From Firmicutes bacterium FC7 (GTDB lineage Bacteria; Bacillota; Clostridia; Tissierellales; Tissierellaceae): a stretch of 64,000 bases of DNA. Location: positions 1 through 64,000 of the forward strand of contig JAKELU010000002.1 in assembly GCA_022760735.1 (NCBI GenBank), written 5' to 3'. How positions within the stretch are numbered: the stretch's first letter is position 1; each line of letters starts with the position of its first letter. A model generated the notes under the pieces. It had not been told where the DNA came from, ran no database searches, and was given only the letters and a program-made list of their open reading frames with translations. Shown here piece by piece: positions 1 to 64,000 of the stretch. The position numbers were made by a program, and so were the translations under genes.

Positions 1-31
1 TACAAATTTGTACATTTTGAGATTCTAATTT

Positions 32-658
32 TTGTTCATATTCATTTTAACATTTACATTGGACATCTCAAATTACAAAAAATTATTAAATACTGGTACT
101 ATTGATAGATATGTTAGCCAATGGGGTCATAAAACAACAAAATATATAAAAGCCTCCTATAATAAACCAGTTATTGAAAATAATGATTTATACAACATTT
201 CTAAAAAAAGATTTGAGGAAGCTGAGACTGAGAAAATTATAATTGGCGGAATGAATAAACGCTTAGAATGTTATTATGATAATCATGGAAACTATTTAGC
301 CGGTAAGTCAACTATTATTGTGACAAATAGTAACATAAATATGAAATATTTATTGGGTTTACTTAATAGTAATTTAATTTCGTATTTCTATAGAGTTTCA
401 TTTAACACCTGCTCTCTAAAAGGTGGTTATTTAGTAATAAGTGCATCAAGGGTTAAAAAAATTCCTATAAAGATACCAACAGAGGTTCAATTACAGATGG
501 CAGTAGATATAGTTAATGAATTAATAAACCTATATAAAGAAGATAACAAAAAAATGATAGCGGAAAAAGAGACTGAACTTAATATTTTAATATATGAAAT
601 TTATTGTTTAAGTAAAAAAGAACAAATGGTTGTTGAAGAATTCATGAAGGATTATTAA
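32..658 (+). pseudogene. C-terminal remnant of a TaqI/Eco57I-type DNA methyltransferase
   Basis: The reading frame encodes the target-recognition C-terminal part of a class I N6-adenine DNA methyltransferase of a restriction-modification system. The diagnostic stretch is 'LLGLLNSNLISYFYR', followed by 'LKGGYLVISASRVKKIPI', typical of the TaqI-like C-terminal specificity domain. The catalytic N-terminal domain (NPPY motif) is not present. An in-frame TAA at 26-28 lies just before the TTG that opens the frame, and I see no ribosome binding site. It is therefore either a decayed gene or the downstream piece of a frameshifted gene that starts left of the window. A perfect-stem terminator follows at 702. 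I am fairly sure of the domain and unsure of its status. Confidence 0.6.
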
Positions 659-701
659 AAAGTATCATTTATCAAAGGTAATATTAATTGAGTTGGTTAA
701 A

Positions 702-729
702 GGTAGTTCAATTCGAACTACCCTTTTTT
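702..729 (+). terminator. Rho-independent terminator after the methyltransferase remnant
   Basis: A perfect 8-bp stem (GGTAGTTC / GAACTACC) with a 5-nt loop is followed directly by a C and six T. It ends transcription of the rightward remnant before the leftward gene at 776. Confidence 0.8.
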
Positions 730-775
730 AAGGTGCTTTGTCTTACAAAAAACTGCAGAATCCCTGCAGCTTTCC

Positions 776-1339
776 CTACTTCTCCATAGCATTATCTATA
801 CTATCCCAAAATAAATCTATTTCCACTCTACTAGCCATCTCTTCCTTTCGTTCTAAGTAATCAATATATTCATCAGTAAGTTCATCTAAATTAGCTATTA
901 TATTGTAAAAAATACTATAGTCCAAATCATCTATAAATATATGAAATTTATCAATGGAGATTTCGAAATCATGACGTTTTTTCTTATGTTGTATTTTATC
1001 TTCATCTAATTGCCCATATAAGAATTCTTTCTCTTCTATTTCTGTTAATTTTTCGTAGTCTACTAATTCTGTTACCTTATGTATAATTACATATTGAATA
1101 TCATTAGTTAAATTCTCTGGAATTAATATTTTAAGGTAATTATTATCACCTTTAAATATTAATTCTTGAGCTTTATCATCATAGTTTACACTTTCGATGT
1201 TAATGAAATAACTAACCCCTAAGCTATAGTTGTTTTCATTTTTATAGTAAAAGGTAAATACTTTATGATCTAGTATCTTCCTTAGCAATGCAGTTAGTTC
1301 ATATGTAGTAAGTGTAACATCTATAACATCTTTTTTCAT
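776..1339 (-). CDS. Hypothetical protein, 187 aa
   Basis: I do not recognise the family. The product is soluble, rich in Asp, Glu, Lys and Ile, with no signal peptide, membrane segment or Cys motif. The start is taken at the ATG giving 'MKKDVIDVTL', because GGGAGG lies 7 bases before it; a frame-internal upstream TTG would place the start inside that Shine-Dalgarno sequence. The C-terminal third looks helical and acidic. It lies on the same strand as the K+ channel gene upstream of it, 69 bases away, so co-transcription is possible but nothing links their function. Confidence 0.7.
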   Translation of the reverse strand: MKKDVIDVTLTTYELTALLRKILDHKVFTFYYKNENNYSLGVSYFINIESVNYDDKAQELIFKGDNNYLKILIPENLTNDIQYVIIHKVTELVDYEKLTEIEEKEFLYGQLDEDKIQHKKKRHDFEISIDKFHIFIDDLDYSIFYNIIANLDELTDEYIDYLERKEEMASRVEIDLFWDSIDNAMEK

Positions 1340-1408
1340 AATAAAACCTCCCAAGCATTTAGTATAAATATATGCTTAAAAGGAGGCTTTAGTATATTTT
1401 CATTCAGT

Positions 1409-2215
1409 TTATTTATCCCTAATCTTTTTACCACAATAAGGACAATATTCTTCTGATTTAGAGTTAGATAATTCATGCATAAAACCAGAGCCTATGATAC
1501 CAGTAGGTAGTGCTACTAGTCCAATTCCTAGTAAAGCTATAAATCCACCTAAAATTCTACCTCCAGCAGTAATAGGATATATATCACCATATCCAACTGT
1601 TGTAAGAGTTACTACTGCCCACCAAAAGGCAGAAATTACATTTGGGAAAGCCTCAGGCTGCACATTGTGCTCTAAATAATATATTAATATTGATGAAATC
1701 AAAATTAATATAAGGGCTACTGATAAGGTAATTAATAATTCATCCCGCTTGTTTTTAAATACTTTAGAAAACAGAGTAACGGTATTTGTATATCTTTCAA
1801 GCTTAAATATCCTAATTACCCTTATTAATCTTAACACTCTTAAATATCCTAAATCTATTGGATAAAATAGCTGTAAATAAAAAGGAATAATAGCTAATAA
1901 ATCAATAACAGTTATTGGTGTTAAGATAAATTTAATTCTAGAGGCAATCTTACCTAAATTAGTAAAAATGAAATCAGCAGTCCAAAGTCTTAAAATATAC
2001 TCTATGGTAAATATTATTGAGATAAAAAACTCGGAAGTCTTAAAGTAAAAAAAATATCTATAATATATTTGCTCAAAGGACTCTAGTATTAACATTATTA
2101 CACTTAATATAATCAAGCCAATTAATAAGCTGTCGAATATTTTACTTTCAATGGTTTCATTAGGGCCTTCATAGATAGTTTTATAAACCCTCTTTTTAAA
2201 ATTATCATCTTTCAT
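1409..2215 (-). CDS. Voltage-gated-type potassium channel subunit with C-terminal zinc-ribbon tail
   Basis: This is a six-transmembrane ion-transport protein, 268 aa. S1-S3 lie in the first 100 residues. An S4-like segment with spaced arginines, 'RVLRLIRVIRIFKLER', follows. The pore has the K+ selectivity filter 'TLTTVGYGD'. The protein ends with 'EEYCPYCGKKIRDK', a half zinc ribbon with one CxxC, rather than a RCK/TrkA regulatory domain. Known members of this family are homotetrameric K+ channels of the cytoplasmic membrane. The start is the ATG giving 'MKDDNFKK', preceded by AAGGTTGG; the longer frame beginning 'MIIRLV' has no ribosome binding site. Confidence 0.9.
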   Translation of the reverse strand: MKDDNFKKRVYKTIYEGPNETIESKIFDSLLIGLIILSVIMLILESFEQIYYRYFFYFKTSEFFISIIFTIEYILRLWTADFIFTNLGKIASRIKFILTPITVIDLLAIIPFYLQLFYPIDLGYLRVLRLIRVIRIFKLERYTNTVTLFSKVFKNKRDELLITLSVALILILISSILIYYLEHNVQPEAFPNVISAFWWAVVTLTTVGYGDIYPITAGGRILGGFIALLGIGLVALPTGIIGSGFMHELSNSKSEEYCPYCGKKIRDK

Positions 2216-2411
2216 ATTTACCAACCTTATTATCAAATCTTAATATTAGTAATTCCAAATAAAATTAATATTATTTTATCTATCTTTCATGGAAATAAAG
2301 CATGGCCAGCAACACCAAATATATTAGCTGGTAAAAAAAAGTCCAAAAGGTCTTTTTTTAGTTTATAATAGGGTAATATATTAACAATAAATGAATGGGA
2401 GTATAAATTAT

Positions 2412-4082
2412 ATGGTGGTATTTAAGAGTCTTTTATCAAACATTGGATTGCTTGTGATTATAGCACAAATCTTAGCAAGATTAAAATCAGTTAAAGGATT
2501 CATTTTGCGTGACAAGCATACAGTCAAGGATAATGTATTTATGGTTTTAATTTTTTCTATGTTAAGCATTTTGTCGAATTATATAGGTTATGGTAGTCAC
2601 GGTGCCATTGCAAATACTAGGGTAATTGGTGTAATGGCAGGTGGCTTTATAGGTGGTCCTATTGTTGCATTATTAGTAGCAATTATTGCTGGTATCCATA
2701 GGTATACAATGGATATAAATGGATTTGCCTCATTTGCCTGTGCCATATCCACTATAATCGAAGGTGTACTTGCCGCAAAATTATCAAAGAGAATAAAAGC
2801 TAGTAAATATGAGGAATCCCATCTGTTTATAATTACATTTGTTGCTGAATTAATCCAGATGCTAGTCATACTTATAGTAGCAAAACCATTTTCTGTGTCT
2901 GTTACAGTGGTAAAATCAGTTGTTGTTCCTATGCTTATTTTTAATCCTTTGGGAATGGTTTTATTTTTAAGCGTCTTTAAGAATATTATCATAGAGCAAG
3001 AGCATGAAATTGGTAAGAATATTAGGCTTGCATTTGATATTACAGAAAGATGCTTGCCATTTCTTAAGTCAGATTTGTTTAATGAAGAAAACTGTAGGAT
3101 AATTGGAGATACTATTCAAGAATTTTCAAACGAGTTAGCGATTATTTTTACAGATACAGAAAAAATATTAAGTGTAAGCGGAAAACTTTATATCCCTTGT
3201 AAAGATAGTTGTAGACTACCAGAAGTTGCAGAAAGGGTATTAATTGAGAAACAGATTATTTTTGCAGAGGATGCAAAAGATGGAGATGTACTTCATAAGA
3301 TACTGAAAAATATGGCGGCCTTTGGTGCCCCATTAATTAAGAATAACGAAACATTTGGAACAATTATTATACTTACACCTGAATATAAGATTTCGTATGA
3401 ACCTATAAAGCAATTTGCAGATGGACTTAGCAAACTACTATCTACGCAATATCAGCTATCTAATATTGATAAACAAAGAGAACTTCTGCAAAAAGCTGAA
3501 TACCATGCCCTACAGTCACAAATAAATCCGCATTTTTTATTTAATGCAATTAATACCATAAGTTCTCTCTGTAGAGAACAGCCAGAAAAAGCTAGAGAAC
3601 TATTAATTGCATTGGCAACATACTTTAGAAACTCTTTACAAACTGGTGATGAATTTATTAGCATTTATGACGAAATAGAGAATGTTGAAGCATATCTACA
3701 GATAGTTAAGGCAAGATTTGAAGATCGATTAGATATAAATATTACCATACCAGATAATTTAGAATATACATTGCCTTCACTTATTCTGCAACCTATCGTA
3801 GAGAATGCAGTTATTCACGGAGCTTTGAAAAGAAAGCAAGGTATCGTGAGTATTTCTGCCAAAGACTTGGGTAATAGTGTAATGATATCAGTTAGTGATA
3901 ATGGATTTGGTATTCCAGAAGAAATCCTTGAAAGGCTTGAAAAAAACACCATAGAAAGCACAAATGTGGGACTCTCAAACGTATATAAGAGGTTACTATA
4001 CATTTATGGAAGGGACTGCTTTAAAATTCATACCTCCTCCTTAGGTACAACAATATCTATATGTATTCCAAAGGATGATTAA
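2412..4082 (+). CDS. LytS/BtsS-type sensor histidine kinase
   Basis: This is the membrane sensor of a two-component system. Five to six hydrophobic segments of the 5TM-LYT receptor type occupy the first 190 residues ('NYIGYGSHGAIANTRVIG', 'GGFIGGPIVALLVAIIAGIHRY'). A GAF-like domain lies at about 210-350. A His_kinase domain has the phospho-accepting His in 'QINPHFLFNAINTI' near residue 370, and an HATPase domain has 'NAVIHG' and 'DNGFGIP'. The start is the ATG at 2412, ten bases after GGGAG; an in-frame ATG at 2391 is possible but has no ribosome binding site. The response regulator follows 29 bases later and a CstA-type transporter follows that. This is the arrangement of BtsSR/YpdAB systems, which sense pyruvate or peptides and induce a CstA-family carrier. 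The ligand here is inferred. Confidence 0.92.
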   Translation: MVVFKSLLSNIGLLVIIAQILARLKSVKGFILRDKHTVKDNVFMVLIFSMLSILSNYIGYGSHGAIANTRVIGVMAGGFIGGPIVALLVAIIAGIHRYTMDINGFASFACAISTIIEGVLAAKLSKRIKASKYEESHLFIITFVAELIQMLVILIVAKPFSVSVTVVKSVVVPMLIFNPLGMVLFLSVFKNIIIEQEHEIGKNIRLAFDITERCLPFLKSDLFNEENCRIIGDTIQEFSNELAIIFTDTEKILSVSGKLYIPCKDSCRLPEVAERVLIEKQIIFAEDAKDGDVLHKILKNMAAFGAPLIKNNETFGTIIILTPEYKISYEPIKQFADGLSKLLSTQYQLSNIDKQRELLQKAEYHALQSQINPHFLFNAINTISSLCREQPEKARELLIALATYFRNSLQTGDEFISIYDEIENVEAYLQIVKARFEDRLDINITIPDNLEYTLPSLILQPIVENAVIHGALKRKQGIVSISAKDLGNSVMISVSDNGFGIPEEILERLEKNTIESTNVGLSNVYKRLLYIYGRDCFKIHTSSLGTTISICIPKDD

Positions 4083-4111
4083 TATTTTAGCTAGATTGGA
4101 GTTGATGCCTA

Positions 4112-4858
4112 ATGAAAATTGGTATTATTGATGATGAAAAACCATCAAGAAGTGAACTAATCTATTTGATTAATAAGATTGTACCTAATGTTGAAATTGT
4201 TGAAATGAAAAGTGGTGAAGAAGCTCTAGAATTGATTGCTAGAGAATCATTTGATTTATTATGCATCGACATCAACTTAGGTGATATTAGCGGTACCACT
4301 TTAGCAGCTACAGCTCGAAAACTATTGCCTAATGTTGAAATTGTTTTTGCTACAGCCTACAATAACTATGCTGAAAATGCCTTTGAGGTTGATTCATTAT
4401 ATTATCTACTTAAACCTTTTTCAGAAGCTAAAGTAAAGAGGATGATGGAAAAGTATAACAAGAAACATCAAAATATTGATAAGAGTGAAAGTAACCAAAA
4501 TAAAGATTCTTCTCATCTAATCCTTAAAAAAATTCCAGTATCTGTTGATAAGAGTATAGTTTTAATTGATGTTTCTTCCATTGTATATATAGAGGTAAAA
4601 AATCACACTTGTATTATACATACCAAGACTAAAGACTATATTGATAGCAAAACCCCTTTAAGAGAATATGAAGAAAAACTTTGTGATAGCGGTTTCTTTA
4701 GGATTCAAAAAAGTTTTTTAGTAAACTTGAAATATATTTTAGAAATTTATCCTTGGTTTAGTAACAGCTATTGCGTAAGAATGCAAGGTTTTGAAAACGA
4801 AATCTTGCCAATAAGTAGAAATAGGATAAAAGAATTAAAACTATTACTTAATATTTAA
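4112..4858 (+). CDS. LytTR-type response regulator
   Basis: The partner of the preceding kinase. The N-terminal receiver domain (residues 1-118) has the acidic pair 'DDE' at 7-9, the phospho-acceptor Asp in 'LLCIDINLGDISG', a Thr in 'VFATAY' and Lys in 'LLKPF'. The C-terminal LytTR DNA-binding domain (about 140-248) has 'IVYIEVKNHTCIIHTKTK' and 'FFRIQKSFLVNLKYI'. Regulators of this class bind paired 9-bp direct repeats. The obvious target is the gap at 4859-4987 before the transporter, where I see TTTAGC and TATAGT at 16-bp spacing but no clear pair of repeats. Confidence 0.93.
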   Translation: MKIGIIDDEKPSRSELIYLINKIVPNVEIVEMKSGEEALELIARESFDLLCIDINLGDISGTTLAATARKLLPNVEIVFATAYNNYAENAFEVDSLYYLLKPFSEAKVKRMMEKYNKKHQNIDKSESNQNKDSSHLILKKIPVSVDKSIVLIDVSSIVYIEVKNHTCIIHTKTKDYIDSKTPLREYEEKLCDSGFFRIQKSFLVNLKYILEIYPWFSNSYCVRMQGFENEILPISRNRIKELKLLLNI

Positions 4859-4987
4859 TTAATATCTATTTGCATTTCACGACTCAATTTTTACTTCTTG
4901 CGTATAGGAATGTTTAGCTCTGATTAAAGTATGATATAGTCGTTCTAATAACATTTCATTATATTCATATTTTATGAGGAGGATATT

Positions 4988-6466
4988 ATGGCATTATTCA
5001 TTATTGGTTTAATCACTTTAATCATCGGTGGTGCTATCTACGGTAGATTTTGTGAAAAAGTTTTCAGCCCAGATGATAGACCTACCCCCGCTACAACTAT
5101 GGCAGATGGCGTTGACTATATTGTCATGAAATCTTGGAAGAATAAGCTAATAGAATTGCTAAACATTGCAGGTACTGGCCCAATTCTTGGTGCAATACAA
5201 GGTATTTTATTTGGACCAATTGCATTCTTAACAATTCCGGTTGGTTGTATTCTTGCAGGTTCATTACATGACTATTTCATTGGTATGATTTCAATGAGAA
5301 ATAAGGGTGCACAAATACCAAAGATGATAAGCAAATATTTAGGTAATAGTTCAAATAAGGTATATACAATTATTATCTGGTTACTTATGCTACTTACTGG
5401 TGTTGTATTTATATATACACCTGGAGATTTAATTGTTGGTGACATCCTTGGAATGGATGTAAATAGTAGTGCCATATGGGTTGTTTATGCAGTAATTTTA
5501 GGATATTATATTGTCTCAACAATTTTTCCTATTGATCAAATCATTGGACGTATTTACCCAATTTTTGGTGGAGTACTTATAGTTTCAGCTATAGGTGTGC
5601 TTATAGGTATATTAGGGGATGGTGGAGCTAACCTTCCTACCCTTTCAAGCGGACTAATATTTGAGCACCCTACAGGACAATCTTATATACCGGTTTTCTT
5701 TATTACAGTTGCTTGTGGAATTATGTCTGGTTTCCACGGAAGCCAAGCAACTCTCATTTCCAGAACTGTAAAAAGTGAAAAAGAAGGTCGCGGTACTTTC
5801 TATGATATGATGATTGTAGAAGGTATGATCGCTATGGTTTGGGCAGCAGGTGCTATGGTCTTATTCGGTAGAGGAACTCCTTTAGACACTGGTGCAACTT
5901 CAATGGTAGGTATTATTTCAAGAGAGTTTATGGGCACTATTGGTGGACTTATAGCGATAATTGGTGTAATTGTACTACCAATTACATCTGGAGATACAGC
6001 ATTTAGAGCATTAAGATTGATGATAGCTGAGCAATTTAATATAGATCAACAAGACCCTAAGAAAAGAGTTGGCTTATCACTTATTATCTTTATACCCGCA
6101 ATTGCAATTCTTTTCTATGCTAAGTCATCACCTGGTGGATTTAATATGTTATGGAGATACTTTGGATTTACAAATCAGCTTGTAGCAGTATTTGCACTTG
6201 CTATGATTACCGTGTATTTAAAAGTTTATGGAAAGAACTACTTTATCTCTCTTTTACCAGGAACATTCTATACATTTATCGTAACATCTTATATTTGTCA
6301 TGCAAATATAGGTTTAGGATTAGAAGGGAGAATTGGTAGTCTATTTGGATTAACACCAGAGAGCTATGCTATCTCATATACAATAGGTGTTGTTGTAGCT
6401 ATGCTATTTGCATGGGGTGTACCAAAAGTAGCTGATAATAGAAAAGATACTATTTTAAGAAGTTAA
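4988..6466 (+). CDS. cstA: CstA/BtsT-family transporter, probably pyruvate or peptide
   Basis: This is a polytopic carrier of the carbon-starvation CstA family, 492 aa with about 14 hydrophobic segments, shorter than the roughly 700-aa E. coli CstA. Family marks include 'ADGVDYIVMKSWKNKLIELLNIAGTG' split over residues 39-64, the 'GPILGAIQG' segment, 'FHGSQATLISRT' and 'TSGDTAFRALRLMIAE'. E. coli BtsT (YjiY) is a pyruvate:proton symporter and CstA takes up pyruvate and peptides, so either substrate is plausible. It has a strong ribosome binding site (GAGGAGG). The 128-bp leader after the LytTR regulator suggests a separate, regulated promoter. A bidirectional terminator follows at 6479. Confidence 0.9.
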   Translation: MALFIIGLITLIIGGAIYGRFCEKVFSPDDRPTPATTMADGVDYIVMKSWKNKLIELLNIAGTGPILGAIQGILFGPIAFLTIPVGCILAGSLHDYFIGMISMRNKGAQIPKMISKYLGNSSNKVYTIIIWLLMLLTGVVFIYTPGDLIVGDILGMDVNSSAIWVVYAVILGYYIVSTIFPIDQIIGRIYPIFGGVLIVSAIGVLIGILGDGGANLPTLSSGLIFEHPTGQSYIPVFFITVACGIMSGFHGSQATLISRTVKSEKEGRGTFYDMMIVEGMIAMVWAAGAMVLFGRGTPLDTGATSMVGIISREFMGTIGGLIAIIGVIVLPITSGDTAFRALRLMIAEQFNIDQQDPKKRVGLSLIIFIPAIAILFYAKSSPGGFNMLWRYFGFTNQLVAVFALAMITVYLKVYGKNYFISLLPGTFYTFIVTSYICHANIGLGLEGRIGSLFGLTPESYAISYTIGVVVAMLFAWGVPKVADNRKDTILRS

Positions 6467-6478
6467 TTTATGCTTAAA

Positions 6479-6508
6479 AACCGTTCACTTTTTTGTGAAC
6501 GGTTATTT
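6479..6508. terminator. Bidirectional terminator between cstA and the phosphoesterase
   Basis: The stem AACCGTTCAC / GTGAACGGTT closes over a 6-nt T loop. It has A-rich sequence on the left and T-rich sequence on the right, so it works for both convergent genes. Confidence 0.85.
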
Positions 6509-7410
6509 TATTTCATTAGATTTCTAAAATAATCATCTAACTTCCTTGGTCCTGCTAATATATCCTTCCCAATATACAATAGTCCTTTTTTGTTTACCTT
6601 TATGCTCCATTTAACTAAGGCAATACTTCCGTCTACTACTTCTATTGCAGTTATACATCTTGGATGAACGCAGCTGCCATCATTAAAATATGGTGTGTCA
6701 CCTACTTCAGGAAAATGTGGTCTATGGGTGTGACCTGCAATTAGAATATGCTTATTTTTTTTAACCCATTCGGATAGCTTCTTTGCTACTTTATATCTCT
6801 TTTCATAATTCCTTGCAGTTCTAGTTACATCATTAACTCCATATAGCTCCAAAGGCCTCCAGAAATACCTTACTAAAAACCTTGTAATTGGCCAGATAAT
6901 ATAATTCAGAAAATCAACCTGATGTCCATGAACAAGGAAAATCTTGCTTTTGTTGTCTTTGTAATTTAGCACCAAACCCTCGTAAACCTTTATATCTTTA
7001 AATAGCGGGATGGTTTTGTGGCTTCTTTCATCATAATAATAGTATAAATTTTCTATTAAGAAATCTTGCTTTCTCTTAACTATATCATGGTTCCCATATA
7101 TCATATAAAATCTATTTTCCTCATAGAATTTTGACATTAACCAAAAAATATTACTATGCTCTCTTATTATATCTTTAAATTTTCTTACTTCCCAAAGCTC
7201 ATCTCCATCACCTATTTCTATATAGGTAAAATCGTTATTGTAATAATAGTTTAAGGCAGCAAAGAATATATTCTGATTTCTAGCAAAGGAGTCGGACCAG
7301 TTGCCGTCCCCCCTATGAACATCACTCATAATTATTATTTTAGAATCATCATCTATTTTAATTTCCTTAGATTCATTAAAAACTTTACTTAAACGATCCA
7401 ACATTTTCAT
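6508..7410 (-). CDS. Calcineurin-like metallophosphoesterase
   Basis: A soluble 300-aa two-metal phosphoesterase. The five family motifs appear in order: 'SDVHRGDG' (DxH) near residue 30, 'GDGDELWE', 'GNHDIV', 'LVHGHQVD' and 'AGHTHRP'. 'GDGDELWE' resembles UDP-2,3-diacylglucosamine hydrolase-like enzymes, but a Gram-positive host makes that substrate unlikely, so the substrate is unknown. AGGCGGG sits 6 bases before the start. A perfect 9-bp inverted repeat lies 12 bases upstream (7422-7444) and may be an operator or an mRNA hairpin over the leader. Confidence 0.85.
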   Translation of the reverse strand: MKMLDRLSKVFNESKEIKIDDDSKIIIMSDVHRGDGNWSDSFARNQNIFFAALNYYYNNDFTYIEIGDGDELWEVRKFKDIIREHSNIFWLMSKFYEENRFYMIYGNHDIVKRKQDFLIENLYYYYDERSHKTIPLFKDIKVYEGLVLNYKDNKSKIFLVHGHQVDFLNYIIWPITRFLVRYFWRPLELYGVNDVTRTARNYEKRYKVAKKLSEWVKKNKHILIAGHTHRPHFPEVGDTPYFNDGSCVHPRCITAIEVVDGSIALVKWSIKVNKKGLLYIGKDILAGPRKLDDYFRNLMK

Positions 7411-7421
7411 TCATATCCCGC

Positions 7422-7444
7422 CTAATATCATTATTTGATATTAG
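7422..7444. promoter_or_regulatory. Perfect 9-bp inverted repeat upstream of the phosphoesterase
   Basis: CTAATATCA, 5-nt spacer, TGATATTAG. There is no T-run on the minus strand, so it is not a good terminator for the resC gene behind it. It is more likely an operator or leader hairpin. Confidence 0.4.
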
Positions 7445-7504
7445 ACTATTCATGGATATGAAGATGGTTACACCATTTAATAAGTAATACTTCAATAATG
7501 TGTT

Positions 7505-8317
7505 TTACAGATAAGAATGAAATCCTGATAACAATGTATTTACTCCTATATAAGTAAATATAACTGCTGCAAATCCAGCTATTGCATAAATAGCGGCTTT
7601 TTTATTCTTCCATCCCTTGTTAAGTCGCACATGAAGATATATTGCATAAATAATCCAGGTAATAAATGACCAAGTTTCCTTTGGATCCCATCTCCAGTAC
7701 CTACCCCAAGCTCGTTCTGCCCATATTGCACCTGTTACTATTACTATCGTAAGCATGAAAAAACCAAAACTTATTGCCTTATATGCCATTTGATCTAGTG
7801 CCTCCTGTTGAGGTAAATGCTTTAGTGTAAACTCATCATTCTTTAGCCTCTCCCTTATGATAAAGATAGTCGATAGTGCACAAGCTATTGCAAAAGAACC
7901 ATAGCTAAATATTGCTGTACTCACATGAAAGAATAACCATTTACTTTGCAGCACTGGCAGCAGAGGCTTTATTTCTGATGACTGCATTGCAGCATAGGCT
8001 GTTACCCCTAGTATAAATGGCGTTACAAAGATTCCTAGTGTCTTAAATTTATATTTCCATTCGTAAACTATAAATGATAATGATATTGCCCATGCGAAGC
8101 TGGTAGCAAACTCATATTGGCTAGCAAGAGGAAGTCTTCCTGCTTCTACAGTCCTATTTAATATGGCTATTGTATGAAATATAAATCCAAATCTAATTAA
8201 CCATGAGCCATATTTTGAATACTCTATCTTCTTAGATGTAAATAGCATTATATATATGAACATGGCTAATACATATAAAATTATGGCTATAATTAAACCT
8301 TCCTTTTCACCTAACAT
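7505..8317 (-). CDS. resC: Cytochrome c biogenesis protein CcsA/ResC
   Basis: The haem-handling half of the system II cytochrome c synthetase, 270 aa with about eight membrane segments. The tryptophan-rich WWD-type haem-binding motif is present ('AERAWGRYWRWDPKETWSF') together with flanking histidines ('WLFFHVST', 'YLHVRLN'). With ResB it exports haem and attaches it to CxxCH motifs outside the membrane. It overlaps the end of resB by 11 bases and has its own AAGGAG. Placed after nrfA, it is the maturation system for that multihaem enzyme. Confidence 0.93.
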   Translation of the reverse strand: MLGEKEGLIIAIILYVLAMFIYIMLFTSKKIEYSKYGSWLIRFGFIFHTIAILNRTVEAGRLPLASQYEFATSFAWAISLSFIVYEWKYKFKTLGIFVTPFILGVTAYAAMQSSEIKPLLPVLQSKWLFFHVSTAIFSYGSFAIACALSTIFIIRERLKNDEFTLKHLPQQEALDQMAYKAISFGFFMLTIVIVTGAIWAERAWGRYWRWDPKETWSFITWIIYAIYLHVRLNKGWKNKKAAIYAIAGFAAVIFTYIGVNTLLSGFHSYL

Positions 8318-9368
8318 AGCTATCTTTCTCCTTACTATTTATTGTTTTGTTGATTGGATATTTAAACACAATAAACAAACCGAGGATCATAATAAATGCA
8401 CCAATAGCAGCCCCTAATTGCCCTTTCATTTTATTAACTTCAATATAGGTGTACATTTGAGGATTATCTATTTTAAATTCATATTGATTCCACTTAATAG
8501 TCTCACCTATAGGTGCAAAGTTCATCTTTACTATTTGCCCCCTATAATGAATTGCATATAAAAGCATAGGATCATCATCAGGATAGTATTTATTAAAAAA
8601 TATTCCTATATTTTCACTTGGTACATTTAATGAGGTTTGCTCATATATAATATCCTTTACTAGATTTTCTCCTGATTTTAGAACTTGACACTCTGCAGCC
8701 CAACCATAGGCAGTCTGATAGAATGTATATCCTTCATATCTCATTGGACTATTAACAGCTGCATATGAAGACTTTAATATATTCTGAGATTTATCAAGAA
8801 GATCTATTTGAGAAATATACTGTTTAATGACTCCTTCTTCGTCATACTCTATAGTAAAATCATTTATTTTAACCTGATATTCTGTACCATTAATTGACCT
8901 TATCATTCCAGGAACTCCATATACACTCTCAGTAAAATATGTAATATGTCCATAGGAATAAAATATAATTACAAGCAATATTCCAAAGTGTAATAACCAA
9001 GACCCCAAGTACCCAATTTTATTTTCAATTTTATCAGTAGAATCTAGCTCTATGTTTTCTATGGAAGATGTTCCTTTAAACTTCTTAATGATCTTGAAAA
9101 ATCTTGAGGTGCTGCATAGAAAAAGGTTTAAAGTAAATGCAACAAAAAGCACTCCAAATATTTTAGAATTATATACATCATCCAGACCTAAACCTATAAT
9201 TATCTTTGTTACCATCTCTGAATACTCATGACTATATGAATGTTCATCCAATCCTTGTGGGATGAAAGTTCCAACCATTGACAAAAGCATTATTAGAATC
9301 AATAGAAAAATTCCAAACTTCATTGACCTTAAAAACACTAAGGTTTTTCTAAGACTTCTTTTTTTCAT
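8307..9368 (-). CDS. resB: Cytochrome c biogenesis protein ResB
   Basis: Partner of ResC in system II cytochrome c maturation. Three N-terminal membrane segments with the ResB signature ('RSMKFGIFLLILIMLLSMVG', 'FIPQ') are followed by a long extracytoplasmic domain ('YEGYTFYQTAYGW') and a last membrane helix ('IGAFIMILGLFIVFKYPI'), 353 aa. The start is the ATG giving 'MKKRSLRKTL', with GTAGGAGAG just upstream; a longer in-frame extension reads through the nrfA-resB spacer hairpin and has no ribosome binding site. Confidence 0.92.
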   Translation of the reverse strand: MKKRSLRKTLVFLRSMKFGIFLLILIMLLSMVGTFIPQGLDEHSYSHEYSEMVTKIIIGLGLDDVYNSKIFGVLFVAFTLNLFLCSTSRFFKIIKKFKGTSSIENIELDSTDKIENKIGYLGSWLLHFGILLVIIFYSYGHITYFTESVYGVPGMIRSINGTEYQVKINDFTIEYDEEGVIKQYISQIDLLDKSQNILKSSYAAVNSPMRYEGYTFYQTAYGWAAECQVLKSGENLVKDIIYEQTSLNVPSENIGIFFNKYYPDDDPMLLYAIHYRGQIVKMNFAPIGETIKWNQYEFKIDNPQMYTYIEVNKMKGQLGAAIGAFIMILGLFIVFKYPINKTINSKEKDSYVR

Positions 9369-9394
9369 ATCTCTCCTACTTTCCTTAAATAAAA

Positions 9395-9420
9395 TAATAC
9401 AACCAATTACTGGTTGTATT
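9395..9420 (-). terminator. Hairpin between nrfA and resB
   Basis: A perfect 10-bp stem (AATACAACCA / TGGTTGTATT) followed on the minus strand by a T/A-rich run. It probably lowers read-through from the abundant nrfA message into resBC. Confidence 0.55.
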
Positions 9421-9442
9421 ATTTCCACAATATAACTATTTT

Positions 9443-9464
9443 AGTCGGCTCCATTAGCCAAATC
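9443..9464. repeat. 22-nt repeat, copy 1 (GGCT/AGCC mini-hairpin)
   Basis: The 22 bases here are identical to 25665-25686. The core is GGCTCCATTAGCC, a 4-bp stem. Both copies lie just after the stop codon of a leftward gene (nrfA here, a BMC-H gene in the other case). Confidence 0.7.
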
Positions 9465-9470
9465 TGATCA

Positions 9471-10736
9471 TTATAAACCTTGAAGAATATCTAATGCTTC
9501 TTGTGCATATGATTTTGCTTCGTTTAATGCTTCTGTCGCTTTGGCTCGATTGTGGAATCCTGTGCTATTTTCTACGAATACAAAATCCCAACGATATTGT
9601 GCTTTTCTGTGGAGGTCTCTTAGTTGAACAATTTGCTGATCTGTCAGTTTCTTATCTTCTATGGCCTTACCAAAGTCAATAATTAGCTTTACTAGCATAT
9701 CGCTTACATCTACTTCCATTTGCTCAATTTCTGTTTGTATAGCCTCCACTCTTTCAGGTAATGTGTCTATTTCATTCGAATGGCATCTACCGCAAGACTC
9801 ATTTGGAGTTTTTAATGGGCTAGTTACCCAGTGCGACTTATACTCCTTACCATCTTCTATTACTCTTGGCATATGACAATCTGCACATGATACTTTCATT
9901 GATGCATGTAGACTACCTGTGTACATTTCAGTTTCTGGATGTTGTACCTTAATTAGAGGTGTTCCCGTCCTAGGATGCACCCAATCTGAAAAATCCATTT
10001 CATCATAATATTCTTCAATTTCAGCAATTTCTGTGCCATTTCCCCATGGCAGTAAAACTGAATTGTTTTCCTCGTCAAAGTAGTATTCAACATGACATTG
10101 TGCACATGCTTTATTGCCTGGAATTGGATCAAGCTTTAGCATATCTGCAAATTCATTAAAGTGAACTGTAGTAGTCTGAATACTTTCTCCAGGTGTATTT
10201 CTATGACATGTATAGCATGTTATTCCAAATTCTACTTCCTGAATTGTTTTCTGAAAGTCCATAGATGCTAGTTCATCTCCAAATTTAGCATAGAGCTTTT
10301 CATACTCCGCAGTCTTACATGCAAGACACGAAGCTCCTCCCTTAGGTCTTGAAATATTTGCTACATCCTCTAATGCATAAAAGTGACCACGTGCTTGATA
10401 GTATTCCTTTGCAAATCCAATTCCTTCATATAGTATTTTTATATTGGGATATTTTTCTATATAATCTAAAGGTTGGGAACCCCCAAGACCTGAATCCTCT
10501 GCTGTATCGTCTCCCATTGTTGAAGTCTTCATAAAAGATGTATAAACTAATGGAAATTTCTCCTCCCAATCTGCTGGATCTATTATCATATTCTCTGGAG
10601 CTGGTATCTCAACCTTGCTTATATCCTCATCAGGCGGTTCATTGGGTTCCGGTGCAGGAGTTTCCCTAGTACAGCTTATCATTAGAACTATTGCCAATAA
10701 AGTTAAGAGCCCTATAACAAATTTTATTCTTTTCAT
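9471..10736 (-). CDS. nrfA: Pentahaem cytochrome c552 nitrite reductase NrfA, lipoprotein form
   Basis: Reduces nitrite to ammonium with six electrons outside the membrane. Five haem sites are visible: the lysine-ligated catalytic CLACK at 137-141, then CYTCH 174-178, CAQCH 211-215, CADCH 284-288 and CGRCH 315-319. The catalytic Tyr is in 'CHVEYYF' and a catalytic His candidate in 'VQHPETEMY'. Residues 1-21 form a signal ending in the lipobox 'LMISC' (Cys22), so the enzyme is probably lipid-anchored. No nrfH quinol-oxidising partner gene is adjacent, which is unusual. resBC follow on the same strand; ric lies upstream. Confidence 0.95.
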   Translation of the reverse strand: MKRIKFVIGLLTLLAIVLMISCTRETPAPEPNEPPDEDISKVEIPAPENMIIDPADWEEKFPLVYTSFMKTSTMGDDTAEDSGLGGSQPLDYIEKYPNIKILYEGIGFAKEYYQARGHFYALEDVANISRPKGGASCLACKTAEYEKLYAKFGDELASMDFQKTIQEVEFGITCYTCHRNTPGESIQTTTVHFNEFADMLKLDPIPGNKACAQCHVEYYFDEENNSVLLPWGNGTEIAEIEEYYDEMDFSDWVHPRTGTPLIKVQHPETEMYTGSLHASMKVSCADCHMPRVIEDGKEYKSHWVTSPLKTPNESCGRCHSNEIDTLPERVEAIQTEIEQMEVDVSDMLVKLIIDFGKAIEDKKLTDQQIVQLRDLHRKAQYRWDFVFVENSTGFHNRAKATEALNEAKSYAQEALDILQGL

Positions 10737-10811
10737 ACTATACCCCTTCTTTATGTATTGTACTTAGAGGTTAGTTTTGCCAAATATTGAATAATTATGA
10801 CGCAAAAAAAT

Positions 10812-10820
10812 ATTATAACA
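10812..10820 (-). promoter_or_regulatory. Possible extended -10 promoter of nrfA
   Basis: The minus strand reads TGTTATAAT, an extended -10 element, about 75 bases before nrfA. I find no good -35 and no clear FNR or CRP half-site pair. Confidence 0.4.
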
Positions 10821-10952
10821 TTCATACTATTAAAAGCCTAATTTTGAGGCTGAAAGATATGGTGAATTTAATGGAGAATTCAGGTTGTAGACATGGTCAA
10901 TCCCTTTACGGGATTATAAGGAATTTAAGGGATAAAGATTCCTACTAAAAGC

Positions 10953-10990
10953 AAAAACCACTACAAGAATTTTTCTTATAGTGGTTTTAA
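10953..10990 (-). terminator. Terminator of ric
   Basis: The stem AAAACCACTA / TAGTGGTTTT with inner AAGAA/TTCTT pairs is followed on the minus strand by a five-T run. It lies directly after ric and separates it from nrfA. Confidence 0.8.
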
Positions 10991-11005
10991 AAGGGGTGTT
11001 TAGTT

Positions 11006-11707
11006 TTATAATAAACCTCTTAATCTTGGGAACAGTATATTGTTTTCAAGATGAATATGTTGGAATAAGTCTGATTCCATTTCTTGAAGCTTTTGATATG
11101 TTAGCTCAAAGGTTCCACATACATCATCCGGAATTAAATAATCCTTAGTTATTTCTCTTAATTCTTTTAAGATATCCCCTGCATTAGTATGTTCTTTTTC
11201 TAATTCATCGATTATATTTACTGCCTTTTCTAAGTCCTCTTTTGAATTGGTTTCTAAGAATCTATTTATTGCAGGGTATTGTAGTGTCTCTTCTTTTGTT
11301 AGGTGCTCTTCTAATTCCATTTGAACTGTTCTAAATAACTTATGAACCTTAATAAGCTCTGGATGATGCTCTCCATGAACCTTCATAATTGTCATTGCAA
11401 GCTTTGCAATCTTAGGCATTTCATCCCAAAGATAAGCATGATGTTTATTTAAAATATGTTCTACTAATTCATCTAATGGTGCTGTTGTCCAGTCCTTGTC
11501 CTGTGCTGATGCTTCATAATTTTCATATTGACTGTTGATTTCATTCATTATCATTTCTTCATCTAGACCTAATTCCTTTATTGCCTCAATTAGTGGTCTA
11601 TTTCCTCCACAGCAAAAGTCTATTCTATTCTCTTTAAATATTTCTGCCGCCTTAGGAAATTTTACAACGATTTCTCCAATGCTTTGTGAACTATTAAATT
11701 TACCCAT
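11006..11707 (-). CDS. ric: RIC family iron-sulfur cluster repair di-iron protein (ScdA/YtfE)
   Basis: Cytoplasmic protein that repairs Fe-S clusters damaged by nitric oxide or peroxide. The N-terminal ScdA domain has 'KENRIDFCCGGNRPL' with the paired Cys near residue 32. Residues 75-233 are a hemerythrin-like four-helix domain with metal-binding histidines ('ILNKHHAYLW', 'HGEHHPEL', 'LEEHLTKEE', 'LFQHIHLENNILFPR'). Length (233 aa) is standard. Its neighbour NrfA makes and detoxifies reactive nitrogen species, so the two probably answer the same stress. It has its own ribosome binding site (GGATTAGG) and terminator. Confidence 0.95.
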   Translation of the reverse strand: MGKFNSSQSIGEIVVKFPKAAEIFKENRIDFCCGGNRPLIEAIKELGLDEEMIMNEINSQYENYEASAQDKDWTTAPLDELVEHILNKHHAYLWDEMPKIAKLAMTIMKVHGEHHPELIKVHKLFRTVQMELEEHLTKEETLQYPAINRFLETNSKEDLEKAVNIIDELEKEHTNAGDILKELREITKDYLIPDDVCGTFELTYQKLQEMESDLFQHIHLENNILFPRLRGLL

Positions 11708-11804
11708 ATCCTAATCCTCCATTTTATAAATTCCTATCCTATGTCTACCCTTATGATAGTTTAATTTAACTAAATTTATTCGACTTCTTTACCTTATGAT
11801 TAAA

Positions 11805-12404
11805 TTATAGAGGAGGTTGTATATCATTACTTTGACCTTGGTCAAAATTTAAAAAGAATTTTTTAAGTCCACTCATGATGGACATTGCATATATTCTTAC
11901 AATTATTGCAAATAAAGCTGTAACGGTTATTAATAGTTCACTGTAAGTTGTTATTGAGATTATGAATCCTATTATTGATATGATTTGTAATTTTATATAG
12001 GTCCTTTGCTTATATATAATTTCCTTGGAGTTAATGGCTGTTGGAATATCGTCTGGAACCTTTGATTCAAGTAAGCTTATTGTGCCGTTTAATATTTCAT
12101 AAAACATTAAAAGTTCAACTACATAAAGTATCACTGGATAATATGAAAAAATAATTAATCTGTTTAATGAGTGGCCTCCAAATAAGTCTAATAGACTACC
12201 TATTAGTGATAATAAAATAAGGTATTTAGTATATCTTTCGCTCTTCTCAAAAGCAACTTTATTATGACTATCTTGTAGAATACTTATAGCTGAAAGTACC
12301 ACCATCCACCCCACAAATGCTGGAACTATTTTTACATTTCCAAATTTTATATTAAAAGTAGCTAAAAATATTCCCCAAAATATTTTCTGATAACCTCTAT
12401 CCAC
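11805..12404 (-). CDS. Hypothetical membrane protein, 199 aa
   Basis: Family not recognised. Five or six hydrophobic segments (for example 'IVPAFVGWMVVLSAISI', 'LILLSLIGSLLDLFGG', 'IISIIGFIISITTY', 'LLITVTALFAIIVRIYA') make an integral membrane protein. It starts at a GTG that overlaps the stop codon of the upstream gene, so the two are translationally coupled and probably work together. Confidence 0.75.
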   Translation of the reverse strand: MDRGYQKIFWGIFLATFNIKFGNVKIVPAFVGWMVVLSAISILQDSHNKVAFEKSERYTKYLILLSLIGSLLDLFGGHSLNRLIIFSYYPVILYVVELLMFYEILNGTISLLESKVPDDIPTAINSKEIIYKQRTYIKLQIISIIGFIISITTYSELLITVTALFAIIVRIYAMSIMSGLKKFFLNFDQGQSNDIQPPL

Positions 12405-13285
12405 TATATCTCACCCCTTGCTTTTAGAAATCTTAAGATTTCCATAAAATCAAAACCATGTCTACTATAATCTACATTACGAAATCTATAAGTATATACG
12501 TTACCTTCACTATCCTCATACTGAAGCTTAGGATGAATATCATAATCATACATATTTGCTTCAATACCCTCTAGGATATGAAATTTTGAGAAAATATTTA
12601 AACGCTCTCCTGCTTTTAACTCCATTCCTGATATATTAACATAATCTGTATCATTTATCTTTATCTCAACGAAATTATCAAGCTGACTCAACAATGAATC
12701 TTCAACTTTTATTAGAGTAATATCCTCTGTAACTTCAAGTTCAGTATTATGAGTCCCGTCCGAAGATCCGCCTCCACTCATAAAATCTAAGTGTTTGGGT
12801 CTATTTTCATATGCATAAAATATTACTTCACCTATGTCCGCTTCTATAGTATCCCCATTATCAAAATGTACTTTAGCCTTTGTAATACGAATATCATCTC
12901 CTGTATTTTCTACATTATAGGCATCCATCCATATGTAAATCGGTCTAATACTGTATCTACCTACATTTTTCCCTGGAATTCCTTGATTGTTGTTGAACAT
13001 AGAAAAAAACATAGGGTTACGTGAGCTTGCACTTACTATTAATCCTGGTACTTCTTGAAATTCCACATGGGTTACTAATCTAGTATCATATATATTGGTA
13101 ATATATTTAATGTTTAATTGATTCTCCACATAATAACTACTTTTATTTATTGGAAGCTCCATTTCTTTATATACCTTTAAAAATACGGGTTCATCAAGTC
13201 TTAGGTAGAATGAAACTATTAAGCTTATTAAAAGTAGAGAAAGTATAAGTATTAATCCTTGTTTAAGAATTCTTTCATTTTCCAT
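12404..13285 (-). CDS. Hypothetical membrane-anchored protein, 293 aa
   Basis: Family not recognised. One N-terminal membrane anchor (residues 8-27, 'QGLILILSLLLISLIVSFYL') leads into a beta-rich extracytoplasmic region with many aromatic residues and a Gly/Ser-rich loop 'SGGGSSDGTHN'. There are no Cys pairs. It is first in a two-gene unit with the overlapping gene 11805-12404, divergent from the c-di-AMP-controlled hydrolase. An envelope role is possible but not shown. Confidence 0.75.
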   Translation of the reverse strand: MENERILKQGLILILSLLLISLIVSFYLRLDEPVFLKVYKEMELPINKSSYYVENQLNIKYITNIYDTRLVTHVEFQEVPGLIVSASSRNPMFFSMFNNNQGIPGKNVGRYSIRPIYIWMDAYNVENTGDDIRITKAKVHFDNGDTIEADIGEVIFYAYENRPKHLDFMSGGGSSDGTHNTELEVTEDITLIKVEDSLLSQLDNFVEIKINDTDYVNISGMELKAGERLNIFSKFHILEGIEANMYDYDIHPKLQYEDSEGNVYTYRFRNVDYSRHGFDFMEILRFLKARGEI

Positions 13286-13482
13286 ATAATCCTCCTTTTT
13301 AAGGCATCTTCTGCCATATGAACTTTAGGGCATCTCTATGCGACTATTCATCACCTAATTTTACCATATTTATAGCTTTATCTGCAGTCATATTAGATTT
13401 TTTATTGAGTATATATAGTGTACTTCGATTTTACTTAATCCTCTTTCTTCTATAAAAACACTCCTATGTAATAAATTGGAAG

Positions 13483-13511
13483 TTTACTTCTTTGATTAGT
13501 ATAGATATAAT
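13483..13511 (+). promoter_or_regulatory. Promoter of the c-di-AMP riboswitch transcript
   Basis: TTTACT and a perfect TATAAT separated by 17 bp. Transcription would start near 13518, just before the riboswitch. The rest of 13286-13482 holds no gene I can support. Confidence 0.65.
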
Positions 13512-13528
13512 AACCAATAAGCATACTC

Positions 13529-13645
13529 TAAACTGCTGAATCCTATTTCTAAGGTACGGAGGAACCAAGTAAGGGGTTAATCCACACTAGTGGTAGGGAG
13601 CCTTCTGTCCCGAACCCGTCAGCTAACTTCGGAAGCCCCTAAAGG
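13529..13645 (+). ncRNA. c-di-AMP riboswitch (ydaO/yuaA leader)
   Basis: The leader carries the conserved blocks of the ydaO-type aptamer in order: GCTGAATCC, GTACGGAGGAACCAA, GGGGTTAATCC, TAGGGAG, CCGAACCCGTCAGCTAACTTC and GGAAGCCCC. Known members bind c-di-AMP and turn expression off, commonly ahead of cell-wall hydrolases and ion transporters. The gene controlled here is a SleB-type hydrolase whose ribosome binding site starts right after the last stem (AGGAGG at 13644). That suggests translational occlusion, since I see no separate intrinsic terminator between aptamer and start codon. Confidence 0.93.
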
Positions 13646-13658
13646 AGGAGTGTAGGTC

Positions 13659-14570
13659 ATGAAAATTAAGACGATATTATCAATGCTATTGGTCTTAGTA
13701 TTGATAAGCACACCGTTAAATGTTGTATTAGCAAGCGAAAGTTATACTATCTTAAAATACGAAAGCAAAGGTAGTGAAGTTTCAAGACTACAACAAGCAT
13801 TAAAAGATAAGGGATATGATTTAACTGTAGACGGTATATATGGAAAAGCTACAGAAAATGCAGTAATCAAATTCCAAATTGCAAATGGGTTAAGAATTGA
13901 TGGCATTGCTGGTAAGCAAACTCAAACAATTTTATTTGCAAATAACTTATTTAGCAACTCAATATTAAAGGTTGGTAGCAGAGGAGACGAAGTTGTTAAA
14001 CTGCAACAAGCATTACAAAGTAGAGGCTATTATAAAGGGACTATTGATGGAATATATGGGGAAGGTACAAAAACAGCTGTAAGTAATTTTCAAAGAGAAA
14101 GTGGACTAGCTGTTGATGGTATTGCAGGATCAAATACTTTTGCAGCACTTTACTCTAACACTACAGTTTCTAGAGGGACAAGCATTATAAGAACTAACTA
14201 CAGTCAAGATGACTTATATTGGCTTTCTAGAATTATTGAAGCTGAGGCCGGTTCAGAACCTTCTGATGGAAAAGTAGCTGTTGGGAATGTAATACTTAAC
14301 AGAGTTAATTCAAAAGATTTTCCTAATACTATTTATGATGTAATCTTTGAATACTACGAAGACATACCTCAATTTAGTCCAGTTGCAGAAGGGACCATAT
14401 ATAATAACCCTTCTGAAGAAAGCATACAAGCAGCAAGGGATGCACTTAATGGTTCAAGACCAGTAGGAAATTCAACATATTTCTTTAATCCAGATAAATC
14501 AGCAGGATACTGGATTGTACAGAACAAGTCATATGTAACACGTATAGGAGGACATGCCTTCTATCAATAA
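13659..14570 (+). CDS. Cell-wall hydrolase with two peptidoglycan-binding domains (SleB-like)
   Basis: Exported peptidoglycan hydrolase, 303 aa. A signal peptide at 1-25 ends near 'VVLASES'. Two PG_binding_1 repeats follow at about 33-88 and 103-160 ('LQQALKDKGYDLTVDGIYG', 'LQQALQSRGYYKGTIDGIYG'). The C-terminal Hydrolase_2/SleB domain begins 'YWLSRIIEAEAGSEPSDGKVAVG' split around residues 187-209 and contains the catalytic Glu of the 'EAEA' motif. SleB enzymes are lytic transglycosylases of spore cortex or wall. Control by the c-di-AMP riboswitch ties it to turgor and wall homeostasis rather than only to germination. Confidence 0.93.
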   Translation: MKIKTILSMLLVLVLISTPLNVVLASESYTILKYESKGSEVSRLQQALKDKGYDLTVDGIYGKATENAVIKFQIANGLRIDGIAGKQTQTILFANNLFSNSILKVGSRGDEVVKLQQALQSRGYYKGTIDGIYGEGTKTAVSNFQRESGLAVDGIAGSNTFAALYSNTTVSRGTSIIRTNYSQDDLYWLSRIIEAEAGSEPSDGKVAVGNVILNRVNSKDFPNTIYDVIFEYYEDIPQFSPVAEGTIYNNPSEESIQAARDALNGSRPVGNSTYFFNPDKSAGYWIVQNKSYVTRIGGHAFYQ

Positions 14571-14574
14571 AACA

Positions 14575-14622
14575 AATAAAGAAGAAGGATCTAGAAATTT
14601 GTCTATTCCTTCTTCTTTATTA
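14575..14622. terminator. Bidirectional terminator after the hydrolase
   Basis: The 15-bp stem AATAAAGAAGAAGGA / TCCTTCTTCTTTATT serves the rightward hydrolase gene and the leftward purine island that ends at 14661. Confidence 0.85.
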
Positions 14623-14660
14623 TATAAATTTTTATATTAAATTATAGTTCGTTCTCAAGA

Positions 14661-15134
14661 TTAAATTCTGTCATAAATATAAACCTCAGACTTCCACTTA
14701 TCTATCCAACCTCCGTATATAAAACCTAATTTAATCAATAGATTTTTAGATGGGATATTTTCTTTATCAGTCATTGCTATTATTTCACAATCTGGATAAT
14801 CCGATTTAAGTTTAGGCAATAAACTTTTTAGAACTTCGCTAACATATCCTTTACGAGCAAATATTGGGTTAATAGAATAACCTATTATAATTGCCTTTTC
14901 TTTTTTATCAAAAAATATATCTCCTAAAAGGGTATCCGAATTTTTATCAGCGATTGCTAATTGGACACCATTATCTACATTCAGTGGTCCTAATAGTACT
15001 TCTCTATATTGATCTTTTGTTAAATTCTTAAAGCTTTGATATTTCATCCATTCTTCATTGTTTCTATATGTTATAAATGATTCGAGGTCTTTTTCTTCAA
15101 AAGCTCTAAGAATACATCTTTCTGTTTCCAACAC
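14661..15134 (-). CDS. GNAT-family N-acetyltransferase (RimJ/RimL type)
   Basis: 157 aa. The opening 'LETERCILRAFEEKDLESFITYRN' is the usual start of RimJ/RimL-type GNAT enzymes. The acetyl-CoA-binding loop is 'NPIFARKGYVSEVLKSLLP', and 'IPSKNLLIKLGFIYGG' is the typical C-terminal signature. It starts at GTG, nine bases after GGAG. It sits last on the strand of the purine island, 44 bases after yfiH. The substrate is unknown and the link to purines is only positional. Confidence 0.85.
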   Translation of the reverse strand: MLETERCILRAFEEKDLESFITYRNNEEWMKYQSFKNLTKDQYREVLLGPLNVDNGVQLAIADKNSDTLLGDIFFDKKEKAIIIGYSINPIFARKGYVSEVLKSLLPKLKSDYPDCEIIAMTDKENIPSKNLLIKLGFIYGGWIDKWKSEVYIYDRI

Positions 15135-15178
15135 TGGCTATCTCCACTCCGTTATATCTTATTTCTTAATAAAAGTAC

Positions 15179-15961
15179 CTAAATCATAACTGTAATTGCG
15201 CCCATGAGACCAAATTTGTCTTTATCCCTTCTGTAGGAATGTAGTAAGTCTGCCTTAGAATATGTCGATAAATCAATTATGTGAAGGTTGTCATCTTTGA
15301 TACCTTTTGACAAAAGTATCTTCTTATTAGTAGTCTGGAGGTCTATTAGGAACTTAATCTCATTTTTTTGTCTAATAATTTCCCGGGAAAAGTCGAACTC
15401 TTTCTCAAATAATGTCATAACATCTGACTCAACTTCAAAGTCATCTTTACCAATTGTAGGTCCAATTATGGCAATGATGTCCTCAGGATTACACCCATAT
15501 TCCTTAACCATAATATCAATTCCATTTGCACCTATCCTCTGAAGAGTTCCTTTCCATCCAGAATGAATATTTCCCTGAACCTTTTTAATAGGGTCATATA
15601 AAATAATTGGAGTACAGTCTGCAAATCTTGATACAAGGGCAATATTCTTTATACCTGTTACTAGTCCGTCAGTATCATAAAATACCTTGCCTGTAGATTC
15701 GTAGTATGATCCCTGAGAAATATCAGTTATATTTACAACATTTCCAGAATGGACCTGATAGCCTTGATAGTGCTCCTTAGGCTTTACTCCAATAAAATCA
15801 AATATATAATCAAAGTTCTTTTTAATGTCTTCTACATTCCCATTGGTTTTTAGGCCTATATCCATATCTTTAGTTGTAAAACAATGTAAAAGTCCCATTT
15901 CTGTTAATTCTGGAATATATATAAATCTTTGATTATTTTTAGTTTCAATTTTATACTGCAT
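15179..15961 (-). CDS. yfiH: YfiH/LACC1-family purine nucleoside enzyme
   Basis: Long annotated as polyphenol oxidase or laccase. Characterised YfiH/LACC1 members instead phosphorolyse purine nucleosides and deaminate adenosine. The zinc-site residues are H71 ('YQVHSGN'), C116 ('RFADCTPIIL') and H133 ('GNIHSGWKGT'). Length 260 aa is normal. GAAGGAGG precedes the ATG. Its place at the end of the xanthine dehydrogenase cluster fits a job of feeding purine bases from nucleosides into the degradation route. The reaction is known for the family; its role here is inferred. Confidence 0.88.
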   Translation of the reverse strand: MQYKIETKNNQRFIYIPELTEMGLLHCFTTKDMDIGLKTNGNVEDIKKNFDYIFDFIGVKPKEHYQGYQVHSGNVVNITDISQGSYYESTGKVFYDTDGLVTGIKNIALVSRFADCTPIILYDPIKKVQGNIHSGWKGTLQRIGANGIDIMVKEYGCNPEDIIAIIGPTIGKDDFEVESDVMTLFEKEFDFSREIIRQKNEIKFLIDLQTTNKKILLSKGIKDDNLHIIDLSTYSKADLLHSYRRDKDKFGLMGAITVMI

Positions 15962-16089
15962 TTTAACCTCCTTCTTTAAACCTGAGTTATCCCTCCGCTA
16001 CGCCTGGGATGCCAACATTAGTAGATCCATTCCAATCGGGTATTGCCATTGAGGGAAATGATAAATAGAAATGTAGTGAACATGTCATC

Positions 16090-16122
16090 ATCAATCAATA
16101 GGGACTGTCCCCAATGATTGAT
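16090..16122. repeat. Nested palindrome overlapping the mocA stop codon
   Basis: ATCAATCA / TGATTGAT arms enclose the palindrome GGGACTGTCCC. It contains the last codons and the stop of the MocA-type gene. No T-run follows on the minus strand, so it resembles a dispersed REP-like or processing hairpin more than a terminator. Confidence 0.6.
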
Positions 16123-16684
16123 TTACTCTACGAAGGTCCTCCATTGTATCTATATCTATACCCACTAACTCATCTTCAAAGTCAATTCTCTTAACAAAAT
16201 CAGCATTGTTTTTTATTATTTCTCTTCCTCCTTTATCTCCTTTGACCTTTAGAAGGTCTTCTCGATATTTAGGAGGAAATATTATCGGCATTCCAAATTT
16301 ATCATTAAAATATGGCACAACTATATATTTTGTGTCCATATTATGTTCTCCTATTAATAAGTCTATTAGCTCATGATTTATGAATGGTTGATCACCTACT
16401 AAAAACATGTAACTGCTATTTGAATCAGAATTTTTAACTCCTAGTTTTACTGCAGCTGATTGGCCTTCATGAGCATTAGGATTAAATATACATCTTACTC
16501 CATATCTTTCTCCAATATCCCGAACTTCATCTAATCTATATATCAGTATAATATCGTCTAGTAAGGATTCTTTACAAGCCCTTATAACCCTTTCAATTAC
16601 TTTCGTTCCGTCTATTTCTAGAAGAAGTTTATTTTTTTCCATTCTATTCGAAAAGCCAGAGGCCATTATTATCCCTGTCACCAT
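16091..16684 (-). CDS. mocA: MocA-type molybdenum cofactor cytidylyltransferase
   Basis: Adds CMP to molybdopterin to give MCD, the cofactor form used by xanthine-dehydrogenase-type hydroxylases. The nucleotidyltransferase signature is 'IIMASGFSNRMEKNKLLLEI' at residues 5-24. A second motif 'FLVGDQPFINHELIDLL' near 95-111 supplies metal-binding Asp, and 'GDKGGREII' lies downstream. Length (197 aa) is normal. It is coupled to yqeC by a short spacer with AGGAGG. The last residues are encoded in a palindrome, suggesting a late insertion at the 3' end. Confidence 0.88.
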   Translation of the reverse strand: MVTGIIMASGFSNRMEKNKLLLEIDGTKVIERVIRACKESLLDDIILIYRLDEVRDIGERYGVRCIFNPNAHEGQSAAVKLGVKNSDSNSSYMFLVGDQPFINHELIDLLIGEHNMDTKYIVVPYFNDKFGMPIIFPPKYREDLLKVKGDKGGREIIKNNADFVKRIDFEDELVGIDIDTMEDLRRVNQSLGTVPID

Positions 16685-16694
16685 TATACCCCTC

Positions 16695-17426
16695 CTAAAA
16701 AAATGTATTAGTCCTTACATTTGCAATTAAAACATGAATATTGAAATTCTTTAAATTTTCACGTACGATTTTCCCTTGTTCTATCTTAAAGCTATTATCA
16801 GCCTTGTTCAATATTAGCACTGTTCTACCTTTACTATTTTTAAATAATCCTCTTCCATCAAGTACAAGTTTTAATATAGCATTTGCATCTACAATTCTAA
16901 CTTCTTCGCCTACTATTTTCTTAAATAGTTCTGCTCTATGTACATTTTCCTCATTTACCATAGTTCCTATGGAATCTAGCCCTACTACCCCTATAGTCAT
17001 GTTTGTATGTTTAGAAATAACTGGTTCATGGGCTGCCGGTGCCTTAATTGGTAACCTTTTTGACCCATCAGCCTCTATTAACACTATATCAAATATCTTT
17101 CTTTCAATTATCTCATCTATTAGGGAGATATTTTGAGTCTTAATCTTATTATTTATATCATCATTCTTTTCTGCATAATATGTAATACTCCCGTCAGTAG
17201 GAATAAATTTTTTAGGAAGCTCTCCAATAAATAAGTTGTCATAGTCAACTTTTTTAGGGATAAACATTCCCGTAGAAGTTGTAACTAATACTCTTTTTCC
17301 CTCCTCTTTTAATTCCTTAGAAAGAACAATAATAGAGGTGGTTTTCCCACCACCTCCAACTACTGATATAATATTTTTTTTACTCAAGTTAATGCTTAAC
17401 TTTTTATATAGCTTCACTTTTCTCAC
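16695..17426 (-). CDS. yqeC: YqeC-like accessory protein of selenium-dependent molybdenum hydroxylases
   Basis: 243-aa ATP/GTP-binding protein. The P-loop is 'IISVVGGGGKTTSIIVLSKE' at about 19-38. 'VLVTTSTGMFIPKK' follows, then 'VLIEADGSKRLPIKAPAAHEP', the YqeC signature. YqeC is known from comparative genomics as a partner of YqeB and SelD in selenium-dependent molybdenum hydroxylase systems. Here it starts at a GTG inside the end of the small molybdenum subunit gene, a 23-base overlap, so it is co-translated with the hydroxylase. yqeB and selD are not in the window. Confidence 0.88.
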   Translation of the reverse strand: MRKVKLYKKLSINLSKKNIISVVGGGGKTTSIIVLSKELKEEGKRVLVTTSTGMFIPKKVDYDNLFIGELPKKFIPTDGSITYYAEKNDDINNKIKTQNISLIDEIIERKIFDIVLIEADGSKRLPIKAPAAHEPVISKHTNMTIGVVGLDSIGTMVNEENVHRAELFKKIVGEEVRIVDANAILKLVLDGRGLFKNSKGRTVLILNKADNSFKIEQGKIVRENLKNFNIHVLIANVRTNTFF

Positions 17427-18402
17427 TTTCCCTTATGGCCTTCATTAGATTTTCAGGTGTTACTGGTAGATGTGTCACCCTGACTCCAGTTGCATCATAT
17501 ATTGCATTTAATATGGCAGGACCAACTGGTATAGTTGTTGGCTCGCCTATTCCCTTAGCTCCATAAGGAGCCGTTGATTCAGGATCCTCAATTATTATGT
17601 TCTCTATATCTATCATATCCATGGAAGTTGGTATGAGATATTTCGAGAATCTATTATTTCTCATTTTTCCTTTGTCTAAGTTCAAATCCTCAAACAATGT
17701 ATACCCAAGACCCATAGCAAATCCACCATCCATTTGCCCCTCGACCAATCTTGGATTTACTGCCCTTCCTACATCCTGTGCAAAAATAGACTTCAACAAT
17801 TCTACTCTGCCTGTATTTGTATCTACTTCAACAAGTACCATACATGCATTAAATGTATATGGCCAATATGGAGCACCTTGGCCTGTTTCATCATCCATTT
17901 TTACTGTCTGAGCAGTAAATGTTCCTTTAGCCTTAATTATATCATCTTTATATATTTTACTTAACTCTTTGTAAGAAATTCTTTTATCTGGAAACATTGC
18001 AAGATAAACTACCCCATCCTTAACAATCAATCCTGCAGTTGAATTTAATCCTAAAGCTTTCTGAGCTGCTTTCTTTATTTCTTCATTAAAGTTTTCACAG
18101 GCTATTTTTATGGCATTACCAGTATTATATGTCTGCCTTGTAGCTGCAGCAGTTCCTGAATCGGGCATCATATCTGTGTCTTCATTAATAAAGATAATAT
18201 TCTTGTAATCCAATTGTAAGGTTTCAGCACCTATCTGAATTAAAGCCGTTTTTGCCCCTTGACCTACTTCTGTTGCTCCTACAAATATAGCCACTTTGCC
18301 ATCTTCCATCAACTGTACTTCCGCATTTGAGACATCAGGAAAGCCATTACCATAACCCGTTCCATAGAAGGACAGTCCTATACCTACTCCTCTTTTTTTC
18401 AT
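17404..18402 (-). CDS. Xanthine dehydrogenase-type hydroxylase, C-terminal molybdenum subunit
   Basis: This 332-aa chain is the second half of the molybdopterin-binding region. It has 'VGATEVGQGAKTALIQI' near 37, 'GTAAATRQTYNTGNA' near 78, and the active-site Glu loop 'GAKGIGEPTTIPVGPAI' near 290. It overlaps the upstream gene by four bases (ATGA) and has its own GAGGAGGAG, so the split is genetic design rather than sequencing error. Split large/medium molybdenum subunits are known in Eubacterium barkeri nicotinate dehydrogenase. Purine context makes xanthine/hypoxanthine the likely substrate. Confidence 0.9.
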   Translation of the reverse strand: MKKRGVGIGLSFYGTGYGNGFPDVSNAEVQLMEDGKVAIFVGATEVGQGAKTALIQIGAETLQLDYKNIIFINEDTDMMPDSGTAAATRQTYNTGNAIKIACENFNEEIKKAAQKALGLNSTAGLIVKDGVVYLAMFPDKRISYKELSKIYKDDIIKAKGTFTAQTVKMDDETGQGAPYWPYTFNACMVLVEVDTNTGRVELLKSIFAQDVGRAVNPRLVEGQMDGGFAMGLGYTLFEDLNLDKGKMRNNRFSKYLIPTSMDMIDIENIIIEDPESTAPYGAKGIGEPTTIPVGPAILNAIYDATGVRVTHLPVTPENLMKAIRESEKSEAI

Positions 18403-19694
18403 ATGGACTCCTCCTCTGCCTTCAAATTTCCAAATTCCTTAAGCTCAAGAAACTCTTCATACTTTTCTGCAATAGTTTCAAGACACCTATCTAGTGGTAC
18501 TCCTTCTAATAAAACTTGACCAGTAGCTGTCTTGGATCCCACCCTAAATATATTTCTTCTTCTAATTTCAATAGGACTAATTCCTAATTTTTCAGCTAAT
18601 ATATCCATTTGCTGTTCTGCTGCATTTGGCACCTGTGTAGCTCCAAATCCTCTCATTGCTCCAGTAAATGGATTATTTGTATATACTGCATAGGAATCTA
18701 CCTTTACATTTGGAATAACATATGGCCCTGTTGAGTGCACTCCAGCTTTTCTCAATACATTTATAGCCCATGAACAATATGCTCCAGAGTCGCCTATAAT
18801 TTCTGCTTCCATTGCCATAAGATAACCGTCTTTATCTGCTCCTGTCTTATACTTCATTATCATAGGATGTCGCTTTGAATGAGCTAAGAAGGATTCTTCC
18901 CTATTATATATTACCTTCACTGGTCTATTTAAAGTCTTGCTTGCTAAAGCAAGATGAATCTGCATTGTAATGTCCTCTCTTGCCCCAAAGGCCCCCCCTA
19001 TATTGGTATTTATTATTCTAACCTGCTCATCCTTAAGATTTAGAGCCCTTGCTATGATCTCCCTATCATAATGAGGGTATTGAGTAGCCACTACTACTAC
19101 AATTGTTCCATCCTCATCTACATAGGACAATCCTGCCTCAGGTTGTAAAAATGCATGCTCTTGCATATGTGTGCTGTATGTATTCTCAACTATTACTGCG
19201 CAGTTTTTAAAGGCTTCTTCTACATTGCCCTTTCTCAACTTATAATGGTATATAATATTAGATTTATCATCATGTACCTTTGGAGAGTCCTCCTTCATAG
19301 CTTCTACAGGGTCAAATACACCTGGAATCTCAGCATAATTTACTTTTATAGCCTTCATACTTCTAATACAAGCTTCTTCACTTTCACCAACTATAAAAGC
19401 TATAGGATCCCCTATACTTCTAACCTTTTTATCACAGAATACGTTATGATCATGTAAAACTACTCCATGATGATTATAGGGAACATCCTTATGAGTAAAT
19501 ATCTTTACAACTCCATCAACTTTCTCTGCTTCTGTAGTATCAACTTCTATATAGGCATGAGGTGATTCTGATCTAAGGGTTTTAGCATATAACATATTTT
19601 CTAAATAGATATCCTGAGGATAAAGAGCCTTTCCCGTTACCTTTGAATATGAATCCACTCTAATAATATTCTTACCTACGGTATTAAGCTTCAT
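18399..19694 (-). CDS. Xanthine dehydrogenase-type hydroxylase, N-terminal molybdenum subunit
   Basis: 431 aa, first half of the molybdenum-binding region. An aldehyde oxidase a/b hammerhead lies at 15-120 ('KVTGKALYPQDIYLENMLYA', 'HKDVPYNHHG'). The molybdopterin part has 'NIGGAFGAREDITMQ' (Glu at the position that binds the purine in bovine xanthine dehydrogenase) and 'TGAMRGFGATQ' (conserved Arg). It ends with an unstructured 'LKEFGNLKAEEESI', where a one-chain enzyme would continue. With the FeS and FAD genes upstream it forms a four-subunit enzyme that hydroxylates hypoxanthine to xanthine and possibly other purines. Confidence 0.9.
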   Translation of the reverse strand: MKLNTVGKNIIRVDSYSKVTGKALYPQDIYLENMLYAKTLRSESPHAYIEVDTTEAEKVDGVVKIFTHKDVPYNHHGVVLHDHNVFCDKKVRSIGDPIAFIVGESEEACIRSMKAIKVNYAEIPGVFDPVEAMKEDSPKVHDDKSNIIYHYKLRKGNVEEAFKNCAVIVENTYSTHMQEHAFLQPEAGLSYVDEDGTIVVVVATQYPHYDREIIARALNLKDEQVRIINTNIGGAFGAREDITMQIHLALASKTLNRPVKVIYNREESFLAHSKRHPMIMKYKTGADKDGYLMAMEAEIIGDSGAYCSWAINVLRKAGVHSTGPYVIPNVKVDSYAVYTNNPFTGAMRGFGATQVPNAAEQQMDILAEKLGISPIEIRRRNIFRVGSKTATGQVLLEGVPLDRCLETIAEKYEEFLELKEFGNLKAEEESI

Positions 19695-20166
19695 TTTTAG
19701 CTCCCTCCTTTAGGATTTCTATTGCTCTTTCTGCTGCATTTATAGCCTTATTATATCCAGTGCACCTACAGAGATTACCAGATATGCCTTCTCTAATTTC
19801 CTCTCTGTTAGGGTTTGGATGCTTATCCAATAGGGCTTTAGTTGACATAATCATTCCAGGTATACAAAATCCACATTGGACTGAGCCTTCCTCCATATAT
19901 GCTTTTTGGATAGGATGAAGCTCGCCATTTTCCTCAAGACCTTCTATTGTAGTAATATTGGAACCATCTGCCTGGAATGCCATTACCATACAAGAATTTA
20001 CACTTTCCCCATCCATGATAACTGTACATGCACCGCATTCGCCTTCCCCACAGCCTTCCTTAGTACCAACTAAACCCAATTTATCCCTTAAAAGATCTAT
20101 TAGTCTCATATTTGGGTCAATATCAACTTTATAATTAATTCCATTAATTACCAATTGAATAAACAT
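19684..20166 (-). CDS. Xanthine dehydrogenase-type hydroxylase, 2Fe-2S subunit
   Basis: 160 aa with two [2Fe-2S] clusters. The ferredoxin-like cluster is 'GCGEGECGACTVIMDG...NSC' (residues 38-59). The second, helical cluster is 'QCGFCIPGMIM' and 'GNLCRCTGY' (about 98-141). It transfers electrons from the molybdenum site to FAD. The start codon overlaps the stop of the FAD gene (TAATG) and its end overlaps the large molybdenum subunit by 11 bases, so all chains are co-translated. Confidence 0.95.
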   Translation of the reverse strand: MFIQLVINGINYKVDIDPNMRLIDLLRDKLGLVGTKEGCGEGECGACTVIMDGESVNSCMVMAFQADGSNITTIEGLEENGELHPIQKAYMEEGSVQCGFCIPGMIMSTKALLDKHPNPNREEIREGISGNLCRCTGYNKAINAAERAIEILKEGAKNEA

Positions 20167-21041
20167 TATAGAGTCACCTCGTTAAAGTAGCTTAAATTAT
20201 CCTTATATACTTCTTCGAAAAGTGTAACTACAGCTCTTCTCTTATATGGATAAGTAGATCTACCGACTAGTCTTTTATCCATAGAAGACTGTAAGGAACT
20301 TGCAGCTATTTTAAGAATTTCAGAATTAAATCTTTTACCTATTAAGGCCTCCTCAACTTCTCTTTCTCTCATTGGGTATTTCCCAATGGAGCCTGAAGCC
20401 ACCCTTATGTTTTCTATATTAACATCGTCATCTATACCTATTAAACTACTTAAAGTTACTCTGGATATGGCTAGTGCTTTTCTAAGTCCCAACTTACTAA
20501 ATCCAAGTACCTGATTTTTCTTTGGAATTTCAAATTCTATGCTCATTAAAAGCTCATCAGCCCTTAACCTATTATCTTCCTTTTCATTAAAATAATCTTC
20601 TAGCAAAAGCTTTCTATTGCCTCTAAGACTAGATATATTTAATTCTGCTCCAAGAGCTATTAAAGGTGGAATTGAATCTGCTGCTGGCGATGCATTGGCA
20701 ATATTTCCACCAATGGTTCCCTTGTTTCTTATTTGAGGGGAACCTACAAGCCTACAGGCTTTTTTAAATCCATAGAGATTTGTATCAAACAATTCATTTT
20801 CTACTATCTGTGTATAGGTAGTAGCTGACCCTATAATAATTTTATTCTCTTCAACCTGAATTTGTCTTAATTCATCTATTTTGGATATGTCAATAAGCAC
20901 CTTTGGGGTAATTTTACCATTTCTTAAGCCAATTATTATGTCTGTACCCCCTGCTATTATCTTTGCATCTTCCTTATATTGATTAAGCAATTCTAAAACT
21001 TCAGATATAGAGTTTCCTTTAAAAACTTGGTCCAAGGTCAT
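20166..21041 (-). CDS. Xanthine dehydrogenase-type hydroxylase, FAD subunit
   Basis: 291 aa of the CO-dehydrogenase flavoprotein type. FAD-binding loops are 'IIAGGTDIIIGLRNG' (33-47) and 'GTIGGNIANASPAADSIPP' (113-131). A C-terminal CODH_FAD domain is present. It passes electrons to NAD(P) or ferredoxin. First gene of the hydroxylase cluster; its AAGGGG ribosome binding site comes only about 20 bases after the terminator-like hairpin at 21065, leaving no room for a promoter. Confidence 0.93.
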   Translation of the reverse strand: MTLDQVFKGNSISEVLELLNQYKEDAKIIAGGTDIIIGLRNGKITPKVLIDISKIDELRQIQVEENKIIIGSATTYTQIVENELFDTNLYGFKKACRLVGSPQIRNKGTIGGNIANASPAADSIPPLIALGAELNISSLRGNRKLLLEDYFNEKEDNRLRADELLMSIEFEIPKKNQVLGFSKLGLRKALAISRVTLSSLIGIDDDVNIENIRVASGSIGKYPMREREVEEALIGKRFNSEILKIAASSLQSSMDKRLVGRSTYPYKRRAVVTLFEEVYKDNLSYFNEVTL

Positions 21042-21064
21042 ATGAACACCCCTTATCTTTTTTT

Positions 21065-21096
21065 AAAAGCCGCCTCCATACTTGAAGGCGGCTTTT
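21065..21096 (-). terminator. Intrinsic hairpin between purine permease and hydroxylase genes
   Basis: The 11-bp G+C-rich stem AAAAGCCGCCT / AGGCGGCTTTT has only four T at its minus-strand end, which belong to the stem. Probably a partial terminator that lowers hydroxylase expression relative to the upstream operon. Confidence 0.7.
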
Positions 21097-21098
21097 AA

Positions 21099-22433
21099 TT
21101 AGATGAATATTTCCTTTAATACGAATAGTACTGCTAATACATACATAATTGCTGATACATCTTTTGATTTTCCTGTTATAGTTTTTAAGATGACGTATGA
21201 TACCATACCAAATACGATTCCTTCAGCTATACTATATGCAAAAGGCATCATTACTATTGTTAAGAATGCTGGTATAGCTTCTGTAAAATCATCCAAATCA
21301 ATCTCTTTAATAGGGCTCATCATGAACAATCCAACTAAAATTAGCGCTGGAGCTGTTGCAGCACCTGGAATCATACCGAATAATGGTGATAATACAAGTG
21401 CTAATAAGAATAATACTCCTGTTGTTAATGCAGTTAATCCAGTTCTACCACCTTCAGCTACACCTGATGCTGATTCAACATATGTTGTAACTGTAGAAGT
21501 ACCTAAACAAGCACCAACTGTAGTACCTATGGCATCAGCTAAAAGAGCCTGTTTAACTTTTGGAAGTTTTCCATTTTCATCAAGCATATTTGCTTTCGAA
21601 GATACACCTATCAAAGTGCCTAGTGTATCAAAAATGTCAACAAATAGGAATGAGAACATGACTATTAACATATCAAATGAGAAAACATTTGAGAATTCAA
21701 ACTTAAAAGCAACATCAGCTAATGATGGAGGCGCTGAGAATATTCCAAGGAACTGACCATTTGGCATATAGCTTACTCCCATTGGTAAACCAATAAGTGT
21801 TGTAATTATGATACCAAAGAATAATGCTCCTTTTACCTTCTTTGCAAGAAGGAATCCTGTAATTATTAAACCAATCAATGATAATAATGGAGCTGGTTGT
21901 GACAAATCTCCTAAACCAACAATTGTACCACCGCCACCTACTACTATACCTGCATTTGTAAAACCTATAAGTGCAATAAATAAACCGATACCTACAGATA
22001 CAGCTTTTTTCAAATTCATTGGAATAGAATTAAATATTGCTTCTCTGACATTAAAGAATGATAGCAGAATGAATAATATACCCTCTATTAGAACTGCTGT
22101 TAACGCAAACTGCCATGTATGACCCATTCCAAATACTACTGAGTAAGTAAAAAATGCATTAAGTCCCATACCTGGTGCAAGTGCAAACGGATAATTTGCC
22201 ATAAAAGCCATTGCAAAACATGCTATAGCTGATGAAATAGCCGTTGCTGCAAATACTCCTCCAAGATCCATTCCCGTTTCCGATAACATTCCAGGGTTTA
22301 CAGCTAAGATATAAGCCATTGTCATAAATGTAGTAAAACCTGCAAGAATTTCTGTCTTTACGTCAGTTTTGTTCTGCTTCAGTTTAAACTGTCGTTCTAG
22401 AAAGCTTTCATTAGTTACTGCTTTACTTGACAT
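21099..22433 (-). CDS. AzgA/PbuG-type purine permease
   Basis: 444-aa membrane carrier with about 12-14 helices, of the AzgA-like branch of the nucleobase transporter superfamily (hypoxanthine, guanine and adenine uptake by proton symport). Diagnostic stretches are 'EILAGFTTFMTMAYILAVNPG', split over residues 27-47, 'APGMGLNAFFTYSVVFGMG', 'DIFDTLGTLIGVSSKANMLD' and 'TSTVTTYVESASGVAEGGRTG' near 318-338. It follows adenine deaminase by 51 bases, and the two are probably one transcript. It supplies substrate to the whole island. Confidence 0.94.
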   Translation of the reverse strand: MSSKAVTNESFLERQFKLKQNKTDVKTEILAGFTTFMTMAYILAVNPGMLSETGMDLGGVFAATAISSAIACFAMAFMANYPFALAPGMGLNAFFTYSVVFGMGHTWQFALTAVLIEGILFILLSFFNVREAIFNSIPMNLKKAVSVGIGLFIALIGFTNAGIVVGGGGTIVGLGDLSQPAPLLSLIGLIITGFLLAKKVKGALFFGIIITTLIGLPMGVSYMPNGQFLGIFSAPPSLADVAFKFEFSNVFSFDMLIVMFSFLFVDIFDTLGTLIGVSSKANMLDENGKLPKVKQALLADAIGTTVGACLGTSTVTTYVESASGVAEGGRTGLTALTTGVLFLLALVLSPLFGMIPGAATAPALILVGLFMMSPIKEIDLDDFTEAIPAFLTIVMMPFAYSIAEGIVFGMVSYVILKTITGKSKDVSAIMYVLAVLFVLKEIFI

Positions 22434-22484
22434 AAAAATCCCCCTTTACATTTTTTTACTACTATATACTCCACTCCTATTAAT

Positions 22485-24296
22485 TTAAATTATAGGAGGA
22501 AGAATCCTAAAATTATTTACATCTATTAGACCTTTATCTGTTATCTTCCACGTTGGGCTTGTAGATAGTGATAGGAATGATAGATGCATTAATGGAGAGT
22601 GTATTTTACATCCTAAATCTCTAGCTATTACATTTTCAATCTCTGCAATTTTTTGACTTACTTCATGTCCGTCCAGTTCATCAGTTATAAGTCCACCAAC
22701 AGGCAATCTCATTTCTGATATAACTCTTCCTCTTTTAGCAACTGCAATTCCTCCACCCATTTCTATTACCTTATTTACTGCTACCATCATATCTCTATAA
22801 TTAGTACCAGTAACCAAAATATTATGAGTATCATGAGCAACACTTTCTGCAAAAGCACCATCAGTCAAGCCAAATCCCTTTACAAAAGCCTTGCCTATCT
22901 TGTTACTTCTTCCGTACCTTTCGACACAGGCTATTAATAGCATATCTTTTGAAATATCAGGTTGAGCAATCCCCTGTTGGACTCTAACCATATCTTCATA
23001 TTTTTCAGTTAAATTCTGATCTGGTATTACTCCTATGGCTCTTGCCATAACAGTGCTGCCACTGGCATATATTTCTAAGTCCTTCTCGTTAATAGGACCA
23101 ACTTTTACCGAACACTTTACTTCATCAGGATAAGTATAACTTGGTAAATCTATTAGAAGTTTCCCCTTTGAAGCTACTAGCTTACCTTTAAGTATTACTC
23201 CTTCTACCTTCATTTCCTCTATGTCGCTTATTATTGCTATATCTGCTTGCTTACCTGGTGCCAATACCCCTACATGATCTAAACCAAAATATGTAGCTGG
23301 GTTTATGGTCACCATTTGTATTGCCTCAACAGGGGACACCCCTTGTTTTATGGTTCTTCTTACTATTTCATTCATATGGCCAAGGTTTTCTAAATCATCC
23401 GCAACCATATCATCTGTCGCCAATATACATCTTCTAGAATCCATACCTTCCTCTGTTACAGCCTTAATACACTCAGCCATATTCTTCTGAGTAGAGCCTT
23501 CCCTCATAAACAAGTATACTCCCTGTCTAAGCTTTTCTACTGCTTCAGCCTTGGTAGTAGTTTCATGGCAAGAACACTTTCCACCTGTAGCTATTATGTG
23601 TGCAGCTAATTCCTTACCAAATAGTTCAGGTGCATTTCCATCTACTACCATGTTCTTGCTTCTAGCATAGGTTGTTGAAGCTATTAAATCTGTGATTATC
23701 TCTGGGGTATTTCTATAAACATGTTTAGCATTACTAAAACCTTGTAATTCTCCTATACCAATTATGTTTTTATAATTTAACAAGTCCTCCATATCCTTTG
23801 ATGTAATATCATACCCTGCCGTTTCCAAGTCAGGTGAATCAGGAGTAAGTGCAGGAACTACAAGATAAACATTGTTTGGAACTCTATCTATTTCATCTGC
23901 CATTGCCTTCATTCCAATTGGCCCTAATGCATTTCCTATTTCGTGTGGATCTGCTACTAAAGTTGTTGTTCCTGAAGGTATGGACAATCTTGAAAATTCA
24001 GTGATTGTAAGCATGCTACTTTCAAAATGCATGTGTGAATCAATAAATCCTGGAGAAATATATTTCCCCTCAACATCAATAGCTAAAGTATTTGGCCCAA
24101 TAAGGTCCTTACAATCCCCAACAACTAATATATACTTATCCTTAATAGCAACATCGGCTTTATAGATTTCTCTAGTTAGGACATTTACAACATTACCATT
24201 TATTAAAACCATATCAGCATAGTTGTTACTTCCCATGAGAACATCTACTAACTGCCTATATTCTATTGCTTGCTTAAAGTAATTAGTGCTATTCAA
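22485..24296 (-). CDS. ade: Adenine deaminase
   Basis: Converts adenine to hypoxanthine and ammonia. The product is an amidohydrolase of 603 aa, normal for Ade. Metal-site motifs: 'PGFIDSHMHFESSMLT' (HxH near 92-94), 'VADPHEIGNALG', 'GELQGFSNAKHV', 'CILATDDMVADDL' (Asp). The C-terminal Ade domain has 'GGGIAVAKRGRVISEMRLPVGGL' around 520-542. The start is taken at the TTG giving 'MNSTNYFKQ', six bases after AGGAGG; the longer frame from an upstream ATG contains that ribosome binding site. It directly follows the BMC-P gene, so shell and deaminase share a transcript. Confidence 0.95.
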   Translation of the reverse strand: MNSTNYFKQAIEYRQLVDVLMGSNNYADMVLINGNVVNVLTREIYKADVAIKDKYILVVGDCKDLIGPNTLAIDVEGKYISPGFIDSHMHFESSMLTITEFSRLSIPSGTTTLVADPHEIGNALGPIGMKAMADEIDRVPNNVYLVVPALTPDSPDLETAGYDITSKDMEDLLNYKNIIGIGELQGFSNAKHVYRNTPEIITDLIASTTYARSKNMVVDGNAPELFGKELAAHIIATGGKCSCHETTTKAEAVEKLRQGVYLFMREGSTQKNMAECIKAVTEEGMDSRRCILATDDMVADDLENLGHMNEIVRRTIKQGVSPVEAIQMVTINPATYFGLDHVGVLAPGKQADIAIISDIEEMKVEGVILKGKLVASKGKLLIDLPSYTYPDEVKCSVKVGPINEKDLEIYASGSTVMARAIGVIPDQNLTEKYEDMVRVQQGIAQPDISKDMLLIACVERYGRSNKIGKAFVKGFGLTDGAFAESVAHDTHNILVTGTNYRDMMVAVNKVIEMGGGIAVAKRGRVISEMRLPVGGLITDELDGHEVSQKIAEIENVIARDLGCKIHSPLMHLSFLSLSTSPTWKITDKGLIDVNNFRILPPII

Positions 24297-24315
24297 ACGT
24301 TGACCTCCTTTCTCC

Positions 24316-24594
24316 TTACTCATCTAGGTCATGTATATCAATATTGTCTACAATTCCAATAATTGATGCATCTATAGGAGCATCCAACTTTCTAGCAGCA
24401 ATTCTACCTGCAGTACCAGTTGTATATATAACTATTTCTCCTATTCCTGCTCCTACAGTATCAACGGCAATTATTGGATCACCTTTAGGTTCCATATTAA
24501 ATTTGAGAGGCTGAGTAATCATTAGCTTGCTTCCTACCAATTTTTCATCTTTTCTTGTTGCGACTACTGTTCCAACTACTTTTCCTATATGCAT
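24316..24594 (-). CDS. BMC-P pentameric shell vertex protein (EutN/CcmL family)
   Basis: 92-aa bacterial microcompartment vertex protein. It shows the EutN/CcmL pattern: 'MHIGKVVGTVVATRKDEKLVG', split over residues 1-21, then 'IAVDTVGAGIGEIVIYTTGT' and a C-terminal 'IDASIIGIVDNIDI'. Five subunits cap each vertex of the shell. It is the only pentamer gene in the window, which is enough to close one icosahedral shell type. GAAAGGAGG precedes the start. Confidence 0.96.
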   Translation of the reverse strand: MHIGKVVGTVVATRKDEKLVGSKLMITQPLKFNMEPKGDPIIAVDTVGAGIGEIVIYTTGTAGRIAARKLDAPIDASIIGIVDNIDIHDLDE

Positions 24595-24609
24595 TTTAGC
24601 CCCTCCTTT

Positions 24610-25329
24610 CTACCTTATTTCGATGCGAATTCCTAACTCCCTAGCTTTATCCTTAGCTAAAGGAGTTATTAATGTCCCTTTATTTAAAACTAGTACCTTT
24701 TGAGCATTATCCATATTTAAAATATCTTTTTCTGTAATTAACTTCTTATCTTGACTTGTATCTGATTTTACTTCAGCTTTAACTGTCTTTTTATTTTCTA
24801 TTTCTATAGCACCCATTTTTAAAACCTTATCTATATGACCTTCTATAATCTTGGTCATCTCAACAGATTTAGATTTGACCCCCATATAATGTTTTACTGA
24901 GTTAAAGCTAACATACACTGGCTTTCCCATGTAAAGATAGGACCAGATTAAATTTGAAACAAAACTATCTATCATACCTGTTGAAACCTTAGATAAGGTG
25001 TTCACTGTTATATTAGGTGCTACTAAAATTGAATGCTCTTCAACAATAGACTTTAGATTAGCAATATCCTCCTCTTTATAAATCCTTGTAGGCTTTATAA
25101 AATCAATTATTCTACTTGTGTCTATTAATCTTTCTGCCATAAAGGAAAATCCCAAGGATATATCATATTTATCCTTTAACTTTTCAATGAAATTAAGGCT
25201 TTTTGATATATCCAGATTTGAACCATTAAAAACAACTAAACAATTTTCTTTAAAACTTGAGGACTTATTGCTAATGATACTACCAGATATTCTATCTAGT
25301 ACATTATTAGTTAGATTTGAATAGACCAT
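24610..25329 (-). CDS. BMC-associated flavoprotein with EutQ-like C-terminal segment
   Basis: 239 aa. Residues 45-165 resemble the HFCD/flavoprotein fold (UbiX, Dfp): 'ILVAPNITVNTLSKVSTGMI' matches the usual 'vaPaTanTiaKia.Gi.D', then 'GKPVYVSFNSV'. A charged linker follows. The last 45 residues, 'KKLITEKDILNM' and 'GTLITPLAKDKARELGI', resemble the short N-terminal segment of EutQ-type microcompartment proteins. Such proteins occur in several BMC loci with unsettled roles. Here it may bind FMN, recycle prenyl-FMN or help assembly. It lies between BMC-H and BMC-P genes, 15 bases before the latter. Confidence 0.7.
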   Translation of the reverse strand: MVYSNLTNNVLDRISGSIISNKSSSFKENCLVVFNGSNLDISKSLNFIEKLKDKYDISLGFSFMAERLIDTSRIIDFIKPTRIYKEEDIANLKSIVEEHSILVAPNITVNTLSKVSTGMIDSFVSNLIWSYLYMGKPVYVSFNSVKHYMGVKSKSVEMTKIIEGHIDKVLKMGAIEIENKKTVKAEVKSDTSQDKKLITEKDILNMDNAQKVLVLNKGTLITPLAKDKARELGIRIEIR

Positions 25330-25346
25330 CTATTACCACTCCAGTA

Positions 25347-25625
25347 TTAATCATACTGAGATAGAATCACTCTTTCTACCTCTGCATGAGGTCTTGGTAT
25401 TACGTGAACTGAATGAAGTTCTCCAACTGCCCTTGCTGCTTCTGCACCTGCGTCTACAGCTGCCTTAACTGCTCCTACATCTCCTCTTACCATAACTGTT
25501 ACAAGACCGAAACCTATCTTTTCATATCCTACTAACGTTACATTTGCCGCCTTAACCATTGCATCTGCTGCCTCAATACTACCTACTAATCCTTTAGTTT
25601 CAACTAAACCTAATGCTTGACTCAT
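25347..25625 (-). CDS. BMC-H hexameric shell protein 3
   Basis: 92-aa single BMC-domain shell protein, the most canonical of the three: '[20 protein letters not shown]', then '[20 protein letters not shown]', then '[12 protein letters not shown]'. The pore loop is Lys-Ile-Gly-Phe-Gly. Six copies form a tile with a central pore. The start is the second of two adjacent ATG codons, eight bases after AGGAGG. Likely the main facet protein. Confidence 0.97.
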
Positions 25626-25664
25626 CATTTTTCCTCCTTTTTATTAATTAGTAACTTAACCTAA

Positions 25665-25686
25665 AGTCGGCTCCATTAGCCAAATC
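25665..25686. repeat. 22-nt repeat, copy 2 (GGCT/AGCC mini-hairpin)
   Basis: Identical in all 22 bases to 9443-9464. Here it lies in the 69-base gap between two BMC-H genes, just after the stop of the longer one. On the message it could fold a small hairpin and affect the balance between the shell genes. Confidence 0.7.
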
Positions 25687-25697
25687 AATTATTCTTT

Positions 25698-26054
25698 TTA
25701 ATCCTTACTATCAAGGTCCTCTTTTTCTTCAACTTTAACTTTCTTTTCTTCCTTCTTCTTCAAGTTTTTAGAGAATTTTTCTATAAGCCTATCAACCTCT
25801 TCATGAGGTCGTGGTATTACATGACTAGATATTACTGTGCCAACTCTATTGCCAGCTATGACTCCAGCCTCTACAGCTGCCTTTACTGCAGCTACTTCTC
25901 CTGCAATATTAATTGTTACACCTACAGCTTTGTCCACACCTATTACCTTTTCTACTCCAATTAAGGTAATGTCAGCTGCTTTACTAGCTGCATCCAAGGC
26001 TGTAACAGCTGTTGTCAATCCACGTGTCTCTATAAGCCCTAGTGCTTTATTCAT
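25698..26054 (-). CDS. BMC-H shell protein 2, variant pore loop and charged C-terminal tail
   Basis: 118 aa. The BMC fold is clear ('ALGLIETRGLTTAVTALDAA', 'AAVKAAVEAGVIAG', 'SSHVIPRPHEEVDRLIEKF'), but the pore region reads 'VEKVIGVDKAVGVTINIAGEV', about 3-4 residues longer than in the sister proteins and lacking the usual small-residue pore. A 25-residue Lys/Glu-rich tail follows the fold. A changed pore suggests a different passenger, and the tail may face the lumen or cytosol for docking. Its role is inferred. Confidence 0.95.
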   Translation of the reverse strand: MNKALGLIETRGLTTAVTALDAASKAADITLIGVEKVIGVDKAVGVTINIAGEVAAVKAAVEAGVIAGNRVGTVISSHVIPRPHEEVDRLIEKFSKNLKKKEEKKVKVEEKEDLDSKD

Positions 26055-26074
26055 ATGACACCTCCAAACTCAAA

Positions 26075-26302
26075 TTAACGGCCATTTTTAATATAGTTAA
26101 CTGCTTCATCAAGGGACATTATTTTTGCAGAAGTATTTTCTACAACTGCCTTTTTATCACCATGAATTATTTCCTTGATAAGACTAATTTGCCTGTCATC
26201 TAAATTGCCTTCAACTTTTGAAAAGCCGCTATTTGTGTACTTATTGCTTTGAACATTGCCTTTTAATTTACTTTTCATATCAATCATAGCTAAGGGGTTC
26301 AT
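26075..26302 (-). CDS. Small protein encoded within the BMC operon, 75 aa
   Basis: I do not recognise this family. It is soluble, with a polar, disordered N-terminal half ('MKSKLKGNVQSNKYTNSG') and a C-terminal half likely to form two helices ('LDDRQISLIKEIIHGDKK', 'MSLDEAVNYIKNG'). It is translated from an ATG eight to nine bases after AGGTGG, immediately behind a BMC-H gene and 20 bases before the next. Conserved position inside the shell block suggests an assembly, cargo-linker or minor lumen protein. Confidence 0.7.
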   Translation of the reverse strand: MNPLAMIDMKSKLKGNVQSNKYTNSGFSKVEGNLDDRQISLIKEIIHGDKKAVVENTSAKIMSLDEAVNYIKNGR

Positions 26303-26314
26303 TTGCTTCACCAC

Positions 26315-26578
26315 CTAAAATATTTTCTCAACTTCATCATGAGGCCTTGGTATAACATTAGCTGAAATAACCTCTGAAACTTGAGCAGCTCTTTCCTTTC
26401 CAGTATCAACAGCTGCCATTACAGCTGCTACCTCACCTGTTACTGTTACCGAAACAAGACCAGAGCCTACCAACTGAAAGTCTAGTATTTTTACATTTGC
26501 AGACTTTAACATTGCATCTGCGGCTTCAATGGCTCCTACAAGACTTCGTGTTTCCACCATTCCTATTGCTTCTCTCAT
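26315..26578 (-). CDS. BMC-H hexameric shell protein 1
   Basis: 87-aa single BMC-domain protein: 'AIGMVETRSLVGAIEAADAM', pore region 'FQLVGSGLVSVTVTGEVAAV', end 'SANVIPRPHDEVEKIF'. The pore has Gly-Ser-Gly, the type seen in shells that pass small polar metabolites. It starts three bases after the UbiD stop codon, so the decarboxylase and shell are tightly coupled. Confidence 0.97.
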   Translation of the reverse strand: MREAIGMVETRSLVGAIEAADAMLKSANVKILDFQLVGSGLVSVTVTGEVAAVMAAVDTGKERAAQVSEVISANVIPRPHDEVEKIF

Positions 26579-26581
26579 TTA

Positions 26582-27937
26582 TTACACCTCCAGGTTCGGG
26601 AAGTATTTCCTAATATCAATCGTTTCATATCCTGGTATCCTAACACGTTCAAACCTTCCATCTGTGTTTAAAGGTTTTGTTGCGTCTATTCCTATCTTGT
26701 CTGTTACCCCTCGTAGATCATGAGAAGGTTCCAGAGATGAACCTAATGCCCCAGGAATAATTACTACATCGTGACTTGCTTGAGCTCTAGTTGTAATTGC
26801 CCATTCTATTTCCCTAGGATTATAAATATCTACATCATCATCTACTATAACAACTTGTTTAAGATCCTTATTTAAGCCTAATGATGCAATGATAGCTGTT
26901 TTTGCTTCCCCTAGTCTTGTTTGTTTCATGGATACAACAGCATTAAATCTATATCCTCCACCTTCTGTCACATAGATATCTTTTATGGTGGATATCTGAT
27001 TTTTTAAGTAAAAGTACAACTCCATTTCCCTTATTAATCCATTAGTCAGGTGTTCTTCTTCACAAGGAAAGGCAGTTTCATATATTGGATTGTTCCTATG
27101 GGTAATACAGTCAATTTCTATAATAGGTTGAGGGGCTTGCTTACCATAATAGCCCATAAGCTCTCCAAATGGACCTTCTAACTCTCTCCTACCAGCTACA
27201 ATTCTACCTTCTAGTACTATCTCTGCATATGCTGGTACTAGGATATCATTGGTCTCACATTTCACAAGCTCCAATGGTTCCCCCCTTAGGGCACTATCTA
27301 TTTCATATTTATCTACTCCATAGGTTCCACTAGGATATTGAGATGCTAGTAAAAATTGTGCATCATACCCTAAAACTATTGCTACATCCAATGATTTGCC
27401 TTCTCTTTCTAACTCTAAGAAATCATTTGTTAACTTATATGAACCTATTAGTGCAGATATTATATTTCCTCTATTTACTTGCATACGTCTTACCGATGTA
27501 AAATGTCTCTTGGTTTCAGGATCCCTTATAACCATTACACCAGCTGTTATGAAGTTTGAAGAATCCAATTCATTAAACCTATTAACTGGTAATATCTTCA
27601 TAATATCAATATTTCTTGTTATTATATTTTCCTTAACAGGCCCAGTATTGACTACCTTATATGGTTTAGGAGATACAAGAGCTTCCATGAATTTATAGTT
27701 TCTATCTTCCTTTGTACAGCCAATAAGATCAAATAATATATCCCTATTACCATATAATCCACCTACAGATCTTATATTGCTGTTTTTTACCTTGTTAAAG
27801 AGAATAGGCATCTTATTATTAAAATGCTTTAAAACTGCTCCCATCTCGTAGTTATAATCAACTTCTCTATTACACTCTAGTAAGTTATTAGAGGCTCTTA
27901 ATCTGTCTAGAGTATATCTAAGCATTTGACGCTCCAC
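26582..27937 (-). CDS. UbiD-family prenyl-FMN decarboxylase, candidate 4-amino-5-imidazolecarboxylate decarboxylase
   Basis: 451 aa. UbiD marks: 'HFTSVRRMQVNRGN' near 145-158 (the conserved Arg region) and 'EIVLEG' at 239-244 with 'ELEGPFGELMGYYG' at 252-265 carrying the acidic active-site residues. 'YETAFPCEEEHL' and 'VVIVDDDVDI' are typical of the family. UbiD enzymes decarboxylate or carboxylate unsaturated and heteroaromatic acids with prenylated FMN made by UbiX, encoded next door. In this operon the expected substrate is 4-amino-5-imidazolecarboxylate. GTG start, eight bases after GAGGAGG; an ATG four codons later is possible. It directly precedes the shell genes, suggesting it is cargo. 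Confidence 0.9.
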   Translation of the reverse strand: MERQMLRYTLDRLRASNNLLECNREVDYNYEMGAVLKHFNNKMPILFNKVKNSNIRSVGGLYGNRDILFDLIGCTKEDRNYKFMEALVSPKPYKVVNTGPVKENIITRNIDIMKILPVNRFNELDSSNFITAGVMVIRDPETKRHFTSVRRMQVNRGNIISALIGSYKLTNDFLELEREGKSLDVAIVLGYDAQFLLASQYPSGTYGVDKYEIDSALRGEPLELVKCETNDILVPAYAEIVLEGRIVAGRRELEGPFGELMGYYGKQAPQPIIEIDCITHRNNPIYETAFPCEEEHLTNGLIREMELYFYLKNQISTIKDIYVTEGGGYRFNAVVSMKQTRLGEAKTAIIASLGLNKDLKQVVIVDDDVDIYNPREIEWAITTRAQASHDVVIIPGALGSSLEPSHDLRGVTDKIGIDATKPLNTDGRFERVRIPGYETIDIRKYFPNLEV

Positions 27938-27978
27938 CTATCTAACCTCCTCTCTTTTGCATCATATTGATAAGTTAG

Positions 27979-28536
27979 TTACTGTCCACTCCATCTTTTT
28001 ATTAAATTGTTATCTATACCAAACATATCTAGAATTCTACCCGTCATATTTAATACAATGTCCTCTAAGGAGTCAGGATGGTTATAGAAGCCTGGACTAG
28101 GAGGGAAAATAGTCACACCAATTCTAGATAATTTCAACATATTTTCCAGGTGGATTGGACTTAGTGGTGTTTCTCGTGGGACTAATATTAGCTTTCTGCC
28201 TTCCTTGATGGCTACATCACAAGCCCTAGATATAAGAGAATCAGAGAAACCGTTTGCAACACTTGCAAGAGTCTTCATAGAGCATGGGACTACTATGGTT
28301 CCATCCACCTTAAAAGAGCCGCTAGCTATAGGTGCTGCAAAGTTTTTATTATCGTGATAATATGTAGCCATGCTCTTTAGTTGGTCAAGGCTTATTCCGC
28401 ATTCATGATTCATTACATATTCGCCCATGGTTGAGACTACTAAATGAGTTTCTATATTTAATTCCTTTAAAGCCTTCAAGAGTGAAACACCGTATATAGC
28501 TCCGCTGCCTCCTGATATTCCAACCACTATTCTCAT
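27979..28536 (-). CDS. ubiX: UbiX-family flavin prenyltransferase
   Basis: Makes the prenylated FMN cofactor for the neighbouring UbiD protein from FMN and dimethylallyl phosphate. 185 aa, normal. Motifs: 'VGISGGSGAIYGVSLLKAL' at the N-terminus (FMN loop), 'VVPCSMKTLASVANGFSDSL' near 81-100 and 'LVPRETPLSPIHLENMLKLS' near 137-156. AAGGAG lies nine bases before the ATG. A 22-nt perfect palindrome separates it from the upstream amidase gene. Confidence 0.94.
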   Translation of the reverse strand: MRIVVGISGGSGAIYGVSLLKALKELNIETHLVVSTMGEYVMNHECGISLDQLKSMATYYHDNKNFAAPIASGSFKVDGTIVVPCSMKTLASVANGFSDSLISRACDVAIKEGRKLILVPRETPLSPIHLENMLKLSRIGVTIFPPSPGFYNHPDSLEDIVLNMTGRILDMFGIDNNLIKRWSGQ

Positions 28537-28559
28537 ATTTAACTCTCCTTATGCCAACC

Positions 28560-28581
28560 AGGGGAAGGATATCCTTCCCCT
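28560..28581. repeat. Perfect 22-nt palindrome between the amidase and ubiX
   Basis: AGGGGAAGGAT is followed at once by its exact reverse complement. There is no T-run on the minus strand. As RNA it makes a stable hairpin just downstream of the amidase stop codon and could protect the amidase message or mark a processing point; as DNA it could bind a dimeric regulator. Confidence 0.6.
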
Positions 28582-28592
28582 ATGTTATTGTT

Positions 28593-29204
28593 TTATCTAA
28601 CCTTATTTTCTGGATCTCCTCCACCAACCCATGGATCCAATCCTTTTTCCCATGCATCCTGATATTCAGCTATTGTCATTACCTTAGTGAATATACTTAA
28701 ATCCTTTAATCCCCACTCATGCATTTCCTTAGTCTTAGAATCAACACCATCACTTAAGGTAATAACCTTATATGCTCTAGCCAATGCATCTGTTGCAGTA
28801 CTTCTAACACAGACATTAGTCCATGTTCCAGTAACTACTACTGTATCTATATTTTCTTCTCTTAGGTATAAATCTAAATCTGTATACGCAAATGCACTAT
28901 GTCTTCTCTTAGGAACAACATATTCGTCACCTTCAGGAGCAAGCTCATCTATAATTTGTGAACCCCATGTTCCAGCAACTGCATGAACAGGACGAACCTT
29001 GAAGTCTGCATCGTTTTTACGATGTGCTTCCTGTATGTGAACTATTTGTATATCATCTTTACCTTCTGCTCTTCTTGCTCTAACCCACTTAAATAATTCC
29101 TGTAATCTTGGAATTATTCTTCCAGCTCCTTCACAATAAAGAGCTCCTTTTGGATTAGCAAAATCATTTAACATATCAATTACTAAAATCGCGTGTCTTG
29201 GCAC
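28593..29204 (-). CDS. Isochorismatase-fold amidohydrolase, candidate ureido-imidazolecarboxylate hydrolase
   Basis: 203 aa with the Asp-Lys-Cys triad of the cysteine hydrolases: D10 ('LVIDMLNDF'), K99 ('VVPKRRHSAF') and C132 ('GTWTNVCVRSTATDA'). This family includes N-carbamoylsarcosine amidase, ureidoacrylate hydrolase and biuret hydrolase, all of which cleave carbamoyl-amines. In this operon the matching step is hydrolysis of the ureido group of 4-ureido-5-imidazolecarboxylate to amine, CO2 and ammonia. The start is the GTG giving 'MPRHAILVID', seven to eight bases after GGGGG; the longer open frame has no ribosome binding site. Confidence 0.88.
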   Translation of the reverse strand: MPRHAILVIDMLNDFANPKGALYCEGAGRIIPRLQELFKWVRARRAEGKDDIQIVHIQEAHRKNDADFKVRPVHAVAGTWGSQIIDELAPEGDEYVVPKRRHSAFAYTDLDLYLREENIDTVVVTGTWTNVCVRSTATDALARAYKVITLSDGVDSKTKEMHEWGLKDLSIFTKVMTIAEYQDAWEKGLDPWVGGGDPENKVR

Positions 29205-29281
29205 TTTATTTCCCCCTTTATTTAAACAATTAAAATAATTCATGTAATTTTGATGAAATATCGAAATCAAAATTTTTTATC

Positions 29282-30880
29282 CTAAAAAGTTATTTGCTTA
29301 GGTAATTGTTGAATGCTTTGTCTCTTTATCCATTGACCAAAGCCTGGTTTTGCAACTATACCCTTGATGCCTCTTATATGCTTATCAATAACTTCTGGAT
29401 GATTTATTCTATAGCTATTTAGATATTCAGCACTATAAAGATCAGGATAATTCTTGAATTGTTCTGGATATTTTTCCTCTACTCCTTCAGGGAAATTATG
29501 AACAATTCTTTGTAGCTCTTCGTCAGTTAATTCTGCTAAGGAGCTTTCTTCTACATCTTCAAATACTAAGTGTCCACGTACTATTGTCTTTGCAACTTTG
29601 CCCTTCAGCTTCATCCCTTCTAATGGAGTATATCCACACATTGAAGCTTGCTCTTTTGGATCGATTACCCATTCTTTATCTAAATTGATTATTGTGAAGT
29701 CTGCATCTGATCCTATGAACATAGCACCTTTCTTAGGATATAGACCATAATGGATTGCCGCATTTTTACTTAATATATCAACTAACTTTGAAAGTGATAT
29801 TCTTCCCTTGTTATAGCCTTCACTTACTAATATAGGAACCATTGTTTCAACGCCTGGGATTCCAGGGAACGCTGTCCATACGTTCATGCCTTCTTTGGCT
29901 TTTTCGCTTTCAATTTCATAAGGCGCATGGTCAGTAGCTATAAAGTCTACACTTCCGTTATTTAATCCTTCCCAAAGCTCTTCATTATCCTTCTTTGTTC
30001 TTAGCGGTGGAGCAATCTTTGCAAATGCACCGTATTTAGACATTGCATCTTGATAGTTAAGAGTTAAATAGTGTGGACATGTTTCACTTGTAACATCAAG
30101 TCCCCTCTTCTTTGCTTCTCCTACCAGTTTAGCTCCAATTCCAGTACTCATATGAACTATATGAAGTCTTGCGCCACTTGCTTCTGCAAAGCTTATTCCT
30201 AATTCTATAGCAACCTTCTCAGCAAGTTCTAATCTAGCCTCTGCCCAAGCAGGACCATCCATTCTTCCTTCTTTTTGGAACTCTTTTACATAATAATCAC
30301 ACATTGCAAAGTTTTCAGCATGGATACCTATTGGTAATCCTGTTTTAGCTACAGCTTTAAAAGCTTCGTACATTTCTGGATCTGTTACTCTTGGGAAAGT
30401 AGGAACTGATGGAGTCATATAGGCCTTATATGCAACTACTCCAAAATCTGCCTGTTCTTGAACATGATCTAGCCATCCTTCTCTTACATCTTCGCCAGTT
30501 ACTCCGCCCCATAATGCAAAGTCTACAAGAGCCTGTGGTTGTACTAGGTCAACTTTAAGTTGTAGTTGCTCAGCACTTCTTACTGATGGTACTGAACAGC
30601 AAGGCATGTCAATAACTGTAGTAATTCCACCTCTTGCTGCCGCAGCTGAACCTGTAAGGAAATTTTCTCTGTGTGGGAAACCTTGATACATGAAATGGGT
30701 ATGGGAATCTATACAACCTGGTAAGGTTAAGTGGCCATTTGCATCAATGATCTCCTTTGCATCAACATTTTCTATTGAATCTACAAAACCAGCTATCTTC
30801 TCATCTTTCACCAAGATGTTTGTCAGTATAGTATCATCGCCCTGAGGTATTCTTGCGTTTTTAATAATTACATCGTACAT
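29282..30880 (-). CDS. Hydantoinase/allantoinase-type cyclic amidohydrolase, candidate xanthine ring-opening enzyme
   Basis: Binuclear-metal amidohydrolase that opens cyclic amides or ureides. Metal ligands: H60 and H62 ('IDSHTHF'), the carboxylated Lys152 ('VVAYKAYMTPS'), H187 ('IHAEN'), H243 ('HIVHMST') and D317 ('ATDHAPY'). At 532 aa it is about 70 residues longer than dihydropyrimidinases or allantoinases; residues 455-532 form an extra tail that ends in a basic amphipathic stretch 'QWIKRQSIQQLPKQI'. First gene of the BMC operon, preceded by GGGGGAGG. In context, hydrolysis of the pyrimidine ring of xanthine is the best guess; allantoin or dihydropyrimidine are alternatives. Confidence 0.88.
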   Translation of the reverse strand: MYDVIIKNARIPQGDDTILTNILVKDEKIAGFVDSIENVDAKEIIDANGHLTLPGCIDSHTHFMYQGFPHRENFLTGSAAAARGGITTVIDMPCCSVPSVRSAEQLQLKVDLVQPQALVDFALWGGVTGEDVREGWLDHVQEQADFGVVAYKAYMTPSVPTFPRVTDPEMYEAFKAVAKTGLPIGIHAENFAMCDYYVKEFQKEGRMDGPAWAEARLELAEKVAIELGISFAEASGARLHIVHMSTGIGAKLVGEAKKRGLDVTSETCPHYLTLNYQDAMSKYGAFAKIAPPLRTKKDNEELWEGLNNGSVDFIATDHAPYEIESEKAKEGMNVWTAFPGIPGVETMVPILVSEGYNKGRISLSKLVDILSKNAAIHYGLYPKKGAMFIGSDADFTIINLDKEWVIDPKEQASMCGYTPLEGMKLKGKVAKTIVRGHLVFEDVEESSLAELTDEELQRIVHNFPEGVEEKYPEQFKNYPDLYSAEYLNSYRINHPEVIDKHIRGIKGIVAKPGFGQWIKRQSIQQLPKQITF

Positions 30881-30912
30881 TTAAAAACCTCCCCCTTTTT
30901 TCTTTAATTCAT

Positions 30913-30929
30913 ATTAGCACAAAGCTAAT
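30913..30929. promoter_or_regulatory. Inverted repeat upstream of the BMC operon
   Basis: ATTAGC, 5-nt spacer, GCTAAT, about 33-49 bases before the amidohydrolase start and within the divergent gap shared with the cyclase-family gene. A possible PucR operator. The rest of the gap 30930-31100 is AT-rich with a TATAAT near 31050 for the rightward gene and no clear -35. Confidence 0.4.
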
Positions 30930-31100
30930 TTATAAACCTTGTTAGAATACAATAAATATTTACTAAGTTTTCATAAAAATATGAGATTTATTTGTATATT
31001 TTTTCTAATTTTTTGTAGTAATTATATATATAATCCCTGCATATTAAAAAGTATAATGTCTTATAAGTGGAAATATGATAAGAAAAAGGGGGGATTTTTT

Positions 31101-31796
31101 TTGGGTCTTAAGCTTATAGATCTATCTCAGGAAATTTATGAAGGTATGACAATATTTCCAATACATCAAAAAACTTTTATAATGACCAATCAAACCCATG
31201 AGCAGAATATGAAGAATACTGGAAGTAAGACCTTAGGTTTTTCAGCTAGAAACTTGCTTATAAGTGAGCATGCAGGAACCCATAGTGATGGAGTTTATGA
31301 GTACAACCCTAAGGGACCTACCATCGATAAGATGCCATTAGAATATTTCTGGGGTAGTGCAATCTGTCTAGATGTTAGTCATATTAGGTATCCAAATTAT
31401 TTTGATCCAAAGGATTTAGAGGAAGCTCTTAGACGATCAGGTCAGGAAATTAGAAAGGGCGACATAGTTCTTCTTTACACAGGACATCATGACAGACACT
31501 TCGGTACTGAAATGTTCCAAAAAGAATATGCAGGGCTAAGCTATGAAGGAGCTAAGTGGCTAGCTGAAAAAGGAGTAGTAAATATAGGGGTAGATGCACC
31601 AGCTGTTGATTTAACACCGGATGACTTAGATTTTTCTGCACACCTAGTATGTGGAGAATACAATATTACAAATACTGAAAATCTATGTAACTTAGATAAG
31701 CTTGTAAATAAGAGGTTCTTGTACATAGGACTGCCACTTAAGATAAGAGATGGTACTGGATCACCAATTAGAGCTGTAGCATTGGTTGAGGAGTAA
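31101..31796 (+). CDS. Cyclase-family (kynurenine formamidase-like) hydrolase
   Basis: 231 aa, metal-dependent hydrolase of the cyclase/isatin hydrolase family. It opens 'LKLIDLSQEIYEGMTIFP' and carries the metal motif 'SEHAGTHSDG' (HxGTHxD) near residue 54, then 'VLLYTGHHDRHFG' and 'LAEKGVVNIGVDAPAVD'. Family members hydrolyse cyclic or N-formyl amides. Start is the TTG at 31101, about seven bases after AAGGGGGGA. It is divergent from the BMC operon and shares its control region, so it may open 4-imidazolone to formiminoglycine or act on a later intermediate. That role is inference. Confidence 0.87.
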   Translation: MGLKLIDLSQEIYEGMTIFPIHQKTFIMTNQTHEQNMKNTGSKTLGFSARNLLISEHAGTHSDGVYEYNPKGPTIDKMPLEYFWGSAICLDVSHIRYPNYFDPKDLEEALRRSGQEIRKGDIVLLYTGHHDRHFGTEMFQKEYAGLSYEGAKWLAEKGVVNIGVDAPAVDLTPDDLDFSAHLVCGEYNITNTENLCNLDKLVNKRFLYIGLPLKIRDGTGSPIRAVALVEE

Positions 31797-31801
31797 AAAC
31801 A

Positions 31802-31842
31802 AAAGATAAAAGAATTACTTTCCAAGTAATTCTTTTATCTTT
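31802..31842. terminator. Bidirectional terminator, cyclase gene / pucR
   Basis: A 19-bp near-perfect stem around a TCC loop, A-rich on the left and T-rich on the right. It overlaps the last codons of pucR. Confidence 0.85.
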
Positions 31843-33485
31843 AATGCTATTTCTAGATTTAATCGATTATGTGGATTTTCCAAGTCCATTCCTGTTATTT
31901 CATTTATTCTATTTATTCTATATAGTACTGTATTATAGTGGGTAAATAACTCCTTTGATATTTTAGTTAAATTGCCATTGTTCTTAAAATAAACCTCAAG
32001 AGTTCGTATTAATTCTGTAGCCTTTTTTCTATCATAGTCTACTAGCGGCTTCAAAGTAGTATTGTAAAAATCCTCTAATTCCTCATATAAATAATCCTGT
32101 GATAATATCTTAAAAATTCCTAACTCATCATATGTAACAACTGTTTTATCAGTAACTGATTTACCAATTCTAACTGTTCTCACTGCATCATGAAAGCTCT
32201 TGTGAACATTCTCAAGGTCTTTATAGACTCTTCCAACCCCTACTTTTAAGTCAATATTCTTATACTTGTCCTCAAATATACATTGTAATTTTGAATTAAA
32301 ATTTTGAACCTTTGCCTTTATATTTTTATTCTCCGAAAATCCGAGTAATACCTGTATACCATTAGTCTTAGTTGATACTATTCCTTCTAGTTTATAGTAA
32401 GCCATCAAATCTTCAATAGACGTAACAAAGGTACTAATCAAATCCCCCATACAATCCATTTCATCGTAATCTGCATTTTCTTCGCATTTAAATTTAAAGC
32501 TCATTACCTCTATTAGGTAATAATTATCTTCTTTAAGGTTAAAAAACTTGGCTCTATCTAGGGCTTTTTTCTTTCTTTTTGCATCTTGGGATACTAAGTC
32601 CTCGAAAAAATCTGATCTATATTTAATTTCTACTTCCTTTACAGATAGCTCCTGTAAAATTGATAAGGATATGGTTGTCGAAGCACTTTCTATTATTGCT
32701 AAGTCAAAACCACCAAGAGGCATATGAGTAGCCCAGGTAAACATGTGGCCATATATATTGTCCCTTAGTATAATCGGCATAATCATCCTCTTAACAAATT
32801 TACCACCTATAAGAACCTTATCCTCATCAAGTCTCTTAAGTTTGTCTCTCTTGCTTCCAGATTCATAGAAGTTATTTACTTCCGTCAGAAGTTCTTTTCT
32901 TATTGATTCACTTGTCTCTCCAAGCTGCTCATAGGTTTCATTTGAAAAGACAAGGTTTAGAATTACAGGGTTTCGTATATTATCCTGAACAATCTTTAAT
33001 ACTTCATTGATTCCTTTTCCTTCTAGCATTATATTCATCAACTTCTCATGAACCTTTTCAATGCGTTCCAATAAAGATGCCTGCTTATTAAATATTTCCC
33101 TAATTGCAATCATCATGATATCAGATAGAGGTATTGATTGATGAATCTCTATAACTGGAAAATTCAATTTGTTTGCATACTCAATTACTTCCAGTGGTAA
33201 ATTTTCTAGATAAGGTGAAATCTTAATTCCTATTCCTGCCAGCTTGTTTTCAACACATACCTTAATTAGTTGTTTTTGAGCCTTAATATTATCATCTCTA
33301 AAGAAGTAAGCAGTGGTTAAAAGAAACTCACCTTCTGCAATCCAATCAAGAATATCAGGGTCAGCCATGATATTTACCCTGGATATGGTATTTCTTACTC
33401 CTCTAAATCCTGCTATAAGAGTGCAATTTTTCATAACATCAAGCTTCAACATGTCCTCTACACTGATACCATTTTTCCTAGACAC
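31815..33485 (-). CDS. pucR: PucR-family purine catabolism regulator
   Basis: 556 aa. An N-terminal PucR ligand-sensing domain ('SVEDMLKLDVMKNCTLIAG', 'EFLLTTAYFF') occupies 1-125. The middle region (about 270-420) is GGDEF-like. The C-terminal CdaR-type helix-turn-helix is 'NLTKISKELFTHYNTVLYRI' followed by 'RINEITGMDLENPHNRLNLEIALK', split at residue 526. B. subtilis PucR controls purine degradation genes. Located between the guanine deaminase and BMC operons on the same strand as guanine deaminase, it is the likely regulator of the island. Confidence 0.93.
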   Translation of the reverse strand: MSRKNGISVEDMLKLDVMKNCTLIAGFRGVRNTISRVNIMADPDILDWIAEGEFLLTTAYFFRDDNIKAQKQLIKVCVENKLAGIGIKISPYLENLPLEVIEYANKLNFPVIEIHQSIPLSDIMMIAIREIFNKQASLLERIEKVHEKLMNIMLEGKGINEVLKIVQDNIRNPVILNLVFSNETYEQLGETSESIRKELLTEVNNFYESGSKRDKLKRLDEDKVLIGGKFVKRMIMPIILRDNIYGHMFTWATHMPLGGFDLAIIESASTTISLSILQELSVKEVEIKYRSDFFEDLVSQDAKRKKKALDRAKFFNLKEDNYYLIEVMSFKFKCEENADYDEMDCMGDLISTFVTSIEDLMAYYKLEGIVSTKTNGIQVLLGFSENKNIKAKVQNFNSKLQCIFEDKYKNIDLKVGVGRVYKDLENVHKSFHDAVRTVRIGKSVTDKTVVTYDELGIFKILSQDYLYEELEDFYNTTLKPLVDYDRKKATELIRTLEVYFKNNGNLTKISKELFTHYNTVLYRINRINEITGMDLENPHNRLNLEIALKIKELLGK

Positions 33486-33499
33486 AATACCACCTCAAC

Positions 33500-34801
33500 C
33501 TAACAATTGGGAATTAACTGTGTATTTATTAAAAAAGGTTTATATACTTTCTTTCCTTTTACAAATCTATCAATTATATTTTCTCTAGACCCTTCATAAA
33601 TAAATTTTTGAAGTTTTTCTTCTGGGGTTAACGTTTTCAAATATGCTAAATTATCAACGTCTATTACAAGTAAATCACACTCATATCCTTCCTCAAAACT
33701 ACCTACATTTCCAAAGAAGCTTCCACCACCCTTTGTAGCTAAGAAGAACACTTCAGATAAGGTTAAAGGAGCTAGTTCCTTGTTGCTCTGTAGCCAAACC
33801 ATCTTAGAAGTTTGCATGGCACCAACCATAACCTGAGGCATGCTAATTGTATGTCCACCAGAAATATCTGAACCAAGTCCTACTTTTACACCTTGATTCA
33901 AATACTTTCTTATAGGGCTTAATCCGCTGGAAAGATTAAAGTTAGAATGTGGACAATGTGCTACATATACTCCATTTTTAGCCATTAATTCAGTTTCTTC
34001 ATCTGTATTGTATACACAATGGGCCATAATGGTTTTTGTTTGTCCAAACAAATTGAATCTATCATATACTGATGCATAATTCTTTGATTCAGGATATAAT
34101 TCTCTAACCCATTCTACTTCTGATGTGTTTTCATTTAGATGTGATTGTACAGGGATATTATACTTTATAGCAAGCTTTCCTAGTTCTGTAAGTAGCATAT
34201 CTGTGCAAGTTGGGATAAATCTAGGTGTGATTATTGGTTTAACTAAATCCGAGACGTCTTTAAACTCAAGTATAAATTCTTCTGTTTCGATTATTGATTG
34301 ATAAGAATCTTCAATCAAAGCTGGTGCACTATTTCTGTCCATATTTACTTTTCCTACTAAAGCACCAAGTCCCGATGCTATAAACATATCCATAAGTAAT
34401 TTTGTGCTTTCTAAAAATATGGTCGAATATACAGAACATCTAGTGGTACCCTCTGCCCAGAGAGCATTAATAAATTCCTCAAATACTCTCCTTGAATATT
34501 CTAAATCAGAGTATTTACTTTCTTCTGGAAAAGTATATGTATTTAGCCAAGGAATGAGTTCCTTGTCCATTCCCAAGCCTCTATTAGGATACTGTGGTGC
34601 ATGAAGATGGACATCTACAAATCCTGGTATAATTATTTTACCAGAATAATCATAAAATTCATAGCATTTGTATAAATTTTCTAATTTGTCTGTTATTTTT
34701 ACAACATGTCCGTCTTCTACAATGAGATAAGAGTTTTCATATATTTCAAATTTATCCTTTGTTGGAGTATGGATTATGTCGCCTTTAAATACTGATTTCA
34801 T
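33500..34801 (-). CDS. guaD: Guanine deaminase
   Basis: Converts guanine to xanthine and ammonia. 433 aa amidohydrolase with the guanine-deaminase signature 'PGFVDVHLHAPQYPNRGLGM' followed by 'WLNTYTFPEE'. Further metal ligands are in 'VQSHLNEN', 'TIMAHCVY' and 'GLGSDISGG'. The start is the ATG giving 'MKSVFKGDI'; a GTG one codon upstream is equally well placed after GAGGAG. pucR follows 14 bases later. Alternative: the enzyme could also act on 4-aminoimidazole, the one deamination step without another candidate. Confidence 0.94.
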   Translation of the reverse strand: MKSVFKGDIIHTPTKDKFEIYENSYLIVEDGHVVKITDKLENLYKCYEFYDYSGKIIIPGFVDVHLHAPQYPNRGLGMDKELIPWLNTYTFPEESKYSDLEYSRRVFEEFINALWAEGTTRCSVYSTIFLESTKLLMDMFIASGLGALVGKVNMDRNSAPALIEDSYQSIIETEEFILEFKDVSDLVKPIITPRFIPTCTDMLLTELGKLAIKYNIPVQSHLNENTSEVEWVRELYPESKNYASVYDRFNLFGQTKTIMAHCVYNTDEETELMAKNGVYVAHCPHSNFNLSSGLSPIRKYLNQGVKVGLGSDISGGHTISMPQVMVGAMQTSKMVWLQSNKELAPLTLSEVFFLATKGGGSFFGNVGSFEEGYECDLLVIDVDNLAYLKTLTPEEKLQKFIYEGSRENIIDRFVKGKKVYKPFLINTQLIPNC

Positions 34802-34913
34802 CACATTTATCACTCCTCAAAATAATATATGAAAGGATATGTTAAAATAGTACCAAGTAAATTATAGAAGAAATTGTAAAACATTAATATATGAAAACTC
34901 TACAAAAGTGCCA

Positions 34914-36428
<1,515 letters not shown>

Positions 36429-36648
36429 CTATATTTTTATCTTATCAGATTATTGTTAAATTTTATAGCTGCCTTAGCAAAATCTAAGATTTAAACTTTT
36501 CGGTATCTGACCTATTATCTACTTACATAGCTCTTTAGATTAGATTAGGTCAATATTAAAGTAACAACTTCACTGTTTCCAGTAACTTGTAACTTGTCCA
36601 AGTATTGAGGGTTTAAATTATGCCTCATAGACGGTATACTTATAAATA

Positions 36649-36680
36649 AGTTACAAATCAGTTACAAAAGAGTGACAAAC
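36649..36680 (-). promoter_or_regulatory. Triple 11-bp direct repeat resembling WalR boxes
   Basis: On the minus strand the hexamers TGTCAC, TGTAAC and TGTAAC are spaced by exactly five bases, matching the WalR (YycF) consensus TGTWAH-N5-TGTWAH. They lie 23-54 bases before the CAP-domain gene. A TATACT at 36635 with TTAAAT 16 bp upstream could be its promoter. The rest of 36411-36648 holds no gene I can support. Confidence 0.6.
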
Positions 36681-36702
36681 TTATTACCACAAGGAGGATA
36701 CT

Positions 36703-37509
36703 ATGAAAAAGAGTAGAAAGTTAGTATACTTATTAGTTGCAGTTTTAGTACTTAGTTCAACTGCAAGTTATGCAGGCGGATTTAATTACAGTGTTGTAAG
36801 AGTTAACCAAAATAACAATGTTAGCAGACTTCAAGATTGCTATAACTTCTCAAATTATAGTTTCAAAAGATTTGTGAACGTTATTATTGGAACCAACACA
36901 CCTTCAAGACCAGGAACAATTATTGAGCTACCTACTAGACCAGTTGAAGTTGAGGAACCTGCAAAACCTGTAGAAGAGCCAAAAACTCCAGAAGTTCCTG
37001 AAGAACCTGAAGCTCCAATTGAAGAACCAAAGACTCCTGAAGTACCAGAAACTCCGGTTGAAGAACCTACTAAGCCAGTAGAAGAACCAAAGAATCCTCC
37101 AGTTGAGGAAGAACAAAATTACTCAGGATTGTCAGCTGATGAATCTGAAGTAGTTAGATTAGTAAATATTGAAAGAGAAAAAGCTGGTTTAAAACCATTA
37201 AAGGCTAGTTCACAACTTTCAAAAGTTGCAAGAATGAAATCAAAGGATATGGCAGAAAATAATTACTTCAGCCATACATCACCAACTTATGGTAGTCCAT
37301 TTGATATGATGAGACAATTCGGTATCAATTACAGAACAGCAGGAGAAAATATAGCAAAAGGTTATTTATCACCAGCATCTGTAATGAATGGATGGATGAA
37401 CTCATCAGGCCATAGAGCAAATATATTAAATCCAAACTTTGGAACAATTGGTGTAGGCGCTTATAAGGTTGGTAGTACAATTTACTGGACTCAAATGTTC
37501 ACAAACTAA
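36703..37509 (+). CDS. Exported CAP/SCP-domain protein (YkwD type) with Pro/Glu linker
   Basis: 268 aa. Signal peptide 1-25 ending 'SYAGG'. A spacer of imperfect 'PVEEPKTPEVPE' repeats occupies about 65-140 and could span the cell wall. The C-terminal CAP domain starts 'ESEVVRLVNIEREKAGLKPL' and has 'HTSPTYGSPFDMM', 'AGENIAKGY', 'GWMNSSGHRANILNPNF' and 'YWTQMF'. Bacterial CAP proteins are common in spore-formers and their activity is mostly unknown. Upstream WalR-like repeats point to control with the cell wall. Confidence 0.92.
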   Translation: MKKSRKLVYLLVAVLVLSSTASYAGGFNYSVVRVNQNNNVSRLQDCYNFSNYSFKRFVNVIIGTNTPSRPGTIIELPTRPVEVEEPAKPVEEPKTPEVPEEPEAPIEEPKTPEVPETPVEEPTKPVEEPKNPPVEEEQNYSGLSADESEVVRLVNIEREKAGLKPLKASSQLSKVARMKSKDMAENNYFSHTSPTYGSPFDMMRQFGINYRTAGENIAKGYLSPASVMNGWMNSSGHRANILNPNFGTIGVGAYKVGSTIYWTQMFTN

Positions 37510-37532
37510 TATAGAAAACTAATTATCATATA

Positions 37533-37563
37533 AAAAGGATCTGCTATATGCAGGTCCTTTTCT
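37533..37563. terminator. Terminator between the CAP-domain gene and the Nudix gene
   Basis: AAAAGGA-t-CTGC / GCAG-g-TCCTTTT with one mismatch, then T-rich sequence. Suits both convergent genes. Confidence 0.75.
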
Positions 37564-37580
37564 AATTATTATATGAATCT

Positions 37581-38201
37581 TTATTTTATCGATTTAATTA
37601 TATCTATTAGGTGGCTTATCATCTTAGCTGTAAAGCCCCATATAATATAATCCTTATACTTATAGAATAAAACATAGTGCTTCCCTATTCTAAACTTATA
37701 ATCCTTTCCATTTGGGATTAAATAATAAGGGAAATCATCATTTTCAACAGTTTTTAAATCTAATATATATTTTTCAGGTTCATTGTTTAGGAAAAATTCT
37801 AATGGAACTGTGAATAAATGATCTACTTCATCCTTATTGGGCTTGATTTTATCCACATTTACTCCACTTATTATCCCTAGAAAACAATGTATGGTAAAAT
37901 TAGCATATGATATCAAATAGTCCAATTCACCAACAATATTGATATTTTCCTTATCTATTAGTAGCTCCTCTATAGTTTCCCTTAAGGCTGCTTCTTTAAA
38001 GCTTTCGTCAATTTCTACCTTTCCTCCTGGAAAGGATATTTCACCTGGCTGAGTTTTTAAATTCTTTGATCTTACTTCAAATATAACTTCCCACTGCCCA
38101 TTATTCTCAATTAAGGGAATTAATACTGAATATCTTCTCTCAACATCCATAGGCTTAGGAATTCTTTCACTTACCTTTTTAATCAATTTGTCAATATCCA
38201 T
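37581..38201 (-). CDS. Nudix hydrolase, CoA pyrophosphatase-like
   Basis: 206 aa. The Nudix box is 'GGKVEIDESFKEAALRETIEEL', around residues 60-81, with REx2EE intact but the final Gly replaced. Upstream 'VRSKNLKTQPGEISFPGG' matches the NuCoA motif region of coenzyme A diphosphatases (YeaB/NudL, YcsA-like). Such enzymes split CoA to 3',5'-ADP and phosphopantetheine. It is followed on the same strand, after 24 bases, by nothing of shared function; the patatin gene lies upstream. Confidence 0.87.
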   Translation of the reverse strand: MDIDKLIKKVSERIPKPMDVERRYSVLIPLIENNGQWEVIFEVRSKNLKTQPGEISFPGGKVEIDESFKEAALRETIEELLIDKENINIVGELDYLISYANFTIHCFLGIISGVNVDKIKPNKDEVDHLFTVPLEFFLNNEPEKYILDLKTVENDDFPYYLIPNGKDYKFRIGKHYVLFYKYKDYIIWGFTAKMISHLIDIIKSIK

Positions 38202-38225
38202 AGCCTGCCTCCCAAGTTGTTAGTG

Positions 38226-39428
38226 TTAGCTGCAATTCATTATAATATTAGCAATTTCTAATATGGTTTCCTCCTTGTTAAATAAAGCTGCTAAATCAAC
38301 TTTTTCAAATAGTTTATTTAACCTTCCATTATTCTCATATATATAATCTATTTTTATAGGTTTACATCTAGTTAATTCTAACAATTCTTCATAGGTATAA
38401 ATTTTAAATCTGTTTATATCCAAAGCTTCGGCCTTTTTTTCCAATAAAGCCAAAATAAAATCTTCATAAGTATAAGTCTTACTTAAACCTAGTACAGATG
38501 CTGTTCTAGGGATTATATATTCAAACAAGGATCTTCTATCAGGTATACTTTGATTTTTTACATATTTTTTTAGCTTTTTCAATTGCTGATCTGATAAGTT
38601 GACAAGCATATTAAAGAAAAATTCTTCTCCCTTTGGTTCAATATAGTACTTTCTTCCCTTTAGCCCCCGTAGAGCTTTTAAACCATCATAATATCCTAAT
38701 TCAATATTTTTCCTTGCGGTTTCATGATCAAAGGCAAATGAGTCGCCCAAAACATCAGATGGTGCAATAACTATAGCGTTAATGTTAGGATCAAGCTTTC
38801 TTATTATTCCTCTACCATAGGTACGCACAATTATCAAATCCTTATAGCCCTTTGATATAAGCAACTTAAATGGTAAATTATCATAAAAGGCTCCATCTAA
38901 ATATCTTTTTCCACCCAACTTCTCATTTTTAAAAGCTGGAAGATAGGCTGATGCTAAGAGATAGTTTTTTAGTTCTCCTACAGGAATGTCCTCCTTAAAT
39001 ACCTTAATAGATTTAAAGTCCGTAAGATTTATAGTGACCATGCCAAAATCCATACTTGAGTTTCTTATTTTTTCTTCATCTATGTATGTGTTAAGTAAAT
39101 TTTTAAACGGGGTAATATCAAAGCCTCTATCGGTTATTACTTCCTTTATTTTATCTGCTAATAGTCTCAAATCTGATTTGCTTAATTTCAACTTTCTAAG
39201 CCTATGCATTTCTTCATCATTAGCGTTTATTACCATAGAATACTTTAAATCATTCCAAAGTCTATAGGCTTCTTCATAGTCTCCTTGCACTATCATTGCA
39301 CCATTTATTGCCCCAATGGACGTACCGGCTACGCCTCCAATCTCCAGACCCTCTTCCATGATAGCCTTATATGCTCCAATGTGGTAAGCCCCTTTTGCTC
39401 CACCACCTTCTAATACTAACCCATACAT
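38226..39428 (-). CDS. Patatin-like phospholipase
   Basis: 400 aa. Oxyanion loop 'GLVLEGGGAKGAYHIGA' at the N-terminus, nucleophile Ser in 'GVAGTSIGAING' (GxSxG) near residue 37 and catalytic Asp in 'RYLDGAFYDNLP'. This is the Ser-Asp dyad family acting on lipids. The C-terminal 150 residues are helical and unassigned. No signal peptide, so it is probably cytoplasmic or membrane-associated. Confidence 0.9.
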   Translation of the reverse strand: MYGLVLEGGGAKGAYHIGAYKAIMEEGLEIGGVAGTSIGAINGAMIVQGDYEEAYRLWNDLKYSMVINANDEEMHRLRKLKLSKSDLRLLADKIKEVITDRGFDITPFKNLLNTYIDEEKIRNSSMDFGMVTINLTDFKSIKVFKEDIPVGELKNYLLASAYLPAFKNEKLGGKRYLDGAFYDNLPFKLLISKGYKDLIIVRTYGRGIIRKLDPNINAIVIAPSDVLGDSFAFDHETARKNIELGYYDGLKALRGLKGRKYYIEPKGEEFFFNMLVNLSDQQLKKLKKYVKNQSIPDRRSLFEYIIPRTASVLGLSKTYTYEDFILALLEKKAEALDINRFKIYTYEELLELTRCKPIKIDYIYENNGRLNKLFEKVDLAALFNKEETILEIANIIMNCS

Positions 39429-39447
39429 ATTAACACCTCATACAATA

Positions 39448-39891
39448 TTACTTTAATTCAGATGTACAATGAGGACATCTTGTTGCTTTAATTGGTATTT
39501 CAGTAAAACAGAAATTACATTCCTTTGTTTTTGGTTCTTCAACCTTTACTTCCTCTTTCCTCTTAAATCTGTTAAACCATCTTATTACCATAAATATTGA
39601 AAAAGCTATTATTAAGAAATCAATTACTGTACTTATAAAAAGACCATAGTTTAATGTTGGAATTCCTGCTTCATTTGCAGCCTGTATTGTAGTATAGGTA
39701 TTTCCATCTGATTTAAGCTGTATAAATAAATTGGAAAAATCAAATCCTCCAACTAATAAGCCTAATAATGGCATTATAATATCATTTACAAATGACGTGA
39801 CAATTTTCCCAAAGGCTCCACCTACTACAACACCTACAGCTAAATCTACTACATTTCCTCTCATGGCAAATTTTTTAAAGTCTTCTAACAT
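39448..39891 (-). CDS. mscL: Large-conductance mechanosensitive channel MscL with zinc-ribbon tail
   Basis: Pressure-relief channel of the membrane, 147 aa. The N-terminal helix and first membrane span are canonical: '[20 protein letters not shown]' and '[17 protein letters not shown]'. The second span is '[21 protein letters not shown]', around 82-102. After the usual cytoplasmic helix there is an extra zinc-ribbon, '[18 protein letters not shown]', not part of classic MscL. It starts 56 bases before a gap that separates it from the divergent dCMP deaminase. Confidence 0.96.
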
Positions 39892-40055
39892 GTATTTCCA
39901 CCCCTTTTAATATAAGTATTAAATTTAAAAAACATCACTCCTATATTACTATAATTTATACCCATCATATGTATTTTAATGCGTCTTAAGTAACTTGTCT
40001 TATGGTATAATCAATTAAAAGATAAAGAAAATTATAAAGGCTGAAGGAGGTTTAC

Positions 40056-40481
40056 ATGTCTAAGAGAATAAGCTGGCAAGAATACTTTATGCAAATAGCT
40101 GAGCAGGTAGCAACAAGATCAACCTGTGATAGGGCTTGGGTTGGCTGTTTATTAGTCAATGATGAAAATAGAATAGTTTCCACAGGATATAATGGATCAA
40201 TTACTGGCAATCCTCATTGTGATGATGCGGGCCATACCTTAAGGGATGGACACTGTATAGCCACAATTCATGCGGAAATGAATGCGCTTTTATACTGTGC
40301 AAAGGAAGGAATCTCTGTTAAGAATTGTACAGCATACATAACCCATTTTCCTTGCTTAAATTGTACAAAGGCATTAATTCAGGCTGGAATAAAGCACATT
40401 TACTATAGAAATGATTATAGAATAGATGATTATGCTGTGGAATTACTAAAGAAAAATAATATTAAATTTGAAAAAATTTAA
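40056..40481 (+). CDS. dCMP/cytidine deaminase (ComEB-like)
   Basis: 141-aa zinc deaminase. Zn site 'TIHAEMNALLYC' (HAE) and 'HFPCLNCTKALIQAGI' (PCxxC). The N-terminal 'WQEYFMQIAEQVATRSTCDR' is typical of deoxycytidylate deaminases, which make dUMP for thymidylate synthesis. Start follows GAAGGAGG. A single-gene unit facing rightward, ended by the hairpin at 40566. Confidence 0.93.
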   Translation: MSKRISWQEYFMQIAEQVATRSTCDRAWVGCLLVNDENRIVSTGYNGSITGNPHCDDAGHTLRDGHCIATIHAEMNALLYCAKEGISVKNCTAYITHFPCLNCTKALIQAGIKHIYYRNDYRIDDYAVELLKKNNIKFEKI

Positions 40482-40565
40482 TATTATTAATTCACAATTT
40501 AAAATTTACGTCTCAGAAAATGTAAAGGTTACAATTTTCCAAGGTCTAACATTAGAATTTATAAA

Positions 40566-40597
40566 ACCCGAGATGTTTTCTTATAAGTATCTCGGGT
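40566..40597. terminator. Hairpin between dCMP deaminase and rnhA
   Basis: The 9-bp stem ACCCGAGAT / ATCTCGGGT between convergent genes. T-run is poor, so efficiency is uncertain. Confidence 0.55.
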
Positions 40598-40636
40598 CTA
40601 ATGTCCTTAATTGTGTATTCCCTATCGTTCATTGGG

Positions 40637-41248
40637 TTAGGTCATGATAGCTTCTTTAGCAAGTCTATCTGCCTCTTCGTTTAACTCTATACCTGTATGG
40701 GCTTTTACCTTTATAAAGACAACATTCAATTTATCTTTAATACCATCATAGTACTCCTTGTACTTTATAGTACCTTCTTTATTAGTCTTCCAATCACCCT
40801 TTGCCCAATTTTCTATTCCAGCATAATCATAATATATATATAAGGTATCTTTTCCTCTCTCTAAGGCGATCTCCATTGCAATCATAGCGCCTTTAATTTC
40901 TCCCGCTACATTACGCATTTGAGCTAAATCATAATCATCTTCTCTGCCATTGAAAGTTTCCTTTCCCTCACTTGTAACAATCACAACTCCATAGCTATAG
41001 GATCTTGATTTTATGTCAAAGCTGCCATCAACATATGCCACCATCTCATTATCATTAATATTGCTCAAATCGTGTCTTTCAGGTCTTTTATAGTTATTTT
41101 CTTCCTGGATAAAATTCAATGCTTCTTCATATGTAGGGAATTTTTTATACTTGGCACCCTTAAATCCTTTGACCTGTGCCTCACATTCTGCCCAAGTTTC
41201 ATAAATCCCTGGAGTTTTCCCAACTTTTACTGCATAAAAAAATGCCAT
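40637..41248 (-). CDS. rnhA: Ribonuclease HI with N-terminal viroplasmin domain
   Basis: 203 aa. Residues 1-47 are the caulimovirus viroplasmin-like RNA:DNA-hybrid-binding domain ('FFYAVKVGKTPGIYETWAEC', 'GFKGAKYKKFPTYEEALNFI'). Residues 65-203 are RNase HI with the DEDD set: Asp in 'AYVDGSFD', Glu in 'AGEIKGAM', Asp in 'YIYYDYAGI' and Asp in 'NEEADRLAKEA'. It removes RNA from RNA:DNA hybrids. Such two-domain forms are common in Firmicutes. Confidence 0.95.
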   Translation of the reverse strand: MAFFYAVKVGKTPGIYETWAECEAQVKGFKGAKYKKFPTYEEALNFIQEENNYKRPERHDLSNINDNEMVAYVDGSFDIKSRSYSYGVVIVTSEGKETFNGREDDYDLAQMRNVAGEIKGAMIAMEIALERGKDTLYIYYDYAGIENWAKGDWKTNKEGTIKYKEYYDGIKDKLNVVFIKVKAHTGIELNEEADRLAKEAIMT

Positions 41249-41410
41249 ATTACACCTCTTGATATATTTTTTAGTAAGATATCAGTTTTCATATATTATA
41301 ACACAACCACTTAAACCTTAAACCATATATGATAATGTAAATGACAAAACTTATTAAGATGATATAATATTGATATAATATTATTAGAATAGCTTAGGAG
41401 GGAACAGTAC

Positions 41411-42316
41411 TTGAACATAAATATAATTGGGGTACCAGTAAATTATGGATGTGATATAGATGGAGTTCAGCATGGACCTAATGAATTGAGAAAACTTGGC
41501 CTTGTGGATGCCTTAAGTCAAAATGGCAACAAGGTTTATGATATTGGAAATATATATGTACCTAAATATACGGAAGATACAAAATTTAAATGGCATGAAA
41601 AAATGAAATATCTAAATCCAATAGTGGATATTACTAGAAATTTAGCTCATGCAGTTTATTGTTCTTTAAATTCAAATAATTTCCCATTTATAATTGGTGG
41701 TGACCATTGTCTTGGAATGGGTAGTATTGCAGGTGCTAGTAAGCACTTTAATGAACTGGCAGTTATCTGGATAGATGCACATGGAGATATAAATACCCCT
41801 GACTCTTCTCCAACATGTAATATTCACGGAATGCCACTGGCAGCTTCAATGGGATTTGGCTATAATATGACTACAAATTTATATTATGAAGGAGCCAAAG
41901 TAAAGCCTGAGAATGTATATATAATTGGCGCTAGAGACTTAGATGAAGGAGAAATTCATCTTGCCAAAGAGACAGGGCTACATCTATATACAATGGATAT
42001 TGTCAGGCAAAAAGGTTTGGAATCTGTAATAAATGAAGTAATTAATAAGATTAGGTCCTCAAATGTAGATGGTGTTCATCTTAGCTTTGATATTGATAGC
42101 TTAGATGCTAGTCTTGTACCAGGTACTGGAACTAAAGTTGAAGATGGTTTTACTTTTGATGAAGGAAAAGAAATTCTATCAAAGATATTAAGACAAGGTT
42201 TTATAACATCAATGGATTTTGTGGAATTTAATCCTAAAATAGATGATGAAGAAGGTTCAACAGCTAAGCTCTGTAAGGATCTTATATATTTTATTGGAGA
42301 ACTGTTGCATGAATAA
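41411..42316 (+). CDS. rocF: Arginase
   Basis: Hydrolyses arginine to ornithine and urea. 301 aa ureohydrolase with binuclear Mn sites: 'GGDHCLGMGSIAG' (His near 100), 'WIDAHGDINTPDSSPTCNIH', split near residue 128, and 'SFDIDSLDASLVPGTGTKV' (Asp pair). 'NIHGMPLA' favours arginase over agmatinase. TTG start, nine bases after TTAGGAGGG. No other arginine genes are nearby. A strong terminator follows. Confidence 0.92.
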   Translation: MNINIIGVPVNYGCDIDGVQHGPNELRKLGLVDALSQNGNKVYDIGNIYVPKYTEDTKFKWHEKMKYLNPIVDITRNLAHAVYCSLNSNNFPFIIGGDHCLGMGSIAGASKHFNELAVIWIDAHGDINTPDSSPTCNIHGMPLAASMGFGYNMTTNLYYEGAKVKPENVYIIGARDLDEGEIHLAKETGLHLYTMDIVRQKGLESVINEVINKIRSSNVDGVHLSFDIDSLDASLVPGTGTKVEDGFTFDEGKEILSKILRQGFITSMDFVEFNPKIDDEEGSTAKLCKDLIYFIGELLHE

Positions 42317-42321
42317 AGACT

Positions 42322-42352
42322 AAAAGACAAGGATTCCACCTCCTTGTCTTTT
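42322..42352. terminator. Bidirectional terminator, arginase / panE-like gene
   Basis: The perfect 12-bp stem AAAAGACAAGGA / TCCTTGTCTTTT closes over a 7-nt loop between convergent genes. Confidence 0.9.
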
Positions 42353-42356
42353 AACA

Positions 42357-43292
42357 TTACTTATTTATTATGTTATACTCAATACCTTTTATACAAGCTA
42401 CCAATGCTTCATTTACTGGTGTTGAAATTCCAACCTTCTTACCTTCTCTTACAATTGCACCATTAATAAAATCTATTTCTGTAACAGATCCTTTCTCAAT
42501 GCTTTGAAGCATTGAGGTTTTAAATTCGTAAGGCAGGTTTTCTGCAGCCTTATACCAAATCTCTTCAACATTTTTGGTGCTTAATTTTATATTTTTAGCT
42601 GATGCAACGTCTATTCCTTCTTGAATTACTTTTAAACCAATCTCTTTTATTTCAGGTATTGCTTCATCTTTATATATTGGTCCGTATGTCAATCTAGTAA
42701 TAGCAGTCAATGCTCCTGTAGCTGCATTAATTAGCAGCTTGTCCCATATTAGTCCAATAATATTTTTACTTACTTCTGTTTGAAGACCCGCTTCAGTAAA
42801 TATTTTTGCAATTCTCTCAATTCTTTCTGTTTTTGTGCCATCAAGTTCCCCTATATAAGTCATTTTATTCTTTACTGTTCTTCTTACATGCCCTGGTTGT
42901 ATCATTCCCCCACCAACATAGGTTTTTCCTGATATTACCTTTCCCTTTCCAACTAGTTCCGCAATTGTGTCTTCATTGCCTAGTCCATTTTGTAATGACA
43001 TTACAATGGTATTTTCTCCTATTATATTTTTAGCGGATTCTATTACTTCTTTAGTATTAAAGGATTTAACCAATACAATTACTAAATCTACTGTATCCAA
43101 ATTATCTGTTGTAGGATATACTTTTACATTGATAGGCTCTATTTCTTCTTCAACAAATATTAAGCCCTTTTCTCTAACCGACTTCAAATAATCTTTATTT
43201 CTATTAATAAGAAACACTTCATTCCCAGCTTCAGCTAATGTTCCTCCAAAAGTGGAACCAAGTGCTCCAGCACCTAATACACAGATTTTCAT
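42357..43292 (-). CDS. Ketopantoate reductase family protein (PanE-like)
   Basis: 311-aa NAD(P)H-dependent 2-oxoacid reductase. The Rossmann motif is 'ICVLGAGALGSTFGGTLAEA' at the N-terminus; 'LQNGLGNEDTIAELVGKGKV' and the catalytic Lys region 'IIGLIWDKLLINAATGALTA' are typical. It may be the pantoate-pathway enzyme, but its position last in a LysR/CoA-transferase operon suggests a catabolic 2-oxo- or 2-hydroxyacid reductase. GAAGGAGG precedes the ATG. Confidence 0.88.
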   Translation of the reverse strand: MKICVLGAGALGSTFGGTLAEAGNEVFLINRNKDYLKSVREKGLIFVEEEIEPINVKVYPTTDNLDTVDLVIVLVKSFNTKEVIESAKNIIGENTIVMSLQNGLGNEDTIAELVGKGKVISGKTYVGGGMIQPGHVRRTVKNKMTYIGELDGTKTERIERIAKIFTEAGLQTEVSKNIIGLIWDKLLINAATGALTAITRLTYGPIYKDEAIPEIKEIGLKVIQEGIDVASAKNIKLSTKNVEEIWYKAAENLPYEFKTSMLQSIEKGSVTEIDFINGAIVREGKKVGISTPVNEALVACIKGIEYNIINK

Positions 43293-43308
43293 TGTTTCAC
43301 CTCCTTCT

Positions 43309-43710
43309 CTACAATGGTTTTCTTGGATTTATCTGTAATATTTTATCAATTGACCCATCAGACGCCTGCATTAATTCTATTACTAATCCATTAGGCAACA
43401 TAAACCAGTTTCTTCCTTGAGGCATTTCTTTAATTTGTTCATATGAATATACCTTGTCTAAGGCAATAGATAAATTTTCTGTAAAAAGACCCAGGTGCCA
43501 TACCTTTTCTTCTTTGCACTTACTTTTATCTATATTTTCATCTAAAGTTAACTGAATCCCTCCAAGCCATATTTGCTCAGGATTTGATTCATCACCATGA
43601 ATTTCCCGTATATCCATATCTAATGCATTCCTAAAAAAATCTATGTACCACTTAATGTTTTTTACTTTAATAGCTACATGTTCAACATAAGTTCTACTTC
43701 TATTAGACAT
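43309..43710 (-). CDS. VOC (glyoxalase/dioxygenase superfamily) protein
   Basis: 133 aa. 'YVEHVAIKVKNIKWYIDFFR' begins a vicinal-oxygen-chelate fold. Candidate metal ligands are His in 'VEHVAIK', His in 'VWHLGLF' and Glu in 'GLVIELMQA'. Family members are isomerases, epimerases, lyases or dioxygenases. It is 16 bases upstream of the PanE-like gene in the same operon. The specific reaction cannot be read from sequence. Confidence 0.85.
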   Translation of the reverse strand: MSNRSRTYVEHVAIKVKNIKWYIDFFRNALDMDIREIHGDESNPEQIWLGGIQLTLDENIDKSKCKEEKVWHLGLFTENLSIALDKVYSYEQIKEMPQGRNWFMLPNGLVIELMQASDGSIDKILQINPRKPL

Positions 43711-43837
43711 TTCATAACCCCTTTTATTTTTATTTTGCTTTCAAAAATTAAAAGCTGACTACTATTTAATAAAGTAACCAGCCTTACAATTAAGTCTGTA
43801 GAAACTGCTAGCAGGTTCTATAGAAGCTTAAATATAT

Positions 43838-44281
43838 CTATTTTTTAAAATTTCTATTATACAATGCTCTTAAACCTAAAGTATATACATCTGCTCCTAG
43901 TCCAACAATAACGCCTGTTGCTATATCAGATATAACTGAATAATGCCTAAATTCATCTCTAGCATGTACATTTGACATATGCAATTCGATTATTGGACAT
44001 TCTAACATCAGTAGTGCATCTCTAATTCCATAACTATAATGAGTCCAAGCTCCTGCATTAATCAAAACTCCATCATATTTCTCTAAGACAGCTTTATGAA
44101 TAAAATCAACCATCTCTCCTTCATTATTTGTTTGAAATGGGACTACTTCTATATTTAATTCTTTTCCTAGTTCAAACAAATTATTATTGATTTCATCTAA
44201 TGTAATAGTCCCATATTGTTGAGGGTCTCTTTTCCCAAACATATTATGATTTACCCCGTGTAACATCATTACTTTCTTCAT
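43838..44281 (-). CDS. Type II 3-dehydroquinase homologue with altered active-site loop
   Basis: 147 aa. It matches AroQ throughout ('GKRDPQQYGTITLDEI', 'INAGAWTHYSYGIRDALL', 'IIELHMSNVHARDEFRHYS'). Several normally fixed positions differ: 'LHGVNHNMFG' in place of the usual 'INGPNLNLLG', and 'NAGAWTH' in place of 'NPGAYTH'. The Tyr of 'QQYG' and the 'FRHYS' segment are kept. It lies in a catabolic-looking operon, not with shikimate genes, so a different dehydration is likely. The start is the ATG after GGGGGAATTTCAA. Confidence 0.8.
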   Translation of the reverse strand: MKKVMMLHGVNHNMFGKRDPQQYGTITLDEINNNLFELGKELNIEVVPFQTNNEGEMVDFIHKAVLEKYDGVLINAGAWTHYSYGIRDALLMLECPIIELHMSNVHARDEFRHYSVISDIATGVIVGLGADVYTLGLRALYNRNFKK

Positions 44282-44400
44282 TTGAAATTCCCCCTTTAAT
44301 ATATAATTCATTATAATCATAATATAGCTAAAAAATTATATTAACAATACAATTATTTTATATAATTTTCTAATAATTTGAATAGTTACTTCCATATTAA

Positions 44401-44841
44401 TCATTCTTCATCTAATGGAAAAAATTTTAGAATATGATTTGCAGCAACTACTATTTGTCCATGTTGGTTGAACACCTCTACTTTACCAATTGATTTTAAA
44501 TTTTCATTGTCTACTTCAATTATAGTATATCTAGCAGTTAATGTATCACCTATAAAAACAGGCTTTATGAATCTTAGTCTGTCATATCCATAGGATACAG
44601 ATGGTATCTCGGATTTGACTTTTTGTTGAATTAATGTTGATGCAGTTGATCCAAGAGCAAAGGATAGTACTCCATGAACAATTCTAGTTTTATACATGGT
44701 TTTTTTCATAAATTCTTCATTTGTATGCATCTGGCTAAAATCACCAGTTATACCCGCAAAACCATAAACATCTGATTCACTTATTGTTTTAGTAAATTCA
44801 CAACTATCACCAATTTTAAAAGGTACCTTAATTTCACTCAT
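44401..44841 (-). CDS. MaoC-like (R)-hydratase
   Basis: 146-aa hot-dog fold protein. 'VYGFAGITGDFSQMHTNEEF' carries the conserved Asp and His of the (R)-specific enoyl-CoA hydratase motif, followed by 'RIVHGVLSFALGSTAS'. It hydrates or dehydrates acyl-CoA esters. Its ATG overlaps the end of the CoA-transferase gene, so the two are translationally coupled and probably act on the same CoA ester. Confidence 0.92.
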   Translation of the reverse strand: MSEIKVPFKIGDSCEFTKTISESDVYGFAGITGDFSQMHTNEEFMKKTMYKTRIVHGVLSFALGSTASTLIQQKVKSEIPSVSYGYDRLRFIKPVFIGDTLTARYTIIEVDNENLKSIGKVEVFNQHGQIVVAANHILKFFPLDEE

Positions 44842-46438
44842 TATTAATTCCCCCTAATTTTTTAAAATCTTCATTAATTCCCATTTTCCCATCTATAAAA
44901 AGCCTTTCATCCATAGTTTTTAAATCTTTAGCTATTAATGGCCTAAATCCCATTTGCGATATAATATCTTTCTCTAAATCAATTCCCGGCGCTATTTCAC
45001 AAAGTTCTAATCCTTCTTCTTTTAATCTGAATACTGCCCTTTCTGTAATATACAATATTTCATGTCCATTTTTTAAGGCTTCTTGCCCATTGAATGTTAT
45101 CTCCTGTACTTCATCAACAAATTTTTCAAATCTGCCTTCTTGATCGATTCTTAATTGTCCATCTACAATAGTTTCCTTCAACCCACCTGCTCTTAGTGTA
45201 CCGCAAAACACGTTCTTCTTTGTACTATGGCAAATATCTATAAATCCTCCTGTACCTTGAAGCTGTCCGTTAAATTTGTGAATATTTATATTACCTTTTT
45301 TATCAACCTCAGCAAAACTTAAGAAGCAAACGTTTAAACCGCCACCATGATAAAAGTCAAATTGTGCAGGCATATCTAACAATGCTTGCATGTTTATCGT
45401 TGCACCAAAATAAATTCCTTGAGCCGTAAAACCACCTATAGGTCCAGTTTCTACGGTTAATGTGAACTCATCACCAATGCCTTCTTCTCTAGCAACAACA
45501 CCAATACCATCTGCAATTCCTACGCCTACATTACCAACATAACCTGGAGCAAGTTCCATAAGAGCTCGTCTTGCAACTACTTTTCTCTCATTTAATGGTA
45601 ATGGTACTACTTCATTAGTATCCATTTTGAAATCCCCAGAGAAAAATCTATTTACAGTTCCAACATATAATTGTGTCTGGTCTGGATCTACAACTAAAAC
45701 ATCTACAAGATATCCTGGTATCTGTACATTTTTTGGATGTAGTGAACCTGCCTTCACTACTTTCTGTACTTGACATATAACTATTCCGCCATTATTATGA
45801 ACTGCCTGAGCCTGAGCCAAACCATCAATATAAGCTATTTCGTCTTCCATCGTAATATAACCTTCACTATCAGCCGTTGTACCTCTTATAATTGCAACAT
45901 CTGGATAAATAGATGGGTAGAAAAGGTATTCCTCATTATTAATTTCAACTAGCTTAATTAATTCATCTTTAGTTACCTCATTCAATCTCCCACCTTGTTG
46001 CCTAGGGTCAACAAATGTTCCAAGACCAACTTTACTTAATATTCCTGGCTGGTGTGCTGCAGCAGTCCTCAATAATTGAGACAATATTCCTTGAGGAAAG
46101 TTATAGGCTTCAATCTCATTTCTTAACGCCATTTCTCCCAGTCTAGGAGACTGGCCCCAGTGACCACCATATATTCTCTTTACAAGTCCTTTCTGTGCTA
46201 ATGGTGACATTCCTCTATCAGCTCTGTCGCCTAGTCCTGTTGTATGAAATAAAGTTAGATTTTTAGGACTTTGTTCTTTCTTATATCTTTCCGCAAGTGC
46301 TTCAATTAATTTTGTTGGTTCTGTTAAACCTCCTCCTGCCCCATGGAAAGTAACTATATCGCCATCTTTGATTAATTTAACAGCATCTTCAGCTGACATA
46401 ATTCTTGGTTTTGTCCCTGTTCTAATCCCCTTCCCCAT
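44834..46438 (-). CDS. Family I CoA-transferase (YdiF/propionate CoA-transferase type)
   Basis: 534-aa fused alpha-beta enzyme. Alpha part: 'DIVTFHGAGGGLTEPTKLIE' near 31. Beta part: catalytic Glu in 'LTVETGPIGGFTAQGIYFG' near 325, 'FDFYHGGGLNVCFLSFAEVD' and 'GTGGFIDICHSTKKNVFCG'. It moves CoA between short-chain acids. Start is the ATG giving 'MGKGIRTG' with GGAGG nine bases upstream; the five-codon extension spans the ribosome binding site. First gene of an operon with the MaoC, dehydroquinase-like, VOC and PanE-like genes. Confidence 0.93.
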   Translation of the reverse strand: MGKGIRTGTKPRIMSAEDAVKLIKDGDIVTFHGAGGGLTEPTKLIEALAERYKKEQSPKNLTLFHTTGLGDRADRGMSPLAQKGLVKRIYGGHWGQSPRLGEMALRNEIEAYNFPQGILSQLLRTAAAHQPGILSKVGLGTFVDPRQQGGRLNEVTKDELIKLVEINNEEYLFYPSIYPDVAIIRGTTADSEGYITMEDEIAYIDGLAQAQAVHNNGGIVICQVQKVVKAGSLHPKNVQIPGYLVDVLVVDPDQTQLYVGTVNRFFSGDFKMDTNEVVPLPLNERKVVARRALMELAPGYVGNVGVGIADGIGVVAREEGIGDEFTLTVETGPIGGFTAQGIYFGATINMQALLDMPAQFDFYHGGGLNVCFLSFAEVDKKGNINIHKFNGQLQGTGGFIDICHSTKKNVFCGTLRAGGLKETIVDGQLRIDQEGRFEKFVDEVQEITFNGQEALKNGHEILYITERAVFRLKEEGLELCEIAPGIDLEKDIISQMGFRPLIAKDLKTMDERLFIDGKMGINEDFKKLGGINNE

Positions 46439-46657
46439 TATAAATTCCTCCAATCTTGTTTTAATATTGCTGCACTAAACCTTTTTTTAATTACACCTTA
46501 TAAAAAAACGAATATATCATCAACACAATTTTTTTAAGAAAGTCTCTAATTTTTTTAATGTTATAGATAAATATTTACTATACTTTCATCTACTGGTCTA
46601 CTTTTATACTTGGTGCACATTAAAACAAGATTAAATAATATTGTATTTTTGAATTAT

Positions 46658-47563
46658 TTAAGAAATGGGTTTATCATAATTATTTGAAAAATAAGTAATC
46701 ATAAAATCTCTTAATTTCTTATCTGGTGGTAGTAGTTCATATCCTTTCATCCATATAAAGGATACTTCCCTGTAATATTGCTGACCTTCTAGTTCTATAA
46801 TGTCTACTTCATACCTATGTAAGCCTTCTGAATATGGTAAAAAGGATATACCAAGATCATTTTCCACAAAACTAGCTATCATATAATCTGTTGGTACACG
46901 GTATGTTATATTTGGCTGGATTTGATGGTCTTTATAAATCCTATTTACAATATTGGAAATTCCCATATCCTTATCAAACCCAACAAATTCCTCATTCTTC
47001 AAATCTCTTGGATTTATTGATTTATGTTTTGAATATATAGAATTTTTAGGTACAATAAGTACAAATTTCTCTTTATATAATGGATAAAATATAATATCTT
47101 TATCTTCTTCCAGCTTACTACCTATACCTAACGAAATAACACCATTTTTAATATTTTCTATCATCTCTAAGGTACTCATTTGCTTTAGTTCAAAGTAAAA
47201 ATTTCGGTTCGATCCAATTTTATTAAACTTGCTTAAAATTCTTGGTAAAAAATCAGTACTAATGGAGGAAATACAACCCAGTTTTACTGTTTGCAAATCA
47301 GGCTGTAATAAATATTTTATTTCTTGAACTCCTGATTCTAAACTATTTATTGCATCATCTACATAGTTTAGGAATACCCTACCATATTTTGTGAGCTTAA
47401 TATTCCTTCCTAACTTATAAAACAAAGGCACTCCCAACTCCTCTTCTAGTGTTGTTATTGCATAACTTATACTGGATTGAGAAGTCATTTGTTCATCTGC
47501 TGCCTTTCCATAATGCTCTAAAATTGCTAATGACTTAAAATAGTACAAGTGCTGTAAATTCAT
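46658..47563 (-). CDS. LysR-family transcriptional regulator
   Basis: 301 aa. The N-terminal winged helix-turn-helix 'SQSSISYAITTLEEELGVPL' lies at about 27-46, and the C-terminal substrate-binding domain runs from about 90. It lies upstream of the CoA-transferase operon on the same strand and is divergent from the AgcS gene across a 160-bp gap, so it could control either or both. The 204-base gap before the CoA-transferase has a TATAGT on the minus strand near 46580 but no -35 I can support. Confidence 0.93.
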   Translation of the reverse strand: MNLQHLYYFKSLAILEHYGKAADEQMTSQSSISYAITTLEEELGVPLFYKLGRNIKLTKYGRVFLNYVDDAINSLESGVQEIKYLLQPDLQTVKLGCISSISTDFLPRILSKFNKIGSNRNFYFELKQMSTLEMIENIKNGVISLGIGSKLEEDKDIIFYPLYKEKFVLIVPKNSIYSKHKSINPRDLKNEEFVGFDKDMGISNIVNRIYKDHQIQPNITYRVPTDYMIASFVENDLGISFLPYSEGLHRYEVDIIELEGQQYYREVSFIWMKGYELLPPDKKLRDFMITYFSNNYDKPIS

Positions 47564-47723
47564 TTTGTTACCTCCTTTAGATTAAGCCTTATAAATCGTC
47601 TACAACCATATTCTATCTTAATTATATCCTACCATATTTAGCATGTTTAATTTAATAAGCATTCTTTTTTTATTGACTGAATAGCTTATAAGGAGTTAAT
47701 TTTTCTTTAGAAGGGGGATTTAT

Positions 47724-49067
47724 TTGGAACTTTTCTATTCTTTAAATAAGGCTATTAATGAATTTATCTGGGGTCCTAAACTCATTTTGATTCTCTTTGG
47801 CACTGGAGTCTACTTGACCATTGGCACCAAGTTTTGTGCCTTAACTAAACTTAACTACATAATTAAGCATACCTTCTATAAAATGTTCTCGAAAAAAACT
47901 AAAGGAGTTGGTGATGTAACTCCCTTTCAGGCAGTTTCTACTGCACTTGCTGCAACAGTAGGTACCGGAAATATATCTGGAGTAGCTACAGCAATCACAA
48001 TAGGTGGCCCGGGCGCTATCTTCTGGTTATGGATTGCCGGAATAGTTGGGATGACTACAAAATACTCTGAAGTTGTATTGGCAATCCAATATAGAAAAAG
48101 AACAAAAGACGGCAGGTTCGTTGGAGGACCTATGTATTATATAGAAAGAGGATTAAAACTCAAATGGCTAGCCTACCTTTTCACACTATTTGGATCTATT
48201 GCTGCCTTTGGAATAGGAAATATGGTTCAAGCTAATTCTGTTGCAGACTCACTTGAAGCCACCTTTAATATTAACCCTTTAATCACTGGGATAGCACTAT
48301 CAATATTAACAAGCCTTGTAATAATTGGTGGAATAAAAAGAATTGGGGCCTTTACTGAAATTCTAGTTCCTTTTATGGCCGCTTTATATATAATTGGTGG
48401 ATTAGTTATTATATCTTTAAATTTCAAGAAAATTCCACAAGTACTTTCTCTAATACTTAAACATGCATTTACTGGCCATGCTGCTGTAGGAGGATTTACA
48501 GGAGCTACTGTTGTGCAATCAGTTAAAATTGGAGTATCCCGAGGTATATTTACCAATGAAGCTGGTTTGGGAAGTGCCCCTATAGCCCATGCTGCAGCTA
48601 TTACTGACAGTCCTATAGAACAGGGATTGTGGGGAATTTTTGAAGTACTTATAGATACCTTAATTCTCTGTTCAATTACTGCATTTGTAATACTGGTAAG
48701 TGATTTATGGAGCAGCGGTTTAACTGGTGTCGAGCTTACTAGTGCTGCATTTGAATCATCTTTACCTAATAGTGGATTTATTGTATCTCTAGGTATATTA
48801 CTATTTGCTTTTGCATCAATTATAGGATGGGAGTATTATGGAGAGAGGTGCATCGAATATTTATTTGGCCAAGGAATAATTTTACCCTATAGAGTATTAT
48901 GGAGCATAATGGTTATAATTGGAGCTATTGGAGGACTTGAAGAAATATGGACACTGTCTGATACGCTTAACGGTCTAATGGCAATCCCTAATATAATTGG
49001 AATAATTTTATTAAGTCCCGTGGTTTTTAAAATTACAAATCAGTATTTTAAAAAGATTAAAGGCTAA
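47724..49067 (+). CDS. AgcS-type sodium:alanine/glycine symporter
   Basis: 447-aa membrane carrier with about 11 helices. Family marks: 'PFQAVSTALAATVGTGNISG', 'GPGAIFWLWIAGIVGMTTKY', 'GGPMYYIERGL', 'GISRGIF'-like 'GVSRGIFTNEAGLGSAPIAH' and 'ILLFAFASIIGWEYYGERC'. It starts at TTG, seven to eight bases after AAGGGGG. Imports alanine or glycine with Na+. In a purine fermenter glycine is the central intermediate, which makes glycine transport relevant, but its only direct neighbour is the LysR gene. Confidence 0.95.
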   Translation: MELFYSLNKAINEFIWGPKLILILFGTGVYLTIGTKFCALTKLNYIIKHTFYKMFSKKTKGVGDVTPFQAVSTALAATVGTGNISGVATAITIGGPGAIFWLWIAGIVGMTTKYSEVVLAIQYRKRTKDGRFVGGPMYYIERGLKLKWLAYLFTLFGSIAAFGIGNMVQANSVADSLEATFNINPLITGIALSILTSLVIIGGIKRIGAFTEILVPFMAALYIIGGLVIISLNFKKIPQVLSLILKHAFTGHAAVGGFTGATVVQSVKIGVSRGIFTNEAGLGSAPIAHAAAITDSPIEQGLWGIFEVLIDTLILCSITAFVILVSDLWSSGLTGVELTSAAFESSLPNSGFIVSLGILLFAFASIIGWEYYGERCIEYLFGQGIILPYRVLWSIMVIIGAIGGLEEIWTLSDTLNGLMAIPNIIGIILLSPVVFKITNQYFKKIKG

Positions 49068-49088
49068 TCTAAAAATGATTAGCCTTTA
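49061..49088. terminator. Bidirectional terminator between agcS and the PgpA-like gene
   Basis: Perfect 9-bp stem AGGCTAATC / GATTAGCCT with a 7-nt loop, overlapping the last codons of both convergent genes. Confidence 0.85.
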
Positions 49089-49601
49089 TACTTCACTAGT
49101 ATGGGCAATTCTACTTGCTGCCGCTGCAGCTATGGCAGCTACTAAGTCATCTAAAAATGTATTACATTCAACGCCTTTTTTAGAATCCAGCTCCTTAATA
49201 ATCCCTATTTTTTCTTTATCTAAGAATCCGTAGTTTGTTAATCCAATGGTGCCATAAACATTAACGATTGATAATGGAATAATCTCATCAATTCCATACA
49301 GACCTTCATCTGTTTCAACAATTGTCTGAAGAGGCTCAGGTAGCATCCTCATTTCTGCCAGTTCATCTAGGGCTATTCCAGTTAAAATTGCATGTATTAT
49401 CTCTCTTTTACTAAGTACAGCATCAATACTTTCTAAACATTTTTCCAAGGTTAAACTAGGATAATATCTACCCTGCAAATATAGTACGATTTCTCCTATA
49501 TCCTCTAGTTTAACGCCTCTTCTTTCAAGCATTTCGATGGTTATCTTCTTTAAATCTTCCATTTTATATCTATCACTATATTTATTTGCTGGACTACTCA
49601 T
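49086..49601 (-). CDS. Phosphatidylglycerophosphatase A-like protein (YutG type)
   Basis: 171 aa. 'MLERRGVKLEDIGEIVLYLQ' begins the soluble YutG/PgpA-like domain. The conserved acidic block 'CNTFLDDLVAAIAAAAASRI' closes it, and 'IVNVYGTIGLTNYGFLDK' lies between. Unlike E. coli PgpA it has no clear membrane segments. Members dephosphorylate phosphatidylglycerol phosphate or related substrates. Confidence 0.8.
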   Translation of the reverse strand: MSSPANKYSDRYKMEDLKKITIEMLERRGVKLEDIGEIVLYLQGRYYPSLTLEKCLESIDAVLSKREIIHAILTGIALDELAEMRMLPEPLQTIVETDEGLYGIDEIIPLSIVNVYGTIGLTNYGFLDKEKIGIIKELDSKKGVECNTFLDDLVAAIAAAAASRIAHTSEV

Positions 49602-49688
49602 TTTATCCCTCCAATAGGTAAAAATATCTACTATTAGTATATACTACCCAATAATCTTAAATCTTGACATACAATAAAGTCGTAAACC

Positions 49689-49717
49689 TTGATTTTTTTT
49701 TAACTATACTATATAAT
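49689..49717 (+). promoter_or_regulatory. Promoter of the FMN-binding lipoprotein gene
   Basis: TTGATT and TATAAT with a 17-bp spacer, 41 bases before the start codon. Confidence 0.75.
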
Positions 49718-49757
49718 AATTAAATGTAGATATCAATTAAGGAAAGGAGTTAGTAAA

Positions 49758-50096
49758 ATGAAGAAGACTTTATCATTAGCTTTGATATTAGTACTTATAG
49801 CAACTACTTTAGTAGGATGTGGCGGCGGTGCTAAATACACTGACGGTACATATCAAGGCGAAGCTCAAGGTATGGCACCTTTAAAAGTTGAAGTTGAAGT
49901 TAAAGAAGGTAAAATTGCTAGAGTTGAAGTTATAGAACATGACGAAACTGAAGGAATTTCAGATCCAGCTTTAGAACAAATTCCATCATTAATCGTTGAA
50001 AAAAACTCAACAGATGTTGACTCAGTTTCAGGTGCTACTGTAACAAGTAACGCTATTAAAGAAGCTGTAAACAATGCTTTAGAAAACGCAAAATAA
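49758..50096 (+). CDS. Small FMN-binding lipoprotein, probably covalently flavinylated
   Basis: 112 aa. The signal ends with lipobox 'LVGC' (Cys21). The rest is a single FMN_bind domain: 'YTDGTYQGEAQGMAPLKVEV', then 'VDSVSGATVTSNAIKEAVNN' near 89-108. The Thr of 'SGAT' is the site to which ApbE attaches FMN through a phosphodiester bond, and an ApbE gene is at 56049. It would act as a one-flavin electron carrier on the outer face of the membrane. Own promoter and terminator, so a single-gene unit. Confidence 0.92.
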   Translation: MKKTLSLALILVLIATTLVGCGGGAKYTDGTYQGEAQGMAPLKVEVEVKEGKIARVEVIEHDETEGISDPALEQIPSLIVEKNSTDVDSVSGATVTSNAIKEAVNNALENAK

Positions 50097-50114
50097 TTAA
50101 GTTTTAATAAAAAT

Positions 50115-50145
50115 AAACCCCCTCAATTATGAGGGGGTTTTATTG
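50115..50145. terminator. Terminator after the FMN lipoprotein gene, overlapping tatC end
   Basis: The 10-bp stem AAACCCCCTC / GAGGGGGTTT, then T-rich sequence. It covers the tatC stop codon and serves both convergent genes. Confidence 0.9.
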
Positions 50146-50873
50146 TTCTTATTTTTAATCAATGAAGATAATATAATTCCTATTTCAAATAGTATTAGCA
50201 TCGGTATACCAAGTAGTATTTGTGATATTACATCAGGCGGTGTTAATATTGCTGCAATTATAAATATAACTAGAACAAAAACCTTTCTATTCTTTTTTAG
50301 AAAGCTAATTTGAACTAAATTAAATTTAGTTAATAATACCATAACTATAGGTAACTCAAATATAGCTCCAAAGGCTAATAATGTATTTATAACAAAATCT
50401 AAATAGTTTCTAAAACTTATCATTGCCTGAACTTCATCTATTTGAAATCCAATGAAGAAAACTATCATTGTTGGTAATACTATAAAATATGAAAAAATTA
50501 CTCCTATAATAAAAAATAAGCTTCCAGTAATTAAGGAAACTGATATGTATTTCCTCTCCATATTATTTAACCCTGGGCTAACGAATAACCATAGTTGAAT
50601 TAATAAAAAAGGTGCTGCAATGACTAATCCTCCAACTACAGATATTTTAATATAGGACATTAGTAGCTCTGCAGGAGCAATAAACACAAAGTTTACATCA
50701 GGAACTATATTTATTATGTCCCTTACTACTGTCTCTGCAAAATTATATGTTAAAATTACTGCAACTATAAAAACAAAAGCACAATTTATTAGCCGCTTCC
50801 TTAACTCTGCTAGATGTCCTACAATGGTTAGCTCTTTTTTATCTCTATTTTCATTATGCTTCCTCTTTATCAT
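50127..50873 (-). CDS. tatC: Twin-arginine translocase subunit TatC
   Basis: Receptor of the Tat pathway that exports folded, often cofactor-bearing proteins. About 248 aa with six membrane helices. Signature: 'IVGHLAELRKRLINCAFVFI' at the N-terminus, 'APAELLMSYIKISVVGGLVI' and 'FVSPGLNNMERKYI'. The start is placed at the second of two near-adjacent ATG codons, nine bases after TTAAGG; the first ATG (50882) is also possible. It overlaps the end of tatA, so the pair is co-translated. Confidence 0.95.
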   Translation of the reverse strand: MIKRKHNENRDKKELTIVGHLAELRKRLINCAFVFIVAVILTYNFAETVVRDIINIVPDVNFVFIAPAELLMSYIKISVVGGLVIAAPFLLIQLWLFVSPGLNNMERKYISVSLITGSLFFIIGVIFSYFIVLPTMIVFFIGFQIDEVQAMISFRNYLDFVINTLLAFGAIFELPIVMVLLTKFNLVQISFLKKNRKVFVLVIFIIAAILTPPDVISQILLGIPMLILFEIGIILSSLIKNKNNKTPS

Positions 50874-51045
50874 CAGAGTCATCCTTAACTACATTATCTT
50901 TATTGTCGCTTCCATTTACGCTACTCTTAAATTCATGTATAGCTTTACCTAAGGCTTTACCAACGCCTGGAAGCTTAGATGGTCCAAATACTACTAGAGC
51001 AATTGCAAGTATCAAAACAAGCTCCATAGGTCCTAATCTGCTCAT
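50854..51045 (-). CDS. tatA: Twin-arginine translocase subunit TatA
   Basis: 63 aa. One short membrane helix 'MELVLILAIALVVFGPSKLP' with the FGP hinge, an amphipathic helix 'GVGKALGKAIHEFKSSV' and an acidic tail. It forms the Tat pore with TatC. AAGGAGG lies upstream. No Tat substrate with a clear twin-arginine signal is encoded in the window. Confidence 0.96.
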   Translation of the reverse strand: MSRLGPMELVLILAIALVVFGPSKLPGVGKALGKAIHEFKSSVNGSDNKDNVVKDDSDDKEEA

Positions 51046-51135
51046 TTATTTACCTCCTTACACTTATTGATGTACATATTTATATTAACACTTCGTTAAG
51101 ATTTTTACAATAAAATTGTTTTATTATATAAGGAA

Positions 51136-51159
51136 AAACGAGGAGCTCTCTCCTCGTTT
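51136..51159 (-). terminator. Terminator of the sugar ABC transporter operon
   Basis: Perfect 10-bp stem AAACGAGGAG / CTCCTCGTTT with a 4-nt loop, followed on the minus strand by TTTTCC. It overlaps the last codon of the permease gene. Confidence 0.85.
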
Positions 51160-52369
51160 AACCTTTTTTACGTCTTGTTAGTATGTCAAATAGTACCGCA
51201 ACAACTAAGATTGTTCCTCTTATAATGTACTGCCAAGATATGTCTATTCCCATTAGATTCATTCCGCTCGTTAATGATGCCATTACCAATGCACCTATGA
51301 TGGATCCCGTTACCTTTCCAACCCCCCCCGAAGTTGAAACACCACCTACATAAGCTGCTGCTATAGCATCTAATTCAAAACCAACACCGGCAGTAGTTGT
51401 TGCTGATTGAAGACGTGATGTATATAGTATACCAGCTAAAGCTGATAACATACTCATAGAAGCAAATACTATATAAGTGATCTTAGTTACATTTATACCA
51501 CTTAATTTAGCTGCCTCAGGGTTACCACCTACAGCATATATATGTCTTCCTAAAACAGTTTTAGTTGTTATGAAATGGTAAACTGCTGTTACAACTATAA
51601 CAATTACAACTGTCCAAGAAAGTCCATTATATCTTGCAAGCATCCATATTAGATATCCAATCAATAAAGAAACGAAAATTAACTTTGATATAAACATTGG
51701 CATAGATATTACTTCAAAATTGTATTTTTCCTTATTTTTTCTATTTCTTAATTCAGCTAATATATAAAAAATAATCCCAATAGCCCCTATTAACAATGTT
51801 ACTGAATGATACCCTGGAATTAAATCAATGTCCGGTATGAATCCATTACCTATAGCATTAAAGCTAGCATTTGGAATAATTATGGTTCCAGTCTTCTGTG
51901 TAGCAAGCATTAATGCTCCTCTAAACACAAGCATTCCTGCTAAAGAAACAACGAAAGCTGGCATGCCTACTTTACCAACAAGAAAACCATAAAATAATCC
52001 TATTAGAACACCAATTAATAAAATTATGATAATGCTAGGTAGTACAGGAAGTTTCATTGATGTCATAAGAATTGCTACAACTGCTCCTAGAAAACCAGCA
52101 ACATAACCTACAGACAAATCAATATGTCTAATTATTAGAATTAAAGTCATTCCTATTGTTAAAACTGCTATATACCCTGTAGAGTTTATAAGATTTGTAA
52201 TATTTCTAGGAGATAGGAATGTTCCATCTGTCAATATAGAAAATGTGATCATTATTACAAATAATGCAATGAACATTCCATATTCTCTAATATTTTTTGT
52301 TAGTAAGCCTTTAAACTCTTCAAAATAATTGACTAATGCCCCTTTATTTCTTTCACTAGTAGAATTCAT
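51158..52369 (-). CDS. Monosaccharide ABC transporter permease (GguB/MmsB type)
   Basis: 403 aa with about 11 membrane helices, longer than RbsC (about 320 aa) and matching the GguB/XylH branch. 'IRHIDLSVGYVAGFLGAVVA' is the conserved cytoplasmic loop region and 'RHIYAVGGNPEAAKLSGINV' the ATPase contact loop. 'AYVGGVSTSGGVGKVTGSII' is the late family signature. Last gene of a three-gene ABC operon and followed by a terminator. Confidence 0.94.
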   Translation of the reverse strand: MNSTSERNKGALVNYFEEFKGLLTKNIREYGMFIALFVIMITFSILTDGTFLSPRNITNLINSTGYIAVLTIGMTLILIIRHIDLSVGYVAGFLGAVVAILMTSMKLPVLPSIIIILLIGVLIGLFYGFLVGKVGMPAFVVSLAGMLVFRGALMLATQKTGTIIIPNASFNAIGNGFIPDIDLIPGYHSVTLLIGAIGIIFYILAELRNRKNKEKYNFEVISMPMFISKLIFVSLLIGYLIWMLARYNGLSWTVVIVIVVTAVYHFITTKTVLGRHIYAVGGNPEAAKLSGINVTKITYIVFASMSMLSALAGILYTSRLQSATTTAGVGFELDAIAAAYVGGVSTSGGVGKVTGSIIGALVMASLTSGMNLMGIDISWQYIIRGTILVVAVLFDILTRRKKG

Positions 52370-52397
52370 ATTATTCCTCCTCGCTAAGTATATCTTT

Positions 52398-53927
52398 TTA
52401 TAGTGCCATTTCCATGATTATATCCTGTGTTGCATCTTTTGCATTTAATTCTCCAGTAATCTTTCCATCAGCCATTACATATATACGGTCACTCATCCCT
52501 AGTACTTCTGGTAATTCTGACGAAATCATGATTATACTTAGCCCTTCTTCAATAAGTTTGTTCATAATTGAATAAATTTCGTATTTTGCCCCAACATCTA
52601 TACCTCTAGTTGGTTCGTCTAATATTAAAATATCTGGTTGAGTAAATAACCATTTAGCAACTGAAACTTTTTGTTGATTTCCACCACTTAGGTTGTTTAG
52701 TAGCTGTTCAATATTTGGCGCTTTTATAGTTAAATCTTCCTTATATTTATTTGCTACGTTAACCTCTTCATTTTCATTTATTACACCATTATTTGAAAGA
52801 GATTTAATATTTCCTATAGTAATATTGTTCTTTATATCCTGTATAAGAATTAAACCTTCTTTTTTTCTATCTTCAGATACATAAGCTATACCACTTTTAA
52901 TTGCATCGCTTGTATGTTTAAAGTTTTTAACCTCACCTTTAACTATAAGCTCTCCACTAAGTTTATAGCCTCTAGGATTTCCAAATATACTTGTTGCAAA
53001 CTCAGTCCTACCAGCACCCATTAGCCCAGCTAATGCAACTACCTCGCCTTTTCTTACCTTGAAATTAACATCCTTCAACAAATATCTACCTAATTCATTT
53101 GAATAAGCAGACCAATTTTTAACCTCTAATACTACTTCTCCAAACTCCTTCTTTTCTCTCTTTGGATAAATATCGTTTATTTCTCTTCCTACCATGTTTT
53201 TTATCAATATAGGTTCACTTATTTCACCCTTAGACGCATCAAGAGAACAAATAGTCTGACCATCTCTTAAAACTGTTACAGTGTCTGCGATTGATATGAC
53301 TTCCTTCAATTTATGGGAAATCATAATTGAGGTAATGCCCTCTTTCTTTAATTCCTTTAAAAGATCTAGTAAGTTAGCAGAATCGTCTTCATTTAAAGCT
53401 GCTGTTGGTTCATCTAAAATTAACAATTTTACATCTTTACTAAATGCCTTAGCTATCTCTACAAGTTGTTGCCTTCCAACGCCTAAATTCTTTACTTTAG
53501 TTGTTGGAGGTATATCTAGCCTTACCTTATCTAATAATTTCTTAGATTGTACTATAGTTTCATTCCAATCAACTGTAAAACCTTTTTTAATCTCATGTCC
53601 TAAAAAGATATTTTCAAAAACAGTCATTTCAGGAACAAGTGCTAATTCCTGATAGATTATAGCTATACCAGCTTTTTCACTATCCGCAATCCCCTTAAAT
53701 TTCTGAACTTCACCATTTAAGACAATATCACCACTATATTCACCATATGGATATACCCCTGACAAGACCTTCATCAGTGTTGACTTACCAGCACCATTCT
53801 CTCCTACAAGACAATGGATTTCCCCACGCTTTACTTTAAAATTAACATTATCAAGAGCCTTTACGCCTGGGAATTCTTTAGTTATATTTCTCATTTCCAA
53901 TATATAGTCTGATTCATACGTAGTCAT
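52398..53927 (-). CDS. Monosaccharide ABC transporter ATP-binding protein (GguA/MmsA type)
   Basis: 509 aa with two fused ABC domains. First: Walker A 'LVGENGAGKSTLMKVLSGVY' near 42, signature 'LGVGRQQLVEIAKA', Walker B 'LLILDEPTAAL'. Second: degenerate Walker A 'LAGLMGAGRTEFATSIFG' near 295, signature 'LSGGNQQKVSVAKWL', Walker B 'ILILDEPTRGIDVGAKYEI'. The degenerate second site is usual for this sugar family. Adjacent permease and binding protein complete the uptake system. Confidence 0.95.
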   Translation of the reverse strand: MTTYESDYILEMRNITKEFPGVKALDNVNFKVKRGEIHCLVGENGAGKSTLMKVLSGVYPYGEYSGDIVLNGEVQKFKGIADSEKAGIAIIYQELALVPEMTVFENIFLGHEIKKGFTVDWNETIVQSKKLLDKVRLDIPPTTKVKNLGVGRQQLVEIAKAFSKDVKLLILDEPTAALNEDDSANLLDLLKELKKEGITSIMISHKLKEVISIADTVTVLRDGQTICSLDASKGEISEPILIKNMVGREINDIYPKREKKEFGEVVLEVKNWSAYSNELGRYLLKDVNFKVRKGEVVALAGLMGAGRTEFATSIFGNPRGYKLSGELIVKGEVKNFKHTSDAIKSGIAYVSEDRKKEGLILIQDIKNNITIGNIKSLSNNGVINENEEVNVANKYKEDLTIKAPNIEQLLNNLSGGNQQKVSVAKWLFTQPDILILDEPTRGIDVGAKYEIYSIMNKLIEEGLSIIMISSELPEVLGMSDRIYVMADGKITGELNAKDATQDIIMEMAL

Positions 53928-53984
53928 AAGCGTATACTCCTCTTATAAAATATTTCCCATGAGTCTGGATATCTTAAATAATTT

Positions 53985-54022
53985 GAAAATAGTGATAGCC
54001 AGATAAGGCTCTCACTATTTTC
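53985..54022 (-). terminator. Intercistronic hairpin after the sugar-binding protein gene
   Basis: The 11-bp stem GAAAATAGTGA / TCACTATTTTC. Such hairpins after the binding protein gene commonly stabilise its message and reduce read-through into the ATPase gene, giving excess binding protein. Confidence 0.7.
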
Positions 54023-54036
54023 AAAACAATAAGGAA

Positions 54037-55212
54037 CTAATTTAGATTTGTGAATTCAGATGCATCATAGTAACCAGAATCAATTAATGCAGACTTAACA
54101 TTAGATTGTTCTACTACTATTACTTCTGTTTGTTTAGCAGGAACATCTATAGCCTTGTTGTTATATGATCCTGTTGTTTCAGGAGTCTTACCTTCTAATA
54201 TAGAAACAGCCATATCAATTGAATCCTTAACTAATGTACGAACATCCTTGAATACTGTCATTGTTTGCTTTCCATCTATTATATATTGAATTGAAGCTTT
54301 TTCAGCATCTTGACCAGTGATTACATATGAAGTAACATCTGGGTCTGCTGCAAATGTATCAGCTATTGATCTAGCAGTACCATCATTTGGAGCTAGTATA
54401 AATACATCACCTTTGTCTTCTTTTGATGCTGCAGTTAAGTGAGCTTCTGCTTTATTCTTAGCTTCATTGAAATCCCAGTTAGTTGTTACTTGACCTATGA
54501 TTTTACTCATTTCATCTCTAGTTAAAGTAGCCTTATCTTGTAATGCTACAGCTTCACTTGAGTTCTTGATTACAAACGTACCATCTGCAATCTTTGGCTG
54601 TAATACGTTCCAAGCTCCTTCGAAGAATAAGAATGCATTGTTATCTGATGCTGCTCCAGCATATAGATATAATGGATTTCCTTTTCCTTCTGCTTTGTCA
54701 ATTAAATATTGACCTTGAGCTTCTCCAACCGCAACGCTGTCAAATGTTACATAATAATCAACCGCATCTGTTCCAGTGATTAATCTGTCATAAGCAATAA
54801 CAGTTATACCTTCAGCCTTTGCTGCTTCAGCTGCTGCAGCTGCTGCATCCCCATCATGTGGGCATATAATAAGTACTTTTATACCCTTAGTTATTAAAGA
54901 TTCAACGTTTTGCTTTTCATTAGCTGATGAACCTTGGCTGAATAGAACTTCTACTGAATAATCAGTATCCTTTAGAGCTTCATTGAATCTTGTTTCATCT
55001 TGTATCCATCTTGGTTCGTCTTTTGTTGGTAATACAATACCTACATCTACTGTACCACTGCTGCTACCACCGCTAGTACTGCTTTCGTTACTGCTACTAC
55101 CGTTGTTGCTTCCACCATTAGTTGAAGTTTGTGATGAGCAACCTACTAGAGTAGCAAATACCAATGATAGAATACATACGAAAACGATTGCTTTCATATT
55201 ACGTCTTTTCAT
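54037..55212 (-). CDS. ChvE-like monosaccharide-binding lipoprotein
   Basis: 391 aa. Signal ending in lipobox 'LVGC' (near Cys25), then a Ser/Asn/Gly linker at 29-50. The periplasmic-binding domain begins 'VDVGIVLPTKDEPRWIQDET' and has 'LIICPHDGDAAAAAAEAAKA', 'VIAYDRLITGTDAVDYYVTF' and 'YVITGQDAEKASIQYIIDGK'. This is the ChvE/XylF pattern for galactose, arabinose, xylose or glucose. It is first in the operon behind a strong promoter with a cre-like operator. Confidence 0.94.
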   Translation of the reverse strand: MKRRNMKAIVFVCILSLVFATLVGCSSQTSTNGGSNNGSSSNESSTSGGSSSGTVDVGIVLPTKDEPRWIQDETRFNEALKDTDYSVEVLFSQGSSANEKQNVESLITKGIKVLIICPHDGDAAAAAAEAAKAEGITVIAYDRLITGTDAVDYYVTFDSVAVGEAQGQYLIDKAEGKGNPLYLYAGAASDNNAFLFFEGAWNVLQPKIADGTFVIKNSSEAVALQDKATLTRDEMSKIIGQVTTNWDFNEAKNKAEAHLTAASKEDKGDVFILAPNDGTARSIADTFAADPDVTSYVITGQDAEKASIQYIIDGKQTMTVFKDVRTLVKDSIDMAVSILEGKTPETTGSYNNKAIDVPAKQTEVIVVEQSNVKSALIDSGYYDASEFTNLN

Positions 55213-55256
55213 AAATACCCCTCCTAATTATTTACTTTACTGATGCTAAAACATTG

Positions 55257-55270
55257 TACAAGCGTTTGCT
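55257..55270. promoter_or_regulatory. cre-like operator at the start of the sugar transporter transcript
   Basis: TACAAGCGTTTGCT matches 12 of 14 positions of the catabolite-responsive element consensus TGWAARCGYTWNCW. It lies just downstream of the -10, at the expected transcription start, where a bound CcpA or LacI-type repressor would block initiation. Confidence 0.65.
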
Positions 55271-55277
55271 CATTTTA

Positions 55278-55306
55278 ATTATAAAGGTTCAGCTATATAT
55301 AGTCAA
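55278..55306 (-). promoter_or_regulatory. Promoter of the sugar ABC transporter operon
   Basis: TTGACT and TATAAT with a 17-bp spacer on the minus strand, about 66 bases before the binding protein start. The remaining 55307-55497 holds nothing I can support. Confidence 0.85.
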
Positions 55307-55497
55307 GTATAATTAGAAACTATAAAGTCTTTTATTTATACTTATTAAATTAATAAGCTACCTTATTTCCTCCTTATTTAGCATTTAATCGACATAAATA
55401 TACATTTTCCGCAAATGCAGGTAATACTCTATCTCTATAATATATGCAATCAAATATAGAAAAAGGACATATTGCATCATCTACAATATATCCTTTG

Positions 55498-55992
55498 TTA
55501 ATTTACTGTTTTATGTCTTTTACTTAGATATCTAGCTCTTTTAATAGTAATTCCAATGCCTATTAATAGAGTAGGTATAAAACAGGCTATTAGCCTTACA
55601 AGTTGATTAAATTTAATATCCAATAAAAAGCTTATTTGATACATTGGATTAATATAAATATTTAGTGGAATTAAATGTATGATTAGGTTATCATCTGAGA
55701 CATCAAGGGTAAATCCAGTCTTTATTAAACTATATGCCCAGAGTATTAGACCAATAAATCCAATAATTAATCCCATACTAAAATCATATTTGCTTTTGTG
55801 TCTTATATCCAATCTTGTGCCTATTGCCACATAGCTACCTGCCCAGATTATAGCAAGGATTATTCTAACAACTGGATTTGTGATAGCATCTCCAATATAA
55901 GGACCTAGTACAACTATTAGTATAAGATATATGGTTGAGATTATTATTAATAGAATATGATATAATAATGCAATTATATTGTCTTTTATCAT
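55498..55992 (-). CDS. Hypothetical four-helix membrane protein, 164 aa
   Basis: Family not recognised. Four hydrophobic segments ('LLYHILLIIISTIYLILIVV', 'VVRIILAIIWAGSYVAIG', 'FSMGLIIGFIGLILWAYSLI', 'LVRLIACFIPTLLIGIGITI') and a short basic C-terminus. The start is the ATG giving 'MIKDNIIAL', six bases after GGAGG. It follows apbE by 56 bases on the same strand and may be co-transcribed with it. Confidence 0.7.
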   Translation of the reverse strand: MIKDNIIALLYHILLIIISTIYLILIVVLGPYIGDAITNPVVRIILAIIWAGSYVAIGTRLDIRHKSKYDFSMGLIIGFIGLILWAYSLIKTGFTLDVSDDNLIIHLIPLNIYINPMYQISFLLDIKFNQLVRLIACFIPTLLIGIGITIKRARYLSKRHKTVN

Positions 55993-56048
55993 ACTCAACC
56001 TCCGATCTATTATATACTAATAAAAGGTTTATTCATAAGTTGTACAAT

Positions 56049-57143
56049 TTATTCTGCTTTTGCTCCAGTTGCACCATAAGATTTCATAATTTTTTTCATT
56101 CCTTCAGTAGCCTCTACTGTACCGTCCTTTAAAACCCATAGACCTTCGACACTTTCAAAGGATTCAACTAAAGCCTTGCTATCCTCAAAAGGCATTAAAA
56201 ATGCTGAAGTTGATAAAAAGTCTGCAAGCCCTGAATCAGGGGTAACAATTGTAACTGCTCTATAGTATTCACCTGGCATTAGTGTATCAGGATCTATTAA
56301 ATGATGAATTACCTTATTTCCTACCATATAAAATCTCTGATAATCACCGCTAGTTACTACCGAGGCATCATTAATAAATACAGTTTCTATAAGGCTGTCC
56401 GCTGTATTGTCAACAAAGCTGTCAGGATTTTGGATTCCTACACCCCATCTTTCTCTTATTCCATCAAGTGGTTTCCCAATAGTTCTAATATTTCCACCTG
56501 CACTTATAATTGCAGATTTAAGTCCAGCTTTTTCAACCTCCTTAGCTACTATTTCAGTTGCAAAACCTTTAGCAACAGCACCTACATCAATTCTCATTTC
56601 AGGATCCTCTAGGAAAACCGTACTATTTTCAACGTCTACAATTACCTTATTTATATCCGTATGTTCATTTGCCTCAAGTAGATCCTCCATAGGTGGTATT
56701 TTTGCATTTTCTGGGTCTGTTTCTGCTTCGTCTCTATATTGTGACCAAATTTCTAAAACTGCACCCATTGCTATATTAGTTTTTCCTCCGGTTTCTTCAT
56801 AAAAATCTTTACACAACTGAATTAAATCAATTATCTCCTTTTCAACCTTTACAGGTTGAATACCTGCGTTATCATTTATGGTCTTAATGTTATTTATACC
56901 TTCATAATTGTTATATTTATCAAAGAGTTTGTGTAGTTCTAACATTCTCTCATAAATCATATTCGCATATTCTTTAAACTCTTCCTCAGTTTTTGTATAT
57001 CCTACAATCTGAATTATTGTATCAAATGTACCAAAATATGTTTCTGAAAATTTGTCATACTGAGTTTTTCCACCTGTTGTACAACCTGTTAACATACTCA
57101 TTATAATCATTACTATTAATATAGTAGAAATTCCTTTTTTCAT
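56049..57143 (-). CDS. apbE: ApbE-type FAD:protein FMN transferase, lipoprotein
   Basis: Transfers FMN from FAD to a Ser/Thr of exported flavoproteins. 364 aa. Signal with lipobox 'LTGC'. Motifs: 'DVGAVAKGFATEIVAKEVEK' near 184-203, 'SAIISAGGNIRTIGKPLDG', 'GVGIQNP', 'VTSGDYQRFYMVGNKVIHHL' and the metal-binding 'VTPDSGLADFLSTSAFLM'. Start chosen at the ATG giving 'MKKGISTIL', eight bases after AAGGG. A small FMN_bind lipoprotein (49758) is a clear substrate and two tandem lipoproteins just upstream are possible substrates. Confidence 0.95.
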   Translation of the reverse strand: MKKGISTILIVMIIMSMLTGCTTGGKTQYDKFSETYFGTFDTIIQIVGYTKTEEEFKEYANMIYERMLELHKLFDKYNNYEGINNIKTINDNAGIQPVKVEKEIIDLIQLCKDFYEETGGKTNIAMGAVLEIWSQYRDEAETDPENAKIPPMEDLLEANEHTDINKVIVDVENSTVFLEDPEMRIDVGAVAKGFATEIVAKEVEKAGLKSAIISAGGNIRTIGKPLDGIRERWGVGIQNPDSFVDNTADSLIETVFINDASVVTSGDYQRFYMVGNKVIHHLIDPDTLMPGEYYRAVTIVTPDSGLADFLSTSAFLMPFEDSKALVESFESVEGLWVLKDGTVEATEGMKKIMKSYGATGAKAE

Positions 57144-57213
57144 TGTCATCACCCTTAATTATCATAACAAAATTGTGTTAAATAATCAACAAACTATTGT
57201 GTCCATAAATAGA

Positions 57214-57236
57214 AAAACTCCCAAAACGGGAGTTTT
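57214..57236 (-). terminator. Terminator of lipoprotein paralogue 1
   Basis: AAAACTCCC / GGGAGTTTT with a five-nt loop, then T-rich on the minus strand. Nearly the same hairpin follows the second paralogue at 58468, evidence that the whole cassette was duplicated. Confidence 0.85.
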
Positions 57237-57265
57237 CATATTTGTTACATATTAATAAATCAAAA

Positions 57266-58348
57266 TTATTTTGCGTTATCTATAGCTTCTGCTACTATTG
57301 CTTGATATGCATCTATTGAAACTGTTACTGATGAAGCCAACTCTGCATCATCTGCTTTACCATCTTTAAGTGGTAATCCTGTTATCTCATCTTTAGTCTT
57401 TCCAACCATCCATTCTCCTAATGCATTAGCTTGTTCGTACCATTCTTTACCTATAGATGATGCTTTTACCATTCCATATTCTTCTTTTAATTCTTGCTTA
57501 GTTTTGAATTCACCAGCTTTATCAGTTGCTACTTTACCTTCTAGATCGTAGTCAATTTTAACTTGGGCTACGTCTATAATTGCAGCTACTACTTTACCTT
57601 CTGCATCAACAGCAGTTGCTGTCATGTTAACATCAGCTTGTGCAGTAGCACCTTTTTCAGTAGTTGCATCTTTGGATTTAGCTATGCTAGTTAGAACACC
57701 TAAACCTACTTTTTCAGCACCTGGTGCATCTACTGCATTTTCCCACGCTTCTTCTACAGCAGCTATATAGCTTTCAACTGTAATTGTAACTGATGAAGTT
57801 AATTCTGGTACATCAGGTACATGAGTATGGCTTGCATCTCTTTCTTTAACCTTTAATCCTTTAATTTCTTCAACTGTTTTACCAATCATCCACTCTTCAA
57901 AAGCAGCTGCTTGTTCAAACCACTCTTTACCTATGGATGATGCTTTTACCATTCCATACTCTGGTCCTAAATCCACCTTTGTTTTAACTTCAGCTTCTTT
58001 ATCAGAAGTTACAACCATGTTTTCATCAAATGCTACTTTAGGTTGAACTACATCTAATGTAACGCTAACTACTTTACCTTCTTCATCAAAACCTACAGCT
58101 GCCATTGTTACATCTGCTTGAGCAGTTGCATTTTTCTCATCAGTTTTGTCTGATGATTTAGCAATTGAAATGTTTTGACCTAAACCAACTTTTGCAATCT
58201 TTCCAGCTTCTGCTGCAGGTGTTTCTGCTGGAGTCTCAGCTGGTGTTTCAACTGGTGCTGGTTCAGGTGTTTTAGTTCCTTGTGTACATCCAACAAGGGA
58301 TGCTCCTACTAATGTTGCTGCTAACATTGTTGATAGTAATTTCTTCAT
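57266..58348 (-). CDS. Two-repeat exported lipoprotein, paralogue 1 (FMN_bind-like)
   Basis: 360 aa. Lipobox 'LVGC' (Cys21), then a Pro/Glu/Thr linker at 28-48, then two repeats of about 150 aa (near 50-205 and 215-360). Each repeat runs 'VGLG...SIAKS', 'TAQADV', 'EGKVV', 'EYGMVKASSIGKEW', 'WMIGKT' or 'WMVGKT', and ends 'SSVT' plus a helix. The layout (beta sheet, then an ELxSSVT segment, then a closing helix) echoes FMN_bind domains, in which DxVSGAT receives FMN. ApbE is the next gene downstream. Family assignment is inference; the duplication is plain. Confidence 0.8.
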   Translation of the reverse strand: MKKLLSTMLAATLVGASLVGCTQGTKTPEPAPVETPAETPAETPAAEAGKIAKVGLGQNISIAKSSDKTDEKNATAQADVTMAAVGFDEEGKVVSVTLDVVQPKVAFDENMVVTSDKEAEVKTKVDLGPEYGMVKASSIGKEWFEQAAAFEEWMIGKTVEEIKGLKVKERDASHTHVPDVPELTSSVTITVESYIAAVEEAWENAVDAPGAEKVGLGVLTSIAKSKDATTEKGATAQADVNMTATAVDAEGKVVAAIIDVAQVKIDYDLEGKVATDKAGEFKTKQELKEEYGMVKASSIGKEWYEQANALGEWMVGKTKDEITGLPLKDGKADDAELASSVTVSIDAYQAIVAEAIDNAK

Positions 58349-58394
58349 TTGATACCCTCCATATGAAATTTATTATCTTATATGTAACAAAGTT

Positions 58395-58423
58395 ATTATA
58401 GCATGTTCGATTATTTTCGACAA
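58395..58423 (-). promoter_or_regulatory. Promoter of lipoprotein paralogue 1
   Basis: TTGTCG and TATAAT with a 17-bp spacer on the minus strand. The second cassette has the same arrangement and near-identical flanks (GGTATTGTC, ATGCTATAAT). Confidence 0.85.
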
Positions 58424-58467
58424 TACCTTTATTAAAATCGATCATTTATAGCTGTTTTAGAAAATAG

Positions 58468-58492
58468 AAAAACTCCCTAGACGGGAGTTTTT
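58468..58492 (-). terminator. Terminator of lipoprotein paralogue 2
   Basis: The 10-bp stem AAAAACTCCC / GGGAGTTTTT with a five-nt loop. Copy of the hairpin at 57214. Confidence 0.85.
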
Positions 58493-58563
58493 CATATGTT
58501 ACATATTTTAGGTATCAGAAGAAATTACTTAGTAATTTCCTGATTGTCTCGTTATAACTTTGA

Positions 58564-59676
58564 TTATCTAGCGTTGTCGATAGCTTCTGCTACAACTGCT
58601 TGATATCCTTCAACTGTAATTGTTACACTTGAAGCTAATTCTGGAACATCTGGAACATGTTTGTGGTTAGCATCTCTTTCTTTAACAGCTAATCCAGTTA
58701 TTTCATCTTTAGTCTTTCCAACCATCCATTCTTGGAATGCATTCATTTGCTCATACCATTCTTTTCCTATTGCTGATGCTGGTTTCATACCATATTCTTC
58801 TTTTAGTTCATGTTTAGTTTTGAATTCTCCAGCTTTATCAGTTGCTACTTTACCTTCTGCATCGTAAGCAATCTTAACTTGAGCTACGTCAACTATAGTT
58901 GCAACAACTTTACCTTCTGCATCAATAGCAGTTGCTGTCATATAAGTATCTGCTTGAGCAGTTGCTGGTTTTTCAGCAGTTGCATCTTTTGAGCTTCCAA
59001 TAGTTGTCTTAACACCTAAACCTACTTTTTCAGCACCTGGTGCATCTACTGCTTTTTCCCATGCTTCTTCTACAGCAGCTATATAGCTTTCAACTGTAAT
59101 TGTAACTGATGAAGCTAATTCTGGAACATCAGGTACATGTTTGTGGTTAGCATCTCTTTCTTTAACTTTTAATCCTTTAATTTCTTCAACTGTCTTACCA
59201 ATCATCCACTCTTCAAAAGCAGCTGCTTGTTCATACCATTCTTTACCTATTGCTGATGCAGGCTTCATACCATATTCTTCTTTTAAATCTTTCTTTGATT
59301 TAACTTCAGCTTCTCTGTCAGAAGTTACAACCATGTTTTCATCAAATGCGATTTTAGCTTGAGTTACATCTAATGTAACGCTAACTACTTTACCTTCTGC
59401 ATCAAATCCTACAGCTGCCATTGTTACATCTGCTTGAGCAGTTGCGTTTTTCTCATCAGTTTTGTCTGATGATTTAGCAATTGAAATATTTTGTCCTAAA
59501 CCAACTTTTGCAATCTTTCCAGCTTCTGCAGCAGGTGTTTCTGCTGGAGTCTCAGCTGGTGTTTCCGCAGGTGTCTCAGCTGGAGCTGGTTCAGGCGTAG
59601 TTGTTTGTTGTGTACATCCAATTAGGGATGCTGCTACTAACATTACCGCTAACATTAATGATAATATCTTCTTCAT
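58564..59676 (-). CDS. Two-repeat exported lipoprotein, paralogue 2 (FMN_bind-like)
   Basis: 370 aa, very close to paralogue 1 over its whole length. Lipobox 'LIGC', a linker with four 'PAET' repeats, and the same two domains. Here both domains carry the segment 'KERDANHKHVPDVPELASSV', which paralogue 1 keeps only in its first domain, so the two copies have diverged by loss in paralogue 1 or by gene conversion in paralogue 2. The start is the ATG giving 'MKKILSLML' with GGAGGG upstream; the longer frame covers the ribosome binding site. Confidence 0.8.
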   Translation of the reverse strand: MKKILSLMLAVMLVAASLIGCTQQTTTPEPAPAETPAETPAETPAETPAAEAGKIAKVGLGQNISIAKSSDKTDEKNATAQADVTMAAVGFDAEGKVVSVTLDVTQAKIAFDENMVVTSDREAEVKSKKDLKEEYGMKPASAIGKEWYEQAAAFEEWMIGKTVEEIKGLKVKERDANHKHVPDVPELASSVTITVESYIAAVEEAWEKAVDAPGAEKVGLGVKTTIGSSKDATAEKPATAQADTYMTATAIDAEGKVVATIVDVAQVKIAYDAEGKVATDKAGEFKTKHELKEEYGMKPASAIGKEWYEQMNAFQEWMVGKTKDEITGLAVKERDANHKHVPDVPELASSVTITVEGYQAVVAEAIDNAR

Positions 59677-59720
59677 TTCATACCCTCCATAATTCATATT
59701 CTTATCTATGAAACAAAGTA

Positions 59721-59749
59721 ATTATAGCATATTGACTAAAATTAGACAA
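59721..59749 (-). promoter_or_regulatory. Promoter of lipoprotein paralogue 2
   Basis: TTGTCT and TATAAT with a 17-bp spacer on the minus strand, about 45 bases before the start codon. Confidence 0.85.
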
Positions 59750-59809
59750 TACCTTTGTGAATATTTTGTTAATGAATTGTTAATAATATGTAATTTGGGG
59801 TAAATAAAA

Positions 59810-59830
59810 GAGATAGCCTGTAGCTATCTC
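59810..59830 (-). terminator. Terminator of the AI-2E-like gene
   Basis: Perfect stem GAGATAGC / GCTATCTC with a five-nt loop, then TTTTATTT on the minus strand. It overlaps the last codons of the gene. Confidence 0.85.
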
Positions 59831-60294
59831 CTATCCCTAGCTTTTACAATTGAGTTTATTACTACTGCAATTAATGGCCCGAGCATAAGCCCTATTGGAC
59901 CAAATATTAGCGCACCTATTACAGTTGTCAGAAATGTATACAAAGGCCTTATTCCTATCTGATCTCCCAGTACCTTCGGCTCTATAAACTGCTTAAGTAT
60001 TGTAAGTACAACATAGAGTATCAAAATGCCTACCCCCGTCTCTTTATTCCCAAACAAGTAGGATACTATACCCCATGGTATCATTACAATGCCTGCTCCT
60101 ATGAATGGTAGGATGTCAATTACTGATATAAAAATGGCTATTAAGATTGGTGTTGGTGTTTGAATTACAGTCAAACCAACAGTTAGAATAATAAATACGA
60201 TGCCTAATATAATAACTCTCGATTTTAAATATCCCTTTATTCCTCTGAATGAATCTATAAGAATGGCTTTTATAACTTCTAATATATTATCCAT
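59824..60294 (-). CDS. Short AI-2E-family membrane protein (C-terminal half only)
   Basis: 156 aa. It matches the second half of AI-2E/YtvI transporters: 'IAIFISVIDILPFIGAGIVM', 'IPWGIVSYLFG', 'LTILKQFIEPKVLGDQIGI' and 'PIGLMLGPLIAVVINSIV'. Full family members have about 350 aa. A good TAGGAGG lies seven bases before the ATG, so it is translated as a short protein. Either a truncated gene that gained or kept a start, or a genuinely short member. Confidence 0.8.
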   Translation of the reverse strand: MDNILEVIKAILIDSFRGIKGYLKSRVIILGIVFIILTVGLTVIQTPTPILIAIFISVIDILPFIGAGIVMIPWGIVSYLFGNKETGVGILILYVVLTILKQFIEPKVLGDQIGIRPLYTFLTTVIGALIFGPIGLMLGPLIAVVINSIVKARDRR

Positions 60295-60466
60295 ATAGCC
60301 TCCTATATAATTGGCAGATTCATGTTCCGTTACCTTAAATTAATATTTATTATTTAACAATATCTAAATTATTTATTGATTTATATGTTAAATTTTAATC
60401 TTATTTATAGAATTTTTAGATTAAAATCAAAAAAATTTTCTATAAATTTATGAGCTTAATACTTTT

Positions 60467-61978
60467 TTAATCTTGCTTATATCTTTTTAAATCTCGTTTA
60501 CTACGCCATCTTTTATACCATTCTGTTTGCACTAGTAACGAAAATATGATTATTGATAATAAGAACATCGATAATGGACTAGTGAAAATTCCACCAATAA
60601 ACTTCAAAATAGACCCAGCAGAAATTACAGATCTTCTGTAGTTTGTCTCTATTATGTCTGCTAAAATTATTCCAAGAACCATAGGACCAACTGGATAATC
60701 ATATTGTTTAAATAAATATCCTATTATACCAAAGGCAACCATCCAAAATACATCATATAGATTATTATTAACTGCATAAGAGCCAACTACTGATAACATA
60801 ATAATAATTGGAAGTAGTCTTCCTTTTGGAATTTCTATCAACTTAGTAAATACCTTAATACCAGTCAGTCCAAATATTAACAGAAATATATTTGATAATG
60901 CTAAAGAGCTCACAATTAGATAAAATAAATGTGGTGTTTCCACCATCAACATAGGTCCTGGATGTAATCCATGAATGAATAAGGCTCCTAACATTACAGC
61001 TGTTACGGAATCGCCAGGAATCCCCATTGTTAGCATTGGTATAAATGCTCCACCTATTGCAGCATTGTTGGCTGACTCAGGAGCAACAACTCCTTCAACT
61101 GCACCTTCACCAAATGGTACTTCTGGATTTTTAACTGTTCTTTTAGCTTGATCATAAGTTAATAAAGCTGCAATATCTCCCCCTGCACCTGGTAATGCTC
61201 CAACAATAACACCAACTATAGATGAACGTATAGTCAACGGTAAGTACTTTTTGATTGAAGAAAATGAAGGTACTATTCTATCAGCTTTTTGCTTTACTGG
61301 CTCAATACTTAAATCTTTGATTTGAACCAAAGCTTCTGAAACACCAAATAATCCAATCATTGCTGTTACATAATCTATGCCAGATAGTAAATAAGTATTA
61401 CCAAATGTAAATCTATGTTGGGCACTAATTGGATCCATACCAACAGTTCCTAATAAAACACCCATTGCTGCTGTAACCAATCCTCTAGAAATAGACTTAG
61501 AACCTAAACTACCTACAAGCATCATTCCCATAAACGATAATAATAAATAGTCTCTAGGTGCAAATTTTAAAGCTACTTTAGTCACAACTGGAGCAAAAAA
61601 TGCCAAAGCAATAACACCAATTATTCCACCAAATACTGATTGTACAGTAGCAATACCTATCGCCTCTCCTGCTAATCCTTTTTTGGCTAATGGATATCCA
61701 TCAAATGAAGTTGCAACTGCTGCTGGTGCTCCTGGTATATTCAATAAAATTGCGGATCTTGAGCCTCCGTATACTACACCTGAAAAAATACCAATCATTA
61801 ATACAATTGCTGGATTAGTTTCCCACCCAAATGTAAAAGGCACAAGTAACGAGACAGCCATTGTACCAGACAAGCCTGGTATAGCACCTATATATATTCC
61901 AGCAAATACGCCAATAGCAACTAATACAATTAGTAATGGTTGTTGAAATGGTAAGAATAAATAAGCTAATCCGTTCAT
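60467..61978 (-). CDS. tctA: Tripartite tricarboxylate transporter, large membrane subunit TctA
   Basis: 503 aa with about 11-12 membrane helices. Signature stretches: 'IPGLSGTMAVSLLVPFTF', 'VVYGGSRSAILLNIPGAPAA', 'GYPLAKKGLAGEAIG', 'GALPGAGGDIAALLTYDQAK' and 'MLTMGIPGDSVTAVMLGALF'. TctA and TctB form the carrier that receives substrate from the TctC binding protein. Citrate is the classic substrate, but the family also takes other carboxylates, so the substrate is open. Confidence 0.96.
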   Translation of the reverse strand: MNGLAYLFLPFQQPLLIVLVAIGVFAGIYIGAIPGLSGTMAVSLLVPFTFGWETNPAIVLMIGIFSGVVYGGSRSAILLNIPGAPAAVATSFDGYPLAKKGLAGEAIGIATVQSVFGGIIGVIALAFFAPVVTKVALKFAPRDYLLLSFMGMMLVGSLGSKSISRGLVTAAMGVLLGTVGMDPISAQHRFTFGNTYLLSGIDYVTAMIGLFGVSEALVQIKDLSIEPVKQKADRIVPSFSSIKKYLPLTIRSSIVGVIVGALPGAGGDIAALLTYDQAKRTVKNPEVPFGEGAVEGVVAPESANNAAIGGAFIPMLTMGIPGDSVTAVMLGALFIHGLHPGPMLMVETPHLFYLIVSSLALSNIFLLIFGLTGIKVFTKLIEIPKGRLLPIIIMLSVVGSYAVNNNLYDVFWMVAFGIIGYLFKQYDYPVGPMVLGIILADIIETNYRRSVISAGSILKFIGGIFTSPLSMFLLSIIIFSLLVQTEWYKRWRSKRDLKRYKQD

Positions 61979-61988
61979 TATGACCTCC

Positions 61989-62465
61989 TTATGGCAAAAT
62001 TACTTGAAATATTGTCTTAAATACTATAAGAATAAAGGCCATAGCTAATCCTGTATAAATTGCGTTCTTAATAATCTGACCCTTCATTAAATATGTCATC
62101 GATGTTATCAAAAAAATTGTTGATGAGAATTCAAAACCTAGGCCAAATACTAACATAAAGCAATATACGATTAAAAGTAAAAATACCATAACTATATCCT
62201 TATGTAATATATACCTTACGACAGAGTCAACTAAGTCTTTTAAATTGTATAGTTTTTTCACTTGATCCGATTTTTTATTTTCAAAGATTAATATTTTAAG
62301 CATAAAAATAACAACAATACTACTTAAAAATAATGGTAATGCCCCAAAAGATGAAGACGTAGGTTCTTTTTTAAACATCTTAACTGATTCAATTAGAGCC
62401 AATATTCCAATTATTAGAAGTATTGCAGAAAAACCTTTTTCGCTAGGTTTATGATTTTCTGACAT
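61989..62465 (-). CDS. tctB: Tripartite tricarboxylate transporter, small membrane subunit TctB
   Basis: 158 aa with four membrane helices, the normal TctB layout. 'FGALPLFLSSIVVIFMLKIL' is the usual second-helix region and 'LGFEFSSTIFLITSMTYLMK' the fourth. It is 10 bases upstream of tctA and downstream of tctC beyond a hairpin. Confidence 0.9.
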   Translation of the reverse strand: MSENHKPSEKGFSAILLIIGILALIESVKMFKKEPTSSSFGALPLFLSSIVVIFMLKILIFENKKSDQVKKLYNLKDLVDSVVRYILHKDIVMVFLLLIVYCFMLVFGLGFEFSSTIFLITSMTYLMKGQIIKNAIYTGLAMAFILIVFKTIFQVILP

Positions 62466-62520
62466 ATCTTCACCCCCTATGTTAAATAAGTATTCCTAGA
62501 ACATTTAACCATTAATTATT

Positions 62521-62563
62521 TGATTAAGGAGCTACGCCTAAAAGGACAGTTGCTCCTTGATTA
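62521..62563 (-). terminator. Intercistronic hairpin between tctC and tctB
   Basis: The 12-bp stem TGATTAAGGAGC / GCTCCTTGATTA (one G-T pair) with a 19-nt loop and no strong T-run. Likely raises tctC message over tctBA. Confidence 0.65.
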
Positions 62564-62569
62564 TTTTAA

Positions 62570-63583
62570 CTATTTTATACCTAATTCCTCAGGTGATTTA
62601 TCTATGGCTCCACTCTTGTAGAATGCATCAGCAGTATTCCTTTTCCAATCTAAAAGATATGCTTTTGCTTCTTCACCAGTCAAGCCTAATGGAGTAACGT
62701 TAAATCCCCTTAATAATTCTTGATAGCTCTCGTCTTTGAATGCTTCTATAAAGGCATTAGATAAAACATCTATTGCTTCTAGTGAAGTACCGTCTTTTAC
62801 GAAGATACCATAAAATGGGCCCCAAGGTAAATATTCTTTAAACTCTGGGTACTCTTCAATTACTAATGGTACTTCTGGCAATACATCTACCTCTTCTAAT
62901 GATAATAGTGTTAAGAATTTAATTTCTCCAGCCTTATATGACTGTATCGCAGATTGTACCTTGGCCACAGTAAAATCAGCATGACCCCCTAATACAGCAG
63001 TTAAACAAGCTGCATCACTATCAAAAGGTATTTGTTTGAATGTAGCACCTGTTATTGCTTTTATGAAAGAACTTACTGACCATGGCATGCCACCAGTACC
63101 TGTTGTTGTCATACTTATGGTACCTGGATTAGCTAATGCATCTTCAATTAACTCAGTAAAAGAATTGTATTTGGAGTCCTTGCCAACAATAATTCCAACT
63201 TTTTCATCACCAATTATAAACACTGGTTCAAAGTCTTCATAAGTAAGCTCTGATATACCCAGCATTGAATATAACTGTGGGTTCTCTGCACCCATAAGCA
63301 AAGTGTATCCATCAGCATCTTGTTCATATACATATTGAGTAGCAATGGCACCTGTTGCACCAGGTTTATTCTGAATTACTATACTTTTTCCTAGAATCTT
63401 TTCAGCTAATGAAGACAAAGGTCTCATTAAAGAATCCGTACCACCACCTGCTCCCCATTGAACAATTCCTGTAATATCACGTGCAGGAAATATGGATTCT
63501 GAATTATTTTCTTTATTATCACAGCCTATTAAAACTGTTACTGTCATGCATAAAACTAACAGTAATGATATAAGTCTTTTCAT
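62570..63583 (-). CDS. tctC: Tripartite tricarboxylate transporter, substrate-binding lipoprotein TctC
   Basis: 337 aa. Lipobox 'LIGC' (Cys21). The TctC fold opens 'FPARDITGIVQWGAGGGTDS' near residue 32, then 'KSIVIQNKPGATGAIATQYV' and 'TTTGTGGMPWSVSSFIKAIT'. In Gram-positives such proteins are lipid-anchored. First gene of the tct operon, transcribed leftward. Confidence 0.95.
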   Translation of the reverse strand: MKRLISLLLVLCMTVTVLIGCDNKENNSESIFPARDITGIVQWGAGGGTDSLMRPLSSLAEKILGKSIVIQNKPGATGAIATQYVYEQDADGYTLLMGAENPQLYSMLGISELTYEDFEPVFIIGDEKVGIIVGKDSKYNSFTELIEDALANPGTISMTTTGTGGMPWSVSSFIKAITGATFKQIPFDSDAACLTAVLGGHADFTVAKVQSAIQSYKAGEIKFLTLLSLEEVDVLPEVPLVIEEYPEFKEYLPWGPFYGIFVKDGTSLEAIDVLSNAFIEAFKDESYQELLRGFNVTPLGLTGEEAKAYLLDWKRNTADAFYKSGAIDKSPEELGIK

Positions 63584-63643
63584 TTTTACCCCCTAAGATT
63601 GCTTTTTGTATTTAATCTTACATTTTTCATAATCATATCATTT

Positions 63644-63672
63644 ATTATAACTTCTGCCTTTTTTAAAGTCCA
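63644..63672 (-). promoter_or_regulatory. Likely promoter of the tct operon
   Basis: TGGACT and a perfect TATAAT at 17-bp spacing on the minus strand, about 60 bases before tctC. The -35 is weak. Confidence 0.5.
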
Positions 63673-63704
63673 ATTAAATAATATTAGTATACCCAAAAAT
63701 AATA

Positions 63705-63728
63705 GAGACTCACTTAGTGCTGAGTCTC
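63705..63728 (-). terminator. Terminator of the flagellar gene
   Basis: Perfect 8-bp stem GAGACTCA / TGAGTCTC with an 8-nt loop, followed on the minus strand by a T-rich run. Confidence 0.8.
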
Positions 63729-63738
63729 ATAAAAGCAA

Positions 63739-64000
63739 TTATCGTTTTATACCATTAATAATATTCATCATTTCATCTGTAGTTTGAACAGCTTTTAAGC
63801 TTAGTGAATATGCTCTTTGGGTTGTTATCATTTCAACTATATTTTTAGTGATATCAGCATTTGACGCCTCAAGGAAATATTGATGTATTTCACCAAAGAT
63901 CTCTTCATTTTCAAGGGAATCATACAACTGAACTTCTCCAGCTGGTAAGTATCTGCCTTCACCTAAGGATATAAGTGAATCCAGATTTTCTGGATAAAAT
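63739..64000 (-). CDS. Flagellar basal-body rod/hook protein, C-terminal part (FlgG/FlgF type)
   Basis: The gene runs off the right edge; 87 codons are visible and the frame is open to the window end. 'FLEASNADITKNIVEMITTQ' and 'RAYSLSLKAVQTTDEMM' are the conserved C-terminal helix of FlgG/FlgF/FlgE-type axial proteins. Upstream, 'GEGRYLPAGEVQLYDS' fits the region before it. Shows that the organism is, or was, flagellated. FlgG versus FlgF cannot be decided from this part. Confidence 0.9.
   Translation of the reverse strand, partial: FYPENLDSLISLGEGRYLPAGEVQLYDSLENEEIFGEIHQYFLEASNADITKNIVEMITTQRAYSLSLKAVQTTDEMMNIINGIKR

Follow-up and report, generated by a model that had tools for sequence, protein, structure and literature searches.

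In the genome of Firmicutes bacterium FC7, a ubiX/ubiD gene pair beside BMC shell genes very probably encodes the CO2-releasing step of a xanthine-degrading organelle, as judged from gene content and gene order. The main reading, to which we assign a probability of roughly 0.88, is that the BUF1/Xau BMC degrades xanthine anaerobically and that holo-UbiD, with prenyl-FMN made by UbiX, decarboxylates 4-amino-5-imidazolecarboxylate. In the proposed pathway, xanthine would first pass through 4-ureido-5-imidazolecarboxylate to the UbiD substrate by the action of the dihydropyrimidinase-like and the isochorismatase-like enzyme. UbiX would make the prenyl-FMN that UbiD takes up, and the holo-enzyme would turn 4-amino-5-imidazolecarboxylate into 4-aminoimidazole and CO2. 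The adenine-deaminase-like enzyme would then convert 4-aminoimidazole into 4-imidazolone, which the cyclase-family enzyme would open to formiminoglycine. In their abstract, Tong et al. 2023 reportedly name a prenyl-FMN decarboxylase alongside four hydrolases.

The first-pass annotation had named the UbiD/UbiX pair as the 4-amino-5-imidazolecarboxylate decarboxylase, a proposal that is supported by the conserved operon, the clade to which UbiD belongs, its intact catalytic triad and its being the sole UbiD of the genome. The role is not new, as this kind of locus had been given the same step in 2019: in the Xau section of Ravcheev et al. 2019 (PMC6620236), the only decarboxylase of the Xau locus, Amet_4581/XauD, is placed at step 4 of xanthine degradation. 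The Xau compartment is called type BUF1 elsewhere (PMC8156839), a type named in Axen 2014 and Sutter 2021, and a 2025 paper (PMC12507026) credits Tong et al. 2023 with identifying a gene cluster for the xanthinase pathway. We infer the substrate of the FC7 UbiD with support from these published assignments. The enzyme assignment is a wider-sample confirmation of a role already proposed and reportedly shown, and its value lies mainly in that support; the conclusion on UbiD is chemically sound and already in the literature, and the main interest of the locus lies in a small ORF between two shell genes and in variant loci.

A BUF1/Xau locus in the FC7 window

The window, that is, the whole 64,000-nucleotide stretch of FC7 DNA analysed, contains a locus identified by its gene families and gene order as a xanthine-utilisation BMC of type BUF1/Xau. 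All of its genes lie on the minus strand except that for the cyclase-family hydrolase. The order begins with guanine deaminase (33500..34813; TIGR02967, 375.9 bits, cut-off 375.4) and a PucR-type purine catabolism regulator (31815..33485; PF07905, 105.1 bits), followed on the plus strand by the cyclase-family hydrolase, the proposed 4-imidazolonase (31101..31796; PF04199, 122.1 bits). This last ORF can be read in a longer form from 30939, but the stretch that precedes the TTG at 31101 is probably spurious; an N-terminal extension was ruled out, the frames of relatives having stops upstream of approximately residue 50.

Next comes a dihydropyrimidinase/allantoinase-like amidohydrolase (29282..30880), which scores 354.3 bits with TIGR03178 (cut-off 357.85) and is proposed, with gene order also considered, to be the xanthine amidohydrolase (xanthinase). 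This protein is approximately 532 aa long here and in many relatives, versus approximately 472 aa in, for example, Caloramator loci. The longer and the shorter enzymes share a C-terminal motif. The tail was set aside as a targeting signal, since this motif also closes the shorter homologues and resembles the usual tail of dihydropyrimidinases. The isochorismatase-like hydrolase (28593..29270), proposed as the 4-ureido-5-imidazolecarboxylate amidohydrolase, has biuret amidohydrolase and RutB as its best matches, both below cut-off, and comparison with homologues suggests that its true start lies about 22 codons downstream of the listed TTG. It is followed by the UbiX flavin prenyltransferase, the predicted maker of prenyl-FMN (27979..28536; 185 aa; TIGR00421, 248.2 bits, cut-off 108.9), and by the UbiD-family prenyl-FMN decarboxylase, XauD (26582..27937; 451 aa, GTG start).

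The shell genes begin with BMC-H1 (26315..26578; PF00936, 92.4 bits), after which come the small ORF, a candidate low-complexity linker protein (26075..26302; 75 aa from an ATG, or 79 aa from an upstream GTG), BMC-H2 with a charged C-terminal tail (25698..26054; PF00936, 80.4 bits) and BMC-H3 (25347..25628; PF00936, 106.3 bits), the most conserved shell protein, with 81–98% identity across Xau loci. A BMC-associated flavoprotein-like protein (24610..25329) scores 49.4 bits with TIGR02536 (cut-off 152.6) and 25.0 bits with PF02441 (cut-off 22.7), and is followed by the BMC-P pentameric vertex protein (24316..24594; PF03319, 108.1 bits). The locus thus holds three PF00936 genes and one PF03319 gene, and the 2.5-Mb genome has no PF00936 match elsewhere.

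Further along lie an adenine-deaminase-family enzyme, proposed as the 4-aminoimidazole deaminase (22485..24323; TIGR01178, 493.2 bits, cut-off 472.5), a xanthine/uracil-type permease (21099..22433; PF00860, 161.5 bits) and subunits of xanthine dehydrogenase (17404..21041; XdhB/XdhC/PucD-type families). The adenine-deaminase-family gene is present in every sufficiently long Xau locus and in all three variant loci described below. Two genes (17404-19694, minus strand) together encode the molybdenum subunit of xanthine dehydrogenase; the same split is found in relatives, which rules out a sequencing error.

As a whole, family profiles and gene order recover the xanthine pathway enzyme set of Xau/BUF1, and no aldehyde dehydrogenase was found among the proteins scanned at 15179-36425. 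A formimidoyltransferase was not found beside the locus. Three genes with the formiminotransferase N-terminal domain (PF07837) lie elsewhere in the genome (G000:C44:59002; G000:C1:30081 and 439124), and judging from this domain they could take the pathway product onward.

Conservation of the UbiX-UbiD-shell gene order

UbiD ends at 26582 and BMC-H1 starts at 26578, in agreement with the 3-base distance given by the first-pass annotation, and ubiX is directly upstream of ubiD, as it had stated, at a spacing of 41 bases. The order UbiX-UbiD-BMC-H was observed in 20 named loci of other genomes: 19 in which UbiD has 53–71% identity, and one from Coprococcus, whose UbiD has 38% identity and which shows the same arrangement as the closer loci. 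Scanning of genome contigs with UbiD yielded 46 related loci, and every Xau locus with enough sequence to show it has UbiX immediately upstream of UbiD. The adjacency is not due to chance, because the order recurs across other genomes.

In a sample of Clostridia, 13 of 391 genomes carry a UbiD with more than 50% identity; shell genes adjoin it in all 13, and the cyclase-family enzyme is present in 12 (E < 1e-100). Among 249 Tissierellales genomes, 46 match UbiD at E <= 1e-60, or 45 when the genome with a UbiD of 38% identity (G398) is omitted. BMC shell genes occur in 45/45 of these UbiD-positive genomes versus 46/204 of the others (Fisher p = 2.5e-24), a value that is uncorrected for shared descent and overstates the evidence because related genomes are not independent. 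A listed shell gene lies on the same contig within 4 kb downstream of UbiD in 43 of the 45 genomes, the fragment G579 being included by virtue of its own shell gene. When UbiD places rather than genomes are counted, a same-strand shell gene lies within 4 kb downstream at 44 of 47, the exceptions being G164, the second copy in G576 and G398. G164 counts as a 44th genome, since shell genes adjoin UbiD in its locus (L051), where the contig ends, and one shell gene overlaps the end of the extra, partial UbiD copy on G576 contig C20 (L102).

No shell-less member of the UbiD clade was found in the collections and samples searched. The first-pass annotation had pointed to close homologues in aromatic-acid operons as evidence against its proposal; in the sampled collections there were none, every homologue with at least 51% identity being located in an Xau-type BMC locus. 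The first homologues beside aldehyde/alcohol dehydrogenase, CoA-ligase and TRAP-type genes appear at approximately 40–43% identity. These data bear on the alternative in which UbiD serves another aromatic- or furan-acid pathway and its place in this operon is accidental, which would accord with the furandicarboxylate decarboxylase HmfF being its nearest solved relative. We regard this as extremely unlikely, and the conserved linkage brings it close to refutation: UbiD is strictly linked to Xau genes in all loci at or above 51% identity, and HmfF-group relatives fall outside the Xau clade, in unrelated neighbourhoods.

Clade and active site of the BMC-linked UbiDs

The FC7 protein scores well above the cut-off of the UbiD profile TIGR00148 (322.9 vs 244.85 bits), and it is the only match in the genome, with no second UbiD. 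Its AF2 model (pLDDT 91.5) has the UbiD fold, with a TM score of 0.94 to PtHmfF (6H6V). The E(D)-R-E catalytic triad described in PMC8988006 is represented by R151, E254 and E259, which correspond to R155, E261 and E266 of AnInD and are invariant in the BMC-linked clade; the counterpart of HmfF R304 is R303. In the tree, the BMC-linked UbiDs lie on one side of a single branch (support 99/97), and the neighbouring group holds PtHmfF. Fifteen positions are conserved in the BMC-linked clade yet different from five HmfF-group sequences, and the clade-specific residues at conserved positions include R150, S166, K210, G262, F290, N299 and H406. This combination of clade and active-site pattern fits an enzyme with the same chemistry and a different substrate, the identity of which lies beyond such data.

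It could be argued that UbiD works at the preceding step and decarboxylates 4-ureido-5-imidazolecarboxylate, the ureido group being removed afterwards. Gene order does not fix reaction order, the sequence of ureido hydrolysis and decarboxylation being unreadable from the genes, the isochorismatase-like hydrolase could take either compound, and the clade-specific UbiD residues indicate just a pocket unlike that of HmfF. The classical pathway, as given in the Xau section of PMC6620236, places the amidohydrolase step first and decarboxylation after it, and we consider the reverse order very unlikely.

Variant loci without xanthinase

Three loci, two from Tissierellales (L104 in G492 and L105 in G502) and one from Coprococcus (L032), combine the adenine-deaminase-like enzyme with UbiX, UbiD and the shell, and neither xanthinase nor xanthine dehydrogenase was found beside UbiD in any of them. 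The best xanthinase matches in the variant genomes have 31–42% identity, versus 72–86% for the listed full-length orthologues. The Xau clade includes the UbiDs of both L104 and L105. The cyclase-family enzyme was found in L105 and L032 and was not seen in the stretch of L104 that was read. The remaining genes differ among the three: L104 has two isochorismatase-like genes besides an amidase and a TRAP binding protein, L105 has an M20 amidohydrolase together with an AbgT transporter, and L032 has ABC-type ATPase transport genes along with a creatininase-family protein, a DUF1989 protein and an ArgE/DapE-type hydrolase.

Because the variants retain the shell, UbiX/UbiD and the deaminase without xanthinase, the constant core of the compartment may run from the UbiD step onward, and judging from gene content the entry route may change from locus to locus. 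These loci look new, and they suggest that the core of the compartment may be used for substrates besides xanthine.

Possible encapsulation of UbiD and proposed purpose of the shell

The first-pass annotation had suggested that a prenyl-FMN enzyme is BMC cargo here. The shell-gene neighbourhood agrees with this suggestion, but none of UbiD, UbiX and the isochorismatase-like enzyme showed an encapsulation peptide, in the form of a terminal amphipathic helix with linker. UbiD and HmfF align over their full length, and no terminal extension of UbiD or UbiX was found among relatives. UbiD is a putative cargo, its physical encapsulation being inferred from gene neighbourhood. The N-terminus of the flavoprotein-like protein resembles an encapsulation peptide by eye, with a hydrophobic moment not clearly greater than that of shuffled sequence.

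The lack of a peptide on UbiD and UbiX would also be expected if the shell enclosed some steps of the pathway and left UbiD outside, in the cytosol; for comparison, the Xau section of Ravcheev et al. puts xanthine dehydrogenase and formimidoyltransferase outside the shell (PMC6620236). We consider a cytosolic UbiD rather unlikely, as UbiD and the first shell gene are neighbours in the loci read, and the shell, UbiX/UbiD and the deaminase have stayed together in the variant loci, from which xanthinase has been lost. If UbiD is indeed inside, the small low-complexity linker between BMC-H1 and BMC-H2 would be a candidate means of its entry into the shell.

The named carriers of the Xau locus belong mostly to anaerobic lineages, and protection from oxygen would therefore have little to do. 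This weakens the earlier suggestion that the shell shields prenyl-FMN from oxygen and light; the accompanying suggestion, that the shell acts on the CO2 equilibrium, fares no better, as CO2 held in would oppose decarboxylation. Further, the HmfF-group UbiDs of the sample function with no shell around them. Oxygen and light sensitivity does occur in the family, in that AnInD is inactivated on exposure to air and light and PtHmfF and AroY are reported to be O2-sensitive (PMC8988006); even so, we consider either purpose improbable for this shell. The instability of 4-aminoimidazole would provide a simpler reason, and it appears more likely that the shell holds this compound between UbiD and the deaminase than that it shields prenyl-FMN from oxygen.

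A small ORF between BMC-H1 and BMC-H2

An ORF of at least 45 codons is present in the gap between BMC-H1 and BMC-H2 at 70/70 loci, a count that includes some genomes fetched twice and the Coprococcus ORF, which is unrelated in sequence; on average, the ORF covers 88% of the gap. After duplicates and the Coprococcus ORF had been dropped, 50 distinct sequences remained. An N-terminal NPL-type motif is found in 41 of these, and the sequences share a central leucine-rich segment and a third common motif, [hydrophobic][TS]L[DE][DE][LA]. The third motif occurs once in 30 sequences, twice in 15 (e.g. L109, L110 and L052), three times in 3 (L107, L011 and L017) and not at all in 2, so most short forms have one copy. 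The total of 69 copies compares with a mean of 5.1 in shuffled sequences, a contrast that is partly circular because the pattern was derived from the same sequences.

An HMM profile of the small ORF matches 43 of the 249 Tissierellales genomes; 42 of these hold the Xau UbiD, with the match located in the shell gap, and the remaining match (G524) is weak and has internal stops. In G613, G492 and G502, divergent copies were recognized solely from their position. The dN/dS values range from 0.16 to 0.71 (seven measurable pairs), and searches of Pfam, NCBIfam and PDB families gave no match. The AF2 model of the protein (mean pLDDT 68.6, pTM 0.25) has three short helices, H3-15, H36-46 and H64-72, and most copies lie near or below the disorder boundary in charge-hydropathy. 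An amphipathic N-terminus acting as an encapsulation peptide was considered and dropped, the N-terminal hydrophobic moment being no greater than that of shuffled sequences (median p 0.42), so that "encapsulation-peptide-like" describes an impression by eye only.

A small conserved ORF that has no family match and is specific to Xau genomes in the order searched looks new. Its sequence features suggest a candidate linker or scaffold that may help to pack enzymes into the shell, and, if true, a linker protein missed by family libraries could explain the entry of enzymes without targeting peptides. A broader model, which we offer tentatively and hold possible rather than probable, is that this linker ties peptide-less enzymes, including UbiD, to the shell via its short repeated motifs, and that the core of the compartment is the UbiD-deaminase-cyclase segment, fed by xanthine in the majority of lineages and, in the variants, by other aminoimidazole precursors.

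Comparison with known systems

Like CsoS2 and CcmM/CcmN of carboxysomes, the putative linker is a low-complexity product of a shell operon and has short conserved motifs, which are present in two or three copies in some of its long forms. It differs from them in showing no sequence match in Pfam, NCBIfam or PDB, and most copies are only 70-125 aa.

Among characterized UbiDs, PtHmfF, a 2,5-furandicarboxylate decarboxylase (6H6V), is the closest solved relative, sharing 41% identity, a TM score of 0.94 and the same triad; it belongs to a separate clade, from which the Xau UbiDs are set apart by the 15 clade-specific positions, and, unlike the Xau UbiD, the HmfF-group relatives inspected have no shell or xanthine genes nearby. 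AnInD, an indole-3-carboxylate decarboxylase (7P9Q), belongs to the same family, has the same triad and also acts on a heteroaromatic substrate, but shares 27% identity, and the AnInD substrate residue D169 has no equivalent in the Xau UbiD at that column of the alignment.

The closest system is the Xau/BUF1 locus of Ravcheev et al. 2019, the Xau section of which makes no mention of UbiX or of a small ORF between shell genes. The formimidoyltransferase, which in FC7 is represented by the three homologues away from the locus, is part of only some known Xau loci and is also missing from others, according to the same section (PMC6620236). In both FC7 and the locus of Ravcheev et al., one cluster combines the shell, xanthine dehydrogenase, ring-opening hydrolases, an amidohydrolase, a decarboxylase and a permease, and the proposed pathway is the same.

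Follow-up and report, generated by a model that had tools for sequence, protein, structure and literature searches.

Which reaction is carried out by a small isochorismatase-fold hydrolase encoded among genes for purine breakdown is the question raised by this locus, which lies in the window, the whole stretch of 64,000 nucleotides analyzed here. The initial annotation had named this protein as the hydrolase that removes the ureido group from 4-ureido-5-imidazolecarboxylate, an intermediate of anaerobic xanthine degradation. In the passage that treats this step, the 2012 genome analysis of Clostridium acidurici states that the genes for it could not be found (PMC3519856). Our analysis indicates that the enzyme very probably catalyzes the second hydrolytic step of the anaerobic xanthinase pathway, with 4-ureido-5-imidazolecarboxylate as its substrate.

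The hydrolase gene and the surrounding microcompartment locus

The open reading frame for the hydrolase occupies exactly 28593-29204 on the minus strand, with 203 codons to the stop. It starts with a GTG at the 29204 end, preceded by a strong Shine-Dalgarno sequence (AAAGGGGGAAATAAA), and the plus strand across the same interval contains stops throughout; a longer reading frame is possible from a TTG at 29270. The only Pfam match of the 203-residue translation is to the isochorismatase family (PF00857), which covers residues 5-180 with an E value of 7.7e-45 and a score of 153.5 bits against a gathering cut-off of 27. The catalytic residues D10, K99 and C132, described as an intact triad in the initial annotation, are all in place at these positions, and the triad is kept across the orthologous group.

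Directly upstream on the same strand lies a gene for a cyclic amidohydrolase related to allantoinases, hydantoinases and dihydroorotases (29282-30880), the proposed xanthine amidohydrolase (xanthinase) on the evidence of family profiles, motifs and its pairing with the hydrolase. It carries the motifs HTHF at residue 60, AYKAYM at 150, GIHAEN at 185, LHIVHMS at 239 and ATDHAPY at 315, which we take to contribute the metal ligands. Downstream of the hydrolase gene, the minus strand encodes a UbiX-family flavin prenyltransferase (27979-28536; TIGR00421, 248.2 bits, cut-off 108.9), which makes the prFMN cofactor for UbiD, and then a UbiD-family protein (26582-27937; TIGR00148, 322.9 bits, cut-off 244.85), the proposed 4-amino-5-imidazolecarboxylate decarboxylase. 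The order of amidohydrolase, amidase and decarboxylase given in the initial annotation is thus right in sequence, except that the UbiX gene stands between the last two. A perfect 9-bp hairpin is present at 28560-28581, in the gap between the hydrolase and UbiX genes.

The UbiD gene is followed directly by microcompartment shell genes, which the initial annotation had not mentioned. Between 24316 and 26578 we observe three PF00936 proteins, all of BMC-H size, with 87 residues (26315-26578, 1.7e-26), 118 residues (25698-26054, 9.5e-23) and 93 residues (25347-25628, 7.9e-31), as well as one shell vertex protein of the BMC-P (EutN/CcmL) type (24316-24594; PF03319, 3.3e-31). Also within this block are a microcompartment-associated protein similar to TIGR02536 eut_hyp (24610-25329; 49.4 bits, below the cut-off of 152.6) and, between two of the BMC-domain genes, a 79-residue reading frame with no match in the Pfam search (26075-26314), which could encode a small cargo or shell-associated protein. 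The BMC-P gene overlaps by 8 bp the gene for an adenine-deaminase-family protein (22485-24323; TIGR01178, 493.2 bits, cut-off 472.5), the proposed 4-aminoimidazole deaminase of the XauE type. Next come a purine permease (21099-22433), named by inspection of its translation and kept beside the locus in relatives, and four reading frames for xanthine-dehydrogenase-type subunits (17404-21041), likewise named by inspection. All of these genes lie on the minus strand, and gaps from the amidohydrolase gene to the permease gene do not exceed 77 bp. On the other side of the amidohydrolase gene, a divergent plus-strand gene encodes a cyclase/arylformamidase-like hydrolase (30939-31796; profile match to PF04199), the proposed 4-imidazolone ring opener, and is followed on the minus strand by a PucR-family regulator (31815-33485; PF07905 and PF13556) and a guanine deaminase (33500-34813; TIGR02967, 375.9 bits, cut-off 375.4). 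Promoter-like sites between 21000 and 33600 show no excess (46 versus a mean of 51.1 in shuffled sequences), and the Rfam search gave no match within the purine locus. Away from it, a c-di-AMP riboswitch (RF00379, 92.7 bits) was detected at 13524-13652, and the reading frame downstream of it, at 13659, resembles a peptidoglycan-binding cell wall hydrolase.

The ring hydrolase, isochorismatase, UbiX/UbiD pair and deaminase are found together here, as in microcompartment loci of the BUF/Xau type. In their treatment of the BUF locus, Axen et al. (2014) describe shell genes without an aldehyde dehydrogenase, list amidohydrolases, a deaminase, a carboxy-lyase, an isochorismatase with no function given and formiminotransferases as its enzymes, and propose only that it processes nitrogen-containing compounds (PMC4207490). 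The locus in the window shares with that description the shell genes, amidohydrolase, deaminase and isochorismatase as well as the lack of an aldehyde dehydrogenase: PF00171 matches occur in the genome only on contigs C1 and C44, not on the locus contig C12. Ravcheev et al. (2019) named such a locus Xau and, in the section devoted to it, predicted that it degrades xanthine anaerobically, the third step, XauC, being removal of the carbamoyl group; the Xau locus described there resembles ours in its ring hydrolases, amidohydrolases, decarboxylase, xanthine dehydrogenase and shell (PMC6620236).

Gene order and co-occurrence among relatives

Relatives of the hydrolase at 56-84% identity form one group spread over the Clostridia and Bacilli. 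Within the class, a search of 291 genomes at an E value of 1e-20 or better gave 27 matches in 26 genomes, which split into 10 close ones (67-100% identity) and 17 distant ones (32-47%). The order amidohydrolase, hydrolase, UbiX, UbiD is kept at all 10 close homologues, whereas none of the 17 distant ones has an amidohydrolase, UbiX or UbiD gene in the flanks examined, which extend up to 1.5 kb. When up to five amidohydrolase candidates per genome were scored across the 291 genomes, the amidohydrolase (70-100% identity) turned up in exactly the same 10 genomes as the close hydrolase (67-100%); amidohydrolase homologues of only 36-38% occur in two further genomes and as a second copy in genome G141.

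A wider scan drew on 84,980 species, each represented by one genome, and we analyzed the best 80 of 448 confirmed loci; these were picked by similarity, so that counts among them speak to conservation within the group and not to frequency in nature. They comprise a set at 66-83% identity, mostly from Clostridia (L028-L075), and a set at 56-61%, mostly from Bacilli (L076-L107). The amidohydrolase gene lies directly upstream of the hydrolase gene at 80 of these best 80 loci, with only its last part present at a contig edge in L051. The two genes are separated by 17-408 bp in 79 cases and overlap by 6 bp in the remaining one (L070). Among the same best 80 of 448, a UbiD gene follows within 4 kb downstream at 64 loci and is found elsewhere in the locus at three; in four of the 13 where it was not seen, the contig ends within 1 kb. 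BMC genes were seen at 67.

Several of these loci have features of their own. Xau-type gene sets are present on two contigs labeled Pseudomonadota, from Brenneria sp. 4F2 (L070) and from a metagenome-assembled genome titled Rhodospirillales (L068); both amidases are nearer the Clostridia group, at 69% identity, and either transfer or mislabeled assemblies may account for them. Upstream of its main copy, Evansella vedderi (L083) carries a second isochorismatase-type gene (46% identity), flanked by the xanthine-dehydrogenase genes on one side and the amidohydrolase on the other. A DUF1989 gene (PF09347) adjoins the cyclase gene in Bacilli loci (4614-5237 in L086 and 18729-19343 in L083). In another metagenome-assembled genome (L058), the amidase gene at 4402-5007 contains an internal stop, reflecting either a pseudogene or an assembly error.

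The Paenibacillus loci are arranged differently. In five of them (L091, L096, L097, L104 and L106), the amidohydrolase/amidase pair lies away from the block of UbiD, BMC, deaminase and cyclase genes, at a distance of roughly 10 kb by contig arithmetic that assumes the matched contigs to be identical. In four others (L086, L088, L092 and L100), the pair adjoins the block on the opposite strand. We considered whether the loci with the pair alone represent a truncated two-step pathway and rejected this, as each of the nine Paenibacillus genomes searched also carries genes for UbiD, the deaminase, BMC-domain proteins and the cyclase. One Paenibacillus genome (G295) has a UbiD gene in three pieces on contig C9 (52429-53866) and a second, intact cluster on C1.

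These arrangements bear on whether the hydrolase could instead act later, with formiminoglycine or some other carbamoyl or formimino compound as substrate, while a different protein of the locus removes the ureido group. The locus does encode other hydrolases that might do so, namely the amidohydrolase, the cyclase and the deaminase, but we know of none among its other proteins that comes from a family known for such ureido hydrolysis. The strict pairing of the hydrolase gene with the amidohydrolase gene also speaks against a later role, as does the separation of the pair from the UbiD/BMC/deaminase/cyclase block in Paenibacillus, which would be expected of two consecutive early steps. On balance, we regard the later role as improbable, even though the assignments of Ravcheev et al. 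lend it some support: their text on the Xau locus gives xanthine opening (XauA) to Amet_4587 and the imidazolone step (XauF) to Amet_4584, and also names Amet_4587, possibly by misprint, for the carbamoyl step (PMC6620236). By our reading of the Alkaliphilus metalliredigens numbering, Amet_4584 would be the amidohydrolase, Amet_4583 the isochorismatase and Amet_4581 the UbiD protein. If so, the strict amidohydrolase/isochorismatase pairing argues for the amidohydrolase as the enzyme that opens xanthine, the reverse of the XauA/XauF assignment, and against a role for it in the imidazolone step.

Comparison with RutB, BiuH and structure 3hb7

Another alternative is that the hydrolase is a ureidoacrylate hydrolase like RutB or a biuret hydrolase like BiuH that stands at this locus by chance. 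The common fold and the best NCBIfam matches favor this, with 69.2 bits for the BiuH profile (NF050097) and 68.6 bits for RutB (TIGR03614), but these scores fall far short of the respective cut-offs of 370 and 377.95. The nicotinamidase equivalog cut-off is likewise missed widely, and the NCBIfam release searched contains no equivalog whose cut-off the hydrolase reaches. No other rut genes were noticed on inspection of the reading-frame lists.

The comparison with RutB by tree that the initial annotation had proposed also separates the two. We built a tree from 40 rows of the hydrolase clade and 24 others, the latter including the 17 distant class homologues, Escherichia coli RutB and six PDB sequences. 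A branch with support of 100/99 separates the hydrolase clade from all other rows. RutB groups with Rhodococcus BiuH and PDB entries 3irv and 3kl2 (99/95), apart from that clade, although branching within the outgroup is unsure because several PDB rows are long branches or partial sequences. E. coli RutB shares the fold, triad and carbamoyl chemistry but belongs to a separate clade, and we consider a RutB- or BiuH-like enzyme at this locus highly improbable.

Conserved residues were taken from an alignment of 85 rows, which leaves out L058, with its internal stop, and L032, L049, L050, L060 and L074, duplicates of genomes already included; L068 is absent from the tree. The triad is present in 84 of the 85 rows, the exception being L068, which was aligned in the wrong frame and whose true translation has the triad. 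In the same alignment, E59, R71, W80, H102, E117, W128, S135 and G165 are near-invariant in the clade and rare outside it. RutB also has tryptophan at position 80 and serine at 135, and the BiuH row has glutamate at 59 and arginine at 71, so none of these four residues is diagnostic singly. From sequence conservation, R71, W80, H102 and W128 are candidate specificity residues.

In BiuH, a covalent thiocarbamate complex has been trapped in the crystal, Lys145 is part of the active-site hydrogen-bond network and the backbone of Thr171 contributes to the oxyanion hole, according to the structural results reported for the enzyme (PMC5806882). Rhizobium BiuH is only 23-25% identical to the hydrolase; the two have the fold and the Asp-Lys-Cys triad in common. 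Judged by spacing from the triad in the alignment, His102 of the hydrolase would correspond to Lys145 of BiuH and Trp128 to Thr171.

The AlphaFold model of the hydrolase, made with 10 sequences, has a mean pLDDT of 83.1, and residues 62-81, a stretch that contains both R71 and W80, fall under 50. Its closest structure is PDB 3hb7 from A. metalliredigens (Foldseek 3.8e-27), with a Z score of 30.9 over 189 residues versus 24.1 for the next entry. The two proteins are about 71% identical over 189 residues and belong to the same clade; the title of the entry calls the protein an isochorismatase-like hydrolase, with no function stated. A. metalliredigens is also the Xau reference genome in the account of Ravcheev et al., and Bacillus fordii DSM 16014, given there as another Xau genome, corresponds to our L085, which carries the cluster (PMC6620236). 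The N-carbamoylsarcosine amidohydrolase of Arthrobacter (PDB 1nba) is a further match by sequence (1.3e-18) and by fold (Z of 21.5), represented in the tree only by the 'related' protein 3eef and not by 1nba itself.

Proposed reaction, the shell and the wider genome

Because members of this family act on a wide range of substrates, the argument for function leans mainly on gene position. The assignment made in the initial annotation draws support, at the level of sequence, from the pairing with the amidohydrolase, the UbiX/UbiD decarboxylase pair encoded next, the N-carbamoyl hydrolase fold with its triad and the exclusion of RutB and BiuH. On this basis we describe the protein as a proposed 4-ureido-5-imidazolecarboxylate amidohydrolase of the XauC type, with substrate, products and chemistry drawn by analogy with BiuH. 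The upstream amidohydrolase would open the pyrimidine ring of xanthine to give 4-ureido-5-imidazolecarboxylate. C132, activated by D10 and K99, would then attack the terminal ureido carbonyl, with ammonia leaving and a thiocarbamate forming, from which water would free carbamate to yield CO2 and 4-amino-5-imidazolecarboxylate. The latter would be decarboxylated by UbiD with the cofactor supplied by UbiX, and the deaminase and cyclase-family protein would take 4-aminoimidazole and the imidazolone in turn, probably partly inside the microcompartment.

Where these enzymes stand relative to the shell we infer from loci in which the two are separable. In addition to the separate pair in Paenibacillus, Thermosyntropha (L081) encodes UbiD and the deaminase along with the pair, and searches of its genome for BMC-domain and cyclase genes gave no match; the absence of a BMC-domain match beside these enzymes suggests that the shell is probably unneeded for the chemistry. 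Both observations are consistent with a tentative model in which a cytosolic amidohydrolase/amidase front end may feed 4-amino-5-imidazolecarboxylate into a microcompartment housing UbiD, the deaminase and the imidazolone opener; the unstable 4-aminoimidazole would then be both formed and consumed within the shell. In the same model, the amidase would read the imidazole carboxylate through R71, W80, H102 and W128, which neither RutB nor BiuH has as a set, and would form a recognizable isofunctional subfamily.

A second adenine-deaminase-family gene on contig C3 (47850-49496), outside the purine locus, scores 619.7 bits against TIGR01178 and so outscores the copy at 22485-24323, which leaves the latter free for 4-aminoimidazole; the two-copy pattern agrees with its proposed role. 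Three formiminotransferase-type genes suited to the end of the pathway are found only elsewhere in the genome, outside the locus. A 2,3-diaminopropionate ammonia-lyase is encoded on contig C2 (61085-62254; TIGR03528, 647.7 bits, cut-off 532.25), and a reductive urate route may therefore coexist with the xanthinase route. The least probable alternative, an allantoin route with the amidohydrolase as allantoinase, takes its support from the best matches of that protein, two allantoinase models at 373.6 and 354.3 bits, but the first lies below its cut-off of 631 and the second just below its cut-off of 357.85, the genome gave no uricase match and UbiX/UbiD are not known to take part in the degradation of allantoin.

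The xanthinase pathway assignment is well supported and already known in substance, as judged from the prediction of Ravcheev et al., from what Tong et al. reportedly found and from two papers of 2025 that cite that study. Tong et al. (2023, Cell Chem Biol 30:1104) reportedly described four hydrolases of different families and a prFMN decarboxylase, the second hydrolase presumably having the isochorismatase fold. In the open literature searched, we found no text naming an isochorismatase-fold enzyme for the ureido-imidazolecarboxylate step. In the relevant passages, both Percudani (2025; PMC12990295) and Li et al. (2025; PMC12507026) credit Tong et al. with the xanthinase pathway genes, the latter describing a gene cluster in Clostridia and Bacilli, the same two groups in which we find relatives of the hydrolase. 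Our analysis adds counts of orthologs and of co-occurrence, a set of candidate residues for specificity, evidence against the imidazolone step that Ravcheev et al. gave to the amidohydrolase, and the separation of the pair from the shell block.

The orthology-based signature makes it possible to annotate genomes for the ureido-removal step, and the assignment suggests a function for structure 3hb7. The gain lies in annotation and in a more precise model of this unusual microcompartment rather than in a new enzyme function, for a process, the breakdown of purines without oxygen, that is relevant to soil and gut anaerobes and to the lowering of uric acid.

Follow-up and report, generated by a model that had tools for sequence, protein, structure and literature searches.

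Tandem lipoproteins beside apbE belong to a divergent branch of the FMN_bind/PplA class with a noncanonical candidate flavinylation motif

The two lipoproteins encoded in tandem ahead of apbE, in the stretch of 64,000 nucleotides that we have analysed (the window), are members of a large unnamed family of Bacillota, a divergent offshoot of a known class of flavinylated proteins with a noncanonical candidate acceptor motif. The most likely explanation is that each of their domains is flavinylated at the Thr or Ser of this motif by a partly specialised ApbE, the lipoprotein then relaying electrons outside the membrane. The original prediction of a possible new class of flavinylated proteins thus stands in part: homology to FMN_bind and PplA, an invariant Thr/Ser and conserved linkage to apbE speak for flavinylation, but "new class" is too strong for a family that has diverged within a known one, and the covalent flavin, the four FMN per pair and the electron wire stay predictions.

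The two lipoprotein genes and apbE all lie on the minus strand. The sequence confirms the arrangement that had been read from the DNA, namely two tandem cassettes, each with promoter, two-domain lipoprotein and near-identical terminator, preceding apbE (table 1). Each lipoprotein follows a lipobox (LIGC and LVGC in the two copies) with a repeat of about 160 residues present twice. The copies share 83% identity in protein and 86% in DNA (dN 0.11, dS 0.36), and their tandem duplication is found in this genome only, three congeners having a single copy. Promoter-like sites occur in the region at chance level (24 found, 24.6 expected); despite this, the two cassette sites are mutually homologous and correctly placed, have an extended -10 and lie in a 68-nt block whose two copies are 75% identical. 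The terminators of both cassettes lie in a common 30-nt block of 93% identity, and terminator-like sites in the region exceed chance (10 against 2.0 expected). Since one of them separates the second lipoprotein from apbE, the latter is probably not simply co-transcribed with it. No Rfam element was found in 47000-64000. A search of viral contigs and plasmids gave no viral relative and one Acetoanaerobium record, which has no gene annotation.

Table 1. Features of the lipoprotein-apbE region and the canonical site used for comparison
Feature	Positions	Strand	Remarks
Promoter-like TTGTCT-17-TATAAT, first cassette	59721..59749	-	Consensus match only; homologous to second-cassette site
Two-domain lipoprotein, first cassette	58564..59697	-	377 aa; lipobox and two repeats
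Proposed acceptor ELASSVT, first lipoprotein, domain 1 (T199)	59101..59121	-	Motif alignment; 2kzx profile match
Proposed acceptor ELASSVT, first lipoprotein, domain 2 (T359)	58621..58641	-	Motif alignment
Terminator-like hairpin 3' of first lipoprotein	58467..58493	-	Repeated block
Promoter-like TTGTCG-17-TATAAT, second cassette	58395..58423	-	Consensus match; repeated block
Two-domain lipoprotein, second cassette	57266..58348	-	360 aa
Proposed acceptor ELTSSVT, second lipoprotein, domain 1 (T188)	57785..57805	-	Motif alignment
Proposed acceptor ELASSVT, second lipoprotein, domain 2 (T342)	57323..57343	-	Motif alignment
Terminator-like hairpin, gap between second lipoprotein and apbE	57213..57237	-	Repeated block
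Possible apbE promoter TTGATT-17-TATGAT	57161..57189	-	Consensus match only
ApbE flavin transferase, itself a lipoprotein	56049..57152	-	Pfam ApbE, 212 bits; T-L-M-P loop variant
ApbE segment HHLIDPDTLMP	56274..56306	-	Catalytic His then T-L-x-P, against T-G-x-P in other ApbEs
Canonical D-S-V-S-G-A-T of FMN_bind lipoprotein (49758-50096)	50019..50039	+	

Searched singly, the window lipoproteins match no family in Pfam, NCBIfam or PDB sequences; neither reaches the gathering cut-off of FMN_bind (PF04205) and neither matches the PplA model (NF041941). The family profile does match PDB 2kzx (E 3.4e-4), placing D-L-x-S-S-V-T over D-A-I-S-G-A-T, which is the same register on the flavinylation site as the one originally drawn by eye for E-L-A/T-S-S-V-T. 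The domain profile finds eight intermediates with AGVT, SGAS and SGAT sites, at E values from 4.5e-16 to 3.3e-5 against 0.31 for the best shuffle; their sites include D-A-V-A-G-V-T and D-A-I-S-G-A-S, in proteins that Pfam calls FMN_bind, and they keep both the acceptor Thr and the link to apbE. Two of these intermediates, L195 and L257 (domain-profile E 1.7e-7 and 1.7e-6), score 28.5 and 24.8 bits with Pfam FMN_bind (cut-off 22) and match the PplA model at 2.1e-16 and 1.8e-9, below its 325-bit cut-off. Sedimentibacter proteins, moreover, have a canonical FMN_bind domain fused to two or four domains of the family. Profile comparison by hhalign with canonical FMN-bind1 and FMN-bind2 alignments was not significant, the best local alignment with the FMN-bind1 set falling on the motif in the same register for both domains. 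Through the intermediates, homology of the lipoprotein domains to those of the FMN_bind/PplA type is established, and the evidence supports the reading that their aligned Thr corresponds to the residue that carries FMN in those proteins.

Structure prediction points in the same direction. AlphaFold2 models residues 58-377 of the first lipoprotein with pLDDT 96.9, and a second model reaches 96.0. The closest match of a single domain by VIA-align is the FMN-bind structure 3o6u (Z 8.0, rmsd 3.1 A, 105 residues), and those of the domain pair are 2kzx and 3o6u (Z 8.0 and 7.5), although common arrangements, too, can give a Z of 8. Foldseek gave no match below E 0.001 for either the pair or the single domain, and IscU-like chains (Z 5-6) were taken as common arrangements. 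An unrelated fold, which would have refuted the original prediction, is not what the models show: their best match is a flavinylated FMN-bind structure, and they indicate the FMN-bind fold at moderate Z.

Across 81 proteins and both domains, that is 162 sites, the consensus of the proposed acceptor is [DE]-[LIM]-x-[SAT]-x-V-[TS]. The first residue is D/E and the last T/S in all 162 sites, V is present in 159, and hydroxyl residues are not obligatory at positions 4 and 5; the canonical [ST]-G-A-[ST] of D-x-x-[ST]-G-A-[ST] occurs in none. Of the 33 alignment columns in which T/S dominate, just six hold nothing else, the acceptor column of each domain being among them. Compared with the canonical site, that of the family is changed at two positions together, with S/L/T/K in place of G and V in place of A. 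This observation raises a question: could the domains have started as FMN_bind domains and given up covalent flavinylation, now holding a noncovalent flavin or another ligand, or serving as scaffold or docking partner of ApbE, with the Thr in another role? The double departure from the G-A core would fit such a loss, and the further conservation of K, Y-G-M and G-K-E-W-x-E-Q hints at a pocket that has been rebuilt. Yet a lost acceptor should drift, and here T/S is invariant, with the same T/S exchange as at canonical acceptors. In the model the Thr lies in coil, four residues ahead of the last helix, and is not an N-cap by position; the intermediates, too, retain it together with apbE. We regard the loss of flavinylation as unlikely, albeit the most serious of the alternatives.

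The gene for ApbE adjoins the family gene in 66 of the 79 loci fetched, from many genera and nearly always directly downstream. The other 13 have no ApbE within reach; three are paralogues in genomes with ApbE elsewhere, and some lie near contig ends. ApbE is present in all 24 genomes with a strong family match, whereas among all 216 genomes 162 have one (P 0.0006, kinship ignored). In a tree built without the T-G-x-P loop columns, ApbEs with T-L/F/M-x-P are split from those with T-G-x-P by one branch with support 100. Some genomes that lack the lipoprotein likewise encode a T-L-x-P ApbE (L150, L151, L249-L251, L253). Cys/His in ApbE (C-H-I-I against H-H-I-I) covaries with Ser/Thr as the acceptor (19 of 20 Ser sites, 110 of 112 Thr sites); striking as it looked, this covariation can be traced to just two or three independent changes in the tree and was rejected as proof.

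Only single changes of the site have been tested so far: replacing G by A or A by V leaves about half of the flavinylation in each case, and the motif Asp contributes little (PMC12052999). These values would accord with weak or partial flavinylation of the family site, the canonical proteins being the main flavin carriers and the lipoprotein acting mainly via another conserved surface; however, the neighbouring ApbEs group in a clade of their own, and the change in their loop next to the catalytic His is compatible with adaptation to the site; we hold this reading to be improbable. Least probable of all is that adjacency reflects a shared regulon or operon history, with ApbE serving RnfG, FMN_bind lipoproteins and Ndh2 loops beside an unrelated surface protein: the window ApbE is the only one in a genome with five canonical FMN_bind matches, and so must serve canonical sites too, and the T-L-x-P ApbEs lacking a lipoprotein partner fit as well, but the adjacency persists while operon content varies, and both the homology through intermediates and the fusion to canonical FMN_bind speak against it.

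The genomic context of other members bears on function. Lipoprotein and apbE occur in operons with Ndh2, polyprenyl synthase, UbiA, NusG-II and HepI, and about 20 Clostridia have the pair inside an Ndh2/demethylmenaquinone operon for extracellular electron transfer (EET), at the place that PplA has in Listeria. Of the 79 collection loci, 15 have Ndh2 and demethylmenaquinone genes alongside, as do four of the five additional genomes that were inspected; next to the copies in the window there are none, and no electron donor is encoded there. One single-contig genome, G049, has a single ApbE adjoining its family lipoprotein and no match to FMN_bind, NqrB/RnfD or Flavodoxin_4. Its value as a genome devoid of any other ApbE substrate is weakened by E-G-T-S-G-A-T in its Ndh2 loop, a possible alternative substrate that the shared-history explanation could also invoke.

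Among known systems, Listeria PplA, a two-domain flavinylated EET lipoprotein, resembles the family in its architecture, its neighbouring ApbE, the kind of operon found in those Clostridia and its match to the intermediates, but the family domains are larger, have an acceptor without G-A and give no direct model match. The published description of FMN-bind2 (about 160 aa, often paired; PMC11334425) agrees in domain length, in even domain numbers (two, or four in L042) and in the long segments that join strand 1 to strand 2 and strand 3 to the helices, whereas its ApbE sites are described as [ST]GA[ST]-like, which those of the family never are. FMN_bind PF04205 (FMN-bind1; 3o6u, 8p2a, 8p2b) shares the position of the acceptor just ahead of the last helix and provides the best structural match, but the family lies below Pfam detection and has another motif. 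The ApbE substrates DUF2271, DUF3570, Flavodoxin_4 and FMN_red (PMC8238504, PMC11334425) were likewise found via apbE linkage and a motif, and are set apart by their descriptions as other domains with [ST]GA[ST]-like motifs.

Under the explanation that we favour, the lipoproteins would consist of tandem FMN-bind2-like (PplA-like) domains too diverged for current family models to detect, each binding one FMN through a phosphoester bond to the last Thr/Ser of the motif. The FMN would be placed by the adjacent ApbE of the subfamily in which T-G-x-P beside the catalytic His has become T-L/F/M-x-P, and the flavinylated lipoprotein would pass electrons on outside the membrane as PplA does, the donor in many Clostridia being an EET-type Ndh2 with its demethylmenaquinone pool. 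A bolder proposal, which we put forward tentatively, is that of a dedicated ApbE-substrate pair off the canonical code: the T-L/F/M-loop clade would recognise the family motif of PplA-like lipoproteins and, where an EET operon is present, also the [DE]-x-x-[STA]-[GSA]-A-[ST] sites repeated in the extracytosolic loop of Ndh2, creating a fully covalent flavin path from dehydrogenase to cell surface.

About 4% of genomes have been left with ApbE but no known substrate (PMC8238504), and surveys of ApbE substrates by FMN_bind and [ST]GA[ST] would miss this large family of Bacillota. If the proposed flavinylation is true, the recognition rule of ApbE would be broader than stated, the tool box for flavin tagging would be wider, and many gut and soil Clostridia would have their EET lipoprotein identified.

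Neither of the two lipoproteins that adjoin apbE in the window has a match in Pfam or NCBIfam, and at least 305 relatives of them occur in GTDB species genomes. The 79 that we kept as loci are the closest matches among those listed rather than a random sample, and their sequence counts should not be read as independent events; the matches listed come from Tissierellia, Clostridia, Lachnospiraceae, Paenibacillus, Fermentithermobacillaceae, and others. A profile of this family, when compared with all PDB sequences, matched 2kzx (E 3.4e-4) and placed the family motif D-L-x-S-S-V-T over D-A-I-S-G-A-T of that protein.

The distance to canonical proteins is bridged by eight intermediates, which the domain profile matched with E values from 4.5e-16 to 3.3e-5 (shuffled copies, >0.3). 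Among genomes of the class, L194 and L195 adjoin apbE and carry the sites D-A-I-A-G-V-T and D-A-V-A-G-V-T, while L257 and L258 have D-A-I-S-G-A-S and D-A-I-T-G-A-T, and L197 has D-V-V-S-G-A-T. L195 (28.5 bits) and L257 (24.8 bits) lie above the Pfam cut-off for FMN_bind; they also match the PplA model, yet under its cut-off. Fusions join the two forms: a 590-aa protein on contig C1 of the window's genome combines a canonical FMN_bind domain (D-V-I-A-G-A-T) with two further related large domains (D-V-T-S-T-A-T and D-V-T-S-A-A-T), and Sedimentibacter-type proteins adjoining apbE (L042, L043, L044, L050) have a canonical domain, with D-V-I-A-G-A-T and E-V-I-S-G-A-T as sites, fused to two or four divergent domains.

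From 69 sequences, AlphaFold2 modeled the two-domain pair with pLDDT 96.9 and pTM 0.93 and one domain with 96.0 and 0.89. The original prediction had related these domains to FMN_bind, in agreement with the top VIA-align match of the single domain, the FMN-bind protein 3o6u (Z 8.0), reported to be flavinylated (PMC11334425); the domain pair had 2kzx and 3o6u as top matches. Since Foldseek alone gave no significant match for either pair or single domain and a Z of 8 is moderate, the fold lends support without settling the matter, and sequence homology is the stronger argument.

In the alignment of 81 proteins, both domains share the consensus [DE]-[LIM]-x-[SAT]-x-V-[TS], followed by I, V, or M. 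All 162 motifs begin with D or E and end in T or S, and 159 have V as the sixth residue. Neither the G nor the A of the canonical site (positions 5 and 6) is found in any of them, position 5 being S, L, T, K, or R. At the published site the acceptor residue is essential and the Asp has a minor effect, while either single replacement in the G-A core (G to A, or else A to V) approximately halved flavinylation (PMC12052999). The main alternative is that covalent attachment was lost and the domains keep a non-covalent or docking role. Against this speaks, though not conclusively, the strict conservation of the hydroxyl: of 33 columns in which T or S predominates, only 6 contain nothing else, and both acceptor columns are among them.

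The association with apbE points to covalent flavinylation too. The gene is present in 66 of the 79 loci among the matches listed, almost always immediately downstream in the same orientation, and among 216 genomes of the class sampled separately, ApbE occurs in 24/24 genomes with a strong family match versus 162/216 overall (P 0.0006, not corrected for kinship). Across about 140 aligned ApbEs, the catalytic Ser and Asp, as well as the second His of H-H-[IL]-I, a motif whose first residue varies, are kept in nearly all. Where other ApbEs have T-G-[YF]-P, those adjoining the family have T-L (62), T-F (2), or T-M (1), plus A-L in place of T-G in one damaged sequence; a single branch with support 100 parts the T-G-x-P enzymes from the rest, even in a tree built without those columns. 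Because T-L-x-P ApbEs also occur in genomes lacking the lipoprotein (L150, L151, L249-L251, L253), and a single ApbE must serve every substrate in the window's genome, this altered loop does not amount to a strict switch in specificity. Loci L239 and L243 have a tandem apbE pair after the lipoprotein, one of the T-L-x-P and one of the T-G-x-P type. Separately, C-H-I-I ApbEs (instead of H-H-I-I) in L094-L119 pair with Ser rather than Thr acceptors at 19/20 sites, but the tree reduces these to just two or three independent changes.

Coordinates of the genes and proteins discussed
Feature	Location	Position	Strand
Lipoprotein	window	58564-59697	-
Lipoprotein	window	57266-58348	-
apbE	window	56049-57152	-
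Apparent partial AI-2E-type protein	window	59824-60294	-
NrfA-like reductase and ResB/CcsA-type genes	window	9471-10736, 7505-9428	-
590-aa FMN_bind fusion	L036, contig C1	142-1911	-
Sedimentibacter-type fusion	L042	5620-7983	
EET-type Ndh2 (example)	L098	2980-4974	+

Gene coordinates and repeat analysis bear out the two tandem cassettes envisaged before apbE: a core of about 300 nt is present in four copies, two per lipoprotein gene, promoter block and terminator are each repeated, and the promoter-like and terminator-like sites were recovered where they had been placed. The copies share 83% protein identity (dN/dS about 0.3), and the duplication is local to the window's genome, given that three other genomes of the genus have a single copy adjoining apbE. 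Nearby lies a 156-aa protein resembling just the C-terminal portion of an AI-2E-type transporter, with equal length in a congener (L007). By eye, the window also seems to encode an NrfA-like multihaem cytochrome c nitrite reductase and ResB/CcsA-type cytochrome assembly genes.

No Ndh2 or menaquinone genes lie beside the window's pair. Elsewhere, lipoprotein and apbE are grouped with Ndh2 in 15 of the 79 loci (among the matches listed) and in four of the five additional genomes examined. Of four other components (polyprenyl diphosphate synthase, UbiA, NusG domain II, heptaprenyl diphosphate synthase component I), these operons have most or the complete set; together they match the gene set listed for flavin-based extracellular electron transfer, EET (PMC8906456). 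No PplA-like protein was found in those operon loci whose full content was read. The single-contig genome G049 encodes its sole ApbE in such an operon and has no match to FMN_bind, NqrB/RnfD, or Flavodoxin_4, the substrate families searched there; with E-G-T-S-G-A-T and E-A-V-S-S-A-T in its Ndh2 loop, the lipoprotein is not the sole possible substrate.

EET-type Ndh2 proteins (about 660-715 aa) occur in L096-L119 (15 loci) and L270-L273. Two of their membrane segments are joined by an Ala-rich loop, which the positive-inside rule places probably outside the cytosol and which holds one to five repeats of [DE]-x-x-[STA]-[GSA]-A-[ST], with 34 motif matches in 17 proteins versus 1.2 (maximum 7) in shuffled loops. 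The dehydrogenase itself may thus offer ApbE sites in these repeats; the literature searched contained no mention of Ndh2 flavinylation.

For the lipoproteins, homology, fold, the invariant hydroxyl, and the apbE link have been shown; as to the steps beyond, we propose that ApbE would move FMN from FAD onto the last Thr or Ser of the motif in each domain. Each lipoprotein would then carry two flavins and the window's pair four, and the flavinylated proteins may hand on electrons outside the membrane.
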